Assembly: GCA_902612125.1 (NCBI GenBank)
Contig: CACMBV010000001.1
Span: forward strand, 62,001 to 126,000
DNA: 64,000 nt
Source of the DNA: an uncultured Verrucomicrobiota bacterium
GTDB lineage: Bacteria > Verrucomicrobiota > Verrucomicrobiia > Opitutales > Seribacteraceae
Direction of reading: 5' to 3'
Part shown: piece by piece, positions 1 to 64,000 of the stretch
Layout of the letters: each line of letters begins with the position of its first letter
Numbering within the stretch: position 1 is the first letter of the stretch
Position numbers and translations under genes: made by a program
Notes under the pieces: generated by a model
What the model saw: the letters and a program-made list of their open reading frames with translations, nothing else
The model's database searches: none
What the model was told of the DNA's origin: nothing

Positions 1-423
1 GTGCCTTTTCATGCTCATGTGGCCGTTGAGGTCTTGAATCAGGAGGAGAAACTTTACCTTTCTACCCAGCCACATGAATTGGCCACCATCCCTCATACCC
101 GGCCAGGATCAGTAATTGAAGTAAATTTCAGGGTCCTTGAAAAAACCGATTCTTTGCTCATTTACTTTATCCACCGTGGAATAAAACTGAGGGACAAATC
201 AATTAAATTGGAACAGGTCCAAGCAGGACAACAGATTAGATTGGTTTATAAAATTCCTTTGCTGATGAAGGATATCAAACTATTGGCCAGCTCCGACAAA
301 AATATTGAGATCGAAGAACTTCTTGTGGTTCATCATCAAGATCAGGTGATCAACTTGGCCAAAAAAATCATGACCGGACAAAGACACCGGGGAGGGGTAA
401 GCTTTGCTTGCCTGCCTGACTGA
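1..423 (+). CDS. Hypothetical protein, probably cut by the window start
   Basis: An open frame runs from base 1 to a TGA at 421-423 and gives 140 visible residues. A GTG happens to sit at base 1, but nothing upstream can be seen, so this is most likely the C-terminal part of a longer gene. There is no signal peptide or membrane segment. The pattern of alternating hydrophobic and polar residues between about 25 and 120 suggests beta-strands. I recognise no family or catalytic motif. The next stretch downstream is a decayed DUF1501 gene, so this end of the window may be degenerate, and the frame itself could be a remnant. Confidence 0.45.
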   Translation: MPFHAHVAVEVLNQEEKLYLSTQPHELATIPHTRPGSVIEVNFRVLEKTDSLLIYFIHRGIKLRDKSIKLEQVQAGQQIRLVYKIPLLMKDIKLLASSDKNIEIEELLVVHHQDQVINLAKKIMTGQRHRGGVSFACLPD

Positions 424-574
424 ATTTTGGTTGATGAAATAAAAACTTGAGACCATCCAACTTATTTTCGCCAAGCTTACGGCAAAGATGTCAGAAATCA
501 GGCTCCAGCGGTGTACTTGGTCTATACCACCCTACTTTTAGGCTTTTATAGATTTTACCCGCTGGAAAAATCCA

Positions 575-895
575 TTTGATGCATGGGATTGCGAAAAGGG
601 GTCAACAAGAATGGTAAAATTCCAGCTCTTAAATGGAGCAACCGGGTTTGAACCCCATCCTCAAGCCTTTCCTATCTGGATGGCTGGTGGTGGAACAATC
701 CGGTCACTTTTTGGATGAGAATCAAAAGCTGGTTTTCAAGTCAAAGAAAATCCGCTTTGTATGGATGATCATCCGGCAATGATTTCGAAAATGATGGGCA
801 TTGCTCACACTCGCCTTTTTTTGCACTTTCAGGGTCTCGACTTTTTCCTGACCGCAAAGAAACTAGACCACGCCATAAAAAAGCTTATCGCTTAG
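575..895 (+). pseudogene. Decayed DUF1501 protein, C-terminal relic
   Basis: One reading frame from 575 to the TAG at 893-895 carries the C-terminal signature of DUF1501 proteins. It reads HPQAFPIWMAGGG (about 648-686), then an in-frame TGA at 716-718, then KENPL, MDDHPAMISKMMGI and HFQGLDFFLT. Intact family members have a GATDEFG block where the stop lies and a DLHAT block further on. The local text GGATGAG looks like that block after a small deletion. There is no start codon, no Tat signal and no room for the N-terminal three quarters. Bases 424-574 show nothing recognisable. An intact but not closely similar DUF1501 gene lies at 18392-19645. I am confident of the family and moderately confident that it is dead. 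Confidence 0.7.
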
Positions 896-934
896 AACTT
901 CTCAAAAGCTCAAAAAACAGGCATAGTCAAGTCT

Positions 935-2302
935 GTGAAATATTGGCTTTTTACAGCGATCATCCTGCTCCATGGTTCCCTGACGCTTGCGGAACAGTCC
1001 ACTCTTTATCCTGTTCAAAACACACCGCAAAGATTAAGTCCCCTGATGGAACGCGAACTGCGTGGCTGCTTTGATTTCTTTTGGGAAGAATGGAACGATG
1101 ATCCCAAGAGCCCAACCTATGGGATGTCCAACGGGGACTATGTGGGACTAAATAAATACAGCCCCATTCCAATCGAGCATCAGGGGTTTTATTTCACCGC
1201 GATTATTATTGGCATCGAGCGTGGATGGATTTCCCGAGAAGACGGAGAAAAAAGGATCATCATTACTTTGAAGACATTAAAGAATTTGAAGCGCATCAAG
1301 GGATTCTGGTATCATTTTATTGATCCTGATACCGGTAAGCGTGGATGGAAAGATTCTCCTAAAATTGAGTTGAGCAATGCATCCGCCGGTACCCTGTTAT
1401 TGGGAGCCCTGGCTGCTGCTGAGTACTTCGATGGAGAAATCAAAAAACTTACTTATGAATTATATGCAGCAATGGACTGGAAATGGTTCACTAACCCGGT
1501 GACCAAGCATCCGTACCTCGCCTGCTATCCTGAAGACCTGCCCGCCAAAGTTCCATCTGAAATAAACAAGGATGGCATGTTTGGGGGATGGTCGGCATAT
1601 TCAGAGCATATTTTTCTCTACATTCTGGCAGCCGGTGCACCCAAGGAGGAATTTTCAACCGGTCAGGATTCTTACTACGCCATGAAGACCTACATGGGCA
1701 GTTACAAAGGAGAGGAATTCATCATTTGCGGAACGGGAGCTGCCTTTACTTATCAGTGGACCCATGCCTTTATTGATTTCAGAAACCTACGGGATAAAAT
1801 CGACCGGGATTGGTTTTCCAATTCCCGGCATGCAGCTCTGGCGGCCCGGCAATATGCAATTGATAATGCGGACCGCATCAAAGGCCTGGGACCCAATTCA
1901 TGGGGTATGAGTGCCTGCATCAGCCCATCGACTGGATACAGTGGAAAGTATGGTTCTTTTCCGATTGGAGCTGGGTATAAACTTCTCGAAGACGGCACGG
2001 TGGCACCCTATGGTGCTCTATCCTTTCTCCCCTTCACACCACAAGCATCGATCGAGGCTCTCCAGCACATGTATGAGATCCCGGGGTTGGTTGGAAAATA
2101 TGGACTTTACGATTCGTACAGCTATGTCACCAAAGCAAAGGGTAATCTCCCCTGGATCGGAAAAAGTTATCTCGGAATCGACAAGGGACTGGTTCTCCTG
2201 ATGTTTGAAAACTATTCCACCCAGTTAATTTGGAAACTTCTCCATCAAAATAAATCCATTCAAAAAGGGCTTAAGCGTCTTGCCTTTCGACAGATTAATT
2301 AA
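935..2302 (+). CDS. Secreted GH144-type (PF10091 glucoamylase-like) glucanase
   Basis: A protein of 455 residues with a GTG start and a clear signal peptide (about residues 1-19), so it acts outside the cytoplasm. The mature part is a single alpha/alpha-barrel-type domain of the PF10091 'glycoamylase-like' family. Characterised members (GH144) are endo-beta-1,2-glucanases. Family blocks visible in order are the FDFFWEEW start, GGWSAYSEH near 217, the FTYQWTHAFIDFR block near 268, GPNSWGMSAC near 314 and the APYGALSFLPFTP block near 360. Length is normal for the family. It stands alone, with 145 bases before the Rieske gene. The family call is strong; beta-1,2-glucan as substrate is inference. 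Confidence 0.85.
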   Translation: MKYWLFTAIILLHGSLTLAEQSTLYPVQNTPQRLSPLMERELRGCFDFFWEEWNDDPKSPTYGMSNGDYVGLNKYSPIPIEHQGFYFTAIIIGIERGWISREDGEKRIIITLKTLKNLKRIKGFWYHFIDPDTGKRGWKDSPKIELSNASAGTLLLGALAAAEYFDGEIKKLTYELYAAMDWKWFTNPVTKHPYLACYPEDLPAKVPSEINKDGMFGGWSAYSEHIFLYILAAGAPKEEFSTGQDSYYAMKTYMGSYKGEEFIICGTGAAFTYQWTHAFIDFRNLRDKIDRDWFSNSRHAALAARQYAIDNADRIKGLGPNSWGMSACISPSTGYSGKYGSFPIGAGYKLLEDGTVAPYGALSFLPFTPQASIEALQHMYEIPGLVGKYGLYDSYSYVTKAKGNLPWIGKSYLGIDKGLVLLMFENYSTQLIWKLLHQNKSIQKGLKRLAFRQIN

Positions 2303-2447
2303 CAACTTTTTATAAACTCAAACTCTTGGAATCTTCATTTGCACATATAAAGTTTTGGTTTTTAAATCAGAACCTTTTTCTTTTCCTTCTCGCTCAAGTC
2401 TAGCATAACTTATAGCTTTATAACTTCCCCTAATTTATCAGAAAGAT

Positions 2448-2999
2448 ATGTCAGACAGCCCAAATAACGAAGAACCTAAAAAAGATCGCAGGAAGTTTAT
2501 TGTAACTTCAACGATTGCCGCTTCCACGGCCTGTGCGTTATTTCCGCTGGCTTCGGGAATCCCCAGCGTTCTGGATCCTGCGACCAAAGACTCGGATAAT
2601 GCGGAGGTGCCCTGGACCAAGGTCACCAACCTGGCGACCCTTCCGGAAGATGGAACCCCCACCAAGTTTGAAGTTATTCTGGAAAGGGTGAAGGATGCAT
2701 GGACGACCTACACCAACATCCCTGCCGGTGCCGTTTATCTTGCTAGAAATGGGGACAAGGTGACTGCATACAATTTGAAATGCCCACACTTGGGCTGTGC
2801 CATTGATTACCGCAAAAACTCCAATGATTATTTCTGTCCCTGCCACAACAGCACCTTCGGACTCGATGGTTCAGTGACCACCGATAACAGCCCCAGCCCA
2901 CGGGGAATGGACACCATGGATACCAAGGTGGAAGATGGCGTAGTTTGGATTCGCTTCCAGCAATTTGTGCCCAATATTGCGGAGAAAGTACCAGTATGA
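2448..2999 (+). CDS. Rieske 2Fe-2S subunit of a cytochrome bc-type complex
   Basis: A protein of 183 residues that should carry electrons from quinol to cytochrome c or a copper protein in a bc-type complex. The N-terminus has a twin-arginine element (DRRKFIV at 13-19) followed by a hydrophobic stretch, which is the usual Tat-inserted membrane anchor. The cluster-binding boxes are CPHLGC (112-117) and CPCHNS (130-135), giving C112, H114, C130 and H133 as ligands. C117 and C132 are placed for the structural disulfide. The stop overlaps the next start in ATGA, so the cytochrome b gene is translationally coupled and is the obvious partner. No separate cytochrome c1 gene is needed because the partner carries hemes c. 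Confidence 0.95.
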   Translation: MSDSPNNEEPKKDRRKFIVTSTIAASTACALFPLASGIPSVLDPATKDSDNAEVPWTKVTNLATLPEDGTPTKFEVILERVKDAWTTYTNIPAGAVYLARNGDKVTAYNLKCPHLGCAIDYRKNSNDYFCPCHNSTFGLDGSVTTDNSPSPRGMDTMDTKVEDGVVWIRFQQFVPNIAEKVPV

Positions 3000-4756
3000 T
3001 CAAGGGGTTAATGGACTGGATTGATGACCGCTCGGGTATACGGGGATTGGTCAAGGAAGCTCTCTACGAGAAAGTCCCCGGGGGTGCACGCTGGCGATAT
3101 GTATGGGGCAGTTGTCTAACCTTTGTCTTTTTTACTCAGGTGGTGACTGGCACCCTACTCTGGATGTTTTACGCCCCCAGTGCCCAAACGGCATGGGAAA
3201 GCGTATATTTTCTCCAGTATCATGTGGCGGGCGGATGGTTTCTTCGGGGAGTTCACCACTACATGGCTCAGGCCATGATCGTGTTATTGGTTCTGCACCT
3301 GATGCAAGTGGTGATCGATGGTGCCTACAAAGCACCAAGGGAAATTAATTTTTGGTTTGGAGTAATGATGATGGGCGTGACTCTCGCCCTCTCCCTAACC
3401 GGGTATCTGCTGCCATGGGATCAGAAAGGATACTGGGCCACAGCCGTGGCAACCAACCTGATGGCGGAAGTACCCCTAATCGGCCCCGCCCTGCAAAAGA
3501 TAGTGGTTGGGGGATCAGAGTACGGACATCATACCCTTACCCGCTTCTTTGCCCTGCATGCCGGTGTTCTACCTGCTACTCTGGTCGCTTTGGTGGTGGC
3601 ACACATCTATTTATTCCGAAAGCATGGCATCCATGTGAAGGAACCCAGACCCAAGCGTGATTCCTACTTCTGGCCTGATCAGGTGCTAAAGGATGCAATC
3701 GCCTGTCTGGCCGTACTCTTGGCCGTGGTGGCCTTAACCATTTATTTTCGGGGAGCACCTCTGGGACCACCTGCGGATCCATCCAATGAATTCCCCGCAA
3801 GACCCGAATGGTACTTTCTTTTTCTTTTCCAATTACTGAAATATGTCCCTGCATTCTGGGGAGCGGTTATCATTCCTGCATTTCTGGGCCTATGGATGTT
3901 CCTAACACCCTTCATCGGGAAGAGTACTGGCGGACATCAGTTCAATGTCGGCTTCTGGTGGGTTTTAATTGCCGGTTCAGCCGCTCTCACGGGGATGGCC
4001 ATTTCCGAAGACCAGGCAAACCTCAAGCATGGAGCGGCCATTGAAGAGGCAAACTGGCAGGCGGAACGCGTAATTACAATTGCTGACTCAGAAGGGATTC
4101 CTCCAGCAGGTGCCGTCACTCTCCTGCGTCAGGATCCACAAAATCAGGGCCGCCGACTTTTTGCTGCCCATTGTGCAAGCTGTCATCGATACAACGGGCA
4201 TGACGGTCGTGGGTTCCCGGTTGATGAGCCCCAATCTGCAGCAGACCTGGCTGGGTTTGCTAGTGTTGACTGGATCACCGAGTTGCTTGACCATGATCAT
4301 TATATATCCGCTAAATACTTTGGAGGCACCAAATTTAAGGACGGGACCATGGCTCGCAAGGTACTGGCCAAGTACACTGAAGAGGAAAAGATGCTACTCC
4401 CTGAAATTGCCAGGCTTCTCGCAGACGGTGCAGAACTACCTTATGAAGAAAAATTAGATGAAGATACCAGGGACGAACTTTTCTCCCTTTATTACAATGA
4501 TGATCTGAAATTTGAGGACGGCAGAGCCTGCATTGAGTGCCATGACATTGACTCCGAGGATGAAGGATTTGCACCCGACCTGACAGGATACGGATCACGC
4601 GAATGGCTGATTGCCTTTATTGAGAATCCAGAAGACAAAAGGTTTTACGGAAAGAAAAATGACCGCATGCCCTGTTACGGAAGGGATGGTAAGCTGAAGG
4701 ACGAAGAGATCGCAATTTTAGTGGATTGGATACGATCTCAACCTGCAGCATTCTGA
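2996..4756 (+). CDS. Cytochrome b6/subunit IV fused to a diheme cytochrome c
   Basis: The ATG at 2996 overlaps the Rieske stop and gives 586 residues; the frame extends upstream only into the Rieske gene. Residues 1-215 form a cytochrome b core with heme ligands H87/H188 and H101/H203. The 15-residue spacing of H188 and H203 is the b6 type. Residues about 225-340 are the subunit IV part, with the Qo-site PEWY at 270-273. After the last helix comes an extracytoplasmic tail with two heme c sites, CASCH (393-397) and CIECH (512-516), and likely Met ligands downstream. One chain thus combines b6, subunit IV and a diheme c. It oxidises quinol and passes electrons outward; the final acceptor is not in view. 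Confidence 0.93.
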   Translation: MIKGLMDWIDDRSGIRGLVKEALYEKVPGGARWRYVWGSCLTFVFFTQVVTGTLLWMFYAPSAQTAWESVYFLQYHVAGGWFLRGVHHYMAQAMIVLLVLHLMQVVIDGAYKAPREINFWFGVMMMGVTLALSLTGYLLPWDQKGYWATAVATNLMAEVPLIGPALQKIVVGGSEYGHHTLTRFFALHAGVLPATLVALVVAHIYLFRKHGIHVKEPRPKRDSYFWPDQVLKDAIACLAVLLAVVALTIYFRGAPLGPPADPSNEFPARPEWYFLFLFQLLKYVPAFWGAVIIPAFLGLWMFLTPFIGKSTGGHQFNVGFWWVLIAGSAALTGMAISEDQANLKHGAAIEEANWQAERVITIADSEGIPPAGAVTLLRQDPQNQGRRLFAAHCASCHRYNGHDGRGFPVDEPQSAADLAGFASVDWITELLDHDHYISAKYFGGTKFKDGTMARKVLAKYTEEEKMLLPEIARLLADGAELPYEEKLDEDTRDELFSLYYNDDLKFEDGRACIECHDIDSEDEGFAPDLTGYGSREWLIAFIENPEDKRFYGKKNDRMPCYGRDGKLKDEEIAILVDWIRSQPAAF

Positions 4757-4788
4757 TTGCATCCCATCCGCTCCTTGGACTTACCTGA

Positions 4789-4902
4789 ATGGAAAGTATC
4801 AAAATATTTTTTATCACACTGCTTTTGCCTTTAATAGCAAAGGTCGGTTTTGGAAAGTCGCCCAGTTATGGGTTATACTTCCCTTTGATCAATAAACTAT
4901 AA
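4789..4902 (+). CDS. Possible 37-residue secreted peptide
   Basis: A short frame follows the cytochrome gene by 32 bases and encodes 37 residues starting MESIKIFFITLLLPLIAK. The first 22 residues look like a signal peptide or a single membrane helix, and only about 15 remain after it. No ribosome-binding site is obvious. It could be a tiny membrane peptide linked to the bc complex, the leftover signal peptide of a lost gene, or chance. The rest of the gap up to 5016 is AT-rich and shows nothing else I can support. Confidence 0.25.
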   Translation: MESIKIFFITLLLPLIAKVGFGKSPSYGLYFPLINKL

Positions 4903-5016
4903 ATATATTTTATTTCATAAGCCGTTGATTATTATTAAACAAAGTAAGAAATGAAAAAAATATAAAAAAAGATACATTTCTTTTGAACGTTTTCTAAGTA
5001 TCCTCCGTCTTAATCT

Positions 5017-5919
5017 ATGACATTAGTCAGTTTGTTTCAGTTTAGTTTGTGTTTCAAAAGCCCAAGAGCGCCGCAGTCATGCGGCGTTTTTGTTTGCCCG
5101 TTTTTTTGGCTTTTTTTCAGCCTATTTTTCTCACAAGCTGTTTGGTCTGCCAAGACCGTTGAACTTCAAGCCAACCTTGATACGAAACTCAGTGCTACGG
5201 ACCAAATCAAAGCAAGCTTTGGTAAGTACTCAATTGAATCACCCAAGCATTTCGAAACTCACGACAGCGGTAAATTCGAGCATATCCGGTTGGTGGAAGA
5301 CAAAGAATTAGAAAGTGCTTTTGTCTTTTACCTTCGTCGTGATATTGACGGCGACCGTGATAAAAAATGGCCCAAAGGTAAGGAGAGGCAAAGGATTGAA
5401 ATAAAAGGTTATCAAAGTTCACCTGACCCGATGAAAGCAGGAAATGCTGAAAATCATCAGATCGAATGGTATCTAAAAATTGAAAAGTCCTTCCGGATCA
5501 ACAAAGAGTTCTGCCACTTTTTTCAATTGAAAGCCGTGGGAACCAAAAATACTGATGATCCTTTGTTAACCCTATCAGGAGTTATGGACCACGGAGAACC
5601 TCAACTTCAACTACAGTGGTGGTCTGGGCATGACTCAGGAAGAGTTTTTTTGGTCGATTGGGAAAAATGTAAAGACAAGTGGTTACGATGTGAATGCGTA
5701 GCCAACTATTCAAAAAAAGGTTCCATTCATTTTTCTCTATTTTCACTGGATGGTAAAATTAAATTCAAAAAACAATTCAAAAATCTTCAGACCTGGCGTG
5801 ATGGGTTCGATTTCATTCGTCCGAAATGGGGGATTTATCGAAGCTTAGCCAAGGAAAAAAATAGGTTAAACCAACAGGACCAAATCTGGATGAATAATTT
5901 CTCGATCCGGAAATTTTAA
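5017..5919 (+). CDS. Secreted protein, possible polysaccharide-lyase-like jelly roll
   Basis: A frame of 300 residues with a hydrophobic segment at about 26-44 ending in AVWSA, a plausible signal cleavage site, but preceded by an unusually long 25-residue lead. The mature part has an RQRIEIKGY strand near 127 and a CHFFQLKAVG strand near 167. These recall the paired strands lining the groove of concanavalin-like polysaccharide lyases (alginate/heparin-lyase folds), but I cannot name a family or a catalytic set. The start is uncertain: a terminator-like hairpin covers codons 18-25, and the ATG at 5079 in another frame begins a second good signal peptide (MRRFCLPVFLAFF). A frameshift in the 5' end is therefore possible. 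It stands alone before the cupin operon. Confidence 0.55.
   Translation: MTLVSLFQFSLCFKSPRAPQSCGVFVCPFFWLFFSLFFSQAVWSAKTVELQANLDTKLSATDQIKASFGKYSIESPKHFETHDSGKFEHIRLVEDKELESAFVFYLRRDIDGDRDKKWPKGKERQRIEIKGYQSSPDPMKAGNAENHQIEWYLKIEKSFRINKEFCHFFQLKAVGTKNTDDPLLTLSGVMDHGEPQLQLQWWSGHDSGRVFLVDWEKCKDKWLRCECVANYSKKGSIHFSLFSLDGKIKFKKQFKNLQTWRDGFDFIRPKWGIYRSLAKEKNRLNQQDQIWMNNFSIRKF
5069..5091 (+). terminator. Terminator-like hairpin overlapping a gene's 5' end
   Basis: A perfect six-pair GC stem (CGCCGC at 5069-5074, GCGGCG at 5081-5086) with the loop AGTCAT is followed directly by TTTTT. This has the form of an intrinsic terminator for + strand transcription. It lies inside the predicted coding region that starts at 5017, so it may act as an attenuator, or the annotated start may be wrong. 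Confidence 0.55.
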
Positions 5920-5979
5920 TCATCCGCCATCCACCCGAAGCTTGCCCTGAGGGAATTACCATTAAATGATGGTTCTCCA

Positions 5980-6360
5980 ATGAATCATCCAAGAGAAGAA
6001 CAACCTACTGTACATTCCGTCAGACCATGGGGTGACATATATATGGTCGTGAGGAATCAGAAATGCTCAGTTGACTTAACCGAAGTTAGACCAGGCGAGC
6101 GGGCAAGCCTTCACTCACATTCTATCAGGCACGAACTTTTTCATTTTCTTGACGGCGGTGGGATCTTGGAAATTGATGGGGATCTTTTTTATCCCAAGGC
6201 CCATGAGGAATTTTTAATAAAACCCGGACAAAAACATCGCTTCTGGGCAGAGAAATCAAACTTCAGGATGCTCGTAGTGAGCCTTGGCGAGTGGAAGGCA
6301 GAAGATCAGATCAGGCACGAGGATGATTACGGCCGAGAAGGCGAACCCTTAAAACTGTAA
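5980..6360 (+). CDS. Stand-alone cupin of the mannose-6-phosphate isomerase type II family
   Basis: 126 residues forming a single cupin barrel. The VRPWG start near 14, a metal-binding H-x-H box (HSHSIRHE at about 46-53), the later KPGQKH box with its His near 87, and an IRHEDDYGRE end all match the C-terminal cupin of GDP-mannose pyrophosphorylase/phosphomannose isomerase enzymes. The nucleotidyltransferase half is absent. It probably isomerises or binds a sugar or sugar phosphate in the cytoplasm. Its TAA overlaps the next ATG by one base (TAATG), so it is coupled to pdxA. Whether it is a true isomerase or a small sensor/binding cupin cannot be decided here. Confidence 0.8.
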   Translation: MNHPREEQPTVHSVRPWGDIYMVVRNQKCSVDLTEVRPGERASLHSHSIRHELFHFLDGGGILEIDGDLFYPKAHEEFLIKPGQKHRFWAEKSNFRMLVVSLGEWKAEDQIRHEDDYGREGEPLKL

Positions 6361-7343
6361 TGTCCAAACCACGCATAGCGATTACCATGGGTGATCCCGC
6401 CGGGATTGGTCCTGAGATTTGTCTCGACCTACTAAATGACCCTGACATTTCCGATCTATGCTCTCCCATTTTGTTTGGTGATTTCTCTGTACTTCGATCC
6501 TGTGCGGAGAAGACAAATAAATCGTTTGAAATAACTGAGATTTCAGAGAATCAAATCGAAGATACCTCCAAAAATGGAATTTTTGATCTGGGCTTGATGA
6601 ACTTAGATGAACTGAACCCAGGAACCGCTGATGCAAACACCGGGCGTGCGACTTATGGCTATGTGACCTCAGCAATCGATGCCTGTTTAAGGAACAAAGT
6701 AGAAGCTGTAGTCACCTGTCCAGCAAATAAGGAAGCCTTACAGGCAGGAGGGGTAAGCCAGCCCGGGCATACTGAGATCTTCGCAGAACATACCGGCACG
6801 GAGAAGTTCTGTATGGCATTTTTCTCCGATGAAATCAGTTGCAGCCTGGTGACCGTACATTGCGGATACTCTGAAGTTCCTTCCCTTCTCTCCGTCGATA
6901 GGATTTACGACGTGATCTCACTGACCCGACAGGCTCATCAAAAACTGCTTGGGCGTGAGCCAAGTCTCGCGATTTGCGGACTTAACCCACACGGTGGTGA
7001 AAACGGATTATTTGGAAATCAGGAAGAAGAAAAGCTCATCATTCCCGCAATTGAAAAAGCCAGAATCGAGGGCATGGAACTACTTGGTCCCCTTCCCCCC
7101 GATACTGCCTTTACCGCAAGCATGCGGAAATCAATCGATGCCTATGTGTGCATGTATCATGATCAGGGGCTCATTCCCGTGAAAGCCCTTGCATTTGAGG
7201 AAGCCGTCAATGTAACCCTCGGACTTCCCATTATCCGCACCTCGGTGGATCATGGAACCGCACTCGATATTGCGTGGCAGGGAAAAGCCGATCCCAGCAG
7301 TTTAAAATCCGCAGTCAGGTTAGCCGTCAGGATGTGTTGTTAA
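6360..7343 (+). CDS. pdxA: PdxA-family 4-phospho-hydroxy-acid dehydrogenase
   Basis: 327 residues, full length for the family. The N-terminal TMGDPAGIGPE block (9-19) is diagnostic. Metal ligands fall exactly at the expected places: H167, H211 and H267. The C-terminus carries the RTSVDHGTALDIA block. Classical PdxA oxidises 4-phosphohydroxy-L-threonine in pyridoxal phosphate synthesis using NAD. Relatives (PdxA2) act on 4-phosphorylated D-threonate or D-erythronate in sugar-acid catabolism. The neighbours are a sugar-type cupin and an MFS transporter, and there is no pdxJ. That favours a catabolic role, but no DUF1537 kinase is visible, so the substrate remains open. Confidence 0.93.
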   Translation: MSKPRIAITMGDPAGIGPEICLDLLNDPDISDLCSPILFGDFSVLRSCAEKTNKSFEITEISENQIEDTSKNGIFDLGLMNLDELNPGTADANTGRATYGYVTSAIDACLRNKVEAVVTCPANKEALQAGGVSQPGHTEIFAEHTGTEKFCMAFFSDEISCSLVTVHCGYSEVPSLLSVDRIYDVISLTRQAHQKLLGREPSLAICGLNPHGGENGLFGNQEEEKLIIPAIEKARIEGMELLGPLPPDTAFTASMRKSIDAYVCMYHDQGLIPVKALAFEEAVNVTLGLPIIRTSVDHGTALDIAWQGKADPSSLKSAVRLAVRMCC

Positions 7344-7358
7344 TCACACATTTTTTAA

Positions 7359-8651
7359 ATGAAGGAGGCAAAAGAGCCCATTACTGCCTATCACTGGATT
7401 GTGGTGATCATTGCCTCGCTCGGCTGGCTTTTCGACTGTATGGATCAGCGACTGTTTGCTCTCTCCCGGGAATCGGCGATCGCATCCCTACTCGGACCTG
7501 ATGCCACTGCTGAGGCAATCAAGAGTGGCCTGATGACGGCAACCACCTGGATGATCCTTGGCTGGGCAACCGGTGGTATCATCTTTGGGATTCTATCCGA
7601 CAGATGGGGGCGCGTTAAGACCATGGCTGCCACCCTACTCTTATATTCTGTATTCACTGGACTTTCAGGTTTTTCACAGGGAATCTTTGATTTTATGGTC
7701 TACCGTTTCTTGGTTGGACTGGGAGTGGGTGGTATGTTTGGTGCGGCCACCACATTGGTTGCAGAATCAGTTCCCTCTCGTCTACGTGCACCCGCCCTGG
7801 GTGCCCTGCAGGCTCTGGCTACGGTTGGAAACATGATGGGGTCCGGCATTTCCCTTTTTGTACCTCCCGGCTCTCCCGATGGATTATTTGGGTACGAAGG
7901 ATGGCGATCGCTTTTCTTCTTTGGTATCATTCCAGCCGTTTTGGTCGTACCCATGGTCCTACTCCTCAAAGAGCCCACGGCGTGGTTAAACCTTAGAAAC
8001 GAAAAAACGAAGCCCGGAAAAGATGCAAAAAGTGGATCGATGGCTGAGATGTTCGGGCATAAAACCTGGCGAAAAAATGCTATCATTGGGCTTCTGCTGG
8101 GAGTTTCCGGAATGATCGGACTTTGGGGAATCGGCTTCTTTTCCCCGGAGCTTATCTCTGAAGCTTTAAAGGGAGAGAAACAGGAGGTGATTGATCAGGT
8201 GCGTGGGCAGGGAACCATCCTTTTTGATATTGGTGCATTTCTTGGGATGAGTGCCTTTACCTTCGTGGCGGCGCTGGTTAGCCGGCGCATGGCATTTCTA
8301 GTCTTTCTAATTCTTTCTATGGCTGCCACCATTTTTGTTTTCAACTGCCTGAACTCGGCAAGCGATGCCTACTGGATGCTTCCCATGATGGGTTTCGCAC
8401 AGCTCTCCCTTTTTGCCGGCTACTCCATTTACTTCCCCGAGCTCTTCCCTACCCGATTGCGGGGTACCGGAGTCGGTTTCTGCTACAACACGGTACGATA
8501 CCTTGCCGCCCCCGCCCCCATTCTTCTGGCCTATTTGTCCACCACCCTCAGCTTCCGCGAAGGAGCCAGTCTGATGGCCTGCGTCTATATTCTTGGAATC
8601 GTTGCCCTAATTTGGGCACCCGAAACCAAAGACAAAGAACTACCCGAGTAA
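7359..8651 (+). CDS. MFS transporter, aromatic-acid/sugar-acid symporter type
   Basis: 430 residues with about twelve hydrophobic segments. The family loop GILSDRWGRVK lies near 85 between helices 2 and 3. The second-half block PELFPTRLRGTGVGFCYN near 358-375 is typical of proton symporters for carboxylates. It starts 15 bases after pdxA stops and is the third gene of the cupin-pdxA-MFS operon. The likely task is import of the organic or sugar acid handled by its two partners. The substrate cannot be read from the sequence. Confidence 0.88.
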   Translation: MKEAKEPITAYHWIVVIIASLGWLFDCMDQRLFALSRESAIASLLGPDATAEAIKSGLMTATTWMILGWATGGIIFGILSDRWGRVKTMAATLLLYSVFTGLSGFSQGIFDFMVYRFLVGLGVGGMFGAATTLVAESVPSRLRAPALGALQALATVGNMMGSGISLFVPPGSPDGLFGYEGWRSLFFFGIIPAVLVVPMVLLLKEPTAWLNLRNEKTKPGKDAKSGSMAEMFGHKTWRKNAIIGLLLGVSGMIGLWGIGFFSPELISEALKGEKQEVIDQVRGQGTILFDIGAFLGMSAFTFVAALVSRRMAFLVFLILSMAATIFVFNCLNSASDAYWMLPMMGFAQLSLFAGYSIYFPELFPTRLRGTGVGFCYNTVRYLAAPAPILLAYLSTTLSFREGASLMACVYILGIVALIWAPETKDKELPE

Positions 8652-8794
8652 GACCAAGACTTCATCATAAATCTTACCATCTAGCATTAATTAGGATAAT
8701 GGAGATATAATTTGAATTAATTCTTGTAATTAAGTAAAGGTATAGCTTAAGTTAACAATAGTCCAAAATAAGATTCATCTCAGCTCATTTTCTT

Positions 8795-10999
8795 TTGCCT
8801 TGTTCTTACACGATCAATCTCAAATTAATCTTTCTTTGTATTAGTTGGATTTCAATCTTAGGTGAGGTTAAATCATCTGTAACAAAACCCAGTGAAATAG
8901 CAGTTCAAAGTAGGGGCTTGTACATAGGAAAGCCTACTTTTCAAGCTGTCTATGTGGATGAAGGACCAATCATTGACGGTAACCTGAATGATGAAGTTTG
9001 GCATCGAGCTATGCCCGCTGGTGATTTGCTTAAAACCTTCCCCGAGGATAATGCTTCAGGTACGCAATCAACGGAATTCCGGATTATTTACGACAAAGAA
9101 AATCTCTACATCGGAATCTGGTGTTTTCAAGACAACCCTGCTGACATCACCGCCAATGCCGGAAATTTAGCGGATGCCGGGAATGACGATCATGCACTTG
9201 TAATCCTGGATACTTTTCGTGACGAGAGAAATGCTTATGCCTTCATCGTTACACCCAATAGTCTAAAAGCTGACTTACTCATTGGCGATCAGGGAAGAAT
9301 GCAAAACATGGATTGGGATACAATCTGGGATGCCAAGTGTGGTATTCATAATTGGGGATGGGGTGCGGAAATTATGATTCCATTTAAATCGATTTCATTT
9401 GACGAAGATGCATCCACTTGGGGCATCAATTTAAGAAGAGTACTCAAAAAAAATGGAGAAGTTCAGGATTGGGCAAATGCCCGCTCAGGAGTAGATCCAG
9501 CCAACCCTGCACAGGCTGGCACTATTACCGGACTGAAAAACCTGAAACAGGGCCTTGGCTTGGATGTGCTTCCTTTCGTAACTGGAACCTACACGGATGA
9601 CCGAACCACGGGAAATGATGCATTCAAAGCTGATGGCGGGCTTGATTTGCGTTACAGAATCAATGCCAAGACCACCGCATACCTAAGTATTAATACTGAT
9701 TTTGCTGATGTCGAAGCCGATGTCCGACAATTCAATTTTACCCGATTCAATCAATCCTTTCCTGAAAAAAGAGATTTCTTTCTGGAAGACGCAGGAATGT
9801 TTCATTTCCCATCCGATGGGCTGAGTCCTTACTACAGTCGCAAGATTGGCTTAAGTGAAACAGGACAAATCGTACCCATTCACTTTGCGGCTAAAATTAC
9901 GAGCAACCAAAAGAATTACAATTTCGGACTTATGGATGTGTTAATTGACTCACCGGAAGGAGAACGAAATATTTTTGTCGGAAGAGTCCGCAAAAATCTC
10001 GAAAATGGATCCACCATCGGGTTACTCTCAACTTTTGGAGATCCCCGTTCCAATGAAGACGGCTACAGTGTGGGTACGGATTATCAATTCATCAATGGTG
10101 AGTTCATGGGTGACAAATCATTGGGAACCAAGGTATGGGCTCTTGGAACCGCGAACGAAGCCCAAACCGACTCGGAAACAAAGATTTCCTATGGAGCAGA
10201 AACCATTTTTAAAGGTCGAGAACTTACTCTGGTAGGAGCATATTCCGAAGTGCCCGAAAACTTCAATCCTCCGCTAGGTTATGTGATGCGGGACGATTAC
10301 AGAAAATATCGTTTTGCGGCATCTTATGTTCCAAGGCATGAAGATGTGGAGTGGCTTAATGTAAGTATACATGATTATGACCTCGAGATATACACGGACA
10401 CCGGAAACACGCTTTCGGATATAACACATACAATCACTCCGATTGAATTCATTTTAGAATCGGGAGACAACCTCGGTTATGAGATTGCCCATAAACTGGA
10501 TCGCCCCACTGAAACCTTTACCATCTTTGACACCTCGCTCCCCGCAGGAGAATACGAGGGGTTTTATCATAGGTTTTTCTTCAACTCTCATTCCAAACGA
10601 AAAGTAGTGAGCAGGCTTTCATACTTGTATAACGATGGTTTTCTTGCTCCCGGACAAAGATATGAAGCTGCTTTTGACTATCTCCCCATGAAAGAATTTA
10701 TGATCGGAGTTGGCTACACATCCACGATTCTAAACTGGAACCATGCACCCAAAACAGAACTAAATGTAGTTACCGGAACCTCCAGAATTAACTTCAACCC
10801 AGACTTGTCGATCAACAACCTCCTACAATATGACAATTTCAGTAAATCACTGGGAATAAACAGCAGACTTCAATGGGAATACAAACCGGGAGCCAGATTT
10901 TATTTTGTGGTGAATCAGACTTATCTTGATGAAAGAACAGGACTCACACTTCAAGGACTTGGTACAGCGGTCAAAATGGGCGGTATCTTCCGTTTCTAA
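8795..10999 (+). CDS. CBM9-like plus DUF5916 outer-membrane barrel protein
   Basis: 734 residues from a TTG start; the start is not certain, since no ATG gives a better signal peptide. After a hydrophobic export segment (about 8-25), residues about 50-235 form a CBM9-like beta-sandwich (IDGNLNDEVWHRA near 61). The rest matches DUF5916, with its diagnostic FPEKRDFFLEDAGMF block near 321-335 and repeated amphipathic strands. It ends in a terminal Phe, as expected for an outer-membrane barrel. The likely role is binding of a carbohydrate or other ligand at the outer membrane; no enzymatic residues are known for the family. It is monocistronic, with 143 bases before it and 134 after. Confidence 0.85.
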   Translation: MPCSYTINLKLIFLCISWISILGEVKSSVTKPSEIAVQSRGLYIGKPTFQAVYVDEGPIIDGNLNDEVWHRAMPAGDLLKTFPEDNASGTQSTEFRIIYDKENLYIGIWCFQDNPADITANAGNLADAGNDDHALVILDTFRDERNAYAFIVTPNSLKADLLIGDQGRMQNMDWDTIWDAKCGIHNWGWGAEIMIPFKSISFDEDASTWGINLRRVLKKNGEVQDWANARSGVDPANPAQAGTITGLKNLKQGLGLDVLPFVTGTYTDDRTTGNDAFKADGGLDLRYRINAKTTAYLSINTDFADVEADVRQFNFTRFNQSFPEKRDFFLEDAGMFHFPSDGLSPYYSRKIGLSETGQIVPIHFAAKITSNQKNYNFGLMDVLIDSPEGERNIFVGRVRKNLENGSTIGLLSTFGDPRSNEDGYSVGTDYQFINGEFMGDKSLGTKVWALGTANEAQTDSETKISYGAETIFKGRELTLVGAYSEVPENFNPPLGYVMRDDYRKYRFAASYVPRHEDVEWLNVSIHDYDLEIYTDTGNTLSDITHTITPIEFILESGDNLGYEIAHKLDRPTETFTIFDTSLPAGEYEGFYHRFFFNSHSKRKVVSRLSYLYNDGFLAPGQRYEAAFDYLPMKEFMIGVGYTSTILNWNHAPKTELNVVTGTSRINFNPDLSINNLLQYDNFSKSLGINSRLQWEYKPGARFYFVVNQTYLDERTGLTLQGLGTAVKMGGIFRF

Positions 11000-11133
11000 G
11001 ACTTTTAGATCGTAAATCACAAAGTATATTTTTCATAATTGGCCTTAGTTGATCATATTCCCAAGTACTTTACAGGAAATTAAAAGCTTTCCGATTGTAC
11101 TTAAGGGAAACGAGGATTAGGTTCCGTTCCCTT

Positions 11134-13146
11134 ATGCATCTGCTGGAGGAAATTACTGTAATCGCCACGGTCAGTGTGATTGTGACCCTGCTCCTTGGTC
11201 GTTTGAAACTCCCGGTGGTAGCCGGTCTCGTTCTATCCGGAGCACTGGTTGGGCCAAAAGCCTTGTCCCTTGCTCACGATCCTGAAGCCATTGAAGTCAT
11301 TGCTGAGGTCGGAGTCATCTTTCTTCTCTTTACCATCGGTCTGGAATTTTCACTATCCCGGCTGAAAAATATTTTCCGCCAGGTTGCCCTCGGAGGACTC
11401 TTACAGGTGGGAGTCACTACAATTGTTACTTCGCTGGTGTGCCTCGGTCTTGATCTCTCCTTTCCAGAGGCAGTTGTCTATGGATTTGTTTTTGCCCTTT
11501 CCAGTACCGCACTTGTGCTCAGAACCCTTGGTGAGAGAGGAGAATTGGATGCACCACACGGCCGCTTTATTGTGGGTACACTTATTTTCCAGGATCTTTG
11601 TATCGTGCCAATGGTGCTGATCGTACCTCTTCTGGCCAATGGATTGGACAAACCGGAAACTTGGCAGGCTATCATGTTTGCCCTTGGCAAAGCAGCTCTC
11701 GTCGTAGTCTTACTCTTCGCGACCTCCCGCAAGGTCATCCCATATCTTTTTCGTTGGGTAGATGCCAGTCGAAGTAATGAAGTCTTCATCCTTACCGTGT
11801 TATGCCTCTGTATTGGCACTGCCTATCTCACCTCCCTTACCGGTCTTTCTCTTGCCTTGGGAGCTTTTCTTGCGGGGATGATCGTGGCGGATACCGATTT
11901 TCGTCATCGTGCCATGGGTGATATCCTTCCATTGCGTGATGTGTTTGTCAGTTTCTTCTTTGTTTCCCTGGGTATGTTTTTCGATTTCCAGTTACTTGCA
12001 GAAAAGCCAATGGAAGTCGGGCTCCTGCTGCTGGCATTCATCGGGGGAAAAGGTCTCATTGCCATTCTTGCTGCCTCGTTCATGCGCTTCCCTCCCCGTG
12101 CCGCATGGCTGGCAGGCGTGGGACTGGCCCAGTTTGGGGAATTTGGATTCATCATTCTACAACTCGCCATCCAGGAAGGCGTGGTTGTTGAATCTGAAAT
12201 AGGAACCCTGCTCAACGCGGGTATTCTCAGCATGTTCCTTACTCCATTGCTTGTATACAAGGCACCCCACTTTACAGCTGGAGAGAGGGCACTAGACCCC
12301 CTTGCCAAACTATTACGGGCGAGAAGCGCGGAAGAACTGGAAGATCGAACCGTGGGTCACAGTGATCATGTGGTGGTTATCGGGTACGGCCTCGCGGGTA
12401 GACTCCTTACAAATAGTTTGAGCCGGCTAAAGATCGAAGCGGTTGCCCTCGAAATGAACTCGGACAATGTGGAACTTGGACGAAAACTGGGGGATCCCGT
12501 ATACTATGCCGATGCCACTAGTGAGGAAGCTCTGGGGCATGCACATGTGGAATCCTGCCGTGCCATTGTTATAATGATCAACGATAATCAGGCCATTGAG
12601 AGGGTCATCTCCACCATTGCACGTATGAAGGTGGAGGCACCTGTTTTCGTACGCACTCAATACATGCGTGAATCCGAGAAACTGTCCCATGAATTACCCG
12701 TCAATGTGGTCGCATCCGAGGTGGAAGGCGGACTGGAAATCCTCTCCCTTGTACTCAATCAGTTAAAGATTCCAAGAAACCTGATTGTTCGAGAAATCGA
12801 TCAGGCACGAGAGGAAACGATGCATACCGACCGAGAATATTCTTCAAGCCCTCTCCCATTGGAAGCCCACGCTGGGCTTAAGGATTTAAAGGTGGAAAAA
12901 CTAATCGTCACCGCAAGGAGCCAAGTCGCTGGTCAGTCACCCCGTAATCTTGATCTTGCTGAGTCCACGGGCATATCCATTCTTGCTGTTCGTCGGAAAG
13001 ATTCCTTATTGGTCCACAGGCTTGCTGATATTATCTTTGAACCTCAAGACTTGGTCTATTGCCTTGGAAACAAACAGGACATGCTAGTCGTAACTCCGTG
13101 GTTTGATGGAGACGAGGTAGTCCAAAAACCCGACGCACACGGGTAA
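11134..13146 (+). CDS. CPA2-family cation/proton antiporter with TrkA domains
   Basis: 670 residues from the ATG at 11134; a TTG 39 bases upstream is open but adds only charged residues. Residues 1-385 contain about twelve to thirteen helices of the Na+/H+ exchanger fold, with FTIGLEFSLSRLK near 68. Residues about 405-520 form a Rossmann TrkA-N domain (VVVIGYGLAGR), and about 575-660 form a TrkA-C domain. The layout is that of KefB/KefC-type potassium efflux systems and their relatives. It should exchange K+ or Na+ for protons in the inner membrane, gated by a nucleotide or glutathione-like ligand. No KefF/KefG partner is adjacent. Confidence 0.92.
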   Translation: MHLLEEITVIATVSVIVTLLLGRLKLPVVAGLVLSGALVGPKALSLAHDPEAIEVIAEVGVIFLLFTIGLEFSLSRLKNIFRQVALGGLLQVGVTTIVTSLVCLGLDLSFPEAVVYGFVFALSSTALVLRTLGERGELDAPHGRFIVGTLIFQDLCIVPMVLIVPLLANGLDKPETWQAIMFALGKAALVVVLLFATSRKVIPYLFRWVDASRSNEVFILTVLCLCIGTAYLTSLTGLSLALGAFLAGMIVADTDFRHRAMGDILPLRDVFVSFFFVSLGMFFDFQLLAEKPMEVGLLLLAFIGGKGLIAILAASFMRFPPRAAWLAGVGLAQFGEFGFIILQLAIQEGVVVESEIGTLLNAGILSMFLTPLLVYKAPHFTAGERALDPLAKLLRARSAEELEDRTVGHSDHVVVIGYGLAGRLLTNSLSRLKIEAVALEMNSDNVELGRKLGDPVYYADATSEEALGHAHVESCRAIVIMINDNQAIERVISTIARMKVEAPVFVRTQYMRESEKLSHELPVNVVASEVEGGLEILSLVLNQLKIPRNLIVREIDQAREETMHTDREYSSSPLPLEAHAGLKDLKVEKLIVTARSQVAGQSPRNLDLAESTGISILAVRRKDSLLVHRLADIIFEPQDLVYCLGNKQDMLVVTPWFDGDEVVQKPDAHG

Positions 13147-13175
13147 AAAACACAGAAAAGTAAAAATCGACGGGC

Positions 13176-13454
13176 TTATTCGTTGCCTCCAGTCATTGGC
13201 GGGACAAACTTGACAAACCTGAGCACCAGGTACGGAGTCACATTAAATAAAATCACCATGAGTTTGTAGTAACCCATCATGGTATAATGGATTTCATTAA
13301 AGCGATCATGCGGGATATCGAACCACCAGGTATGTATCTGAAATACAAATTCGTTGCCCAAGGAGAGAGCACCAATCCAATAGATTAGGAGCCCAATATT
13401 AATCACCGAGCACCAACCCAAAAATTTTCGGACATTCTCTTTAGTCAGACTCAT
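13176..13454 (-). CDS. DUF6868 small membrane protein
   Basis: 92 residues from the ATG at 13454; a longer frame upstream would overlap the propeller gene and adds no conserved sequence. There are two hydrophobic segments (about 13-33 and 62-85) with a central HTWWFDIPHDRFNEIHY stretch. This WF...FD.IHY pattern is the hallmark of the DUF6868 family as I know it. Function is unknown. It starts 13 bases after the stop of the PQQ-like propeller gene, so the two are probably cotranscribed. Confidence 0.75.
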   Translation of the reverse strand: MSLTKENVRKFLGWCSVINIGLLIYWIGALSLGNEFVFQIHTWWFDIPHDRFNEIHYTMMGYYKLMVILFNVTPYLVLRFVKFVPPMTGGNE

Positions 13455-13467
13455 AATTGATTTCTTA

Positions 13468-14808
13468 TCATTCTCTTTCGATACAGTAGAGAAATTTATG
13501 TCCACGCAAAAAGAGTTGATCACCTACTACTGCAGGTGAGGCGTCAAAGCGGTCGGACAAGGTATTTGTGGTAACCAAGTCAAATTTCCCCGTTCTTTTT
13601 AGCACCGCCGTCTTACCGTAGCGCCCAACAACATAAATATGATTACCTGCTCCAACTAGAGAAGCATAGACATTTGACAATCCGGGTAATCGGGTTCGTT
13701 CCATGAGAACCTTACCGGTTTTTGCATCGACACAGGAAAGAATGGCCTGGTTGGACTGGGTGAAATAAAGAAGTCCATCATACAATATGGGAGACGGGAC
13801 ATAAGGGGTGCCCAATTCTCTCCTCCAGAGGATGTTTTCGGATTGATCCCCTTTGCCCGAAATGGGAACCGCGAGTGAAGAAAAACCTTGGTATCCGGTC
13901 ATGCAATAGGCTATGCCATCCTCAACGATTGGGCACGGAATCGCATTATCAGTCAGGCCCGAGCATTCCCAGATAATGTTTCCAGTTTCAAGATCATAAC
14001 TGATCACCTTGCCGGGAGTATTGCGATTCCCGGCTTCCGGTCTTGATGCAGTGCTAATGACCTGGACTTTTCCTTCATGCTCAATGACTGCAGGCGTGGC
14101 CCAACCGTTGCGGGTGTTCCGATTTTTCACCCAGATGGTTTCTCCATTTTTTGCATTCAAAACCTGTATTGTCGACTGTCCTCGATTGTCCCTGAGAATA
14201 ACCAATTTGTCCTTATACAAAACCGGAGAACACCCCTCCCCCAGGCTTGCTCCAATCTTGACCTCACCTAAGTTGCGCTCCCAAACCTTATTACCTTCCA
14301 AGTCATAACAGAACAATCCTGCCGACCCAAACCAGCAATAGAGCAGCTTACCATCGGTGGTGGGAGATGCTGAAGCGTAGTTATTATCCCGGTGAGTGCC
14401 CTCATGTGGAATTAAGCGGGTAGCCAACCTTCTCCATAACTCTTTACCATTTTTGCGATCGAGACAAATAACAAGAAACTTAAACTCAGTATTCGGGTGA
14501 GTGATGTCAAAGACTCTCTTCGGTTGATCTTCCGGACGAGGCAGGGAGGGATCCACTTTCCCCGTATCAACCACGGACAAAAGAAAGATTTTATCCTTCC
14601 AAATAATCGGAGTAGATGCACCTGCACCATCAATTGGCACTTTCCATCGGACATTTTTTTTCTCGCTCCAATGGGTGGGTGGTTTCGCCGAAGGCACGAC
14701 TCCGCTTGCACTGGGTCCGCGCCAATGAGCCCAGTTACAATTATCTGCTTTTAGAACTAGAGGTTTTAATAAAACAAATAAAGATATTATAAGAATTTTA
14801 ACCAACAT
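13468..14808 (-). CDS. Exported PQQ-like beta-propeller protein
   Basis: 446 residues with a signal peptide (about 1-21) and then a WAHWRGPSASG opening, typical of planctomycete-verrucomicrobial PQQ-like propellers. Repeated blade motifs of the type 'DxxxGxxxW' recur (for example LDRKNGKELWRR, YDLEGNKVWER, LNAKNGETIWVK, YDLETGNIIWE and VDAKTGKVLMER). Six to eight blades fit the length. Such proteins either bind PQQ as dehydrogenases or act as scaffolds; no PQQ-ligand set is clear here. It is followed closely by the DUF6868 gene and preceded by two sulfatases on the same strand. Confidence 0.85.
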   Translation of the reverse strand: MLVKILIISLFVLLKPLVLKADNCNWAHWRGPSASGVVPSAKPPTHWSEKKNVRWKVPIDGAGASTPIIWKDKIFLLSVVDTGKVDPSLPRPEDQPKRVFDITHPNTEFKFLVICLDRKNGKELWRRLATRLIPHEGTHRDNNYASASPTTDGKLLYCWFGSAGLFCYDLEGNKVWERNLGEVKIGASLGEGCSPVLYKDKLVILRDNRGQSTIQVLNAKNGETIWVKNRNTRNGWATPAVIEHEGKVQVISTASRPEAGNRNTPGKVISYDLETGNIIWECSGLTDNAIPCPIVEDGIAYCMTGYQGFSSLAVPISGKGDQSENILWRRELGTPYVPSPILYDGLLYFTQSNQAILSCVDAKTGKVLMERTRLPGLSNVYASLVGAGNHIYVVGRYGKTAVLKRTGKFDLVTTNTLSDRFDASPAVVGDQLFLRGHKFLYCIERE

Positions 14809-14837
14809 AGTTTTGGGATTAACCTCCTAATAAGAAT

Positions 14838-16145
14838 CTATTTCTTATCCTTCCCAGTATACTTACCATCATCTTTTTGACTACGGGGCTCACGGTATCC
14901 AATGGTGATATATTTCTTCATTCTCGCGGCAATCTCAGGATGTTTGGATGACAGATCCTTCTTTTCTTCAATATCCTTACTTAAATCATAAAGGTACAGA
15001 TGACCGCCCTTACCAATCCCCTTCCATTTGCCTGAACGCACTGCCCTTACCCCGTATTGCCAAAACATATATTCATGCTGCTTTTGCACCCCCTTATCTA
15101 GCAATGTGGGAAGAATGGAAATACCATCAATATCCTCGGGCATTTCAGTGGAAACACCACCAATCTCGGCAAAGGTGGGCATAACATCAGGAAAATACCA
15201 AGGGTGACTACTTACCCTCCCCGCTTTTATTTTACCAGGCCAGCGAACTACCATGGGGACCCGTATGCCACCCTCATTCAATGATCTCTTCTTTCCCTGC
15301 ATTATCCCGGAGGAATTGTGGATCCCATCAAACCGCTTGGCCGCCCCATTATCGGAAGTAAAAAACATCAGTGTATTTTGATATATTCCAAGTTTCTTGA
15401 GGAGTGCAGTGATTTCTCCAACATGCCGGTCCATCATGGTATCCATGGCCGCGGCAACCCTCGCGTCATGAGGCCAGGGTTTGTCCTTATATATTTTCCA
15501 CGCCGGTTCGTCCTCGGGAATCTGGTAAGCGGCATGGGGTGGTGTCCAAGGGCAATAGAGAAAGAAAGGCTTATCCTTATTATTCTTTATGAACTTGATG
15601 GTTTCATCGAAGATCGCGTGATGCGTATAACGACCGTCTAAATCAACCTTTTTACTGTTTCGAAAAAGATGAGTGTAATAAGTGTGTGCATGCCACTGGT
15701 TGTAATAACCGTAAAAAAGATCAAACCCCTGCCGTTCGGCCGCTCCGTCTTTGCCTTGATTACCCAGCCCCCATTTACCGAAACCACCCGTCACATAACC
15801 TGCTTTTTTGAGGACTTCAGCCACGGTGATATCTTCGGGGAAAAGTGGGATTCCTCCGGAATTCCCGCGAACTGGCGTATGTCCCTTATGGTAACCGGTC
15901 ATTAGGGTACTTCGAGCGGATGCGCAAACGGTGTCCCCGGAATAACAATCAGTAAAGCGGATACCCTCCTTGGCCATACGATCGATGTTGGGAGTGCTGA
16001 TCGTCTTACTGCCATAACAACCGAGATCATGATAACCCATGTCATCGACCATGATAAATATGATATTGGGAAACTTGGCAGTTAACTGAATTCCAAAGAC
16101 AAATAATAATATTACAAATGCAAATAAAGTAGGTAAGAATTTCAT
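14838..16145 (-). CDS. Type I sulfatase with CASAR active site
   Basis: 435 residues; the signal peptide ends near 22, so the enzyme is exported. Metal-binding DD is at 34-35. The modification site reads C74-A-S-A-R, with Ser where the classical motif has Pro. The catalytic-lysine block reads GKWGLG instead of GKWHLG, so Gly replaces the usual His. Both variants are known to me from galactan/GalNAc-type arylsulfatases of this phylum group. The C-terminal metal block is TSDNGAAK. The HAHTYYTH stretch near 160 is also characteristic. It needs a formylglycine-generating maturase. The neighbour downstream is the propeller gene, and a second sulfatase lies upstream in the same direction. Confidence 0.92.
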   Translation of the reverse strand: MKFLPTLFAFVILLFVFGIQLTAKFPNIIFIMVDDMGYHDLGCYGSKTISTPNIDRMAKEGIRFTDCYSGDTVCASARSTLMTGYHKGHTPVRGNSGGIPLFPEDITVAEVLKKAGYVTGGFGKWGLGNQGKDGAAERQGFDLFYGYYNQWHAHTYYTHLFRNSKKVDLDGRYTHHAIFDETIKFIKNNKDKPFFLYCPWTPPHAAYQIPEDEPAWKIYKDKPWPHDARVAAAMDTMMDRHVGEITALLKKLGIYQNTLMFFTSDNGAAKRFDGIHNSSGIMQGKKRSLNEGGIRVPMVVRWPGKIKAGRVSSHPWYFPDVMPTFAEIGGVSTEMPEDIDGISILPTLLDKGVQKQHEYMFWQYGVRAVRSGKWKGIGKGGHLYLYDLSKDIEEKKDLSSKHPEIAARMKKYITIGYREPRSQKDDGKYTGKDKK

Positions 16146-16175
16146 AATAAGTTTTGAATTAATTTTATAAAAAAT

Positions 16176-17663
16176 TTACTTCCCTTCTTTCCACCACTTT
16201 TTCATCTGGGCGATATTTGACTTAATTTCCTCAAGACGATCTCCTCTTCCTCTGTTTGCGAGTCCATCCAGATAAACTTTCATGTCACTGTCGTACATTT
16301 TCATGGATTCCACATTCTGACCGAGGTCGCCTGTTTCACGAATCCATTGATTTAGGCCTTTTCTCATTTTTTGAAGAGTTTTTAAGTGATCTGGATCATC
16401 TGCCAAATTGTTCAACTCCCATGGGTCGTTTTTTAAATCATAGAGTTCTTCTTTGGCCCGCTCGGGAGAAAGCAAAAGTTCCTGCTGTACTTGATTGAGT
16501 TTCCCCTTCTCTCCCCAATCCCGAATAGCTACATAGATTTCTTTGTTATCCTTGTAAGCACACGGCTGTAAATGCGGACGCGCAGGGTATCCATTTCGAA
16601 TATATTTGAATTCCAATGAGCGAACCGCCCGGATGCGATCATAGGTCTCATCGCACCGGTCTCTGGCACTTACCGCAAATTTCCGTTTGACCGCTTTAGG
16701 TCCAAACAGAGTCCTTGCTTCCATATACTTGGGTATTTCAATACCAGCGAAATAGAGAGAGGTGGCAGCCAGATCGATATGCAACACTGGTTCATTTCTT
16801 ACCGTTCCACCTTTGACCCGATTAGGAGCATGAACAAAGAAAGGAATCATCATGCCCTCGTCATAACAAAACTGTTTACCGCGTGCATGACTGACGCCAT
16901 GATCCGTGATGAAAAAGATTACCGTATTTTCAAACTCCCCTTCCCTTTTTAAACGATCAACAATTTGACCAACCTGAAAATCCATCAAACTGAAGGTATC
17001 CAGATAAGCCGCCCAGTCTTCGAGAACCACTGGGTGACGAGGATAATACGGAGGCAGAACCACTTTGGACACATCAACATGAGGAATATCTTTGGAGGCA
17101 CGGGCCTGTGAGCGGGCCTTCCCACCACTGAGGCATATCTTGGCGAAGAAAGGTTGCCCCTGCTTTCGTCCTGACCATTCGGGAGCATCAAAAACGCTGG
17201 GATCCCATTGGAAATTATAATCCGATTTCCCCAGTCTGTTTTTCTGTTTTGGACTGGCGTTGCCTGCGGCCTGCCCATTTGAACCTAAACATGTGTAGTA
17301 ACCCGCGTCTTTAAATAATTCAGGGATTAATTTGATATGATTAGGAATGTTGATCTTAGCTACACCCCGACCACTACGATGGTGATGTGCCCCAATACTT
17401 GTCTGGAACATACCGGTAATCAACGCTGATCGGGCAGTCGAGCAGACGGGTGCGGTGACGGATGCATTGGTAAATCGGACTCCATTTTCCGCTAATTCAT
17501 CAAGTACCGGAGTATGTACTAATTTTTCTCCGTTAAAACCGTAGTGCTTTGATTGGTCTTCAACGACCAACCAAAGAATATTGGGTCGATTTTCCTTAGC
17601 GCTTAAAAAACAGAAACTTGAAAAGATTGATGAGAAGAAGAATAAAATTAAGACGGACTTCAT
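16176..17663 (-). CDS. Type I sulfatase, heparan N-sulfatase-like group, CSTAR site
   Basis: 495 residues from the ATG at 17663. A TTG 33 bases upstream would overlap the HAD gene by 11 bases and add a charged lead, so the ATG is preferred. The signal peptide covers about 1-22. The modification site is C74-S-T-A-R, with Thr in place of Pro. The first metal block reads VVEDQS, with Glu for one Asp. There is no GKWHLG block; GKSDYNFQWD stands in its place. This set, with TSIGAHHHRSGRG after the active site, marks the sulfamidase-like group of sulfatases. The second metal block is FITDHGVSH. Actual substrate (N-sulfo or O-sulfo groups) is not decidable. Confidence 0.9.
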   Translation of the reverse strand: MKSVLILFFFSSIFSSFCFLSAKENRPNILWLVVEDQSKHYGFNGEKLVHTPVLDELAENGVRFTNASVTAPVCSTARSALITGMFQTSIGAHHHRSGRGVAKINIPNHIKLIPELFKDAGYYTCLGSNGQAAGNASPKQKNRLGKSDYNFQWDPSVFDAPEWSGRKQGQPFFAKICLSGGKARSQARASKDIPHVDVSKVVLPPYYPRHPVVLEDWAAYLDTFSLMDFQVGQIVDRLKREGEFENTVIFFITDHGVSHARGKQFCYDEGMMIPFFVHAPNRVKGGTVRNEPVLHIDLAATSLYFAGIEIPKYMEARTLFGPKAVKRKFAVSARDRCDETYDRIRAVRSLEFKYIRNGYPARPHLQPCAYKDNKEIYVAIRDWGEKGKLNQVQQELLLSPERAKEELYDLKNDPWELNNLADDPDHLKTLQKMRKGLNQWIRETGDLGQNVESMKMYDSDMKVYLDGLANRGRGDRLEEIKSNIAQMKKWWKEGK

Positions 17664-17685
17664 GATCCTGATCTTAATTTCAACT

Positions 17686-18363
17686 TTAACCTTCAAACAA
17701 GTTTATAAGATCTTCTAAGGTCACTTCTTCTAGGGAGTGAAGATGCCACTCTGCATCCCGAAGACTGGAAGGATCATGAATGGCGGTGATTCCCAAAACT
17801 CTCAAGCCCGCATTTTTAGCAGAAGAGACCCCATTCGGAGAGTCATCAATTGCCAGACAATTTTGGGGATGAACTCCGAGACCATCGACTGCCTTTGCAT
17901 AGGTAGCCGGATCGGGCTTCGGTTTTGGAACATCATCACTGGACACGATGGATTGAAAAACTCCCTTAAGTCTGCCATCGGCAAGCACCTCAAAAGCCGC
18001 TTTTACATCGGACCTTCTTGAACCGGTAGCCAGTCCAACCGGGAGCCTCTCCGCAACTGAACAAACGAGCTCAACCGCTCCCGGCATAGCCTTTGCACTT
18101 TCACTAACCAATCTACGATAGGCTACAGCTTTCTTTCTCGACCATACCTGAAATAAGGATTCGTCATATTCAATCCCGGAAAGTTCAGCCAGGCGTCCCA
18201 TGGCAAAGCGTTCATCCCCACCGGTACACTTACTTAGGAAAGTTTCAAAAGATTGATCCATCTCATCTCCCATGGCCTCGCAAATCGCTTGATAATGAGT
18301 GGGTTCACTTTCAATGATTACACCATCCATATCAAAGACGACGCCCTTTAATTTGGTCGTCAT
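17686..18363 (-). CDS. HAD phosphatase, beta-phosphoglucomutase-like
   Basis: 225 residues, cytoplasmic. The HAD motif I is DMDGV with nucleophile D11 and acid D13. Motif II is ATGSRR near 114, motif III the Lys in DVPKPKPDP near 146, and motif IV IDDSPNG near 170. The helical cap between motifs I and II is the C1 type of beta-phosphoglucomutase and sugar-phosphate phosphatases. It sits between a sulfatase and the DUF1501 gene on the same strand with short gaps, and probably processes a sugar phosphate. Phosphatase versus mutase cannot be separated by eye. Confidence 0.9.
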   Translation of the reverse strand: MTTKLKGVVFDMDGVIIESEPTHYQAICEAMGDEMDQSFETFLSKCTGGDERFAMGRLAELSGIEYDESLFQVWSRKKAVAYRRLVSESAKAMPGAVELVCSVAERLPVGLATGSRRSDVKAAFEVLADGRLKGVFQSIVSSDDVPKPKPDPATYAKAVDGLGVHPQNCLAIDDSPNGVSSAKNAGLRVLGITAIHDPSSLRDAEWHLHSLEEVTLEDLINLFEG

Positions 18364-18391
18364 ATGATTAGGAGATCAAACTTGAAAACCC

Positions 18392-19645
18392 TCAGGCAAA
18401 TACATCCATCACGGGTTTTGCCCTGTCTCCTCCGATTACAAAAGGTCGACCACTTGATGTTTGAAATTTTTCTTTCAGGGGGAGACCCGCAGCCCATCCG
18501 ATAGTCGCATGAAAATCCGGAACTGTAACCGGATCACTTGGTAACGCTCCGTCCTGATCACTGGATCCATGGACATAGCCCTTCTTGACCCCACCACCGG
18601 CCAGGACTGAAGAATAGCAAATGGGGTAATGCCCCCGTCCATTCCCGCTGTACTGAGGCTTACGACCAAACTCCGTGGCAAGTACAACCAATGTTTCATC
18701 AAGTAAACCCCTGTCATCCAAGTCAGAAATCAAGGCAGCGTATGCCTGATCGAGAGGAGGGCTCAAATCTTCCATTTCACTCTCCAGGTTATTATGCATA
18801 TCCCAACCATCGGTTGCCACCTCCACAAACCTGACTCCGGTTTCAACAAGGCGTCGGGCCAACAAGCACCCCTGACCAAATTTATTTAAACCATATTTTT
18901 CACGCGTGGCTTTGTCTTCCTTTGAAATATCGAAGGAATCGAGATCCTTACTTTTGAGTAATCTCAAAGTGTTATCGTAAAATTCACGATAGGACTTAAC
19001 ATTGTCATCCTGGTAGCGAGCAGAAAAAAAGGAACTAAGCTTCTCAGAAAGTTTCAATTTTTTTCCCAGTGCATCACTCCCGCCCTGTGTAGCAATATTT
19101 CTAAGCCCGGTATTAGGATCAAGGATGGGTATAGGACTGTATGCGGTGGGGAAGAAACCATTACCTTGTTTAGGGGAAGTATTGATACAAGCTGAAGAAG
19201 GAAGAGTCTCATGACTGGAACCGAGGTAGTGCTGAGACCATGCCCCAAGATTAGGATGTTTAACAGTATTACGCTGGGCAAAGGCAGTGCGCATGAAGTA
19301 CTGAGCAGGGCCGTGAACTCCAATCTTGGCCGTCATACTCCTGATCAGACAGATTTTATCGGCAATTTTTGCTGTATTTGGCAGATATTCCGTGACCTGA
19401 AAATCTGCTTTTGTTTTAATGGTCTTGCCGGGCCCTTGTGTTTTTCCACTCTTCGGGTCGAAGGTATCAATATGGCTCATTCCTCCCCTGACCTGCAAAA
19501 AGATGATTCTCTTGGCCTTGCCAAATCCATTACCTGCGGCGAGCGAGTTGGAAGCTTTGAGATTTGGCAGAACCGTCAACCCGAAGGCACCAAGGGCACA
19601 TTGTTCAACAAATTGTCTTCTGGAATAATGTAAAGCTTTCATCAT
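18392..19645 (-). CDS. DUF1501 protein with Tat signal
   Basis: 417 residues from the ATG at 19645 (a second ATG follows at 19642); upstream codons would overlap the previous stop. A Tat-type leader (SRRQFVEQCALGAFGLTVL) comes first. Family blocks follow: FLQVRGGMSHIDTFDPK near 50, GVHGPAQY near 108, LVETGVRFVEVATDGWDMHNN near 265, ATEFGRKP near 325, and AGGGVKKGYVHGSSD near 350. The fold is alkaline-phosphatase/sulfatase-like, but the formylglycine motif is lacking and the biochemical activity is unknown. It follows the DUF1549/DUF1553 gene by 16 bases. These two families nearly always travel together in planctomycetes and Verrucomicrobia and are assumed to work together at the periplasmic face. 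Confidence 0.93.
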   Translation of the reverse strand: MMKALHYSRRQFVEQCALGAFGLTVLPNLKASNSLAAGNGFGKAKRIIFLQVRGGMSHIDTFDPKSGKTQGPGKTIKTKADFQVTEYLPNTAKIADKICLIRSMTAKIGVHGPAQYFMRTAFAQRNTVKHPNLGAWSQHYLGSSHETLPSSACINTSPKQGNGFFPTAYSPIPILDPNTGLRNIATQGGSDALGKKLKLSEKLSSFFSARYQDDNVKSYREFYDNTLRLLKSKDLDSFDISKEDKATREKYGLNKFGQGCLLARRLVETGVRFVEVATDGWDMHNNLESEMEDLSPPLDQAYAALISDLDDRGLLDETLVVLATEFGRKPQYSGNGRGHYPICYSSVLAGGGVKKGYVHGSSDQDGALPSDPVTVPDFHATIGWAAGLPLKEKFQTSSGRPFVIGGDRAKPVMDVFA

Positions 19646-19661
19646 GTAGTCTTTGGTTGAT

Positions 19662-21662
19662 TTACTGAACAAAAAGAAATTCAGTTGAATTGAAAAGGGC
19701 CCAGGTTAGGTCCTCTTTCTTCATTCCTTCTGCAATTGCCTGCTCAATGGTATTCATCTCATTAGGAGTAGGTGGTCGAGAAAAAAAACTTAAAAAAAGG
19801 AACTGAACGGCGGACTTAAAATCACCAGACCTTTTAAGCATCTTTGAAAGCCTGGCTTCGCGATTATATAATAGATTCTGCACCTCTCCATTCATCAACA
19901 TTAGTGACTGGGGTATACTTCCCTCGACACTGGAATCATTTACCAAATCACGGGAAGACTGACCAAACATCCTCAGAAAATGATTATCCGGTGCAGGTTG
20001 AGATAGTTCAGAAGCCCTTAAGAGAAATTCGTCATTCATTTTAATAGGGCGTTTACCATCGACAAAGTCCGCTTCGACAATTCTCTGGTTTGATTTCAAA
20101 TAACCATTTTTTTTCATCAATAGGACTTTCTCCCGAACTTCATCTGGATTCATTTGTTCATAAGGAAAATCAAAACGGGTAACCCTGTTTGATCGATCGA
20201 CTTTATAATCATCAAGGGAAGTACCCAAAACCAGTGCAAGAATTGAGTCCCAGGTTTGCTCGGCTGACATTCTCCTAAGGATTGGTCCGGGGAAAAGATA
20301 ATTTTCGGAATCTCCAGAACTGGGGGTTACGCTGGAAATTGCCTGATAAGCTTTGGAATTCAGAATTACTCGCTGAAACTCCCTCAAATCAAAATCTGCC
20401 GCCACCATGACTTTCCCAAGTAATTGAAGTAATTCAGGATTGGAAGCTTTGGTAAGGTCGTCCAAGTCCTCCAATGGTTCCTGCACTCCCAAACCAAAAA
20501 ATCTTTTCCACAAACGATTGGCGATGGCGATGGCAAATCTTGGATTTTCCCTGTGGGTAAGCCATTCAGCAAAATTCTCTCTTAATTTATCTGGGTCTTT
20601 TTCATTCACCTCCACAGTTAGTTCCTCATCTCCCCAAATAAACAGCAAGGGATCAACCGAACTACCCGGCTCTACATCGCTGTATGCATAATCATCCGGA
20701 AACTTCAATGTCTGAGCTGATTTCGTGTGAACTCGGGCTAGGTTTTGAGCCACCGCGGAGGCAACATCCTGCTTGGTAATACTTCCGTCCGGTAACCTTA
20801 ATTTATTACCCACTTTACGCGGGTCGCGGTCACTCACATCAGTCGCTCCAAAGAAAGCGGCCAATTCATAAAATTCACGTTGAGTCCAGTCAGCCAAGGG
20901 ATGATCATGACACTGAGCGCAGGATACATTGGCACTTAGAAAGATATTTAATGTATTGGAGAGATTATCAAGTGGCATACCCGGATCCCTAAGCAAATAG
21001 CCCGTAGGACCTGAACTGGCCAATGAGCCCTCCGCGGTGAGCATCACATAGACCATGTCGTTCCATGGGGTATTTTGGGCGATTTGATCCTTTAACCATC
21101 TTTCATAATGGTTGAAGTTGCTCCTCCTTAATTTGCTTCGGTGTCTCAGCAGATCTGCCATCCAGTTAAAAAGATGTGATCGATACCCATCACTGATCAG
21201 GAGTCGGTCTATCAGCTTCCTGCGTTTTTCAGAGTCTTTATTATTTAGAAAATCACGGGCTTCCTCATCCGTTGGGATACGGCCCGCGACATCCAAATAG
21301 ACCCTCCTTACAAAAACAAAATCATCAGTTTGTTTATTTGGCTGGATACCATTTTTGAGTAGAGCACCTCCCACCGTACGATCAATCCAAAGGGATGCCG
21401 ACTTGATCTGATCAATCGACATCTGAAAGTTTTGATTCGGCTCGATTTGAGGAGAATTACCTTTGGGAGCGAGCCCTGCAATTTGTGTAAGAGAAATAGA
21501 ATCATCTTTTTTAGCCTCCCTACCCTCCCGATTCTTTTTCTTTTCCTTCCTCTTCGATTCAGTTCTCTTTTTCGGATCAGTGGGTTCAGCACTTAAAAAA
21601 CCAACGACTCCAAAATTAGAGTAGCAAAGTAGAATAAGAATTGAGATAAAAAGGTGTTTCAT
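19662..21662 (-). CDS. DUF1549/DUF1553 protein
   Basis: 666 residues with a signal peptide (about 1-25) and then a very basic, low-complexity KRKEKKKNREGREAKK stretch, which is unusual for an exported protein. The DUF1549 part (about 85-290) contains FVRRVYLDVAGRIPT and the heme-like CAQCHDHP box near 249. The DUF1553 part (about 360-640) contains NRLWKRFFGLGV and GSIPQSLMLMNGE. CAQCH fits a CxxCH heme c site, although heme binding in this family is not firmly established to my knowledge. It is the upstream partner of the DUF1501 gene. Unlike many relatives it lacks an N-terminal cytochrome or PSD domain. Confidence 0.93.
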   Translation of the reverse strand: MKHLFISILILLCYSNFGVVGFLSAEPTDPKKRTESKRKEKKKNREGREAKKDDSISLTQIAGLAPKGNSPQIEPNQNFQMSIDQIKSASLWIDRTVGGALLKNGIQPNKQTDDFVFVRRVYLDVAGRIPTDEEARDFLNNKDSEKRRKLIDRLLISDGYRSHLFNWMADLLRHRSKLRRSNFNHYERWLKDQIAQNTPWNDMVYVMLTAEGSLASSGPTGYLLRDPGMPLDNLSNTLNIFLSANVSCAQCHDHPLADWTQREFYELAAFFGATDVSDRDPRKVGNKLRLPDGSITKQDVASAVAQNLARVHTKSAQTLKFPDDYAYSDVEPGSSVDPLLFIWGDEELTVEVNEKDPDKLRENFAEWLTHRENPRFAIAIANRLWKRFFGLGVQEPLEDLDDLTKASNPELLQLLGKVMVAADFDLREFQRVILNSKAYQAISSVTPSSGDSENYLFPGPILRRMSAEQTWDSILALVLGTSLDDYKVDRSNRVTRFDFPYEQMNPDEVREKVLLMKKNGYLKSNQRIVEADFVDGKRPIKMNDEFLLRASELSQPAPDNHFLRMFGQSSRDLVNDSSVEGSIPQSLMLMNGEVQNLLYNREARLSKMLKRSGDFKSAVQFLFLSFFSRPPTPNEMNTIEQAIAEGMKKEDLTWALFNSTEFLFVQ

Positions 21663-21842
21663 TGCAGATGTTAGAAAGTTTTAAAACTTACATGTATTTA
21701 AAATTAAAAAGCTTACGAACAATTTTGAAAGCTTTATTTCTTTTTTCACATTGCCAAACTGGACAAGCAAATGAGGCTTAATAACCAGGAAACCGGTATT
21801 CATTATCTATTCATAACTTCTAAATAAAATGAAAGTTACAAA

Positions 21843-21880
21843 ATAAAAAATCCTGCCCCTGAAATCTCCAAGGCAGGATT
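21843..21880 (-). terminator. Intrinsic terminator of the 1502-residue protein gene
   Basis: A nine-pair stem (AATCCTGCC at 21849-21857 with GGCAGGATT at 21872-21880) encloses a 14-base loop. On the - strand it is followed by an AT-rich T-run (TTTTTTATTT). It lies 25 bases past the stop at 21905, where a terminator for the gene reading leftward is expected. The rest of 21663-21842 is AT-rich and probably holds the promoter of the DUF1549/1553 gene. Confidence 0.8.
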
Positions 21881-21904
21881 AATATTTAAATAACTCAAAA
21901 CACC

Positions 21905-24900
21905 CTAACGGACTTTCATGACCCCACGCATCAGAATATGATGTCCAGGGAACGTGCAGACATATGGATAATCACCTTTGGCAGTCGGAGCCGTAAAGTT
22001 CATTTCCTCTTCCTTGCCGTGGTCCACAAGCTGGGATGCCCAAAGAACATCTTCGGTCTCGGGAACAAATGCCATGGCAAAACCCTGCGCACCTAAGGAA
22101 AGTGCCTGCTGGGCAACCGTGTCTGCTTTATTGGGCTTGGTTACGACTAAGTTGTGCGGCATGAAGTCAGGGTTCGCAAAAATGAGTTTCACATTCTTGC
22201 CGGGCTTTGCGGTGAACTCATTGATATCGTACTTCATTTTTTCAACCACCGTACCAATCCGGATGGTTAATAGGTCGTCGGTATCAGAAATGACTCCTGA
22301 CTTTTCTGCAACCACTTCCACTTCCTCTTCCACCACTTGGGAACCTTTTGCGGGATCGGCGTTATACCAGTGATGCTGAACCGTAAGGGCGGCCATGCGG
22401 GCATGTGGATGTGGAGATTTGAGCATATCATTGAGCAGCCTACCATTTCTACGGTTATGCTGCTGGTGAACCCATAGCGCTTCCATAAGATGATGAGCAT
22501 CCTCCTTCTTCTGAGGGTCGAACTGTTGAATCCATCTTTGTGTAGCCTTGATCACCTCATCGGTGTTGCGTTCGCTTAATTCAACACGTGTACGATGACG
22601 AACACCATCCACGGGATGTTTTAGATTATCCAGAAGATTTTCAATGGGCTGGCCATCTATTTTAACTGATTTCTGCAAGGGCTTTTGGGCATAACTTACA
22701 CGGAATATTCGTCCATGCTTATGATCGCGATTGGGATCACGAACATTGTGTTGCATGTGACCGATTATCACATTTTGCCAGTCGGATACATAAAGGGCTC
22801 CGTCTTCTCCGAAAATAGCATCGGTGGGTCTGAAGTTCTTGTCACCACTTAAAAGAAACCCTTCAGCCTCTTCCTCCTGTTTTGAGCCATCGGCCAGCGT
22901 CTTCGTGACTTTGAGTCTTTGGCCGTTTGGTGTGCCCCAGACTTCACCCAGTTTGGTTTGCTCCACTACCTTCTTTGCGTCCTTTCCACGGCCCACGGTT
23001 TTGGTAAGTTCATACCCGCCATCCCGATGAAGTTTGTACTGTTTAATGCCAAGAAAACCTATGGAATTACAGATAAGAAAGTCTCCCTGCATATCCTCTG
23101 GAAAATTATCACTGGACAGAATTTCACAGGCAGGAACTGGACGAACCTCTTTATTCAAAAGAGAGAACATCTTCCATCCCTTGCCATCTGGACGAACCTG
23201 ATACGGACGACCGCCTGTTCCATCCGTGGCGTATTGATAACCCCAATAGTCAAAGGCTATTCCGTGAGGATTCGGGCTATTTCCGCCGTGCAGAGCAATA
23301 GTGTATCGACGAGGATCAAACCGATACATCGCTGAAGAGCCTGTGGCCAAGGAAGGTCCCCACGGGTGTTCATAGTTATTCTGTAAGAAGATTCCGCTTT
23401 GCCAATAGATACCCCCATCTGGCCCAAAAATGAGATTGTTGGCCGCGTGATGAGTGTCTGAGGTGCCAAGTCCTTGGAAGATCACAAAACGCTCGTCCGC
23501 TCTGTCGTCGCCGTCATTATCACGCAAAAAGACCAAGTCCGGTCCTGAAGTGACCAACACCCCGCCATTCCAAAATTCAAAACCCAATGGATTATGCACC
23601 CTTGCAAATTCAATTACGCGATCCGCCCTTCCATCTCCGTTATCATCCGGAAGAATCAGCAGGGCGTCATTCATTTCCTTCATGGGTTCCCACATGGGAT
23701 AAGTCGGCCAAGCCGCAGCCCACAATCGGCCCTTGGTATCGACCTGCATCTGCACCGGGTTAATCAATTGAGGAAATTGCTTCTCATCCGCGAAAACATT
23801 CACCTCAAAACCATCCCGGACTGCAAAGCGGTTGTTACTTGCTTCAGGACTTAAATATTTAGTGGTTCCTTCCTTTCCTGGATTGGAGCTACGACTTCCT
23901 CCGCCCACATTCGAAACGACCTTGATGGGTACCGGAACATTACTGTCATTTACTTTATATTTTTTACCTTGAGCAGTGGCCCAGATCAGTTTGTCACGAT
24001 TCGCTGTTAACACATCGCGCATTACCAATTCATGCTGGAGGACTTCCGCATTGGATTGATCATCCACAAAACGCAAATTCGATCTACCTCCCCAAATATC
24101 GTTTCCATCAGTTGCCCGATATCGGTTAAACCAATGCAGGTTCTTTTCAAGGACTGCCAGTCTTAGATCTTCCAGTTTGCCATAGTCAGCCACCTCAGTT
24201 CCGAGCAATGCCTGGGCAATGATTTGGCCAAGTTTCCGATTTCCCAATTCATTCAAATGAACACCATTCAAAGTCAGCGGTTCTTTACTTAACTGATATA
24301 GTTTCTGGGTTGGATCGAATAAGTTCACATAGGCAACCCCCGCTTCTTCTGCAGCTTTTTCCGTTGCCTTGGCAAAGGCTGCCAAATTTCGGTTATGAGC
24401 TTTTCCGCGGGGAAGATTGGGTGTTTTCAAATCCTCAAAGGCAATCGGACTGAAGAGAACAATACGGGGAAAGTCTTTCCCATTGGGCTGATAACTTCTA
24501 ACTTTTTGCACAAAATCGATCAAAAGCTTTTTGTGACTTTCAGTTTCTTGTGGTCCGGAGAATGATTCATTGTAACCAAACATAGCCCAGACCACATCAG
24601 CCTTCACATGCTGCAGGTATTGATCCATGGGTGTAAAACCCTTGCTTCTTGGATGATAATTGGGTCGATCCCCTGAAAGAGACATATTCCGGAAGGATAC
24701 ATCCAGTCCATGTAATCCGCTCTGTAGAAAGGTTTCCGTCCAGCCATCGTGTTGCATGCGGTCGGCTAAACCATTGCCCAGGATAGCGACCGTATCACCC
24801 TTTTTAAAACTGAAGGGCGATGGGTCACGATAATCACTTGGCACCTCAACCGCCTCTTTTCGAGTACCTGTAGCCGGGGGAGCTTCTTTTTTACCATTGT

Positions 24901-26413
24901 AAGTCAAAAAGGTTACTTCACCCTTCTTTTTAAGATCAAAAACAATCCGTTGTGCTCCGCGAACTTTGGATCTTTCAAATACTTTTTTCCGATTCTCATC
25001 CAAAAACTCGACTTTGAAATTGTTCAACCGACTTTCTAAACCTTTACGATTCCATACCTCAATTTTCTCAACGGGTAAACTTTTTCCCAGATCTACTTCC
25101 CACCATGGCCCGGTAGAACCAGACCCATCGGTATGGGTTTGACCACCCCCATTCCAATCCGGATTTTTATTTCCATCTATACCTCTTGAAGCAATTCCAC
25201 CCGAGCCCAAGCTCGATTGCTTGGCTTTTCCAGTCCGGGCCACATTCTTTCCATCGCTTAGGATTTCCACTTCATTAAGGGTCAGGATTTTATTGTCCCC
25301 GGGAACAGTAATTCGCAAAAAACGCCCCATGGGTAGGGAACTCTGAGGGGAAGCTTGAGGAGCCGGGCTTTGGACATTTGGATAACCGGGAATCGGGCTA
25401 TCCAGTTTTACATAAACCAAGGGGTTAAGGCCCTTAACCTCTCCCCGGTTTTTGAAGGTCGAGGGTTTGTAGGGCCCAACAAAATCAATTTTAGAATCAC
25501 CTTTGATATGTTTCTCTAAGCCAACGGACCAATAAATCCCATTGATGATCATTCTACGATAACCGGAATTTAAAATGTCCTCAGATGCACCGTAAAGGGA
25601 GGTAAAAACCCTACCCTTTTTCCCATCTTTACCCTTATAATGACGGGTCCATTCACTGGCCATAGGCGGCTTGGTTTTGTCAGCGGCACCATCGGGTTTC
25701 ATCGTCATAAGCGGCTGGGCCATGGTCAGAATATCCCAATCCTTTTGAGCTTCCGCATTGTAACCGCCGGCATGCACATGAATCTTAGATACTCCCCGAA
25801 GAATGGGATGAGTTTTCTTTGCCGGAACCATATCAATCCTGGTACTCTGCTGATGATTTTTTCCGTAGTGCCCCACCCAGCTTTGCCCAAGGACCTGATG
25901 ACCAAACCCGGCGTGATAGTCTTTACCATCATACCGGAAATGATATTTGTAATAGGGATCCTCTTTATCCTTGTAGTTAAATCCGTGAGTGGATGTACGA
26001 AGGCCGACAACCGGACCGGCTCTATTTAAATAATCATCAATATGCTTCATCTGCTCGGGTGGCAGGGCCAGAAAGCGGGTAAAGATAATCATACCATCCG
26101 CATCTTTTAATGCTTCCAGTCCCGGAATGTTTGAAGCTCCTGCTTCAATTTCCCCTTTTGAATTCAGCCCGAACAATACCGTGCAATCAAAGCCATGATG
26201 GACCGCGAGGATGCGGGCCAGAGCTGGTAAGGTTTCCTCAGCCCGATATTCGTGATCACTGGCCACGAAAACCAGCTTTTTTCCCTTGGACAGGTTCTGG
26301 GCTTGGTAAATAACGGGGTTAGCCGAAGCTATCACGGCAGAATGTAGCATGATCGCTAAAATCAAGAATCGGCGTGAAAGAAGGGAGGATAGACCAGTCT
26401 TTGTACTAGACAT
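21905..26413 (-). CDS. Five-module protein: ThuA, discoidin-like, SGNH-like, propeller, azurin
   Basis: 1502 residues from the ATG at 26413; an earlier in-frame start adds 18 residues and spoils the signal peptide. After export (about 1-31) the modules are: a ThuA-like domain (about 45-295); an F5/8-C discoidin-like carbohydrate-binding domain (360-495); an SGNH/GDSL-like domain (530-735) whose nucleophile block reads LGNGLADRM and whose last block reads [10 protein letters not shown]; a 'membrane-bound dehydrogenase' beta-propeller (855-1240) with repeated DxDGDGRAD-like loops; a HEAT-like helical segment (1245-1360); and an azurin/plastocyanin domain (1380-1502). Copper ligands are H1420, C1486, H1491 and M1495. 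Many relatives end in a cytochrome c instead. It likely binds glycans, oxidises a sugar and passes electrons to copper. Confidence 0.88.
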
Positions 26414-26576
26414 AATAAAATGTAGGATTAAGTAATGGGCGATTAATTGAGCAAATAGCCACAACAAATTAAATTACCCCTCTAGACAACGAGAAATCCC
26501 TCCATTTAAAAAACAATTATGAAAGGCAAGTCTCCCTAATGACTGGATAAGCCATCGTTAAAACTACTCATGGGAT

Positions 26577-28025
26577 CTATTTTTTACTTTTCCAAAGAAC
26601 GATATCTTTCACATCATTACAGGATTCAATCCCGTCAGTACTTCGACCTTTTAGAACATCACGCCTCAGGTTATAAAGTAGTTTTTCAACAATTGGAGAT
26701 TTTTCAGAATAAAGATTTTTCTGTTCCGCTTCGTCCTTGCTCATATCATACAATTGTGCGGTAGGTGAACCTTCCTTCACCTGATTTTCTTTGGGCGAAC
26801 TCCACCCTCCTGATGCTTTGGCCAAAAGTAACTTCCACCTGCCCATTCGGTAGGCAAAATGCCCGCTTATGGAATGATGAATCACTCCCTTCCTCGAAGA
26901 TATTATTTTTTTTTCGAACAGGGCGGGGAGGAAGCTCACGCTGTCTTCGCAACTTTTTTTAGGTGGGGACATTTTTAAAATATCCGCAACCGTTGCATAA
27001 AGATCAGTTAGGCAGATTAATTGATCCGACTGGCTGCCTCTTTTCACTTTACCCGGCCACTTGACAATGAATGGAATCCGATGGCCACCATCCCAAAGAT
27101 CCGCTTTGGAGCCGCGCAAATGAGCACTCACCTTATGACCTTTTTGGGCCAGGTTAGTGATGCCCGCTGCTTTTGAACATCCATTATCACTGGTGAAGAT
27201 GATCAAGGTGTTATCCTCCTGCTTTGTTCTCTGTAAAGTCTTGCGTATTTCCCCCATCACATGGTCCGTCTCCATCACAAAATCACCATATGCACCCAAG
27301 CCGCTTTTCCCCTGCCATTTTTTCGTGGGGAGGATAGGCGTATGGGGCGATCCTAGCGGAAGATATAAGAAGAAAGGTTTTTTCTTATCCTTTCTCGATT
27401 CAATATACTTTACAGATTCCCGGGTGAGCCGGGGAAGCATACGGATGGGGTCTTCATGCTTGACCACTTGATTGTTAATAATCACAGCCTCCATATTTCT
27501 GGCATGGTGAAACCCATGAAAAAAATCAAACCCGCGATGGATGGGCCCGTCAGGTATTTTCGCTCCCACAGGAGGACTCCTGTATTGGCTCCTTTCATAT
27601 TCATCACCGCTGATTGGATCCAAATATCGGAAATTTAAATGCCATTTTCCAATAATTGCCGTGTGATAGCCATTTTTCGTAAGAAAAGTAGCCACTGTCG
27701 GCCTATCCCTGGAAATTAGACAGGGTGCAAAACCCTGAACGACCCCGCTTTGCAACTTGGTCCGCCAACTGTACCGACCGGTCATCACCCCGTATCGGGT
27801 AGGCGTGCAGACGGAGGAACCTGAGTGGGCATCGGTAAAAGTCATACCCTCGGAAGCCAACCGATCCACATGAGGGGTTGGAATCTTACCATTTTCCGGA
27901 TTGAGGCATTGCACATCGCCATATCCCAAGTCATCACAGATTAGATAAATAATATTGGGTTTGGTAGCTCCCAACAGAACTCCATGCAGGCAAAAGAAAT
28001 AACAAATCAAAAAAAGGTGGATCAT
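26577..28025 (-). CDS. Type I sulfatase, CTPTR site
   Basis: 482 residues with a short signal peptide (about 1-20). The metal DD is at 31-32, the active site C73-T-P-T-R-Y is classical, and the catalytic block is GKWHLNFRY. The second metal block is TSDNGCSK. The GSSVCTPTRYGVMTGRYSWR region and the YGDFVMETD helix near 263 are shared with the sulfatases at 45944-47473 and 60054-61544, so these three form one subgroup. An AAGGG Shine-Dalgarno-like element lies about six bases before the ATG. It is divergent from the 10 kb protease gene, and 180 bases separate the two starts. Confidence 0.93.
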   Translation of the reverse strand: MIHLFLICYFFCLHGVLLGATKPNIIYLICDDLGYGDVQCLNPENGKIPTPHVDRLASEGMTFTDAHSGSSVCTPTRYGVMTGRYSWRTKLQSGVVQGFAPCLISRDRPTVATFLTKNGYHTAIIGKWHLNFRYLDPISGDEYERSQYRSPPVGAKIPDGPIHRGFDFFHGFHHARNMEAVIINNQVVKHEDPIRMLPRLTRESVKYIESRKDKKKPFFLYLPLGSPHTPILPTKKWQGKSGLGAYGDFVMETDHVMGEIRKTLQRTKQEDNTLIIFTSDNGCSKAAGITNLAQKGHKVSAHLRGSKADLWDGGHRIPFIVKWPGKVKRGSQSDQLICLTDLYATVADILKMSPPKKSCEDSVSFLPALFEKKIISSRKGVIHHSISGHFAYRMGRWKLLLAKASGGWSSPKENQVKEGSPTAQLYDMSKDEAEQKNLYSEKSPIVEKLLYNLRRDVLKGRSTDGIESCNDVKDIVLWKSKK

Positions 28026-28205
28026 CTAACCCTTCTTCAAAAGGGCTTACTTGAAAGCAAGCCAATACAATCTCCCCAACGATATTAAGATTTTTATCGA
28101 ATAGCCAGAATATCATAGAATTTATAAAAAATTCAAATTTAGACTTGCGTTACTCTTTTACTTATGTATTTAGTGTATTTATATTTCCTAACTAAATACC
28201 TATAT

Positions 28206-31200
28206 ATGAAAAAATACATCATCTCCCTACCACTTGTTTTCGCTACCTTCTTTTTCGTCTGGAAGAACCTAGCACTCGAAGTAACCCCGGAATCTTTTCA
28301 GCAAGAGACCAGCCAACCGGTAGACGACCAAGTCGTGGAACCTGCGGCTCCTTCCATCGCTAAAGTTGAAAATACGGAATCAGAGGTTGCTCAACTAGGC
28401 TCCAATGAGGAGCCCGTTGAAAAAATTGAAAACGACATCCGCATCACACCTTCCCAAGCCCCCCCCGTGAGCAATAGTAAGCCAAGGGTATTGGAAATTT
28501 TGGAAGATGTAAAAATTGCCATCAAGGAATCCGTGATCAAGAATGCTGAAGGTAATCAGGCACTTGATACACGTATTTCTCTTGTTGAGACTTCGATGAA
28601 ACATCCTTTGATGATTCTGGAAGAAAAGGGAACCAAGTTTGGACAAACCGGGGAGGAAGTTATCACAGCGAATGCACATGTTGCCACCCACTTTATGTTA
28701 CAGGTTGTTCCGGGCAGCAACCTCGTTGCTTTGGAGGAGAAACTTTCTGCCTTGGGATGCACAATCGCAGACAAATTGACCGATGAAAGTTTTATCGTGG
28801 AAATCAGTCAAGACCCAACCATTGACGAACATTACGCGGTTCAAGAAGCATTAGAAGGTATTGAGGAATATGTCGATGTAGTGGAACCTGATTATTTGGT
28901 ATACGCCATCAAAACTCCCAACGATAATCGCCTTTTAAATCTCTGGGGCATGCACAACACCGGGCAAACAGGGGGAACAAACGACAAGGATATTGATGCC
29001 CCTGAGGCATGGGATTTACAAACCGGAAGCAAGAAAGTTTTAGTTGGCGTTATTGATACTGGGGTTGACCGCAATCATGAGGACCTCAAAGCCAACATGT
29101 GGACAAACCCAAACGAAATTCCAAATAACGGTAAGGATGACGATGGAAATGGGTATATCGACGATGTCCATGGCTGGGATTTTGCCAACAATGACAACAA
29201 TCCTCATGACGATCATTCACACGGTACTCACTGTGCTGGAACGATCGGGGGAGTTGGAAACAATGGCAAAGGGGTTGTTGGCGTTTGCTGGGATGTCTCC
29301 ATGGTAGGGATTAAATTTCTTAGAAGTAGTGGTGGAGGCTATCTATCGGATGGAGTAAAATCCATTGCCTATGCTACCAAAATTGGAGTAGATCTTACAT
29401 CCAACTCCTGGGGAGGCGGAGGATATTCTTCCACCATGAAGAAAGCGATCGATGAGGCCAACTCCAAGGGGATTGGATTTATTGCAGCTGCGGGTAACCA
29501 CCGCGGAAATAACGATCGTAACCCTAGTTACCCAGCTTCCTATGAATCTGCGAATGTAATATCCGTAGGTGCTCACGATCATAGAGGTGCCAGTGCCTCT
29601 TTTTCTTGCTACGGAAAAAAGAGCGTTGATCTCTTCGCACCTGGGGTAAACACCCTCAGCACCACACCCGGCAACCGTTATGCCAGTTTCAGCGGAACAT
29701 CCATGGCTACCCCTCATGTCGCCGGTGCCTATGCCTTGGTTCTCTCTGCAAATCCAAACTGGAAAATTGCACAGGTAAAGGACGCCTTGATGAATGCGGT
29801 CGACCTGGAATCAGGACTCAAGGAAAAGTGTGTCTCCGGCGGTCGTTTAAATGTTTACAAAGCACTTACCAATGAGCCTCCCAAGGGCGGATTGATTGCA
29901 GCCAATCCAACCGAAATTGACTTCGGGAAACTTTCCAAAGGTGATTCAAGGGTACTGCCCGTTACCTTCACTAATGGTGGAACAGATACAACCACGATTT
30001 CCAAGGCGACCATCAATTCTTCCTTGTTTTCTTTATCCTTAAATTTACCAGCTAAAATTCCAGCCGGACAAGGAATCAAAACATCCATCCAATTCAACGG
30101 ATCTGAAAAAGGTAAATTTGATGCCGCCCTGACCTTACAGAGTGATGCCAAGAATGCCACAAAAATGACGGTTCCCCTCAAAGCGGAGGTTATTGCTCAG
30201 CCAAACCTGGTTGTATCCCCCGAGAGCCTGCACTTCGGATTGATGGATAAACAATCCAAGACGGAAGACCTATTTCTTGCCAATACGGGTACCAGTGATC
30301 TGAAATACGAAATTTATCTTTCTGACAAGGTTGATTCTCCCAAGGCGAAGACCGCTCTTTTTGCAAGCGGGTATAACCGTTATGGGCAGTTTGGGGATGG
30401 TTCCACTACCAACCGAAAGGTCCCAGTTGAAGTTCTAGCTAATGCTAAAAAAGTTAGTGCAGGATATTACCATACCATGGTTCTCAAAGAGGATGGGAGC
30501 CTCTGGGGCATGGGATATAACTACTATGGGCAACTCGGGGATGGCTCCACCACCAATCGTAAAAACCCGGTTAAAATCTTTGATAAGGGTATCCAAAATG
30601 TCACCGCAGGCGCTCATCATACCATGGTTCTCAAAGAGGATGGGAGCCTCTGGGGCATGGGATATAACAATAATGGGCAACTCGGAAATGGAAGAACATA
30701 CTACCGTCAGACAACCCCGGTTAAAATCTTTGATAAGGGTATCCAAAATGTCGCCGCAGGATCCCACACCATGGTTCTCAAAGAGGATGGGAGCCTCTGG
30801 GGCATGGGTAGAAATTCCTATGGGCAACTCGGAAATGGAAGAACAGGCTACCGTCAGACAACCCCGGTTAAAATCTTTGATAAAGGCATAAAAAATGTCA
30901 CCGCAGGATATTACCATACCATGGTTCTCAAAGAGGATGGAAGCCTCTGGGGCATGGGATATAACAATAATGGGCAAGTCGGAAATGGAAGTCCATACTA
31001 CTATCAGACCAAGCCTGTTAAAATCTTTGATAAGGGCATTCAGCATGTCGCCGCAGGACTTATCCATACCATGGTTCTCAAGGAAGATGGGAGCCTCTGG
31101 GGCATGGGTAATAACGGCTTTGGGCAACTCGGGGATGGCTCCACCACCACTCGTAAAACCCCAGTTAAAATCTTTGATAAAGGCATTCAGCATGTCGCCG

Positions 31201-34200
31201 CAGGCAGTCGCCATACAATGATTCTCAAAACTAATGGTTATGAACAATCAGTTGATTGGCTCACTCTTGATCAAGATAGGGGCACCATAAATCCAAACGG
31301 GAAGCTGACTCTTCAAATAAAAGCAGATGCCCAGAAACTGGATCAGGATGAAAGCACAGCCTACATTCATGTGCTATCCAATGATCCTAGCACCCCTTCC
31401 AAAGTCGTCAAGGTAACCGCAGAAAAACTCCGTTATGACGGCGGCTTGGTCTTCCGTCCGGCTTCCCTTACTTTTGATGAATTATTTGTCGGACAAACAA
31501 CTGAAAAAGAATTGGAAATCACCAACGGCAAAACCGAGGCAATTACCATCAGCCGCTTCGTTTTCCGGGATTCCGCCTTTTCTCATAGGCTTACATTCCC
31601 CATGACTTTGAAGGCGGGAGAAAAAGTAAGTGCCAAAATCTACTTCACTCCAAAAAAAGCAGGCGAGGTAAAAAGTTCAGCCCTTCTTCTTACCAGCGAA
31701 GGAAATGGAAAGAGCATCAGCTTATCGCTGAGAGGATCTGCCAAAGTGGCACCAGCCATTGCTCTAAACCCAGGAAGTATTGCTCAGACCCTCAAGATGA
31801 AAGAGGAGAAAAAAGTTAACCTGACCATCCGAAATACCGGCGGAAGCAACCTTGGATGGTCCATCAAGGGTGCCACCACCTTGGGAGGGAAATCTTTCTC
31901 ATTAGCCGAGGTTTTCGGCATGGATCATTTCATCCCCCTTGAAAAAGGTGCGATTGACACAAGAAGCGGATCCACCATGTCAACCACAGGGGGAGGACCT
32001 GACCATCATGGATATTCCTGGTCGGACTCAAAAGACCCAGCAGGCCCAGAACACGACTGGACTGATATCAGCAAGACTGGAAAGCTGCTGCCCGAACTTT
32101 CCAAAACAGACGATGGATTTGCAAAAATCACCCTTCCCTTCGAAGTCGATTTCTACGGGGAGAAGAGTAAGAATGTATTTGTAAGCTCGAATGGATACCT
32201 AACCTTTGAAGAGGGTTCGATGGAGCACGGTCACTTCCCCCTACCCTCCAGAATGATGCCAACAGCACTCGTCTCCGGGTTTGCCAAAGATCTGAACCCT
32301 TCCCGTGGTGGTAACATTTACTACAAAACAGGGCAGGATGAACTCGTTGTTCAATACGACAAAGTAAAGGATTTCGCCGGCGAGGGTGAGTACACTTTCC
32401 AAATCTGGCTCAACCGTAATGGTGTGATTTATTTTCACTATGGTGAAATGAACGGACCTACAAATCGTGCCACCACCGGCATCCAAAACTTCTACGGGGA
32501 TGTCGGATTGTTGGTCGCTTACAACAACGAGCAAATTAAGTCAGACATGACCGTTCGTTTGGCAACATCACCCAAGTGGTTACACACCTCCAAAAGTGCA
32601 GGCAATCTTGCCAGTGGCAAATCTGAAACAATTCAGCTTACCCTAAAAGCAGGTGAAATCATGGCCGGTAAATATGAAGCTAAGCTTGAGGTAACCAGCA
32701 ATGATCCTTCCAAACCCAGTGTGGAAATTCCTGTCACTCTAAATATCGAGGCTACCCGCACACTCTCTGCCTCCCCCTTGGCACTTGATTTTGGCAGGGT
32801 CGAAGTCGGAGCCAATGCTCAACTGCCACTAATTCTCAAAAATACTGGAAATGCTCCGGTTTCACTGAATGAGATTTCTGCCAATGCAAGCGAGTTTTCT
32901 TCAAATTTCCGCTCAACCACCATCGAGCCTGGAAAATCCGAAGAGATTGTTTTCACTTTCGCCCCAACCCGTGGGCAGACCTACAGAAACCAAGCGACCG
33001 TCATTTCTAATGCGGGAAATTCTCCCACTAAAATTAATTTATCAGGAATTGGAGTAGCGACGCCAAAACTGAGCATTAATCCTGAAAGCCTTAGCATAAC
33101 CGTGGAAGCCGGAAGTAAAGCAACCGATTCAGTGGTGATTGATAATTACAAAGGGCTCGCAGACGGAACATTCAGCCTGAAAGAAATCAGATCAGGAGCC
33201 ACCAAATCAAAAAGTCATTTCAATGAAATGACGGGCGGATCTAGCGAAAATATCCCTGCAGATCCTTTTGCGGCGGAGCATGTTCCAAATGAGCTAATTG
33301 TTTCCTTCAAAGCCGGAAAGCAAGGATTCGAGAACGCTGGTGCTTACAATGTTAAAATTAAGCGCTCACTTGCCAGTGCAAAAGAGCCTGGCCTAGGCAA
33401 CCGTGCGTTGGGCAGCCTGAATCTCGCTCTGATGGAAGCAGAGGGTCAAGTTGACCTGAAAGAACTTGCCAAAAAACTCTCCAGGGATGGTGCGGTTGAA
33501 TATGTTGAGCCCAACTACATCCTTCGCCACACTGCGACTCCCAATGATCCAAACTGGAAATCCCAATGGGCTCTTCCTAAAATGCAGGCAAGCAAGGCAT
33601 GGGAAATTACCAAGGGAGCTCCCAGCGTGGTGGTTGCAGTTATCGATACCGGTATTGACTACAACCATCCCGATCTCCAAGGGAACATTTGGAAAAACCC
33701 GGGCGAAATAGCCGGCAATCGCAAAGATGACGATGGAAATGGATTCGTGGATGATGTGTATGGCTGGGATTTCGTCAATAATGACAATGACCCTATGGAC
33801 GGCAACCGTCACGGTACTCATGTGGCTGGCACCATTGCCGCAGCCACTAATAATAATAAACATGTTGCCGGAGTAGCCTGGCAGGCAAAATTAGTGGCCG
33901 TAAAATTTCTCTCAGACAGAGGCTCTGGAAGCACTGCTGATGCGATCGACTCCATTGCCTACTGTGCAGCCATGAATTTCCCCATTAGCAACAACAGCTG
34001 GGGAGGTGGTGGATACAGTAAGGCACTCAAAGATGTCATAAAAAAAGCTGGGGACAAAGGACAGCTTTTCTGTGCCGCAGCAGGAAATAGATCAGGAAAC
34101 GATAATGACAAAAGACCCTTTTATCCTGCGTCTTATGATTGTGCAAATGTCATTTCTGTTGCCGCTTCAGACAGTAGGGATAAATTGGCCTACTTTTCCT

Positions 34201-37200
34201 GCTATGGTAAAACAACCGTAGATATTGCCGCTCCTGGAGTAAATATTCTCAGCCTGCTGCCAAACAACAGAGTTGGTAATTTAAGTGGAACATCCATGGC
34301 GGCCCCACATGTTGCCGGAGCTGCCAGCCTCATCTTATCGCAAAACCCAAGTGCCGGTCACCAGGATATGAAAAATATTCTGATTAATACAGTTGACCCA
34401 ATCGATGCTTTCAAGGGCAAGATGGTAGCAGAAGGTCGTCTAAACTTACTAAAAGTAGTGGAAGCAACAGGCTCAAAATGGCTTTCAGTAAGCCCCTCTC
34501 AAGGAACGGTCAAAGTAGGCAAGGCAACAAACCTTACCTTCACAGTGGACGCGACCCAATTGGTTGCCGGACAACGCAAGGCTATTGCCGCCTTTTCCAC
34601 CAATGATCCAACTGCTAAGACCATTGAATTGCCGGTTAATGTAAAAGTAACCGGAGAGCCCAAAATGGAACTTAGTGGAAAATCCTTTAACTTTGGTGAA
34701 GTCTGGGTAAATCAAAGAAAAGAGGTTAAACTCACGATTCGTAACAAGGGAACAGACACACTAAAAATCTCTGCATTCACCTTTGGTAATCCTTTATTTG
34801 GAGCTTCCGTAAAGAATCTTGAAATTGCTGCTAAAACGCAAGAGGAAGTGGTTTTATCCGCATTACCAAAAACAAGTGGAAACTTTAAATCGACACTTAC
34901 GATTAGTTCGAATGATCCTGACCAAAGAAATGTAACTGTTTCTTTAGAAGTAAAGTCAGTGACACCTCCCTCTATTGCCATCAACCCAATAAGCATTGAG
35001 TACAAACTCGAGCCAAACCAAAAAGGTGAAAAACAAATTACCATATCAAATTCAGGTCAGGCAACGGGTACATGGAATGCCAAGATTGTGGAAACTAACA
35101 GATCAAAGACAAAAGCTCATGATATGGTTGGCATTTTGAACAGCTTAAATAAGGAAGGGCGTGCACCCCAATTTCTTGATCCAAGTTTACCTGAAATATC
35201 TGATCCTAGTATTAAAAGCGAAACCCAACCTGTAAAATCTGTAAGGGAAAATGGGGGAGGAAATAATTCTTTAGAAATTGCAATTATTGGAGCTGACTAC
35301 TCGAAGTATCTAGAGAACATAAGAAAAGGGTTAGCAGGTACAAACATGTTTGAGGGTGTAACTACTATTCACGCGAGGTCAGTTACTCCAAGTCTTAAAG
35401 AACTTCAAGCTTTTGATTCAGTAATCGTTTATAAGAACTATGGATATAGAAATAATAAACTTTTAGGTGATAACTTGGCGACCTATGCAGATCAAGGAGG
35501 CGGAGTAGTCTGCATGGTTTTTGAATCACACATTAGCAGAAATAGTACTCTTGCAGGCAGATGGGACAAAGAAGATTATGGTGTCTTTGACAAAACTAAT
35601 AAAAAGATATTCCGTTGGTATGAAAAACCAAATGTCATTATGCCTTCGCATCCTATCAATAAAAACTTTAAGAATTTAAAAGCTTATTATAGGTTGGAGA
35701 AGACAAACATTCGACAAAATTGTACTACAATTAGTAAATGGACAGATGGTATACCTCTTACAGTTTACCGCGAAGATAAAGGAAATATCGTTGGATTAAA
35801 CTTCTTCCCGGGCTCAGGGTGGGACTCGAAAACTGATGGATGGACTCTCATGGCCAATGCACTTGAGTGGGCGGCCCAAGGCGGTGCACCTAAATGGATT
35901 ACCGGAGACCCTCTTGCAGGTACTGTTACGGGAGGAGATACAAATCAACAAAAACTTTCCTTCGATGCCACCAGTTTGGACGAAGGCAATTACACCGCCG
36001 AAGTTCAATTCACCACCAATGATCCGAAAAATCCATACCAGGTTGCAAAAGTGAAGTTGATAGTCAGGGAAAACCAAGCTCCTGTTGCAAATTCACAAAC
36101 AGTCAGTCTTAACGAAGACAGCCGGGTGGCGTTTGAGATCAAAGCCAAGGATGAAGATGGTGATCAATTATCCTACTCCCTTGTTGGACAGCCCCAAAAC
36201 GGGATAATAACTGGTAAGGCTCCGAACCTTACTTACACGCCAAAGCCAAACTTTAATGGAACCGACACCCTTTCCTTCAAAGCTTTTGACGGAAGAAAAT
36301 ACAGCAACATTGCAAAGGTGACCTTCCAAGTAAAGGCAGTAAATGATGCTCCATGGGCCCGGTCTTCTGAAGTCAATGCCTCCGAAGATGAGTTCTTTGC
36401 GATTGACTTCAAATATGGAGATCCGGACGGGGATAAGCTTCAACTTACATTTACGAAATCTCCACAGCATGGTCTTGTTTGGAATGAATTTGGTGAGTGG
36501 TACTACCTCCCTGACAATCACTTCAATGGTCAAGATTCCATAAGCTTCACAGTTACGGACGGAAAGCTTACCAGCCAAGAAGCCACGGTGACCATCAACT
36601 TGGAAGCCACTAATGATGCTCCAATTGCCAACGATCTCAATGTAGTGACTCGTCAGAATAAAACGGTTACTATTGAATTAAACGCCACGGATATTGATGG
36701 AGATACCCTAGCCTACAATATCGTTACCAATCCCGAGCATGGAACCCTTCAGCAAAAATCTGCTTCGCAATGGATTTTTAATCCCTTCTCAGAATATGTT
36801 GGAGAGGATAAATTCACCTACAGGGCTAAGGATTCAGAGGTTGCAGGAAATATCGGAGTGGTAACGATCAAAATTCTTGAAACTAACCGTCCTCCTGTTG
36901 TGCAGTCTGCCAGCTTCAGTCTGGTAGAAGATGGTAAGCTTCCCATCAAGTTGTCTGCCTCCGATCCAGATGGTGACAAGCTTACCTTCTCCATTACAAA
37001 AAATCCTGCTCAGGGCAAGTTAACGGGTAATGGTCCATCCTATGAATACACTCCGAATAAAGACTTCAACGGCGTGGATTCATTCGTTGTGGTAGCCAAC
37101 GATGGGGAACTTGATAGCAACGATTCCCTTATAACCTTAAAGGTAGAAGGGAAGAACGATGTTCCAAATTTCGTCAATTCCTTCAGCACACTTTCCGCAG

Positions 37201-38495
37201 GATTACGCGAAACTCCATTTCGCACCAAAGTGGAAGTAGAAGATGTGGACAATGATGAATTGACCCTCACCATCGCGAAAGGACCAGAAAATGGCGATTG
37301 TTACTTTGAGGAGCAAAACCTGGTATATCTTCCAAAACCTGGATTTGAGGGATTAGAGGAAATTGTTCTCGAACTTTCTGACGGAAAAGAATCAGTTCAA
37401 AACACTTTTCCTATTTCCATCGCAAGCCATCAAAACCCCATCCACATTCATTTCGATGAGAGCCAAAATACAGACCTTGTGAATATGCTATACCAAGCAA
37501 ATGAAGTATTGGCATCCAACGCTGAGCGCATCCTCGAATTAAGCGCCGAAGCGAAAGAAAATTCATTAAAAGCAAAATATGCGGAGACCTTGGGTCAGGA
37601 TGCCATGGATCTAAACACTTGGATAGAAAAAATCAGCAAGGGAGAATTGACCGGAGAATTTGAATTCAGTGCCACCGAAAATCAAAATGAAATGCAGTGG
37701 AAAGTGGCTCCTTTCTCGGTTCCCTCATCTAGTGTAGATACTAAACTAAATAATAAACCTTCTTCTGTGAATAATGAATCCGAGCAAGTTGCGGATCATG
37801 TTTCAGATCAACCTTCCACTGAAATTCGTGAAAATGATATGGCACAATCTAATCAGGAAGAAATCACTTCTTTGGACCCTGTATCTAGTGCAGATACTGA
37901 GCTAAATGATAAATCTTCTTCCATTGATAATGAATCCGGGCAGGTTACAGATGATGTTTCTGATGAATCTGACACCACAAGGGGCGAGGACGATTTAGCA
38001 CAGTCCAATGAAAAGAATGAAGCTACTACGGAACCTGCTGCATCTTTTGTTTCCGAAGAACCCAACACCGACAATTCCGAAACCGATACTAAGAAAGATC
38101 CAATCACTCAACCAGTTGCTAATGAGACTGAATCTAAGGAAAGTAAAATTGAGGAAAATAACTCAGAGGAAGATAGATTTGAGTCTTCATTTATCACCGA
38201 GCTTGGTTCCCGTTGGTATGAAGCTCCCGGTATCGGAACTTTCTACGACGCAGGTAACGGATGGATCTATGAGCCAAACCTGGGATGGTCTTACCTCAAG
38301 GTCTGCCCTGTGAACTGCTCCGCCTGGTTGTTCAATGAAAACTTAGGTTGGTTATGGTTCGATGCTGAATTACCCAACATGACTTTTGCGAACAACAACG
38401 GATCTCCAAGCTGGATCTTTTACCCAGAAAGTACTTTTGGACAAAGCGATTTAGTATTCGATTACACCCAAAACTCATGGATGGAGTGGAAATAA
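28206..38495 (+). CDS. Giant exported twin-subtilisin protein with RCC1 and Ig-like modules
   Basis: 3429 residues from the ATG at 28206; an upstream ATG adds 14 residues before the signal peptide. Layout: signal (1-25); acidic linker; propeptide-like domain (162-234); subtilisin S8 (237-559; D284, H339, S499 intact); two ASH/DUF1573-type Ig modules; six RCC1 repeats (716-1007); more ASH modules; a nidogen-like sandwich (1264-1456); ASH modules; second propeptide and subtilisin (about 1695-2085; D1814, H1869, S2030 intact); ASH modules; a ThuA/glutamine-amidotransferase-like domain (2354-2560); five cadherin-like/Big_9 repeats (2622-3079); a helical segment; a 52-residue acidic duplication; and a Trp-rich C-terminal domain (3329-3429). 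It is probably a cell-surface or released protease with adhesion modules. No PEP-CTERM or LPXTG signal is present. Confidence 0.9.
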   Translation: MKKYIISLPLVFATFFFVWKNLALEVTPESFQQETSQPVDDQVVEPAAPSIAKVENTESEVAQLGSNEEPVEKIENDIRITPSQAPPVSNSKPRVLEILEDVKIAIKESVIKNAEGNQALDTRISLVETSMKHPLMILEEKGTKFGQTGEEVITANAHVATHFMLQVVPGSNLVALEEKLSALGCTIADKLTDESFIVEISQDPTIDEHYAVQEALEGIEEYVDVVEPDYLVYAIKTPNDNRLLNLWGMHNTGQTGGTNDKDIDAPEAWDLQTGSKKVLVGVIDTGVDRNHEDLKANMWTNPNEIPNNGKDDDGNGYIDDVHGWDFANNDNNPHDDHSHGTHCAGTIGGVGNNGKGVVGVCWDVSMVGIKFLRSSGGGYLSDGVKSIAYATKIGVDLTSNSWGGGGYSSTMKKAIDEANSKGIGFIAAAGNHRGNNDRNPSYPASYESANVISVGAHDHRGASASFSCYGKKSVDLFAPGVNTLSTTPGNRYASFSGTSMATPHVAGAYALVLSANPNWKIAQVKDALMNAVDLESGLKEKCVSGGRLNVYKALTNEPPKGGLIAANPTEIDFGKLSKGDSRVLPVTFTNGGTDTTTISKATINSSLFSLSLNLPAKIPAGQGIKTSIQFNGSEKGKFDAALTLQSDAKNATKMTVPLKAEVIAQPNLVVSPESLHFGLMDKQSKTEDLFLANTGTSDLKYEIYLSDKVDSPKAKTALFASGYNRYGQFGDGSTTNRKVPVEVLANAKKVSAGYYHTMVLKEDGSLWGMGYNYYGQLGDGSTTNRKNPVKIFDKGIQNVTAGAHHTMVLKEDGSLWGMGYNNNGQLGNGRTYYRQTTPVKIFDKGIQNVAAGSHTMVLKEDGSLWGMGRNSYGQLGNGRTGYRQTTPVKIFDKGIKNVTAGYYHTMVLKEDGSLWGMGYNNNGQVGNGSPYYYQTKPVKIFDKGIQHVAAGLIHTMVLKEDGSLWGMGNNGFGQLGDGSTTTRKTPVKIFDKGIQHVAAGSRHTMILKTNGYEQSVDWLTLDQDRGTINPNGKLTLQIKADAQKLDQDESTAYIHVLSNDPSTPSKVVKVTAEKLRYDGGLVFRPASLTFDELFVGQTTEKELEITNGKTEAITISRFVFRDSAFSHRLTFPMTLKAGEKVSAKIYFTPKKAGEVKSSALLLTSEGNGKSISLSLRGSAKVAPAIALNPGSIAQTLKMKEEKKVNLTIRNTGGSNLGWSIKGATTLGGKSFSLAEVFGMDHFIPLEKGAIDTRSGSTMSTTGGGPDHHGYSWSDSKDPAGPEHDWTDISKTGKLLPELSKTDDGFAKITLPFEVDFYGEKSKNVFVSSNGYLTFEEGSMEHGHFPLPSRMMPTALVSGFAKDLNPSRGGNIYYKTGQDELVVQYDKVKDFAGEGEYTFQIWLNRNGVIYFHYGEMNGPTNRATTGIQNFYGDVGLLVAYNNEQIKSDMTVRLATSPKWLHTSKSAGNLASGKSETIQLTLKAGEIMAGKYEAKLEVTSNDPSKPSVEIPVTLNIEATRTLSASPLALDFGRVEVGANAQLPLILKNTGNAPVSLNEISANASEFSSNFRSTTIEPGKSEEIVFTFAPTRGQTYRNQATVISNAGNSPTKINLSGIGVATPKLSINPESLSITVEAGSKATDSVVIDNYKGLADGTFSLKEIRSGATKSKSHFNEMTGGSSENIPADPFAAEHVPNELIVSFKAGKQGFENAGAYNVKIKRSLASAKEPGLGNRALGSLNLALMEAEGQVDLKELAKKLSRDGAVEYVEPNYILRHTATPNDPNWKSQWALPKMQASKAWEITKGAPSVVVAVIDTGIDYNHPDLQGNIWKNPGEIAGNRKDDDGNGFVDDVYGWDFVNNDNDPMDGNRHGTHVAGTIAAATNNNKHVAGVAWQAKLVAVKFLSDRGSGSTADAIDSIAYCAAMNFPISNNSWGGGGYSKALKDVIKKAGDKGQLFCAAAGNRSGNDNDKRPFYPASYDCANVISVAASDSRDKLAYFSCYGKTTVDIAAPGVNILSLLPNNRVGNLSGTSMAAPHVAGAASLILSQNPSAGHQDMKNILINTVDPIDAFKGKMVAEGRLNLLKVVEATGSKWLSVSPSQGTVKVGKATNLTFTVDATQLVAGQRKAIAAFSTNDPTAKTIELPVNVKVTGEPKMELSGKSFNFGEVWVNQRKEVKLTIRNKGTDTLKISAFTFGNPLFGASVKNLEIAAKTQEEVVLSALPKTSGNFKSTLTISSNDPDQRNVTVSLEVKSVTPPSIAINPISIEYKLEPNQKGEKQITISNSGQATGTWNAKIVETNRSKTKAHDMVGILNSLNKEGRAPQFLDPSLPEISDPSIKSETQPVKSVRENGGGNNSLEIAIIGADYSKYLENIRKGLAGTNMFEGVTTIHARSVTPSLKELQAFDSVIVYKNYGYRNNKLLGDNLATYADQGGGVVCMVFESHISRNSTLAGRWDKEDYGVFDKTNKKIFRWYEKPNVIMPSHPINKNFKNLKAYYRLEKTNIRQNCTTISKWTDGIPLTVYREDKGNIVGLNFFPGSGWDSKTDGWTLMANALEWAAQGGAPKWITGDPLAGTVTGGDTNQQKLSFDATSLDEGNYTAEVQFTTNDPKNPYQVAKVKLIVRENQAPVANSQTVSLNEDSRVAFEIKAKDEDGDQLSYSLVGQPQNGIITGKAPNLTYTPKPNFNGTDTLSFKAFDGRKYSNIAKVTFQVKAVNDAPWARSSEVNASEDEFFAIDFKYGDPDGDKLQLTFTKSPQHGLVWNEFGEWYYLPDNHFNGQDSISFTVTDGKLTSQEATVTINLEATNDAPIANDLNVVTRQNKTVTIELNATDIDGDTLAYNIVTNPEHGTLQQKSASQWIFNPFSEYVGEDKFTYRAKDSEVAGNIGVVTIKILETNRPPVVQSASFSLVEDGKLPIKLSASDPDGDKLTFSITKNPAQGKLTGNGPSYEYTPNKDFNGVDSFVVVANDGELDSNDSLITLKVEGKNDVPNFVNSFSTLSAGLRETPFRTKVEVEDVDNDELTLTIAKGPENGDCYFEEQNLVYLPKPGFEGLEEIVLELSDGKESVQNTFPISIASHQNPIHIHFDESQNTDLVNMLYQANEVLASNAERILELSAEAKENSLKAKYAETLGQDAMDLNTWIEKISKGELTGEFEFSATENQNEMQWKVAPFSVPSSSVDTKLNNKPSSVNNESEQVADHVSDQPSTEIRENDMAQSNQEEITSLDPVSSADTELNDKSSSIDNESGQVTDDVSDESDTTRGEDDLAQSNEKNEATTEPAASFVSEEPNTDNSETDTKKDPITQPVANETESKESKIEENNSEEDRFESSFITELGSRWYEAPGIGTFYDAGNGWIYEPNLGWSYLKVCPVNCSAWLFNENLGWLWFDAELPNMTFANNNGSPSWIFYPESTFGQSDLVFDYTQNSWMEWK
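30474..31220 (+). repeat. Tandem RCC1-encoding DNA repeats
   Basis: The 5' edge of a nearly identical block (ACCATGGTTCTCAAAGAGG and the bases after it) recurs at 30474, 30621, 30768, 30918 and 31068, with a diverged sixth copy near 31214. The period is 147-150 bases, or 49-50 residues. Each copy encodes HTMVLKEDGSLWGMG followed by a variable YNNNGQLGNG segment. Conservation at the nucleotide level, with changes concentrated in the loop part, points to recent amplification or gene conversion within the gene. Confidence 0.95.
36070..37440 (+). repeat. Five cadherin-like (Big_9) protein repeats
   Basis: Five copies of roughly 90 residues each begin with N-x-x-P (NQAPVAN, NDAPWAR, NDAPIAN, NRPPVVQ, NDVPNFV). 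They carry a D-x-D-G-D-x-L calcium-loop-like turn in most copies and an aromatic Y-x-P-x-x-x-F-x-G strand later. The copies have diverged in DNA, unlike the RCC1 block. They probably form a calcium-stiffened stalk before the C-terminal domain. Confidence 0.85.
37728..38039 (+). repeat. 156-base direct duplication in an acidic linker
   Basis: Two copies (37728-37883 and 37884-38039) begin TCTAGTG and encode a 52-residue Ser/Asp/Glu-rich linker (SSSVDTKLNN and SSADTELND; NNESEQVADHVSD and DNESGQVTDDVSD). Identity is clear but imperfect, so the duplication is older than the RCC1 one. The linker connects the helical segment to the Trp-rich C-terminal domain. Confidence 0.85.
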
Positions 38496-38539
38496 GATAA
38501 AGTAAAAGATAAGACTGCTTGATAACCAGTCATTAAATG

Positions 38540-38567
38540 CCTCCCGGGAAATCCCGGGAGGTTTTTT
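38540..38567 (+). terminator. Strong intrinsic terminator after the giant protease gene
   Basis: The arms CCTCCCGGG (38540-38548) and CCCGGGAGG (38553-38561) pair perfectly around AAAT and are followed by TTTTTT (38562-38567). It lies 45 bases after the stop of the giant gene and insulates it from the converging propeller gene at 38593. No T-run is present on the other strand, so it acts mainly rightward. Confidence 0.93.
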
Positions 38568-38592
38568 ACTTTAGGATAAATAGTTTAAAAAT

Positions 38593-40080
38593 TCAGTTCG
38601 CTGAAGGAATTTCATTTAAAGTATAGTAAGCAACCTCATGGAGTAGCGGATGGTCAAGTCCCTTAAGGCGAATTCCCGGCATTTTTAATTCATGCACATG
38701 CCCCTTCACCATTCCGTCAACTTTCAAACGAACGCTCTTACCATTGTGTCCAGGAATAGCTTGCGTAATCACTGGAACCGTTCCATCAACCTCAGGACTC
38801 CCATACCCTTTCTGATAAATGTAAGTGTAGGACTCCATGGTGTAAGAAGAAACATCAGCCAATGTTTTTTCATTGGCGACTTGCGTAAAAATGAGTTCAA
38901 AGCCATCTGGCTTGACCCGCATTTCATGAACTTCAAAGGGGATTTTTCCTGTCCAATTGACCCGCTGAAAAGAAAAAGGGCTTTTGCCCCGTGAGCCCCA
39001 TCCACGATTCGTACCGCCTGTAAACATACTTCCATCGGGAGCAAAGCGTGAAACTATGTTACCTGACCCAAAACCTTCAAGAAAAGGAAAAACCGCTCCC
39101 TGATAAAATCCATTTATTTTTTCCAGAAAAACGCGATGAACTTTGGAATGGGTTTGCTCGGAAACAAATAACTGATTTTTGAAAGGACCGAATTTGCCAT
39201 TGGTCTCATCAAACTCGATACCGGCCGGAGAATTCCCCACCTTTCCATGAGGGAGTACGACGGGAGGAGGGATGAGATTAGAAAGCCTTTTTCTTTCAAT
39301 TTCGATCCGACTACCGGATACCGGCTCGGGTGGTTTAGGACCCAGTACATCAGTCAATGCAAAGTATTTGTTGCCCGTAGGATTACCCTGAAACCCACCA
39401 GGACAAAGATGTTTAAGAGAACTCGATCCATTCCACGGACCCTGGTTGTCACAGTAAAAAACGTCACCCAAATGGTTAAACCCGATCCCGCCGGGAGAAC
39501 GAATACCGTATCCAGTTGGGATACATTCTCCCTCTTCAGTCACACGCATACACCAACCTCGAAATGGACTCTTTTCATCGGCACCTCCGGATCCGGTCAG
39601 GCAGAGCACAACCCAAATATCTCCGTTTTTATCATGGCGGGTACCAAACGCATATTCGTGATAATTTCCATTGATTCCCCAGTCATCGGCAACGGTTTCA
39701 AAGACATCGGCACGCCCGTCACCATCCCGGTCTTTCATCCGGGTAACTTCGGGTCGCTGGGTTGCATAAAGCCAGCCGTCTTTCCATGAAATTCCAAGCG
39801 TTTCATGAAGACCCCGGGCATACAAAGTCCATTTTGGCCTAGGTTCATCACTCCATACGCCCTCGCCCACAAAGATATCTCCTCTTCGAGAAGAAATTGC
39901 CACTTTATTTCCGGGAAGGATATCGATACCACTTACTTCAATCACCTCTCCTTCCGGAAGTGGAATGGTGGTGATGGGATAATAATCAGATTCAACAGGT
40001 AGCAGATCCAGAGGCTCGTCCGCCATGCCAAGGGAAGAGAGAGCAAAGAAAAGGTAAGTGATAAGCCTAAAGTTTTTCAT
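38593..40080 (-). CDS. Exported beta-propeller, membrane-bound dehydrogenase type
   Basis: 495 residues with a signal peptide (about 1-20). The body is a six-bladed propeller of the glucose/sorbosone-dehydrogenase-like PVC group. It shows DGWLYATQRPEVTRMKDRDG near 102-121 with a calcium-like DRDGDGRAD loop, RSPGGIGFN near 195 and SPAGIEFDE near 280. The C-terminal 100 residues form a beta-rich VDG...KGHVHELKM segment found in relatives. There is no cytochrome c motif. It starts 32 bases after the azurin-PA14 gene stops, on the same strand. The likely partnership is sugar oxidation with the copper protein as electron acceptor (inference). Confidence 0.85.
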   Translation of the reverse strand: MKNFRLITYLFFALSSLGMADEPLDLLPVESDYYPITTIPLPEGEVIEVSGIDILPGNKVAISSRRGDIFVGEGVWSDEPRPKWTLYARGLHETLGISWKDGWLYATQRPEVTRMKDRDGDGRADVFETVADDWGINGNYHEYAFGTRHDKNGDIWVVLCLTGSGGADEKSPFRGWCMRVTEEGECIPTGYGIRSPGGIGFNHLGDVFYCDNQGPWNGSSSLKHLCPGGFQGNPTGNKYFALTDVLGPKPPEPVSGSRIEIERKRLSNLIPPPVVLPHGKVGNSPAGIEFDETNGKFGPFKNQLFVSEQTHSKVHRVFLEKINGFYQGAVFPFLEGFGSGNIVSRFAPDGSMFTGGTNRGWGSRGKSPFSFQRVNWTGKIPFEVHEMRVKPDGFELIFTQVANEKTLADVSSYTMESYTYIYQKGYGSPEVDGTVPVITQAIPGHNGKSVRLKVDGMVKGHVHELKMPGIRLKGLDHPLLHEVAYYTLNEIPSAN

Positions 40081-40112
40081 GTCAGGTTATTTTAAAGAAT
40101 TTCGTTTCTTTC

Positions 40113-41705
40113 TCAATCAGTCCAACGGTAAGTGATCTCCATCTCGGATTTTCCATTTTCAAAGACGATGGGGACACGCAAATCTCCATTGCTTGCCAGA
40201 ACCTCTCCTCCTTTTACAGAAACAAAAAGTTCTTCATCATAGTATCCCTTGTCAGCTTGCAGAAATTTTCCCTGAGCCAGAAGAAGGTAAAGATTGGAAG
40301 GGGGCTCCTTACCAGTGAATTTAAGCATTCGGCGGATCGTTCCAGGTTTTTCAGTGGAGGTACTGGCTACCGGGATTGTTTTGTCTGTAATTGAAACTCC
40401 CTGTCGGCTGTATCTAAATGTAGGTCTTTGGAATTTATCCAAGACATAGCCTTGAAAATCTATTTCCTTGGTTCGATACTCTGAACCCGGCCAGATAGAG
40501 TTCGCTTTCTCCAATTCAGAGATTACCACGCCCTCCGGCAAGCGAATCACATCACTACCAGCGGGCGGTTGAAAGCCCTGTCCTCTTCCGATCCAGTGAC
40601 GAGCCCCATCAATGAATTCACCATGCCAGATCATTGCCAATCTCATATGGTTGGCATCAAAGGCGATATTTACTCCTTCATGATATCCCACTCCAATCGC
40701 CCGCGGCCCTGCCCCGAAAATAAAATTCCGGTAAAGAGTTGCTTCTCCCTCAGGTGCTTCAATCAACATACCCTCCACCACTTGTCCCGGCTTCGGTGCG
40801 AATTTGGAAAGGGGCTTATTTTTAAAGCCTGGACCTGACCACGAAACACTCAGGAATTCCTGTCCGCCCAACTCAAAATATTTAACTTCAATATCATGCC
40901 TTCCTTTTTTCAACTCGACGGAACCCGCCTTTGCTTGATTGCCATGTACCCCGTCATTATCGACAATCATTTTGCCATTTATGAAAAGCTGGGATCCATC
41001 ATCCGAGGAAACGGTGAAAGAATATTTTCCATCCTTTGGGCATTCAATCTTGCCATTAAAAACGAATGCAAAGTTATCTTTCACCTCTCGCATTGAAATA
41101 TCAAAAAGGCCTGTGGCCAGGGTTCCAGACTTCACCACTTTAAATTCTGAAAAGTCCGGCATCTTGCTCCATTTTCCGTGATACATTTTGTAGGTAAGAT
41201 TGCTGACCGGGTTAGCCTTCTTGGTCACACCCATCATCCCATTCATTAATTGATAATGACCCGGGAAAGTACAGATATAAGGATAATCCGCTTCCACTTT
41301 GGGAACCTTGAAATAAAAGACAGTCTCCATGCCGGGTTGCACCATTCCCGAACTGGCCAGAATTCGAGGATGCCCCTTTGGTTCCCAGTCCATTTTAACT
41401 CCTTTGTCACCGAGCTTAAGAACCGCATCGATAACCTCCTGTCCCTTATCTCCGTTTTTTTTCCTTCCAGGTGTGCAGAAAATAAGATTGTGAGGGAGTG
41501 AGTCAGGATTTTTAAATAGCACTTTTACCTTGGAATTTGGCTTAACGCTAAAACTTTCCACATCGTATTTCATCTGTGCCTCCAGCGTGCTGATGGTAAT
41601 TTCCTGATCGACTTTTTCAAATCCCGCTGGAGGATTCTCAGCGTGCAGGGCAACGGAAAGTAAAAGGCAATTTGCTAAAATAAAATTAATCGATGAGAAA
41701 TTCAT
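40113..41705 (-). CDS. Exported azurin-PA14 copper protein
   Basis: 530 residues with a signal peptide (about 1-22). Residues 35-160 are an azurin/plastocyanin-type cupredoxin with ligands H72 (LPHN), C145 and H150 (CTFPGH) and M154. Residues about 170-305 are a PA14-like carbohydrate-binding domain (SSDDGSQLFINGKMIVDNDG). The remaining 220 residues resemble the DUF6797 region seen in related proteins, with YRNFIFGAGPRAIGVGY near 343. A GAGGA element nine bases before the ATG is a good ribosome-binding site. It is the first gene of a two-gene unit with the propeller. The cupredoxin is clearly related to the C-terminus of the 1502-residue protein, sharing YPY, CTFPGH and the PHNL block. Confidence 0.9.
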   Translation of the reverse strand: MNFSSINFILANCLLLSVALHAENPPAGFEKVDQEITISTLEAQMKYDVESFSVKPNSKVKVLFKNPDSLPHNLIFCTPGRKKNGDKGQEVIDAVLKLGDKGVKMDWEPKGHPRILASSGMVQPGMETVFYFKVPKVEADYPYICTFPGHYQLMNGMMGVTKKANPVSNLTYKMYHGKWSKMPDFSEFKVVKSGTLATGLFDISMREVKDNFAFVFNGKIECPKDGKYSFTVSSDDGSQLFINGKMIVDNDGVHGNQAKAGSVELKKGRHDIEVKYFELGGQEFLSVSWSGPGFKNKPLSKFAPKPGQVVEGMLIEAPEGEATLYRNFIFGAGPRAIGVGYHEGVNIAFDANHMRLAMIWHGEFIDGARHWIGRGQGFQPPAGSDVIRLPEGVVISELEKANSIWPGSEYRTKEIDFQGYVLDKFQRPTFRYSRQGVSITDKTIPVASTSTEKPGTIRRMLKFTGKEPPSNLYLLLAQGKFLQADKGYYDEELFVSVKGGEVLASNGDLRVPIVFENGKSEMEITYRWTD

Positions 41706-41793
41706 AAAATCATTCCTCTAAAATGATCTTCAATGAAAATGGCAACCTTCAACCCATAGCTGTATAAAATGGAGATCAGGGGCTTTTACAGGT

Positions 41794-41856
41794 ATGAAAC
41801 TATTTGAGGCTAAAAATATCGAAGCCGTTATCCCACTCATTCAAAGTGAAAAATGA
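41794..41856 (+). CDS. Possible 20-codon leader overlapping the metalloprotease start
   Basis: A short frame, MKLFEAKNIEAVIPLIQSEK, ends in TGA within ATGA, overlapping the ATG of the metalloprotease gene. An AGGGG element lies 11 bases upstream. The overlap would couple translation of the next gene. It could be a leader peptide, the relic of an upstream gene's start, or chance. No homology is recognised. Confidence 0.25.
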   Translation: MKLFEAKNIEAVIPLIQSEK

Positions 41857-43139
41857 TAAGAAACTTACTTTTATACACACTCTCTCTAATCACCGTATGC
41901 CAACTGTCAGCTGGGTTGGAAGAGACAGAAATTTTCGACTGGTCCAGAGTCGTCACCCAGTCTGAACAGGCAAAATATATATCCTCCGTGCTTGATGCTT
42001 GGAATATAAAATTTCCAATGCGTGCGAAAAAACCTCTCCGGGTTGTTTATTTTTATGCCAAGGACCGAAAACCGGTTGCAAACTATCTTGAACGTTGGGA
42101 TGGCATCATCTCTGACATTCAGGACTTCTTTAAAACAGAAATGAATCGCCTCGGTTATCAAGCAACCACATTCACTATTGAAAAAGAAACTGGTAAACTG
42201 AATCTTCATAAGATCCGGGGTAGTGATAACGACAAAGACTATAACTATAAATCAGGGGGGAAGATAAGAGAAGAGGTTTTTCAGGGATTGCGAAGCAAAG
42301 GAATCAATCCGGAAGAGGAAACTTTACTAATTGTGTGCGGTCTATCAAAAACAGAAGGTAAACAGGTTACCATTTATTCCCCTTATTATGGAATGGGAGC
42401 GAATCATATTCGTGGCCTTTGTTTTACCGCAGACATGAAATGGCTTTCGATCGATGGTTTAAAGCCCGATCCACAGAACATCATTCTTCAGGTCAAGGAG
42501 CATCGAGGATATGAACCATTCACCCTTAACCGATTCAACACGGTCTATATTGGGGGAACGATACACGAACTCGGTCATGGCTTATCATTGCCCCACAACC
42601 TGGCAACAAAGAGGGAGGCGACACGAGGGACAGCCCTTATGGGTGCGGGTAACTATACTTACCGCAAGGAATGGCGAAACGAAGGAAAAGGCTCTTTCCT
42701 GACTCACTCCAGTGCCCTCCGCCTTCTGGTGCATCCGCTTTTTAACGGAGACAGAAATCAAACAAAGGAAAGTCCAAACCTTACCTTTGATGAACTTACG
42801 ATTCTTCATGATCAGGCCAAGATCCTGATTAAAGGAAAAATTGAATCCGCCATACCAACGATCGCGATGATTGCATATCATGACAGGGAAAATAAAGGAC
42901 AACGGGGTTACATGGTTAATAACAATTACGACGCCACCAGTTGGACATCTGTGATCAGTCCGGATAATGAATTCAAAATCCGAATTATGGATCTTCGCGA
43001 AGGGAACCACCAGATTCGCCTAACCAGCGTGCATCCAAATGGAGCCACCACGACCAAACGAATGCATTACAGCAGGCAGGACGGCGTTTTTGACTTCTCG
43101 AAAGCTCGGCAGGAAATCGAAAACATCCTAGCCAAATAA
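41853..43139 (+). CDS. Exported metzincin-like zinc metalloprotease
   Basis: 428 residues with a signal peptide (about 1-20). The zinc site is HELGHGLSLPH (238-248), giving H238, E239, H242 and H248. It is followed 15 residues later by a Met-turn candidate, ALMGAGNY, with M263. Metzincins usually have Gly at the eighth position of this motif, but here it is Ser. The C-terminal 110 residues look like a beta-sandwich. No closer family is recognised. It is divergent from the azurin-PA14 gene and followed by a Gfo/Idh/MocA oxidoreductase, so it may cut surface glycoproteins or mucin-like cores alongside the sulfatases; that role is inference. Confidence 0.8.
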   Translation: MIRNLLLYTLSLITVCQLSAGLEETEIFDWSRVVTQSEQAKYISSVLDAWNIKFPMRAKKPLRVVYFYAKDRKPVANYLERWDGIISDIQDFFKTEMNRLGYQATTFTIEKETGKLNLHKIRGSDNDKDYNYKSGGKIREEVFQGLRSKGINPEEETLLIVCGLSKTEGKQVTIYSPYYGMGANHIRGLCFTADMKWLSIDGLKPDPQNIILQVKEHRGYEPFTLNRFNTVYIGGTIHELGHGLSLPHNLATKREATRGTALMGAGNYTYRKEWRNEGKGSFLTHSSALRLLVHPLFNGDRNQTKESPNLTFDELTILHDQAKILIKGKIESAIPTIAMIAYHDRENKGQRGYMVNNNYDATSWTSVISPDNEFKIRIMDLREGNHQIRLTSVHPNGATTTKRMHYSRQDGVFDFSKARQEIENILAK

Positions 43140-43221
43140 ATTTTATTTATCATAAATTATGTGATTGTAACCTAAACGAAGTGTTGCTCATAATTCCTAA
43201 TACCCTTAATTCTTACTTTAC

Positions 43222-44532
43222 ATGAACAATACACGCAGAGACTTCATCAAATCTTCGGCTGCAGTCGGCAGTTTTTTTATTCTTCCATCCGGCTTGCGGG
43301 CTAAGGCACCAAACAGTAAAATTTGCACCGCTCACATTGGTACCGGTGGAAAAGGACGTATTGATACGGTTTATCTTGCAAAGCATGATAATGTCGAGGT
43401 GATTGGCTTGTGCGATGTCGATTATGCCCATGGTAAAATTGACACCTGGTCCAAGCAATTTAAGAGTGCCACTGCCTTTCAGGACTACCGGGAGATGCTT
43501 GCCAAACTTGATGACAAGATTGACGCGGTTTCCATTTCCACGCCTGACCACACTCATTACCCAGCCACCATGGATGCAATGGAGAGAGGAAAGCATATCT
43601 ACCTGCAAAAGCCATTAACCCACAAGCTCAAAGAAGCCCGGCATCTGGCCGAATTTGCGGCTGAGAAAGGACTGACCACCCAAATGGGCATTCAGAATCA
43701 GTCTCGGGAAGCTTATCGCTTGGCTCGACATTACATACAAAAGGGTCTTATCGGAAAAATCAGTAAAGTCTATGTCTGGTCTTTTAAAACATGGGGATAT
43801 GACGGGGAACCCTTCAAGGAAAAATCAGAAATACCCGATACCTTGGACTGGAACCTATGGTTGGGCACGGCTCCAGTGCATAATTATGTCAGCAAGGTTT
43901 ATCATCCTGGTCAGTGGCGTAAACTCCTCGACTTTGGTTGCGGTACACTCGGAGACATGGGTATTCATATTTTCGATACCCCCTTTAAGGCACTTGATTT
44001 GAAAGACCCCAAATGGGTCGAAGCGGAGTGTCGTGAACCCAACGGGTTTGGCCATGCCGAAAAGAATAAGGTTCATTACGGATTTAAACCAACCAAGTAC
44101 ACAACCAATGACTTCACCTTCACATGGTGGGACGGTTCCGATGCGCCAAGGCACAAGAACAACCCCGACCTGATGCTTCCAAACGGAGACGAGTTACCCA
44201 ATCAGGGAGCGGTCTTCGTAGGGGAAAACGGACGAATGGTCTTACCCCATTGCTCCATGCCCACCTTTTACCCCGAGAGTGTAATCGACAATCTCGCCAA
44301 ACCCGACATTGAGGGAGTGGACCACTACACTCAATTTCTCGATGCCATCGAAGGCAAAGACAAGACTCTAGCTGGATTTGATTATTCCGGACCTCTTGGT
44401 GAATCATTATGTCTCGGAGTTGTGGCCTGTCAGTTCCCCGGCAAACGGCTCAATTGGAATGCCAAGAAAATGAAGGTGACCAACCTGCCCGAAGCCAATC
44501 CACACCTCAAGGGCAAGTATCGGAAGTTCTAA
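43222..44532 (+). CDS. Tat-exported Gfo/Idh/MocA oxidoreductase
   Basis: 436 residues. It opens with a twin-arginine leader (NTRRDFIKSSAAVGSFF), so this NAD(P)-dependent enzyme is exported folded with its cofactor. The Rossmann block is AHIGTGGKGR near 37-46. The signature lysine is in LQKPLTH near 131, with Gln where many relatives have Glu. The C-terminal alpha/beta domain has the LGDMGIHIFDTPF block near 245. Tat-exported members are abundant in Planctomycetota and Verrucomicrobiota and usually act on sugars or, as in glycoside hydrolase family 109, on N-acetylgalactosamine linkages. It precedes a sulfatase by 69 bases in the same direction. Confidence 0.93.
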   Translation: MNNTRRDFIKSSAAVGSFFILPSGLRAKAPNSKICTAHIGTGGKGRIDTVYLAKHDNVEVIGLCDVDYAHGKIDTWSKQFKSATAFQDYREMLAKLDDKIDAVSISTPDHTHYPATMDAMERGKHIYLQKPLTHKLKEARHLAEFAAEKGLTTQMGIQNQSREAYRLARHYIQKGLIGKISKVYVWSFKTWGYDGEPFKEKSEIPDTLDWNLWLGTAPVHNYVSKVYHPGQWRKLLDFGCGTLGDMGIHIFDTPFKALDLKDPKWVEAECREPNGFGHAEKNKVHYGFKPTKYTTNDFTFTWWDGSDAPRHKNNPDLMLPNGDELPNQGAVFVGENGRMVLPHCSMPTFYPESVIDNLAKPDIEGVDHYTQFLDAIEGKDKTLAGFDYSGPLGESLCLGVVACQFPGKRLNWNAKKMKVTNLPEANPHLKGKYRKF

Positions 44533-44601
44533 ATTTCACCTCCCCTTTCCAGGACTTCCAAAATTATAGTTATTAAAACCAACGCCCATTCATTCGGGTG
44601 G

Positions 44602-45915
44602 TTGCTCGCTGCCCTGCTTTTCTTCACAAGTGGTCTGACAATGACCTTGGCTGACAAGCCAAATATCGTGCTAATATACATTGATGACTTGGGTTACGGA
44701 GATCTCGGTTGTTATGACTGTACGGATATCCCGACTCCGCATATCGATCGACTGGCCGAACAGGGAGTACGCTTTACCGCTTCTTACATTACCAACCCGC
44801 CCTGTTGCCCAAGCCGATGTACCTTGATGATGGGCCAGTACGGACAGCGGTTTGGCAAGTATGGAATGTCCCGCGGTCTTCCCATTCCCGAAGACCGCCC
44901 CACCCTTGCAAAATTCATGGGTCAGAATGGTTATGTCACTGGACAGATCGGCAAGTGGGACATCGGCTCAAAAGTTCAAGGTCCGCTCCAAGTCGGATTC
45001 GACGCGGTTGCCCAGACACCGCCCAAGAAAAAAGGCTCGAAATATTTTTGTACCAATCAGGACGGCAAGATCCAGTGGCTGACCGATTATGACGGGGACA
45101 ATATCGTCACCTTCATTGAACGACATAAAGCAGAGCCCTTCTTTCTCTACTGGTCTCCGGAAGCCGTGCATTCCAAAAACGACGAAGCTCCCCCGAGACT
45201 GACCGTTCGCGCCAATGCCAAGGGAAAAAGGAGCAAATTAGCCGGAGCGATCGTTTCGGTCGATGACCAGATTGGAAAGCTCACCAAAGCTTTGAGCAAA
45301 CATGGCCTAAACAACAACACCCTTGTCATCTTCTCAAGCGACAACGGAGCCAATATCGGTGAGGAAGGATCATCGGCACCCTATCGGGGAGGCAAAGGAA
45401 ATGGAACCCAGCAGGAAGGCTGGGTGCGCGTTCCGACTATCTTCTCCATGCCCGGCGTGATTCCCCAGGGCAAGGACTTTCATAAGCAAATCGCCAACTT
45501 CGATTTCTATTCCACCATCGCCTCGGCGGCTGGCCTGCCCATCCCGAAGCATTGCGACGGGGTGAACCTCATTCCTTATCTCACCGGAAAGAATAAGAAA
45601 GAACCTCACGAGTATCTTTTCTGGCTCAACAACGAACCGGGAGATGCGGAAAGGAGACATCTTATCGCCGTGCGCTGGAAGCAATGGAGACTCTACAAAA
45701 AGTATGCCAAGGATCCGTGGCAATTATTCAACCTAGAGACCGACCCCAAGGAAGAAAAGAATGTAGCTCAGAAACACCCGCAAATCGTTGAAAGACTCTC
45801 TGCCAAGCACGCCGCATGGGCAAAGACCCTCGCTCCCCTGGGCAAGATTCCGAAACTGACCAAGTCCCACGATCGTATTGGGACAGGTCACGGTTGGACT
45901 TACGCGAAACAATAA
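44602..45915 (+). CDS. Type I sulfatase, CCPSR site
   Basis: 437 residues from a TTG at 44602. No ATG lies upstream in frame after the previous gene, so a rarer start (ATT or ATA near 44570) is also possible. A short signal peptide ends near 17. The active site is C68-C69-P-S-R, and C68 is the expected formylglycine. The catalytic block reads GKWDIG, with Asp replacing the usual His. The second metal block is SSDNGANIG. The protein is only about 437 residues because the C-terminal subdomain is compact. It converges on the next sulfatase with 28 bases between the stops. Confidence 0.92.
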   Translation: MLAALLFFTSGLTMTLADKPNIVLIYIDDLGYGDLGCYDCTDIPTPHIDRLAEQGVRFTASYITNPPCCPSRCTLMMGQYGQRFGKYGMSRGLPIPEDRPTLAKFMGQNGYVTGQIGKWDIGSKVQGPLQVGFDAVAQTPPKKKGSKYFCTNQDGKIQWLTDYDGDNIVTFIERHKAEPFFLYWSPEAVHSKNDEAPPRLTVRANAKGKRSKLAGAIVSVDDQIGKLTKALSKHGLNNNTLVIFSSDNGANIGEEGSSAPYRGGKGNGTQQEGWVRVPTIFSMPGVIPQGKDFHKQIANFDFYSTIASAAGLPIPKHCDGVNLIPYLTGKNKKEPHEYLFWLNNEPGDAERRHLIAVRWKQWRLYKKYAKDPWQLFNLETDPKEEKNVAQKHPQIVERLSAKHAAWAKTLAPLGKIPKLTKSHDRIGTGHGWTYAKQ

Positions 45916-45943
45916 TTTAGCGAGCCAACTCAAAGGAACTGAG

Positions 45944-47473
45944 CTATTGAGAAATAATCAACCGGGGGGCGGTAAAGCCACGCTCTCTGGCTATCTTTAG
46001 TTCTTTTTGTAATTCGGCCACTTTCTTGGGAAATTTCTTCGCCAGGTTATTTCGCTGACCGATGTCCTTGGCGTAGTGGTAGAGCTCGACCGCGTCATCA
46101 TCATCCGGTGGATAATTCCGCTTGCCCTCCCATGTCTTTACCCGGCCGGAATGATATCCTGACTTCCCGGTTACTAAATTCCATTCACCAACACGGATCG
46201 CCCAAGCATCCGCCCTCGTGTTGTGGACATGTACGGTGCGGGGAGTCTCCTTTCTTCCATGAAGTAATGGTAACAGGTCATGAGAATCTTCCGCTGTATT
46301 ATGGGGCAGATTATAGCCAAGGTAGGAAGCAAGGGTCGCCATGATATCAATCTGGGAAACTAATTTTTTACATGTGCTTCCCGACTTGATCAAGCCAGGC
46401 CATTTCATAATAAACGGCACATGATGACCACCTTCATAAATGTCCCGTTTCAAGCCCCGGAAAGGCTCGGCCGACCAGTGACCAAAGACTTCATCCCGTC
46501 TGTATGCATACTTTTCAGGACCATTATCCGCAGTAAAGATAACCATTGTATTCTCTGCCTGCCCACTCTCCTCAAGTGCACTGAGGATTCGACCACAGGC
46601 ATCATCGGTTTCATAAACGAAATCCCCATACGGTCCCGCACCTGATTTGCCGTCAAATTTGTCATTGGGAATAATGGGGGCGTGCGGGGAAGGAAAAGCA
46701 AAATAAAGAAAAAAGGGTTTATCCCTTTGGGACTGATGCTTTATATACTCAACTGCTTTCTGTGTGGTGGTGGGAATATTCTCATAGGGATCCCAGCCCG
46801 AAAACATGGGACCGGGCCGGCATTCCCAACCACCCTCCTTGATCTCTTTCCATTTGGAAGTGTCCATCATGGTATCCGGGATATCGACCACTTTATCGTT
46901 TTCTATCCAGCAATAGGGAGGGAAATTAATCACGGTGTCACCAAAGTAGTAATCAAAACCATGGGCCAGGGGACCATCGGGTATCGATTTGGACCAGTCG
47001 AAGGCATCGGGTCCCAAGGCGGATCGCTTGCCTTGCTTTATTGGTTTGGCTCCCGGCTTTTTTATGGCATCCCAGTTCCATCCAAGATGCCACTTGCCGA
47101 TCGCCGCTGTGACATATCCGCACTCCTTCAACATTTCCGGCAAGGTGAGCCGAGCTGAATTGAAGACTGATTTTCCAAACGAATTTACGATACCATGAAA
47201 TTTGCGCCAGTGGTGCCGACCTGTAAGCAGGGCGTACCTACTGGGAGTGCAGATCCCGGAAGAAGAATGACCATCGGTGAAAATCATGCCTTCCTTGGCC
47301 AACTTTTCAAGATACGGGGTGGGAATCTTTGATTCGGGATTCAGTATTTTGAGATCGCCATAGCCAAGATCATCCGCGTACAAAATTAAAATATTAGGTT
47401 TCTTTTCCACTGAGAGCAACCATCCCCACAGCCCCGCCAACAAAACTATATTTGTAATGATTCTTTTGGACAT
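45944..47473 (-). CDS. Type I sulfatase, CTPSR site, paralogue of 60054-61544
   Basis: 509 residues with a signal peptide (about 1-21). The metal DD is at 34-35, the active site is C75-T-P-S-R and the catalytic block is [10 protein letters not shown]. The second metal block is TADNGPEKY. Blocks [37 protein letters not shown] and RPGPM are shared almost word for word with the sulfatase at 60054-61544, so the two are in-window paralogues. It is the only leftward sulfatase in the right half and is flanked by rightward ones on both sides. Confidence 0.94.
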
Positions 47474-47562
47474 ACCCGCTTATTAACTCGAATTATATAC
47501 AGATAAAGCCAAATATTCATTTCAAAAGTAATAAAATATCCGGACCGTTACCTATCTTTTAC

Positions 47563-49038
47563 ATGAAAAAAATTTCTTTTTGGCTTTTGTTCCTTAGTCT
47601 TTACCAGCACTCCCTTTGCGGCAAACAGCCCAACATCCTCTTCATTTTCACGGATGATCACGCATTGAATGCCATCTCTGCCTACGAAGGGCCCTTAGCC
47701 AAAATTGCTCCCACTCCCCATTTGGACAGGATCGCCAAGGAGGGTATGCTCTTTGACCACTGCCTTGTCACCAATTCTATATGTGCACCCTCGCGAGCGG
47801 TGGTGCTTACGGGTAAATACTCCCACCTGAATGGTCAGCTGACCAACCGGAATGTTTTCGATGGCAGTCAGCAAACCGTCCCCAAACTATTGAAAAAGGA
47901 AGGATACCAGACCGCGATTGTGGGAAAATGGCATCTTAAATCGACTCCCACGGGATTCGACCATTTCGAAGTCCTCAAAGGACAGGGCCATTATTACAAC
48001 CCCTTGCTTTTCACCAACGGCATGGATGTAAATCATGTCGGATACACCACCGATATCATTACTGACCAAGCCCTCGACTGGCTTGACCAACGGGATAAGA
48101 AAAAGCCTTTCTTTCTCATGTGCCAACACAAAGCCCCACACGGCAAGTGGGAGCCTGCCCTCCGTCACCTCCATGAATTTGATGACATGGAAATCCCGGA
48201 ACCACCCACCCTGTTTGACGATTATTCGGATCGTAGCCCCGCTTCCGCCCAACACGAAATGGGCATTGCGGATCATATCGGTGAAAAACGGCTCATGCTT
48301 AGCTATGCAAGCAAGTTTACTCCCGAACAGTTTAACCAGTTCGACCAAGCCTTCCGGCCCAAAAACGAGGCCTTCATAAAGGCACAACTCACAGGGAAAC
48401 AACGTACCCGCTGGCATTATCAAAGATACATCAAAAATTACCTGCGATGTGTGAAAGCGGTGGATGAAAACATTGGCCGAATGCTCGAGTACCTTGATCG
48501 TAACGGACTCGTAGGAAATACCATTGTGATTTATAGTTCGGACCAGGGATTCTGGCTCGGGGAACATGGCTGGTTCGACAAACGCTGGATGTACGAGGAA
48601 AGTCTGCACACCCCCCTTTTGGTTCGCTGGCCCGATAGGATCAAACCACAAAGCAAAAACGATCTACTGGTTTCGAATTTAGATTTCGCCCCCACTTTTC
48701 TTGAACTGGCCGGTGCTCAACCCCCTAGGGACATGCAGGGAAAATCTCTCGTTCCCGTTTTTAAGGGAGCTAAGCCAAAAGACTGGAGAAAGACTCACTA
48801 TTATCATTATTATGAAGCAGGTGGTCATGGGGTTCCCATTCACTACGGGGTAACCGATGGACGGCAAAAGCTCATTCGCTTCCCGGATCCAAATTTAAAT
48901 ACCTGGGAATACTTCAACCTCGATAAGGACCCGATGGAAATGAAAAACCTTTATGGAAAGAAATCTTATGCCACCAATATTGAAGCGATGAAAAAAGAAC
49001 TCCACCGTCTGCGGAAGCTATACAAAATTGAAGATTAA
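47563..49038 (+). CDS. Type I sulfatase, N-acetylglucosamine-6-sulfatase-like
   Basis: 491 residues with a signal peptide (about 1-20). The first metal block is FTDDHALNAI, the active site is C74-A-P-S-R, and the catalytic block is GKWHLKSTP. The QHKAPHGKWEPA stretch near 187 and SSDQGFWLGEHGWFDKRWMYEE near 326 are the marks of the GlcNAc-6-O-sulfatase-like group that acts on heparan and mucin-type glycans in characterised gut bacteria. The C-terminus has the usual small four-stranded subdomain. It is followed after only three bases by the tandem sulfatase, so the two are certainly cotranscribed. Confidence 0.94.
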   Translation: MKKISFWLLFLSLYQHSLCGKQPNILFIFTDDHALNAISAYEGPLAKIAPTPHLDRIAKEGMLFDHCLVTNSICAPSRAVVLTGKYSHLNGQLTNRNVFDGSQQTVPKLLKKEGYQTAIVGKWHLKSTPTGFDHFEVLKGQGHYYNPLLFTNGMDVNHVGYTTDIITDQALDWLDQRDKKKPFFLMCQHKAPHGKWEPALRHLHEFDDMEIPEPPTLFDDYSDRSPASAQHEMGIADHIGEKRLMLSYASKFTPEQFNQFDQAFRPKNEAFIKAQLTGKQRTRWHYQRYIKNYLRCVKAVDENIGRMLEYLDRNGLVGNTIVIYSSDQGFWLGEHGWFDKRWMYEESLHTPLLVRWPDRIKPQSKNDLLVSNLDFAPTFLELAGAQPPRDMQGKSLVPVFKGAKPKDWRKTHYYHYYEAGGHGVPIHYGVTDGRQKLIRFPDPNLNTWEYFNLDKDPMEMKNLYGKKSYATNIEAMKKELHRLRKLYKIED

Positions 49039-49041
49039 ATC

Positions 49042-52014
49042 ATGACCGCACTTTTTCATATTTTTGGATCATTGGCTTTCGGTTTTCTATTTTTCAATCT
49101 TCAACTGAAGAGCATTAGTAAACCCAATGTCCTCTTTCTTGCCGTGGACGACATGAACGACTGGATTGGATGTCTTGGCAAGACTCCCCGGGCTATCACC
49201 CCCAATATCGATAAGCTTGCCAAAAGCGGGGTCAATTTTACCAATGCCCACACCGCCGGGGTCTTTTGTGCTCCCAGCCGGGCAGCCATTTTTTCCGGCC
49301 AGTTCGCCTCGACCACCGGTTGCTATCAAACTGCCAACTACTTTGTGGATCACCCCGAGATCGAGTCCCTGCAGACCAGTTTTGCCAAGGCTGGCTATTC
49401 AACCTATGGAGCCGGCAAGCTTTTTCATCACCCGGCTGGTGCCATCGACACACGGGACTGGACTCATTTCTTTCTGCGCAATCCCGAGCAAAGGGAAACG
49501 GGCTGGCCGATGAATTCATGGAGTGAGGAGACCCCATTCCCCGAACCCTTCCCCGCGAGTATCTATAATCGCGGACAGAAGATAACCGGTGGTATGTTTC
49601 TCGAATGGGCTGGCATACCCGATCAGAAAGAGGAGGAAATGGCGGATACGAAGAGGGTCAACTGGGCTGTCGAACAATTAAAAAAGAAACATGAAAAGCC
49701 ATTTTTTCTCGCAGTCGGGCTTTATGCTCCCCACTACCCGAACTACTGCCCACAGAAGTACTTTGATCTTTACGATCCAGAAGATATCAAACTCCCGCCC
49801 TTCAAAGAAGATGACCTGGATGATCTTCCCGAAAAGATCCGAAAAATGAAGACCGGCCGTTCACGAATTGTGCAGAAACTAAAGTCGCTCGATGCCTGGG
49901 ATGATGCGATTCATGGCTACCTCGCATGTATCAGTTATGCCGACGCCATGCTTGGCCGAGTGCTCGACGCCCTGGAGGCAAGTCCTTACGCAGATAACAC
50001 CATTGTTGTTTTGTGGAGCGACCACGGCTACCACCTTGGCGAAAAAGGAGACTGGGGGAAGCACACCCTCTGGGAACGGACCTCCAATGTTCCTTTTATC
50101 TGGGCAGGTCCCGGTGTGGCGAAAAATAAAATGACCGATGTCACGACAAGCCTGATTGACATATATCCAACATTCCAGGAATTATGCGGACTTCCAAAAA
50201 CCAAACAAAACTTGGAAGGTACATCCATTGTCTCCATCCTAGCTGAGCCTGATAAAGCCAGGGATCGTTCCATCTTCCTTCCCCATATGCACCCCGGGGA
50301 ATATGCCATCATAAACCGAAACTGGAGATACATACAGTACGGAGAGGACGGCGAAGAACTTTATGATCTCAGCAAAGATCCCAACGAATGGACCAACCTG
50401 GCCGGGCAGAAAAAATATGCAGACCTTAAAACCCAAATGGCATCCCTTACCCCAGAAGACTTCGCTCCGCCAGCCAGAAAACTTCATGCGAAGCGTGACC
50501 TCTTTGTAAAGGATGGTTCATTTCAATGGATCGCCGGCGAGGGGAACCTGCGAAAAGACTCAGTCTACCGACCAACCGTCACCTCGCAGATTCCTGTCAT
50601 TAAACCAAAACAAAAAAGTAAGAATATTCTCTTTGTGGTCTGCGACGATTTGAACACCCATGTTTCCACCTCTGGATACAAGAACATCAGTACGCCCAAC
50701 CTGACACGATTGGCCGATAATTCGATCACCTTTAATCGTGCCTTTTGTCAGTATCCGGTTTGTGGGCCTTCTCGTGCTTCTTTTCTCAGTGGTCTTTACC
50801 CTCAAAGCACTGGCGTGCTCAACAATACCTTCGATATCCGTAAAACCCGGCCGGGCACGGTTTCCATGCCCCAATTTTTTAAAGAAAACGGATACTGGAC
50901 TGCGGGTGTGGGTAAAGTCTTCCATAATACCAAAAGTGATCATGGAGAGATGGCCTGGCATGAAAATATGCGCTTTGATAATGAGGAACTTGGCATTGTG
51001 CGGGAAGCTCGCCTAAAATTTGAAGCGAAAAATGGGTCCATCGAGAAACAACCCAACAAGAAAAAATGGAAGGAAATCCAAAAGCAAGTATCCGCAAAAC
51101 TGAATGCCCAGACGCCTCCAGGCAAAGGGCGAAGCGGACTGACCGATGCCCAACACAAAGATGGCAAGAATGCCCGACAGGTTGTACGATGGTTGGAGGA
51201 TAAAGATTACGGCAACCAACCGTTCTTTATCGCCTTGGGATTTCAGAAACCCCATGTTCCCTTTCTCGCCCCGGACAAATATTTTGATCTCTATCCATTC
51301 GATAAAATTTCTTACAAAACCGACCGTCCTAACCTCTGGGATTTTCTCCCCTCCTCTGCCCTCTCCAAGCGCTACGAGGCCTTCGGGTTTGAATTCGCTA
51401 AGGAAAATCATCCACTCCGAAAGGAATATATCCAGGCCTATCATGCCTGCGTTAGCTTCATCGATGCTCAGCTCGGCCTGGTGATGGATACCCTTAAGAA
51501 ACAGGGCCTCTGGGACGAAACCATTATCCTATTTACTTCCGATCATGGCTACCACCTGGGCGATCATTTCATCTGGGGAAAAGTCACCCTTTTTGATATC
51601 GGAGCGAAGGTGCCGTTCATTATCCGGGCACCCGGTCTTTCCCAATCAGGCACGACTTCAGAGGCCATGGTAGAATTGATCGATATCTACCCCACCCTTG
51701 CCGACCTGGCCGGGTTGAAAGCTCCCGGTCATTTACAGGGCAAATCCCTCCGGCCACTCCTTGGACATCCCGAAAGACTCGGAAAAAGAAAATATGCTTA
51801 CAGTGTTGTTACCCGAGGTCCTAAGAATTTTGGATATGCCCTTCGCAACCAAAACTGGCGTTATGGTAAATGGCCGGACGGGGAGGAACTTTACAATTTA
51901 CGAATCGATCCACAGGAAAAGAATAACCTTGTTCAAAAGGATCATCTTAAAGAAAGACTCAAGAATTTCAGAAGTATCCTCACAGAAAAACAACAGGTGT
52001 TTGAGGATAATTGA
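49042..52014 (+). CDS. Tandem two-domain sulfatase, iduronate-2-sulfatase-like
   Basis: 990 residues, about twice the family's usual length. It holds a signal peptide (about 1-25) and two complete sulfatase domains. Domain 1 (about 27-485) has DDMNDWIG, C76-A-P-S-R, GKLFHH and [12 protein letters not shown]. Domain 2 (about 525-985) has CDDLNTHV, C574-G-P-S-R, GKVFHN and [11 protein letters not shown]. Both have the KYFDLY stretch typical of iduronate-2-sulfatase relatives. A linker of about 40 residues joins them, and domain 2 has no signal peptide of its own. The domains are clearly related but well diverged, so the fusion is not a recent duplication. Both active sites look intact. Confidence 0.94.
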
Positions 52015-52080
52015 TCCTCACGAAACTTATTTTTTGTTTCGGCAGTTTATAAATCAAAACTACTCTCTAATTCCAGTTCC

Positions 52081-53697
52081 ATGCCTGTACTTAAACATTT
52101 AGTTTTAGCCTTTCTTTTTCTCTTCGTTTTTCTTTACCCATCACACGGTGAGATGGATGAAAGACCCAACATCATTCTCTTCTTGGTCGACGATTACGAT
52201 AAGCCTGAGACCAGCCCATACGGAGGGAAAGTTCTGACCCCCAATCTCGACCGGTTAGCCAAGGAAGGAATGATCTGCCACAATGCCCATGTGACGAGCA
52301 CGGTCTGCACACCCTCCCGATATACTTTCCTGACCGGACGCTACGCCAGTTCCTCTCACTCCAACACCTTTCTCGAGGAATGCCCAAAAGGTACCCAGGC
52401 ACTACCCGCCTTCAATGTTGGGCTGGAATCTGACAGAATGAATGTGGGCCGGGTTCTCGCGGATGCCGGATACGCCACCGGCTTTGTTGGCAAATATCAT
52501 GTGCATGATACGGATCATTCAAAACAGGGATCCCTGTTTGGTGATCTGGATGTTCCCAAAAATGCCAAATACTCCGATGAGTTGAATAAGAGGAAATTCA
52601 AACTCGAAAAACTCCAGCGGGAAATGGTCAAAAAGAACGGTTTCACCTGGTCCAAGAACATTTACTGGGGAAATCTCAAGCAACCCTTCAAAGGGCATAA
52701 TCCGGAATGGACCGCCCAGGCTGCTTTGGAGTTTATCGAGGAACACAAGGAACAACCCTTCTATTTGCACTGTTGCCCGACTCTTCTTCACGGCCCCAAT
52801 GGAGAATGGTTTAAATCGATGATGGAAAAAGAGCTGGCAAGCGGAGAAGGCTTTCTTAAAAAACCACTCAACCTGATCGATCGTAAGTCAGTCTGGAAAC
52901 GTATTCAAAAAGCGGGATTAACCGAATCGGAGGTCGGTTACCTGTGGATGGATGACAGTCTCGGTCTCATTCTTGATAAACTTGATAAGCTCGGCATTGT
53001 CGACAACACCATTGTGGTCTTCGTATCGGACCATGGATCGGAAAGGAAAGGATCATTAATCAAAACACGGGGAACCGAAATTCCCTGCCTAATCCGCTGG
53101 CCAAGAGTGATCAAGCCTGGTTCGGTCAGCCGGGGACTTTTACAAAACACCGATTTTGTTCCCACCTGGTTCGAACTGACCAAGGCCAGGATTCCCGAAG
53201 ACTACCATATCGACGGGAAAAGCCTGGTTCCCATGTTTAAGGATCCTACAGTTTCCATCCGAGAATATATCTATGGAGAACAGGGAGCAGCCCGGGCAAT
53301 CAAAACGGAAGCCTTCGAATACATATGTATCCGCTATACAGATGAACAGATTGAAGCCGCTCTAAGTAAACGGGCGGACCGAATGTATAAGACTCTGCTT
53401 GGCTTAAGCGGCGGAATTTCCAGAGCCAGGTATTTCCATCCCGATATTTTTTCCGCTGATCAACTGTACGACCTTTCCAAAGATCCGGGTTCGAAAAAGA
53501 ATCTGGCAAACAATTCCGGCTATGCCAAACAACTCAAAAAAATGAAAGCGATGCTTGCCAGAACGATAAAGGAACTGGGTCCCCGGCCATATGGTGATTT
53601 CGTGCCGGGAAAAGGAACCAGCGATGCAGATGCCAGTCAGAAAGTATTAAATCAGCTGGCGGCTTATTACGCCAAAGAAGGTAAAAAGAAGAAATAA
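52081..53697 (+). CDS. Type I sulfatase, CTPSR site, divergent group
   Basis: 538 residues with a signal peptide (about 1-23). The metal block is VDDYDKPETS, the active site is C76-T-P-S-R, and the catalytic block reads GKYHVHD, with the His retained but Tyr for Trp. The second metal block is SDHGSERKG. A charged insert at about 160-200 (many Lys and Glu) has no match in the neighbouring sulfatases. The C-terminus ends in a Lys run (KEGKKKK). It follows the tandem sulfatase by 66 bases in the same direction. Confidence 0.92.
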   Translation: MPVLKHLVLAFLFLFVFLYPSHGEMDERPNIILFLVDDYDKPETSPYGGKVLTPNLDRLAKEGMICHNAHVTSTVCTPSRYTFLTGRYASSSHSNTFLEECPKGTQALPAFNVGLESDRMNVGRVLADAGYATGFVGKYHVHDTDHSKQGSLFGDLDVPKNAKYSDELNKRKFKLEKLQREMVKKNGFTWSKNIYWGNLKQPFKGHNPEWTAQAALEFIEEHKEQPFYLHCCPTLLHGPNGEWFKSMMEKELASGEGFLKKPLNLIDRKSVWKRIQKAGLTESEVGYLWMDDSLGLILDKLDKLGIVDNTIVVFVSDHGSERKGSLIKTRGTEIPCLIRWPRVIKPGSVSRGLLQNTDFVPTWFELTKARIPEDYHIDGKSLVPMFKDPTVSIREYIYGEQGAARAIKTEAFEYICIRYTDEQIEAALSKRADRMYKTLLGLSGGISRARYFHPDIFSADQLYDLSKDPGSKKNLANNSGYAKQLKKMKAMLARTIKELGPRPYGDFVPGKGTSDADASQKVLNQLAAYYAKEGKKKK

Positions 53698-53805
53698 GCT
53701 GATTTCGCTCTACAAATCCGGAATGAACCAACTCCTGTTCAGCAGCCAGAAAAAAAGGCGGCGTTTACCTCGACCACTTTGATCTGAAGTTATTCAAATA
53801 ACCAA

Positions 53806-54486
53806 ATGCAAAAACCCGTGGATCCAGCCTCGATCAAAAATATCTTTTGGGATGTGGACGGGGTCTTGGCAGATCTGAATCATGCATACTATCATTTTCT
53901 GACCGGGCATCCCAACTATCGGGATCAATACAAAGACTTAAAGTGGGAGCAACTTCCTGAGGTTCTGCCAATCCTTCCCGAGTATGGTGCCCTGGAATTG
54001 AAAACCCACCCGGAACTGGGAACCGAGATGGATCGGGACTTTTGTGCGGATCAGGCCTTTTTCAGAGATCGCCCGCTTTACCCCGGGGTAATCGAAGTCC
54101 TCAAGGAACTCAATCAATTGGGCTACCGTCAGTTTACCATGTCAGCGACTTTTGAGGTCGAGGCCAAGACTGCCTACCTTCGGGATATCCTTTCACCCGT
54201 AATCGATTTCCTGACCATTGAATGTGTGCAGCATGGGGAGTTCATGCACGATACTGCCAAAATTAACCGACTCCGGGACTGTTATCAAAAATACAATCTC
54301 AACCCCCAGGAGACCATTCTAGTCGATGACCGGATCTACAATCAATACGCGGCTATCGAATCCGGTGCCCATCCTGTCCGTATGCGTTGTGAATTCACCA
54401 CCGATTCACCTACTGAATTGTCGTGGATACCTGAATTTGCGAATATTGAAGAGGTCAAAGACTGGTTACTTCAGAGATATTCGTAA
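53806..54486 (+). CDS. HAD-superfamily hydrolase
   Basis: 226 residues, no signal peptide. Motif I is WDVDGVLADL with nucleophile D16 and acid D18. A Ser in MSATF near 117 fits motif II, a Lys in DTAKINR near 153 fits motif III, and VDDR near 172 fits motif IV. The Trp/Gln-rich cap and the DFLTIECVQHGEF stretch do not match the other HAD protein of this window. Substrate unknown. It lies 108 bases after a sulfatase and could dephosphorylate a released sugar phosphate in the cytoplasm, but that is a guess from position. Confidence 0.85.
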   Translation: MQKPVDPASIKNIFWDVDGVLADLNHAYYHFLTGHPNYRDQYKDLKWEQLPEVLPILPEYGALELKTHPELGTEMDRDFCADQAFFRDRPLYPGVIEVLKELNQLGYRQFTMSATFEVEAKTAYLRDILSPVIDFLTIECVQHGEFMHDTAKINRLRDCYQKYNLNPQETILVDDRIYNQYAAIESGAHPVRMRCEFTTDSPTELSWIPEFANIEEVKDWLLQRYS

Positions 54487-54611
54487 TCTCTCGTATTGGA
54501 GCTATCAATTCATAGTTTTATATTCTTCGAGAACACAGGGAAAAAGAAACATGACTTTTGAAAATAAGTTTCATTTGAATTTGTCCTTTTTTGACAAATA
54601 CTTCAACCAAA

Positions 54612-55604
54612 ATGGATTCATTAACTCAGTTAACCTTTGGTGCTGCTTGCGGAGAAGCCATACTTGGTAAAAAGGTCGGAAAGAAGGCTCTTTTCTGGGG
54701 GGCAATTCTTGGAACTTTACCGGATCTTGATGTATTCATTCCCCTTGGCAGTCCGGTCGATGACTTTGTCTATCACCGTGGGTTTAGTCATTCTCTCTTT
54801 TTACTCGCAATCCTATCTCCACTGTTTGCGAAACTCATTACAGTCATCCATCAGGACACGAAACATTTGTATATCAAATGGGCGATCCTTTGCTTTGTTG
54901 TACTCGAGGGAAGCGTGCTTCTGGATCTGTTAACTATCTACGGGACCCAAATCTTTTGGCCTTTTGACACCACCCCGCATGCTATTCCCTCCTTGTTCAT
55001 TATTGATCCTCTCTTCACCCTTCCGATCCTGATCGGAGTGCTTGCCGCCCTGTTTTTTAAAAATCATCGTCTTAATAAAACCGGACTCAGTCTGAGCATC
55101 GCTTACCTTACTTGGGCACTAGGTGCCGGGATATTTGTTAAGAACAAGATGGAAAAGAAATTGGCAGAACAGGGTGTGACCTACTCTCAATTCATATCTT
55201 CGCCCGCTCCCTTTACCACTTTCCTCTGGCGAACGGTTGGGATTGAGCAAGACTATTATTTTGAAGCCTACTATTCTTTATTCGACGGCAATGCACCTCT
55301 GACTCTACATTCCTACCCCAGAAATTTGCACCTGATAAATGGTATCGAAGATCATGCCCCAATCGTGAAACTAAAGAAGTTCACCAAGGGCTATTTTGGG
55401 ATGTCTGATCAAAACAGATCCATTGCCGTGACTGACTTACGAATGGGATCCGAACCTGATTATGTTTTCCAATTTCGAGTCGCAGAGAATAAGAACAAGC
55501 AGAGTATTCCCACTGAGGCGGTCAGACTGGAGTCCATTCGAGACTGGAGCCAATTGCCCTGGCTATGGGAAAGAATTTGGGATCCCAGAGCCCGGCCTGG
55601 ATAA
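54612..55604 (+). CDS. YdjM-type membrane protein (LexA-binding hydrolase family)
   Basis: 330 residues from the ATG at 54612; a TTG seven codons upstream is open but unlikely. Conserved His/Asp residues of the predicted metal site are visible: the TFGAACGE start, GTLPDLDVF near 35-43 and YHRGFSHSLF near 54-63. Five or so membrane segments follow, and the C-terminal 120 residues are soluble. Family members are called metal-dependent hydrolases, but no clear substrate is established. No functional link to the neighbours is visible. Confidence 0.88.
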   Translation: MDSLTQLTFGAACGEAILGKKVGKKALFWGAILGTLPDLDVFIPLGSPVDDFVYHRGFSHSLFLLAILSPLFAKLITVIHQDTKHLYIKWAILCFVVLEGSVLLDLLTIYGTQIFWPFDTTPHAIPSLFIIDPLFTLPILIGVLAALFFKNHRLNKTGLSLSIAYLTWALGAGIFVKNKMEKKLAEQGVTYSQFISSPAPFTTFLWRTVGIEQDYYFEAYYSLFDGNAPLTLHSYPRNLHLINGIEDHAPIVKLKKFTKGYFGMSDQNRSIAVTDLRMGSEPDYVFQFRVAENKNKQSIPTEAVRLESIRDWSQLPWLWERIWDPRARPG

Positions 55605-55729
55605 AAGATTGGTGAAATTACCGATAGATATGAAAAAAACACACTTTTTTGAATCCAATATCCAAATACAGACGAAGTATTTTTGATATTACTTACTAGT
55701 CACTACATCTTCAACCCACATCAAAATAC

Positions 55730-56476
55730 ATGAAAAAAATAATATTCTCTATATTCTCTACGGTAATAACGGTATCCTTATTAATTGGTGCTTCCAAAAA
55801 AGACATTGTCGACACCGCAGTCGAAGCAGGTAGTTTTAAAACGCTTGTCACTGCCGTGAAAGCAGCCGGCTTAGTTGAGACTCTCAAGGGCGATGGACCT
55901 TTTACGGTTTTTGCTCCGACCGACAAAGCCTTTGCCAATTTATCAAAATGCACACTCGAATCTCTTCTCAAACCCGAGAATAAAGATAAGCTTGCTGGAA
56001 TTCTGACTTACCATGTTGTCGCCGGAAAAGTGAAGGCTCGTAAAGCCGCTAAACTTGACTCCGCGAAAACGGTGAACGGTGCTGAAATTACCTTCAAACC
56101 AAGCGACAAGGCATTGATGATCAACAACGCAAAAGTAGTAAAATCTGACATCAAAACCTCGAATGGAATAATCCATGTCATTGATGAGGTTTTAATTCCC
56201 GAATCCAAAGACATGGCAGGTGAGACCAACCAGATTATTAAACAAGCCCTTCATAAAGGCGTTCCTATGTTTAATTCCGGACAACATAGCAAAACAGCTT
56301 TTATTTATATGGATGCAGGTAATCAAATCTTGGATCAATGTCCTTCCTCAACATGCCCGGCACTTATGTCCTCGATCAAAACAGCAATGCAGAAAGCATC
56401 TTCCACAGGTTGCCCCACCTCCCAAGCCTGGATTATGAGAAATGCCTTCGATGAGGTTTTAGCATCTAAAAATTAA
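55730..56476 (+). CDS. Exported fasciclin-domain protein with extra C-terminal domain
   Basis: 248 residues with a signal peptide (about 1-20). Residues about 25-155 are one FAS1 domain with the H1 block [13 protein letters not shown] near 56-68 and the YHVVAGK block near 94-100. The last 85 residues are not FAS1. They contain [20 protein letters not shown] and three Cys residues (CPSSTCP and GCPT) and may form a small helical, disulfide-bearing domain I do not recognise. FAS1 proteins mediate adhesion. It is a single gene with its own terminator. Confidence 0.9.
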
Positions 56477-56496
56477 TTTTATATTAATTTTTTTTG

Positions 56497-56532
56497 AAAG
56501 CGGGTTCCTCAAGGGGAAACCCGCTTTTTTTT
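56497..56532 (+). terminator. Intrinsic terminator of the fasciclin gene
   Basis: The arms AAAGCGGGTT (56497-56506) and AACCCGCTTT (56518-56527) pair around a short loop, and a run of eight T follows (56525-56532). It lies 20 bases after the stop. Confidence 0.92.
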
Positions 56533-56667
56533 CGCTAAACAGTCAAATGATATAGTTAATCATTTTACGCGAACCTAAGGGAAGTTTGTCTCCGAAAAGA
56601 TTATATTTTACATCGTCAACCTCCTAAGCCTTGTCAAATTGGTGAAGTAACGAAAATCTATTCTGAT

Positions 56668-57077
56668 TTGGCTAATCCAATCACGAGCGAAGGAACTACA
56701 GCAAGGGTATACGGACGACAAATTGCTCCCGAGTACATAGAAACGAGGCTTAAAAATCACACTGTATGGTTACACTTGATCAGTCCGATGGGCAAAACAA
56801 GTCAGTGTAACCTGGAAATGACAAGACCTTGGCCCTGAAATGTTTGGCTCAATTACTGGGTAGACCTGTTCTCGTCTGTGGAAGTGCCAACGACTATCTC
56901 AAAGATAACCAAGAGTTAGCTTCCTTCTTTTTACTGCCCGTACTGGTTTTACAAATTTTCAATATTCCCTACAGTCCGGTCATTCATTGGCATCCAGATC
57001 TATGGGCACATCGAAATAGCCCTACACGCCAGATTGCTCGAGAATGGTTAGGCAAGCGAACATCCGTTAAAAATTAA
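56668..57077 (+). pseudogene. Decayed LysR-type regulator fragment
   Basis: Two overlapping frames together resemble the effector domain of a LysR-type regulator. The first (56668-56838) reads PEYIETRLKNHTVWLH and then SPMGKTSQCNLE, which fits the family's 'SPEYL...LKNH...GKTSQW' region. The second (about 56829-57077) reads YLKDNQELASFFLLPVL and then HRNSPTRQIAREWL, which fits the family's 'YLVxDxLASGxLVxVLP' region and its C-terminal helix. A frame change between them and the lack of a helix-turn-helix region argue for a dead remnant. The rest of 56533-57138 shows nothing else. The family match is by eye and could be coincidental. Confidence 0.4.
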
Positions 57078-57138
57078 ATTCAGGTTGCAAGAATCACTTT
57101 GCTTTCGGATTCATTGTTTTTGAACATGGTAATTTGTT

Positions 57139-58512
57139 ATGAGTCTCTCGTTCAATCTATTTCTTATTACAAGCCTTTTGGTTAATGCACTCGTTTTTTC
57201 ACAAGAGAAAAGGCCCAATATCATTCTGATCATGGCGGATGATATGGGCTATGAAGCCTTGTCATCAAACGGCAGTGAATCCTGTAAGTCTCCCAACCTG
57301 GATAAATTAGCTGAACAGGGTGTGCGCTTCACCAACTGTTTTTCCAATCCAATATGCACGCCTTCGAGGGCCAAGATCATGACCGGGCAGTACAATGTCC
57401 GTAACTATGTCAAATTCGGCATGCTGGATCGTGGGCAGAGCACCTTTGCTCATCAACTCAAGGCGGCCGGTTATGCAACTGCGATCGCCGGCAAGTGGCA
57501 ATTGGGCAAGGAGAAGGACGCCCCTCAACACTTTGGTTTTGAGAAATCCTGTCTTTGGCAACATACCCGCAGCGGCCGTTCGAAAGAAGACGGCAAGACG
57601 ATCGATCGTCGCTTCGTCAACCCAATGCTCGAATTCAACGGCAAGGAAAAGGACTACACCAATGGAGAATACGGTCCCAAGGTATGCACCGATTTCATCT
57701 GTGAGTTTATTGAGGAGAACAAAAAGAAACCCTTCCTTGTCTATTTCCCAATGATTCTTACCCACTGCCCTTTTGATCCAACGCCCGACTCAAGTGACTG
57801 GGATCCAAAACGACTCGGGTCCACTTCTTACAAAGGTGACAAAAATGATCCGCAAAGACATTTCTCTGATATGGTTGCCTATGCGGACAAGATGGTTGGA
57901 CAGATCGTAAAGCAGCTCGATAAGTCAGGGGTTCGTGACAACACAGTCCTGATCTTCACCGGCGACAATGGAACCGACAAACCCATCGTAACACCTTGGA
58001 ACGGCAAGGAAGTCGTCGGAGGTAAAGGATCCATGAGTGACACCGGTACACGCGTGCCCTTAATTGTCAACTGGCCTGCTGGTATCAAAAAACCCGGTCG
58101 GATAACTGACGAACTTGTGGAGTTCACGGACATGATGCCCACCCTTTGTGAAATCTCCGGTGCCAGTCTGCCAAAGAATCACCCTGCCGATGGTGCAAGT
58201 ATCGTTCCCGTCCTTACCAACAAAAGGAATATTCGAAAAAAAGATTGGATCTACATCTGGTACAGGGACCAGGTCATGGTACGAAATAAAAAATATTCCC
58301 TTCTCGCCAAACAAAACGGAAGCAATGCAAGACTTACACGCTATAAAGGTCAGTTTGATAGTAAGGAATTGAATAACCAAAAGCTGACCAAAGCAGAAAA
58401 CACCATTAAAAAGGAATTTGAAGGAATCCTAGCTAAGATGGCTAAGACCCGGCTTTCGACTGTAAGCGAGGAAGGCAGAGAAATGGGACTAAAAAATAAA
58501 TCCAACCGATAA
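57139..58512 (+). CDS. Type I sulfatase, CTPSR site
   Basis: 457 residues with a signal peptide (about 1-21). Metal DD at 34-35, active site C73-T-P-S-R. The catalytic block reads GKWQLGKEK, with Gln in place of the usual His. The second metal block is TGDNGTDKP. The HFGFEKSCLWQHTRSGRS region near 133 is distinctive. The C-terminal 60 residues are rich in Lys and charged. It opens a four-gene run (three sulfatases and an agarase-like enzyme) with gaps of 8-18 bases, so an operon is very likely. Confidence 0.93.
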   Translation: MSLSFNLFLITSLLVNALVFSQEKRPNIILIMADDMGYEALSSNGSESCKSPNLDKLAEQGVRFTNCFSNPICTPSRAKIMTGQYNVRNYVKFGMLDRGQSTFAHQLKAAGYATAIAGKWQLGKEKDAPQHFGFEKSCLWQHTRSGRSKEDGKTIDRRFVNPMLEFNGKEKDYTNGEYGPKVCTDFICEFIEENKKKPFLVYFPMILTHCPFDPTPDSSDWDPKRLGSTSYKGDKNDPQRHFSDMVAYADKMVGQIVKQLDKSGVRDNTVLIFTGDNGTDKPIVTPWNGKEVVGGKGSMSDTGTRVPLIVNWPAGIKKPGRITDELVEFTDMMPTLCEISGASLPKNHPADGASIVPVLTNKRNIRKKDWIYIWYRDQVMVRNKKYSLLAKQNGSNARLTRYKGQFDSKELNNQKLTKAENTIKKEFEGILAKMAKTRLSTVSEEGREMGLKNKSNR

Positions 58513-58530
58513 GACTTACCATTTCGCTCA

Positions 58531-60045
58531 GTGAAATTACTTTCATTTTTTCTCTCTCTCTTCTTTGCTACATCACCAGTCTGGTCAAAACCTGACCACA
58601 CCCGTCCCAACTTTATCCTTATTGTGGTGGATGACATGGGCTACTCTGACCTTGGTTGCTTTGGTGGCGAAGTCAAAACCCCAAACATTGACAGGCTGGC
58701 AAAAAATGGACTGAGGTTTACTCAGTTTTACAACACCGCCAAGTGCCACACCACCCGGGCGGAGCTTCTCACCGGCAACTACGCGTACTCGATTGGGGAC
58801 AATCATATGGAGCATGGTGCCACTTTTGGTGAGATGCTACGACCCATCGGTTATCGAACCCTGATCTCAGGCAAGTGGCATCAGGTGCCTCTGCCCACGA
58901 CCCGCGGCTTCGACCGCTACTACGGGCTGGCGGATGGTTGCAGTAACTTCTTCAACCCTGGGCTCAAGGCCCGCCCCGGCGAGGGACCTCCGGGCAGAAA
59001 AGGCAAGACCCGCGTCCGCCGCTGGGCGATCGAGGACAAGGTGATCATGGGCTACACCAGTCCGGACAAGAAATTCTATCACACCGATGCCTTCACCAGT
59101 TACGCCATTGACCGTCTCGAAGAGTACAAGGGGGAGGACAAGCCCTTCGTCCTTTACCTTCCCTATACTGCACCTCACTACCCTCTCCATGCCTGGCCTG
59201 AGGACATCGCGAAGTACCGAGGCAAATACAAGATCGGTTGGGATAAGATTCGTGAGCAACGTTTCAAACGGATGAATGAGATGGGAATCATCGGCCCGAA
59301 GCACAAACTCACCCAGCGGGCCTCCAAAGCATGGGATGACTTAACCGATGAGCAAAAAGATGCCGAGGATCTCAAGATGGCGGTCTATGCCGCCATGATC
59401 GACCGGGTAGACCAGAACCTCGGTCGTCTCTTCGCCAAGGTCAAGGAACTGGGCGAGTGGGACAATACCCTCATTATGTTCCTGACCGACAACGGGGCCT
59501 GCCCTGAACAACCCAACACCACCCCGGATATTCCACCCGGTCCCGTGGAGAGCTATCGTACCGTTTCCGTAGGCTGGGCGAATGCAAGCAATACTCCCTA
59601 CCGCAAATTCAAATCGACCGACTACGAAGGAGGCATTCGTACTCCTTTTATCGCACATTGGCCGGGTGTAATCGAACCTGGCATGACCAATCAGGTTGGC
59701 CATATCATCGATGTGTCTGCAACCTTTCGGGATATTACCGGAGCGAAATACCCCAGGAAGATTCTTGGCAATAAGACCAAACCCCCTCTTGGCAAGTCTC
59801 TGCTTCCGATCTTTCAGGGCAAAGAACGTGAACCTCACAAAGAAATCTTTTGGCGTTTCAATCGTGCAAATGCCGTTCGTCAGGGAGATTTGAAAGTTGT
59901 TCGTGCTGGAAAAGTGTGGGAACTTTATGACCTGAAGGCTGATCCTACTGAAGTAAATAACCTGGCTGAACAGATGCCGGAAAAAACCGTCGAGCTTGCC
60001 AAGATGTGGGAAGACTGGAACGAAGAGTGTAAAAAAAGACCCTAA
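58531..60045 (+). CDS. Type I sulfatase, CHTTR site
   Basis: 504 residues from a GTG start; the signal peptide covers about 1-19. Metal DD at 34-35. The active site is C72-H-T-T-R, where Thr replaces the classical Pro. This CHTTR form is common in arylsulfatase-A-like enzymes of this phylum group. The catalytic block is GKWHQVPLP. The second metal block is TDNGACPE. The [24 protein letters not shown] region near 350 is typical of the same group. The gap to the previous gene is 18 bases and to the next is 8. Confidence 0.94.
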
Positions 60046-60053
60046 ATCAAAAT

Positions 60054-61544
60054 ATGAGAATTCTATTCTTCATCACTCTACAGTTAATCTCTTTGTCATT
60101 TTTCTCTGCGGCTGAGAGGCCAAATATTGTAATTCTTTATGCTGATGACATGGGAGTCGCTGATGTTTCCTACGGCGATCCGGGAGCAAAGATCCAAACA
60201 CCCCACCTCGACCAATTGGCATCCCAGGGAATGACCTTCACCGATGGACACAGCTCTTCTGGTATCTGCACACCCAGCCGATTCGCCCTCCTGACCGGGC
60301 AACACCACTGGCGCCGGTTTCACGGCATCGTGGGTGCCTTTGGCGGGACGGTCTTCGAGCCCGAGGACTTCACCATCGCCAAGATGTTCAAGCGAAAGGG
60401 CTACCGCACGGGTTGTTTTGGGAAGTGGCACCTAGGTTGGGACTTTGATGCGATTCGTAAACCGGGCACCAAAAAAGGAGATCCACATGCCGAGTCCTAT
60501 GACTGGACCAAGCCATTTCCGGACGGTCCGCTTGATCAGGGTTTTGATTATTATTTCGGGGACGGCACAATCAACTTCCCTCCCTACTGTTGGATCGAAG
60601 GGGACCGCTTCGTTACCATTCCAACCAAGCCAGTAATCAAGTCCAGGCCCCTCGCGGGGGGCGGCAGCTTCCGGCCGGGACCGATGGCCGAAAGCTGGAA
60701 CCCCTACAACATCCTGCCCACCATCACCCAAAAGACGGTTGAATGGATTTCGAAGCAGAAAAAGGATCAACCTTTTTTTGCCTATCTTGCTTTCAATTCT
60801 CCGCACTACCCGATCGTTCCCAATAAGCCTTATCACGGAAAATCGAAAGCCGGTTACTACGGGGACTTCGTTATCGAGACCGACGCCATGGTGGGCATGG
60901 TGATGAACGCCTTGAAAAAACAGGGCTTCGCCGACAACACCTTGGTCGTCTTCTCCGCCGACAATGGACCCGAGACCCATGCGTTCGAAAGACTGGAAGA
61001 ATTCAAACAATGGAGCTCGGGCAAGTATCGTGGCGTCAAGCGCGATGTCTACGAGGGAGGACATCGTGTGCCCTTCATCGTCAAATGGCCCGGCAAAATC
61101 AAGCCGGGCTCGGTTTGCGACGAGGTGGTGAGCCAGGTCGACCTGGCGGCGAGCTTTGCCAAGATCATTGGATACCACCTCGGGAAGAAGGAGGCCATAG
61201 ACAGCTACAACCTACTACCTGTGCTGGAAGGAAAGAAATATTCGAAACCTCTGCGAGTTGCCACGGTGCAAAACACTTCTCCGAAAAAGTTCGCTCTGCG
61301 ACAAGGAGACTGGGTATTGATTGATGCCCCTTCTGGAGCTGCTAAAAAAGAAAACTCAGCCTACCTGAACCATTTTGATTTGGATCCTTACGGACAAGGT
61401 CATGAAGGTCTGTTATTCAACCTGAAGAAAGATCCGCGTCAGTCTAACAATCTCTATGCCAAGTTCCCTGATCGGGTTATAAAAATGAGGTCTTTACTCA
61501 AGGAATATTTATCAGGCAAGCCCTGTTCTCCAAGACAGGGTTAA
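60054..61544 (+). CDS. Type I sulfatase, CTPSR site, paralogue of 45944-47473
   Basis: 496 residues with a signal peptide (about 1-20). Active site C72-T-P-S-R, catalytic block [10 protein letters not shown], second metal block SADNGPETH. It shares the [27 protein letters not shown] and [10 protein letters not shown] blocks with the leftward sulfatase 12.6 kb away, but has a Gly-rich loop ([12 protein letters not shown]) where that one has [10 protein letters not shown]. Its central part looks more GC-rich than the following agarase-like gene. Third gene of the right-hand operon. Confidence 0.94.
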
Positions 61545-61557
61545 TTCGGATAGCAAA

Positions 61558-62688
61558 ATGAAGGCTTTTTATCGACTTTTAATATTTCTTTTTTGGTTTC
61601 AATTTCTCTCTGCAGAAAAACAAGTGGGATTTAAGATCGAGAAAATACAGGGTAAGCACTGGTTAATAAAACCAAATGGGCAACCCTTATTTGCTCATGG
61701 AATCACTCATGCTAGCAACCAATACGCCAAACTAAATTACCAAAATTTTTCACAAGCCTGTAAGAGTATTGGTTTTAATGCTTACGGATATGGATGCCCG
61801 GAACCATTACGGCGGGATATGCCATTCATTGAAAGTTGGAATCACCTTGTACCTATATCATATTATCGTGGGAAAAACGGGGTGCAATTTCTTGATGTTT
61901 TCGATCCCAAGGTTCAGAAGAAACTCGAAATCGGGGTTATGGCAAAATGTTTAAGCAGCCGAGACAACCCAAATACCATCGGCTATTGCTGGACGGACCT
62001 AGGTTCATGGCCCCTGGAAAATCCATCTGGTAAGAACTGGGTTGAGTTTATTCGCCAACTTCCTCAAGATACTCCTGGCCAAAAAGCCTATCAAAAATTT
62101 CTCAAAACTTGGAAAGGAAGCTCAAAAAAGCATCGTGATCTGGGCTTCCTTCGGTTAATAGCCAGGGAATATTTCAAAGTAATTGGCAATACCCAACGTA
62201 AATTTGCTCCTAATCATTTAGTCTTTGGAGAACGTTTTGGTATTAATTCACTTAATATTTACGAAACAGTGGTCGTAGAAGTTGTTGAGGAAATGCTCCC
62301 CTATGTGGATGCAATTGCCGTGCAACCTCCTTTTCATTCAAAATTTCCTAAAGAAGATTTCGACAAGATTTATAAACTTACTCAAAAACCTATTATGATT
62401 TGTGACTTCGCCATTCGATTCAAAGACGGAGATAAGGACATCCGCGGTTGGAAGCCAGAGAGTGATTCAATTGCAGCAGGTAAGGCATACTCTCAATACA
62501 TCAAAGATGCGTTCAAAACAAAATATGTGATCGGTTCTTTTTGGTGCAACCCAGTCGACACGAAGGTAGGTTTTGGAAAGCAAGGAGTAAAACAAGGGTT
62601 TTTTAATTATGATCTAAGTCCTCGAATCGGACTTTACGAGTCCGTAAAAGTACTGAATCAATTCATTCTCACACAAACTCCGAATTAA
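61558..62688 (+). CDS. Exported agarase-like glycoside hydrolase
   Basis: 376 residues with a signal peptide (about 1-19). The sequence fits a TIM-barrel enzyme of the type annotated 'agarase' in planctomycetes. It opens with LIKPNGQPLFAHGITH near 36-51, then GFNAYGYG near 72, the DVFDP and DNPNTIGYCWTD strands near 118-146, FGERFG near 222 (candidate catalytic Glu), and KPIMICDFAIRF near 278. Galactan (agar, porphyran, carrageenan) is the usual association, but activity is rarely tested in this subgroup. It ends the run of three sulfatases and is the only backbone-cutting enzyme there, so it hints at a sulfated-galactan-like target. Confidence 0.7.
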   Translation: MKAFYRLLIFLFWFQFLSAEKQVGFKIEKIQGKHWLIKPNGQPLFAHGITHASNQYAKLNYQNFSQACKSIGFNAYGYGCPEPLRRDMPFIESWNHLVPISYYRGKNGVQFLDVFDPKVQKKLEIGVMAKCLSSRDNPNTIGYCWTDLGSWPLENPSGKNWVEFIRQLPQDTPGQKAYQKFLKTWKGSSKKHRDLGFLRLIAREYFKVIGNTQRKFAPNHLVFGERFGINSLNIYETVVVEVVEEMLPYVDAIAVQPPFHSKFPKEDFDKIYKLTQKPIMICDFAIRFKDGDKDIRGWKPESDSIAAGKAYSQYIKDAFKTKYVIGSFWCNPVDTKVGFGKQGVKQGFFNYDLSPRIGLYESVKVLNQFILTQTPN

Positions 62689-62754
62689 ATAATTTTATCA
62701 AACTGGTTTTCAGGAGCAAATAAGGATTAATCTTACAGATACCTATATTTACTT

Positions 62755-64000
62755 ATGCAACTTCTTTTGAAAATTCTATTTTTCACAATCCCCTTGATTC
62801 TGACACAAACCATTTTATTGGGTAAGGACCGCATCTCCGAGATGCCCAACCTGATTATTCTGCTGGCTGACGATTTGGGCTATGGAGAACTTGGATGCCA
62901 GGGAAATAATGATATCCCCACACCTAATATAGACGGAATCGCCAAAAAAGGGGTCCGCTTCACTCAAGGCTATGTGACTGCACCCAACTGCAGTCCCTCC
63001 CGAGCCGGTCTAATAACTGGAAAATACGGCACCCGGTTCGGGCATGAGTTCAACCCAACCGGAGCCAAGAACGAGCAGCCGGGCTACGGTCTCCCCCTTT
63101 CTGAAAAGACCCTGGCTGGTTCTCTCTCGATGGCCGGATATGTAAACGGATTGATTGGCAAGTGGCACCTGGGAGGAACCGCAGCATACCATCCGTTTCG
63201 TAGAGGGTTTGATGAATTTTTCGGATTTACTCATGAGGGCCATTACTTTTTGCCCGAACCGTGGGAAGGAACTACTACTTGGTTACGAAGAAAAGTCCTG
63301 CCGGGTGGTGGCAAAGGAGTAAGATCATTTGGTAAAGTAATTTATTCGACTCACTTGGGAAATGAACCTGATTACGACGCCAACAACCCAATTGTTAGGG
63401 GAAGCCAGCCCGTCCACGAAGCAGAGTATTTTACCGATGCCATTACCCGCGAGTCCGTCGATTTCATCGACCGGCATGCCGACAAACCTTTCTTTTTATT
63501 AGTTTCGTACAACGCGGTTCACAGCCCCCTGCAGGCTACGGACAAGTACATGAAAAAGTTCAAGCACATCAAAGATATACAGCGACGAATCTTCGCTGCC
63601 ATGCTTTCAAACCTCGATGATAGTGTAGGCGACATTTTGAAAAAGCTGGAAAAAGAAAACCTGGAAAAGGATACCTTGGTGTTCTTCCTTAGCGATAACG
63701 GTGGCCCTACCAAAGAATTGACGAGCAGCAACCTACCATTACGCGGCGGAAAGGGACAAATGTATGAGGGTGGTATCCGTGTACCCTTCCTTTTCCAATG
63801 GCCTGGAAAAGTGCCAGCCGGGACAGCTTTTGATCGTCCCGTTCTCAGCACGGATATCTTCGCAACCATCCATGCAGCCGCCGGAGCTCCCAGACCTAAA
63901 GGAAAATACATCGAGTCCTATGATCTGCTTCCCTACCTCACGGGGAAATATAAAGAAGATCCCCATGAATGGCTTTATTGGAGACAAGGTCATGAGGCGG
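62755..64000 (+). CDS. Type I sulfatase, CSPSR site, cut by the window end
   Basis: 415 codons are visible from the ATG at 62755 and the frame is still open at base 64000. A signal peptide covers about 1-22. Metal DD at 39-40, active site C79-S-P-S-R, catalytic block GKWHLGGTA, second metal block SDNGGPTKE. The GKYGTRFGHEFNPTG stretch after the active site marks a common planctomycete-verrucomicrobial arylsulfatase group. What is missing is only the C-terminal subdomain, perhaps 60-100 residues. It follows the agarase-like gene by 66 bases in the same direction. Confidence 0.93.
   Translation, partial: MQLLLKILFFTIPLILTQTILLGKDRISEMPNLIILLADDLGYGELGCQGNNDIPTPNIDGIAKKGVRFTQGYVTAPNCSPSRAGLITGKYGTRFGHEFNPTGAKNEQPGYGLPLSEKTLAGSLSMAGYVNGLIGKWHLGGTAAYHPFRRGFDEFFGFTHEGHYFLPEPWEGTTTWLRRKVLPGGGKGVRSFGKVIYSTHLGNEPDYDANNPIVRGSQPVHEAEYFTDAITRESVDFIDRHADKPFFLLVSYNAVHSPLQATDKYMKKFKHIKDIQRRIFAAMLSNLDDSVGDILKKLEKENLEKDTLVFFLSDNGGPTKELTSSNLPLRGGKGQMYEGGIRVPFLFQWPGKVPAGTAFDRPVLSTDIFATIHAAAGAPRPKGKYIESYDLLPYLTGKYKEDPHEWLYWRQGHEA

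Follow-up and report, generated by a model that had tools for sequence, protein, structure and literature searches.

The sulfatase genes of Verrucomicrobiota and Planctomycetes are interspersed with many genes for large exported redox proteins whose function is unknown. Haem-bearing PVC proteins that carry PA14 and other glycan-binding domains, and that lie near sulfatase genes, were described by He et al. 2017 (PMC5615132), who called the function of these PVC-type cytochrome proteins unknown and suspected a carbohydrate role. Here we analyse a window of 64,000 nucleotides from an uncultured Verrucomicrobiota bacterium (assembly GCA_902612125.1, contig CACMBV010000001.1, positions 62,001 to 126,000), in which the gene of a copper protein stands directly beside that of a propeller protein. 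The locus raises the question of whether the two proteins form a redox partnership and, if so, which chemistry they serve.

Overall architecture of the gene pair

Both open reading frames were found at the coordinates and on the strand given by the original prediction, which had read them as two adjacent minus-strand genes for an azurin–PA14 protein and a propeller (Table 1). Gene 2, encoding the propeller protein P0002, starts 32 bases downstream of gene 1, which encodes P0003, and neither sequence contains a CxxCH motif. The N-terminus of P0003 is signal peptide-like, and the copper domain at the N-terminal end of the protein scores 28.3 bits against Pfam PF00127 (cut-off 21.2). In the predicted model, this domain is closest to auracyanin (1qhq, Z 17.0, rmsd 2.3 over 126), with azurins at a Z of about 14; the azurin equivalog model TIGR02695 gives 31.3 bits, below its cut-off of 105.1. 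All 18 homologues compared keep the ligands H72, C145, H150 and M154, and of the 117 azurin domains found on DUF6797 proteins, 115 contain the copper motif; the remaining two are truncated or include unread bases. By its PF00127 score, its ligands and its predicted fold, the copper domain of P0003 is a type-1 cupredoxin.

The PA14 domain resembles the solved PA14 chains 6qdi, 6qe7 and 6xa5; the fold matches listed for P0003 consisted of azurin and PA14 chains. The original description of gene 1 was correct for these two domains but missed a third, the C-terminal DUF6797-like domain, which reaches 19.6 bits against PF20601 (cut-off 24.9). Relatives of the module score up to 33 and 62.8 bits with the same model, and the assignment in P0003 is supported also by our own alignment and by a search of the phylum.

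Table 1. Features of the gene pair and of related genes in the window
Feature	Coordinates	Strand	Remarks
Gene 1, exported azurin–PA14–DUF6797-like protein P0003	40113..41705	−	530 aa
Type-1 copper domain, azurin/auracyanin-like (P0003)	41220..41606	−	residues ~34–162; ligands H72, C145, H150, M154
PA14 domain, likely glycan binding (P0003)	40776..41213	−	residues ~165–310; PF07691 68.3 bits
DUF6797-like beta domain, constant partner domain of the propeller (P0003)	40116..40760	−	residues ~316–530; PF20601 19.6 bits, below cut-off
Gene 2, exported six-bladed propeller P0002, soluble glucose dehydrogenase fold	38593..40080	−	495 aa; propeller ~29–379
ThuA–F5/8C–GDSL–propeller–cupredoxin protein	21905..26467	−	1502 aa from ATG at 26413
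Cupredoxin domain of the 1502-residue protein, C-terminal	21908..22264	−	41% identity to that of gene 1
ThuA-like domain of the 1502-residue protein	25529..26128	−	29.5 bits, below cut-off 33.4
Gfo/Idh/MocA oxidoreductase near the pair	43222..44532	+	possible pathway partner

Predicted fold and conserved residues of the propeller

P0002 is a DUF7133/TIGR02604-like propeller, with scores of 29.6 and 35.9 bits, respectively, the latter not reaching the TIGR02604 cut-off of 122.2. Its predicted model (pLDDT 85.8, pTM 0.87) best matches 3a9g (Z 28.4 over 299 residues), followed by 2ism (Z 27.7), the Acinetobacter glucose dehydrogenase (27.0) and fungal AA12 (26). PQQ sugar dehydrogenases lead the fold matches (Z 25–28.4), other propellers score 24 or less, and the fold as modelled is nearest to the PQQ sugar dehydrogenases, with AA12 after them. 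Searching solved structures by sequence with P0002 or the family profile brought up nothing beyond designed Pizza propellers and NHL-type repeats, which were of no use, and a search with the relative L096 gave no match.

H141 and R194 are invariant in all family members with data (115 relatives), as are D117 and D125, and the D117–D121–D125 loop is invariant or nearly so in these diverse members. At the level of sequence, the conservation of His141, Arg194, D117 and D125 favours the presence of some kind of active site in the propeller.

The nature of its cofactor is a separate matter. The propeller-family profile matches GSDH proteins, including E. coli YliI, at an hhalign value of 97.9%. In the profile alignment, Arg194 falls on the Arg of the RNPQG motif and the invariant His141 is offset by one residue. 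At the Asn, Lys and Arg-x-Arg positions of the GSDH family, which we take to be the PQQ contacts, the propeller has Ser195, Thr311 and no Arg pair. No PF07995 match was obtained for P0002, and the distant relative L096 alone has one, below the cut-off. In addition, pqqC exceeded its cut-off in none of 57 relatives, whereas 5 of the 194 phylum genomes searched in the same way gave a match above it. PQQ as the propeller cofactor is thus unsupported by both the pqqC search and the residue alignment, and its use is doubtful because the relatives lack pqqC and most of the PQQ contact residues are lost.

Conservation of the pair and its coupling to DUF6797

The original prediction proposed a co-occurrence analysis, and the pair was indeed found beyond the source genome. 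Among 57 relatives searched, the azurin gene is followed by the propeller gene in all 16 that have a close copy, with the two genes overlapping slightly in some cases and lying up to about 110 bases apart in others. Of 145 Verrucomicrobiota genomes sampled evenly, the DUF6797-like model matches 4, and the strong propeller matches fall in the same 4; three other genomes have weak propeller matches only (E 1e-8 to 7e-4). Each of the ten DUF6797 matches in this sample adjoins a propeller match or shares a reading frame with one. In a scan of named genomes, the azurin form was found in marine Opitutia, Roseibacillus, Akkermansiaceae, Prosthecobacter, Verrucomicrobium and Chthoniobacteraceae, with relatives in Saprospiraceae, Lewinella and Fodinibius. 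Its occurrence is not confined to the source genome: the module is found repeatedly across Verrucomicrobiota and extends into Bacteroidota. Because the copper ligands are invariant and the gene pair is kept, the association goes beyond chance.

Azurin and cytochrome c exchange in the same position

An electron carrier lies beside or fused to 102 of 117 distinct propellers, with cytochrome c in 41 and azurin in 61, the azurin count being inflated because the named-genome scan relied on azurin motifs. The cytochromes contain one to five CxxCH motifs and occupy the same slot as azurin, and the carriers are nearly always joined to the DUF6797-like domain. The 70 loci from relatives, some of them chosen through the azurin gene, include 23 with azurin and 39 with cytochrome. 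As for the propellers that have no carrier, five have a PF06439 gene in front instead and three have a DUF6797 gene with no visible carrier; most of the remainder are at contig edges or were missed by the ORF picker. L113, L121 and L153, tabulated as carrier-less, encode a tblastn match to the azurin–PA14–DUF6797 protein that the ORF picker had dropped.

A quick tree built from 115 propellers shows at least seven changes of carrier between azurin and cytochrome. Because azurin and haem exchange repeatedly on this tree, the azurin domain is very probably a working electron carrier for the module, and the most straightforward interpretation is that what counts is the electron transfer that the carrier performs.

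True fusions point in the same direction. Single-chain azurin–DUF6797–propeller proteins occur in Roseibacillus (L145–L147), and the equivalent cytochrome–DUF6797–propeller chains are found at L096, L243 and L245 and in the source genome (L298). Propellers with a C-terminal azurin occur in Bacteroidota (L150–L152), and contig 34 of the source genome encodes a DUF6797–propeller–azurin protein with intact ligands (L299). Taken together, the kept adjacency, the true fusions and the swapping of carriers strongly support the propeller–cupredoxin partnership that had been predicted, and we regard it as almost certain. The accompanying idea of a copper-based pathway needs changing: the pathway is not specific to copper, as a large part of the family has cytochrome c in the same slot. 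The window also contains Rieske (2448–2999) and cytochrome b–c (2945–4756) genes, which had been named as a candidate link to the membrane; they lie 34 kb from the pair, and no tie to it was found.

The 1502-residue protein belongs to a related system

The original prediction had also viewed the 1502-residue protein of the window as the fused form of the pair. Its gene lies 12.1 kb away, with one 3443-residue gene and one sulfatase gene in between, and its product would comprise 1520 aa if read from TTG, the ATG being residue 19. The copper domains of this protein and P0003 do share the predicted blocks, PHNL and YPY[IV]CTFPGH, and are 41% identical over 125 residues. By comparison, BLASTP aligns P0002 with the propeller of the 1502-residue protein over only 55 aa (31 bits), and the propeller-family model gives the latter 15.7 bits as compared with about 810 for P0002. 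With TIGR02604 the 1502-residue protein scores 166.2 bits (cut-off 122.2), yet it has no CxxCH motif. A direct fused ortholog is ruled out, its propeller being of the other subfamily (TIGR02604); as the propeller scores are so far apart, the 1502-residue protein is a related system and not the fused form of the pair. The two are neighbours elsewhere: a counterpart of the 1502-residue protein lies directly downstream of the pair on the same strand in L068 and L074 and slightly further away in L075, and its ThuA-bearing part is located downstream of the pair also in L066 and L038.

The module is linked to 3-keto sugar enzymes

PF06439, the 3-keto-disaccharide hydrolase family, acts on 3-ketotrehalose and is needed together with LacABC for lactose in Caulobacter (PMC9007349). 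The azurin–PA14 protein carries a fused domain of this family in L125 and L133, as does the PA14 protein in L150 (our own model adds L129, L151 and L152); in L244, L303 and six further loci the domain is fused to the propeller itself. A PF06439 gene immediately precedes the gene of the carrier or the propeller in L081–L085, L087, L218, L219, L235, L253, L254 and L256. PF06439 is common in these genomes, and its density of about 7 per Mb would place it in about 3 of 70 relative loci; it is found fused or within the immediate operon in 19, an enrichment that is uncorrected for shared descent and is not a strict probability. The linkage changes at least nine times on the propeller tree, likewise uncorrected. 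The fusions are firmer evidence for a 3-keto link than these counts.

ThuA proteins, which belong to 3-keto sugar catabolism in rhizobia, show a similar pattern. A ThuA gene is directly upstream of the module in L220–L222 and directly downstream in L250–L252, and two further fusions of ThuA, to DUF7133 propellers, occur in the source genome (L299, L300). The window itself contains no PF06439 gene, and the ThuA-like domain of the 1502-residue protein there is below the cut-off. An SMP-30/gluconolactonase gene adjoins the fused module L299 in the source genome, which fits oxidation at C1 better than at C3. SMP-30 linkage as a general rule was rejected: besides L299, such a gene is near only one surveyed propeller locus, on the opposite strand.

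The repeated fusion or operon linkage of the module to PF06439 or ThuA is new in this analysis, and we therefore propose an "oxidise, then cleave" 3-ketoglycoside system.

Proposed mechanism and alternative explanations

The chances are even, in our judgement, that the pair is the redox half of such an exported sugar module. In the proposed scheme, the propeller, through His141 and Arg194, would bind and oxidise a glycoside hydroxyl, most likely that at pyranoside C3, and the DUF6797-like domain would act as a fixed docking partner that holds the azurin domain next to the propeller. The PA14 domain would hold the glycan, and the azurin domain would accept single electrons and hand them to the respiratory chain, with cytochrome c taking its place in many relatives. 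Cleavage of the 3-keto product would fall to a hydrolase/lyase of the PF06439 family or to a ThuA-type protein, and the candidate in the source lineage is the ThuA-bearing 1502-residue protein. The gene pair, its domains and copper ligands, the kept adjacency, the fusions, the exchange of carriers and the repeated PF06439/ThuA linkage are observed; we infer propeller catalysis, the direction of electron flow, the C3 regiochemistry and the final acceptor. Oxidation of glycosides by the module is probable; that C3 is the site and a 3-ketoglycoside the product could go either way. The predicted sugar oxidation is retained on these conditional terms, with a context that points to 3-ketoglycoside chemistry and a use of PQQ that is doubtful.

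The fold and the profile could also be read as those of a PQQ-dependent C1 sugar (aldose) dehydrogenase that works with scavenged PQQ and a copper acceptor and yields lactones. Every one of the best structural matches is a PQQ sugar dehydrogenase (Z 25–28.4), the GSDH profile match reaches 97.9% in hhalign with His and Arg invariant, and a gluconolactonase gene adjoins the fused form in the source genome. In AA12, moreover, electron carriers are fused to propellers of the sugar dehydrogenase type, which offers a precedent for the arrangement seen here. Against this, pqqC is missing in 57 relatives, the Asn, Lys and Arg-x-Arg positions are not conserved, P0002 is unmatched by PF07995, and C1 oxidation would leave the repeated PF06439/ThuA linkage unexplained; we consider such an enzyme unlikely. 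Electrons might instead run from the azurin or cytochrome to the propeller and the DUF6797-like domain, for example in an oxygen- or peroxide-dependent oxidation or in the reduction of a substrate. The propeller fold is akin to dehydrogenases and the fused 3-ketoglycoside-processing domains require an oxidised product, which makes reverse flow improbable, even though carriers are reversible, sequence does not fix the direction, and the closest fold of the azurin domain is that of auracyanin-type cupredoxins, which are normally reduced by the respiratory chain.

Propellers of the P0002-type fold are often binding proteins, and the cofactor site is not recognisable, which would suit a non-enzymatic scaffold that binds substrate for another, oxidising protein, with the carriers only docking. 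The operons contain no constant third redox gene, and His141, Arg194 and the D117–D121–D125 loop are invariant or nearly so over 115 diverse members, so a mere scaffold appears distinctly improbable. Finally, these genomes are rich in azurin domains as well as in propellers, and the two might meet by chance, or the copper domain might serve storage with no redox partnership; the gene order kept in 16 of 16 relatives, the three fusion arrangements and the exchange with cytochrome c render this scarcely credible.

Comparison with known redox systems

The proposed "oxidise, then cleave" module has likenesses to several known systems. Like the PVC-type cytochrome proteins (TIGR02604; PSCyt/PSD) of Planctomycetes and Verrucomicrobia, which join propeller or PSD domains to glycan-binding domains such as PA14, the pair is exported, multi-domain and of redox type; unlike them, it has copper for haem, a distinct propeller subfamily, and a DUF6797-like partner in place of PSCyt/PSD. 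The LacABC lactose 3-dehydrogenase (Price et al. 2022, PMC9007349) provides a case of periplasmic C3 oxidation tied to a DUF1080/PF06439 3-ketoglycoside hydrolase. In our module, by contrast, the candidate dehydrogenase is the propeller with its DUF6797-like partner, the carrier is azurin or cytochrome c, and no LacABC-type genes were seen.

With the soluble PQQ glucose/aldose dehydrogenases (PF07995) and AA12, the propeller shares the six-bladed fold as predicted and an Arg at the aligned position, its invariant His lying one residue off in the alignment, and a fused electron carrier is a feature that the family has in common with AA12. It differs from both in that P0002 has no PF07995 match, the PQQ contacts are partly lost, the relatives lack pqqC and the carrier is an azurin. 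P0003 resembles the azurin/auracyanin cupredoxins (PF00127) in its fold and in all four side-chain copper ligands, but its copper unit is a domain of a large protein; a published azurin survey excluded matches of more than 200 aa (PMC8779525). In the open-access literature, we found no description of a copper variant of the PVC redox proteins or of the 3-keto linkage, and no match for DUF6797 or for azurin, PA14 and Verrucomicrobia combined; a single TIGR02604 match dealt with beta-galactosidases.

A broader and more tentative proposal, which we hold to be rather doubtful, is that the propeller/DUF6797 pair constitutes a new class of exported, PQQ-independent glycoside 3-dehydrogenase whose copper and haem carriers can replace each other freely, and that it starts a 3-ketoglycoside pathway in Verrucomicrobiota and some Bacteroidota, feeding the numerous PF06439/ThuA proteins found there.

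The module turns the puzzle of the exported redox proteins into a testable case, in which a single propeller, one unchanging partner domain and a one-electron carrier that can be exchanged go together with direct fusions to enzymes of 3-keto sugars. Should the dehydrogenase activity be confirmed, the module would show how the respiratory chain of these bacteria is charged straight from glycans that lie outside the cytoplasm, and it would provide a dehydrogenase for the many 3-ketoglycoside hydrolases encoded in their genomes.

Neighboring genes and related loci

In the window, the gene after the Rieske gene encodes a cytochrome b that continues at its C terminus into cytochrome c domains with two CxxCH motifs. 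Between the azurin–propeller pair and the fused propeller–cupredoxin gene lies the gene for a protein of 3443 residues, which combines two subtilase domains with RCC1 repeats and with repeats of HYDIN/ASH-type Ig and cadherin-like kinds. The window also holds about ten sulfatase genes, among them one encoding two sulfatase domains in a single 990-residue chain.

Elsewhere in the source genome, DUF6797, propeller and azurin form a single chain at L299; next come genes for an SMP-30/gluconolactonase, for a protein resembling short-chain dehydrogenases, and for a ThuA–DUF7133 protein. At L300, a protein with a C-terminal copper domain adjoins a 1035-residue DUF7133 propeller–ThuA protein.

Variant partners of the pair's propeller family are found at further loci. 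At five of them (L084, L085, L087, L218 and L219), neither a carrier (azurin or cytochrome c) nor a DUF6797 gene adjoins the propeller, and one or two PF06439 (3-keto-disaccharide hydrolase) domains lie immediately 5' of it. At L257, a family member is fused to DUF6807.

Coordinates of the features described
Location	Positions	Strand	Feature
Window	2448-4756	+	Rieske and cytochrome b-c genes
Window	28164-38495	+	3443-residue protein
Window	49042-52014	+	Double sulfatase
L299 (contig 34)	2242-9000		DUF6797–propeller–azurin chain and the genes that follow it
L300 (contig 1)	1771-6132		Copper-domain locus
L257	4710-7622	-	Propeller fused to DUF6807
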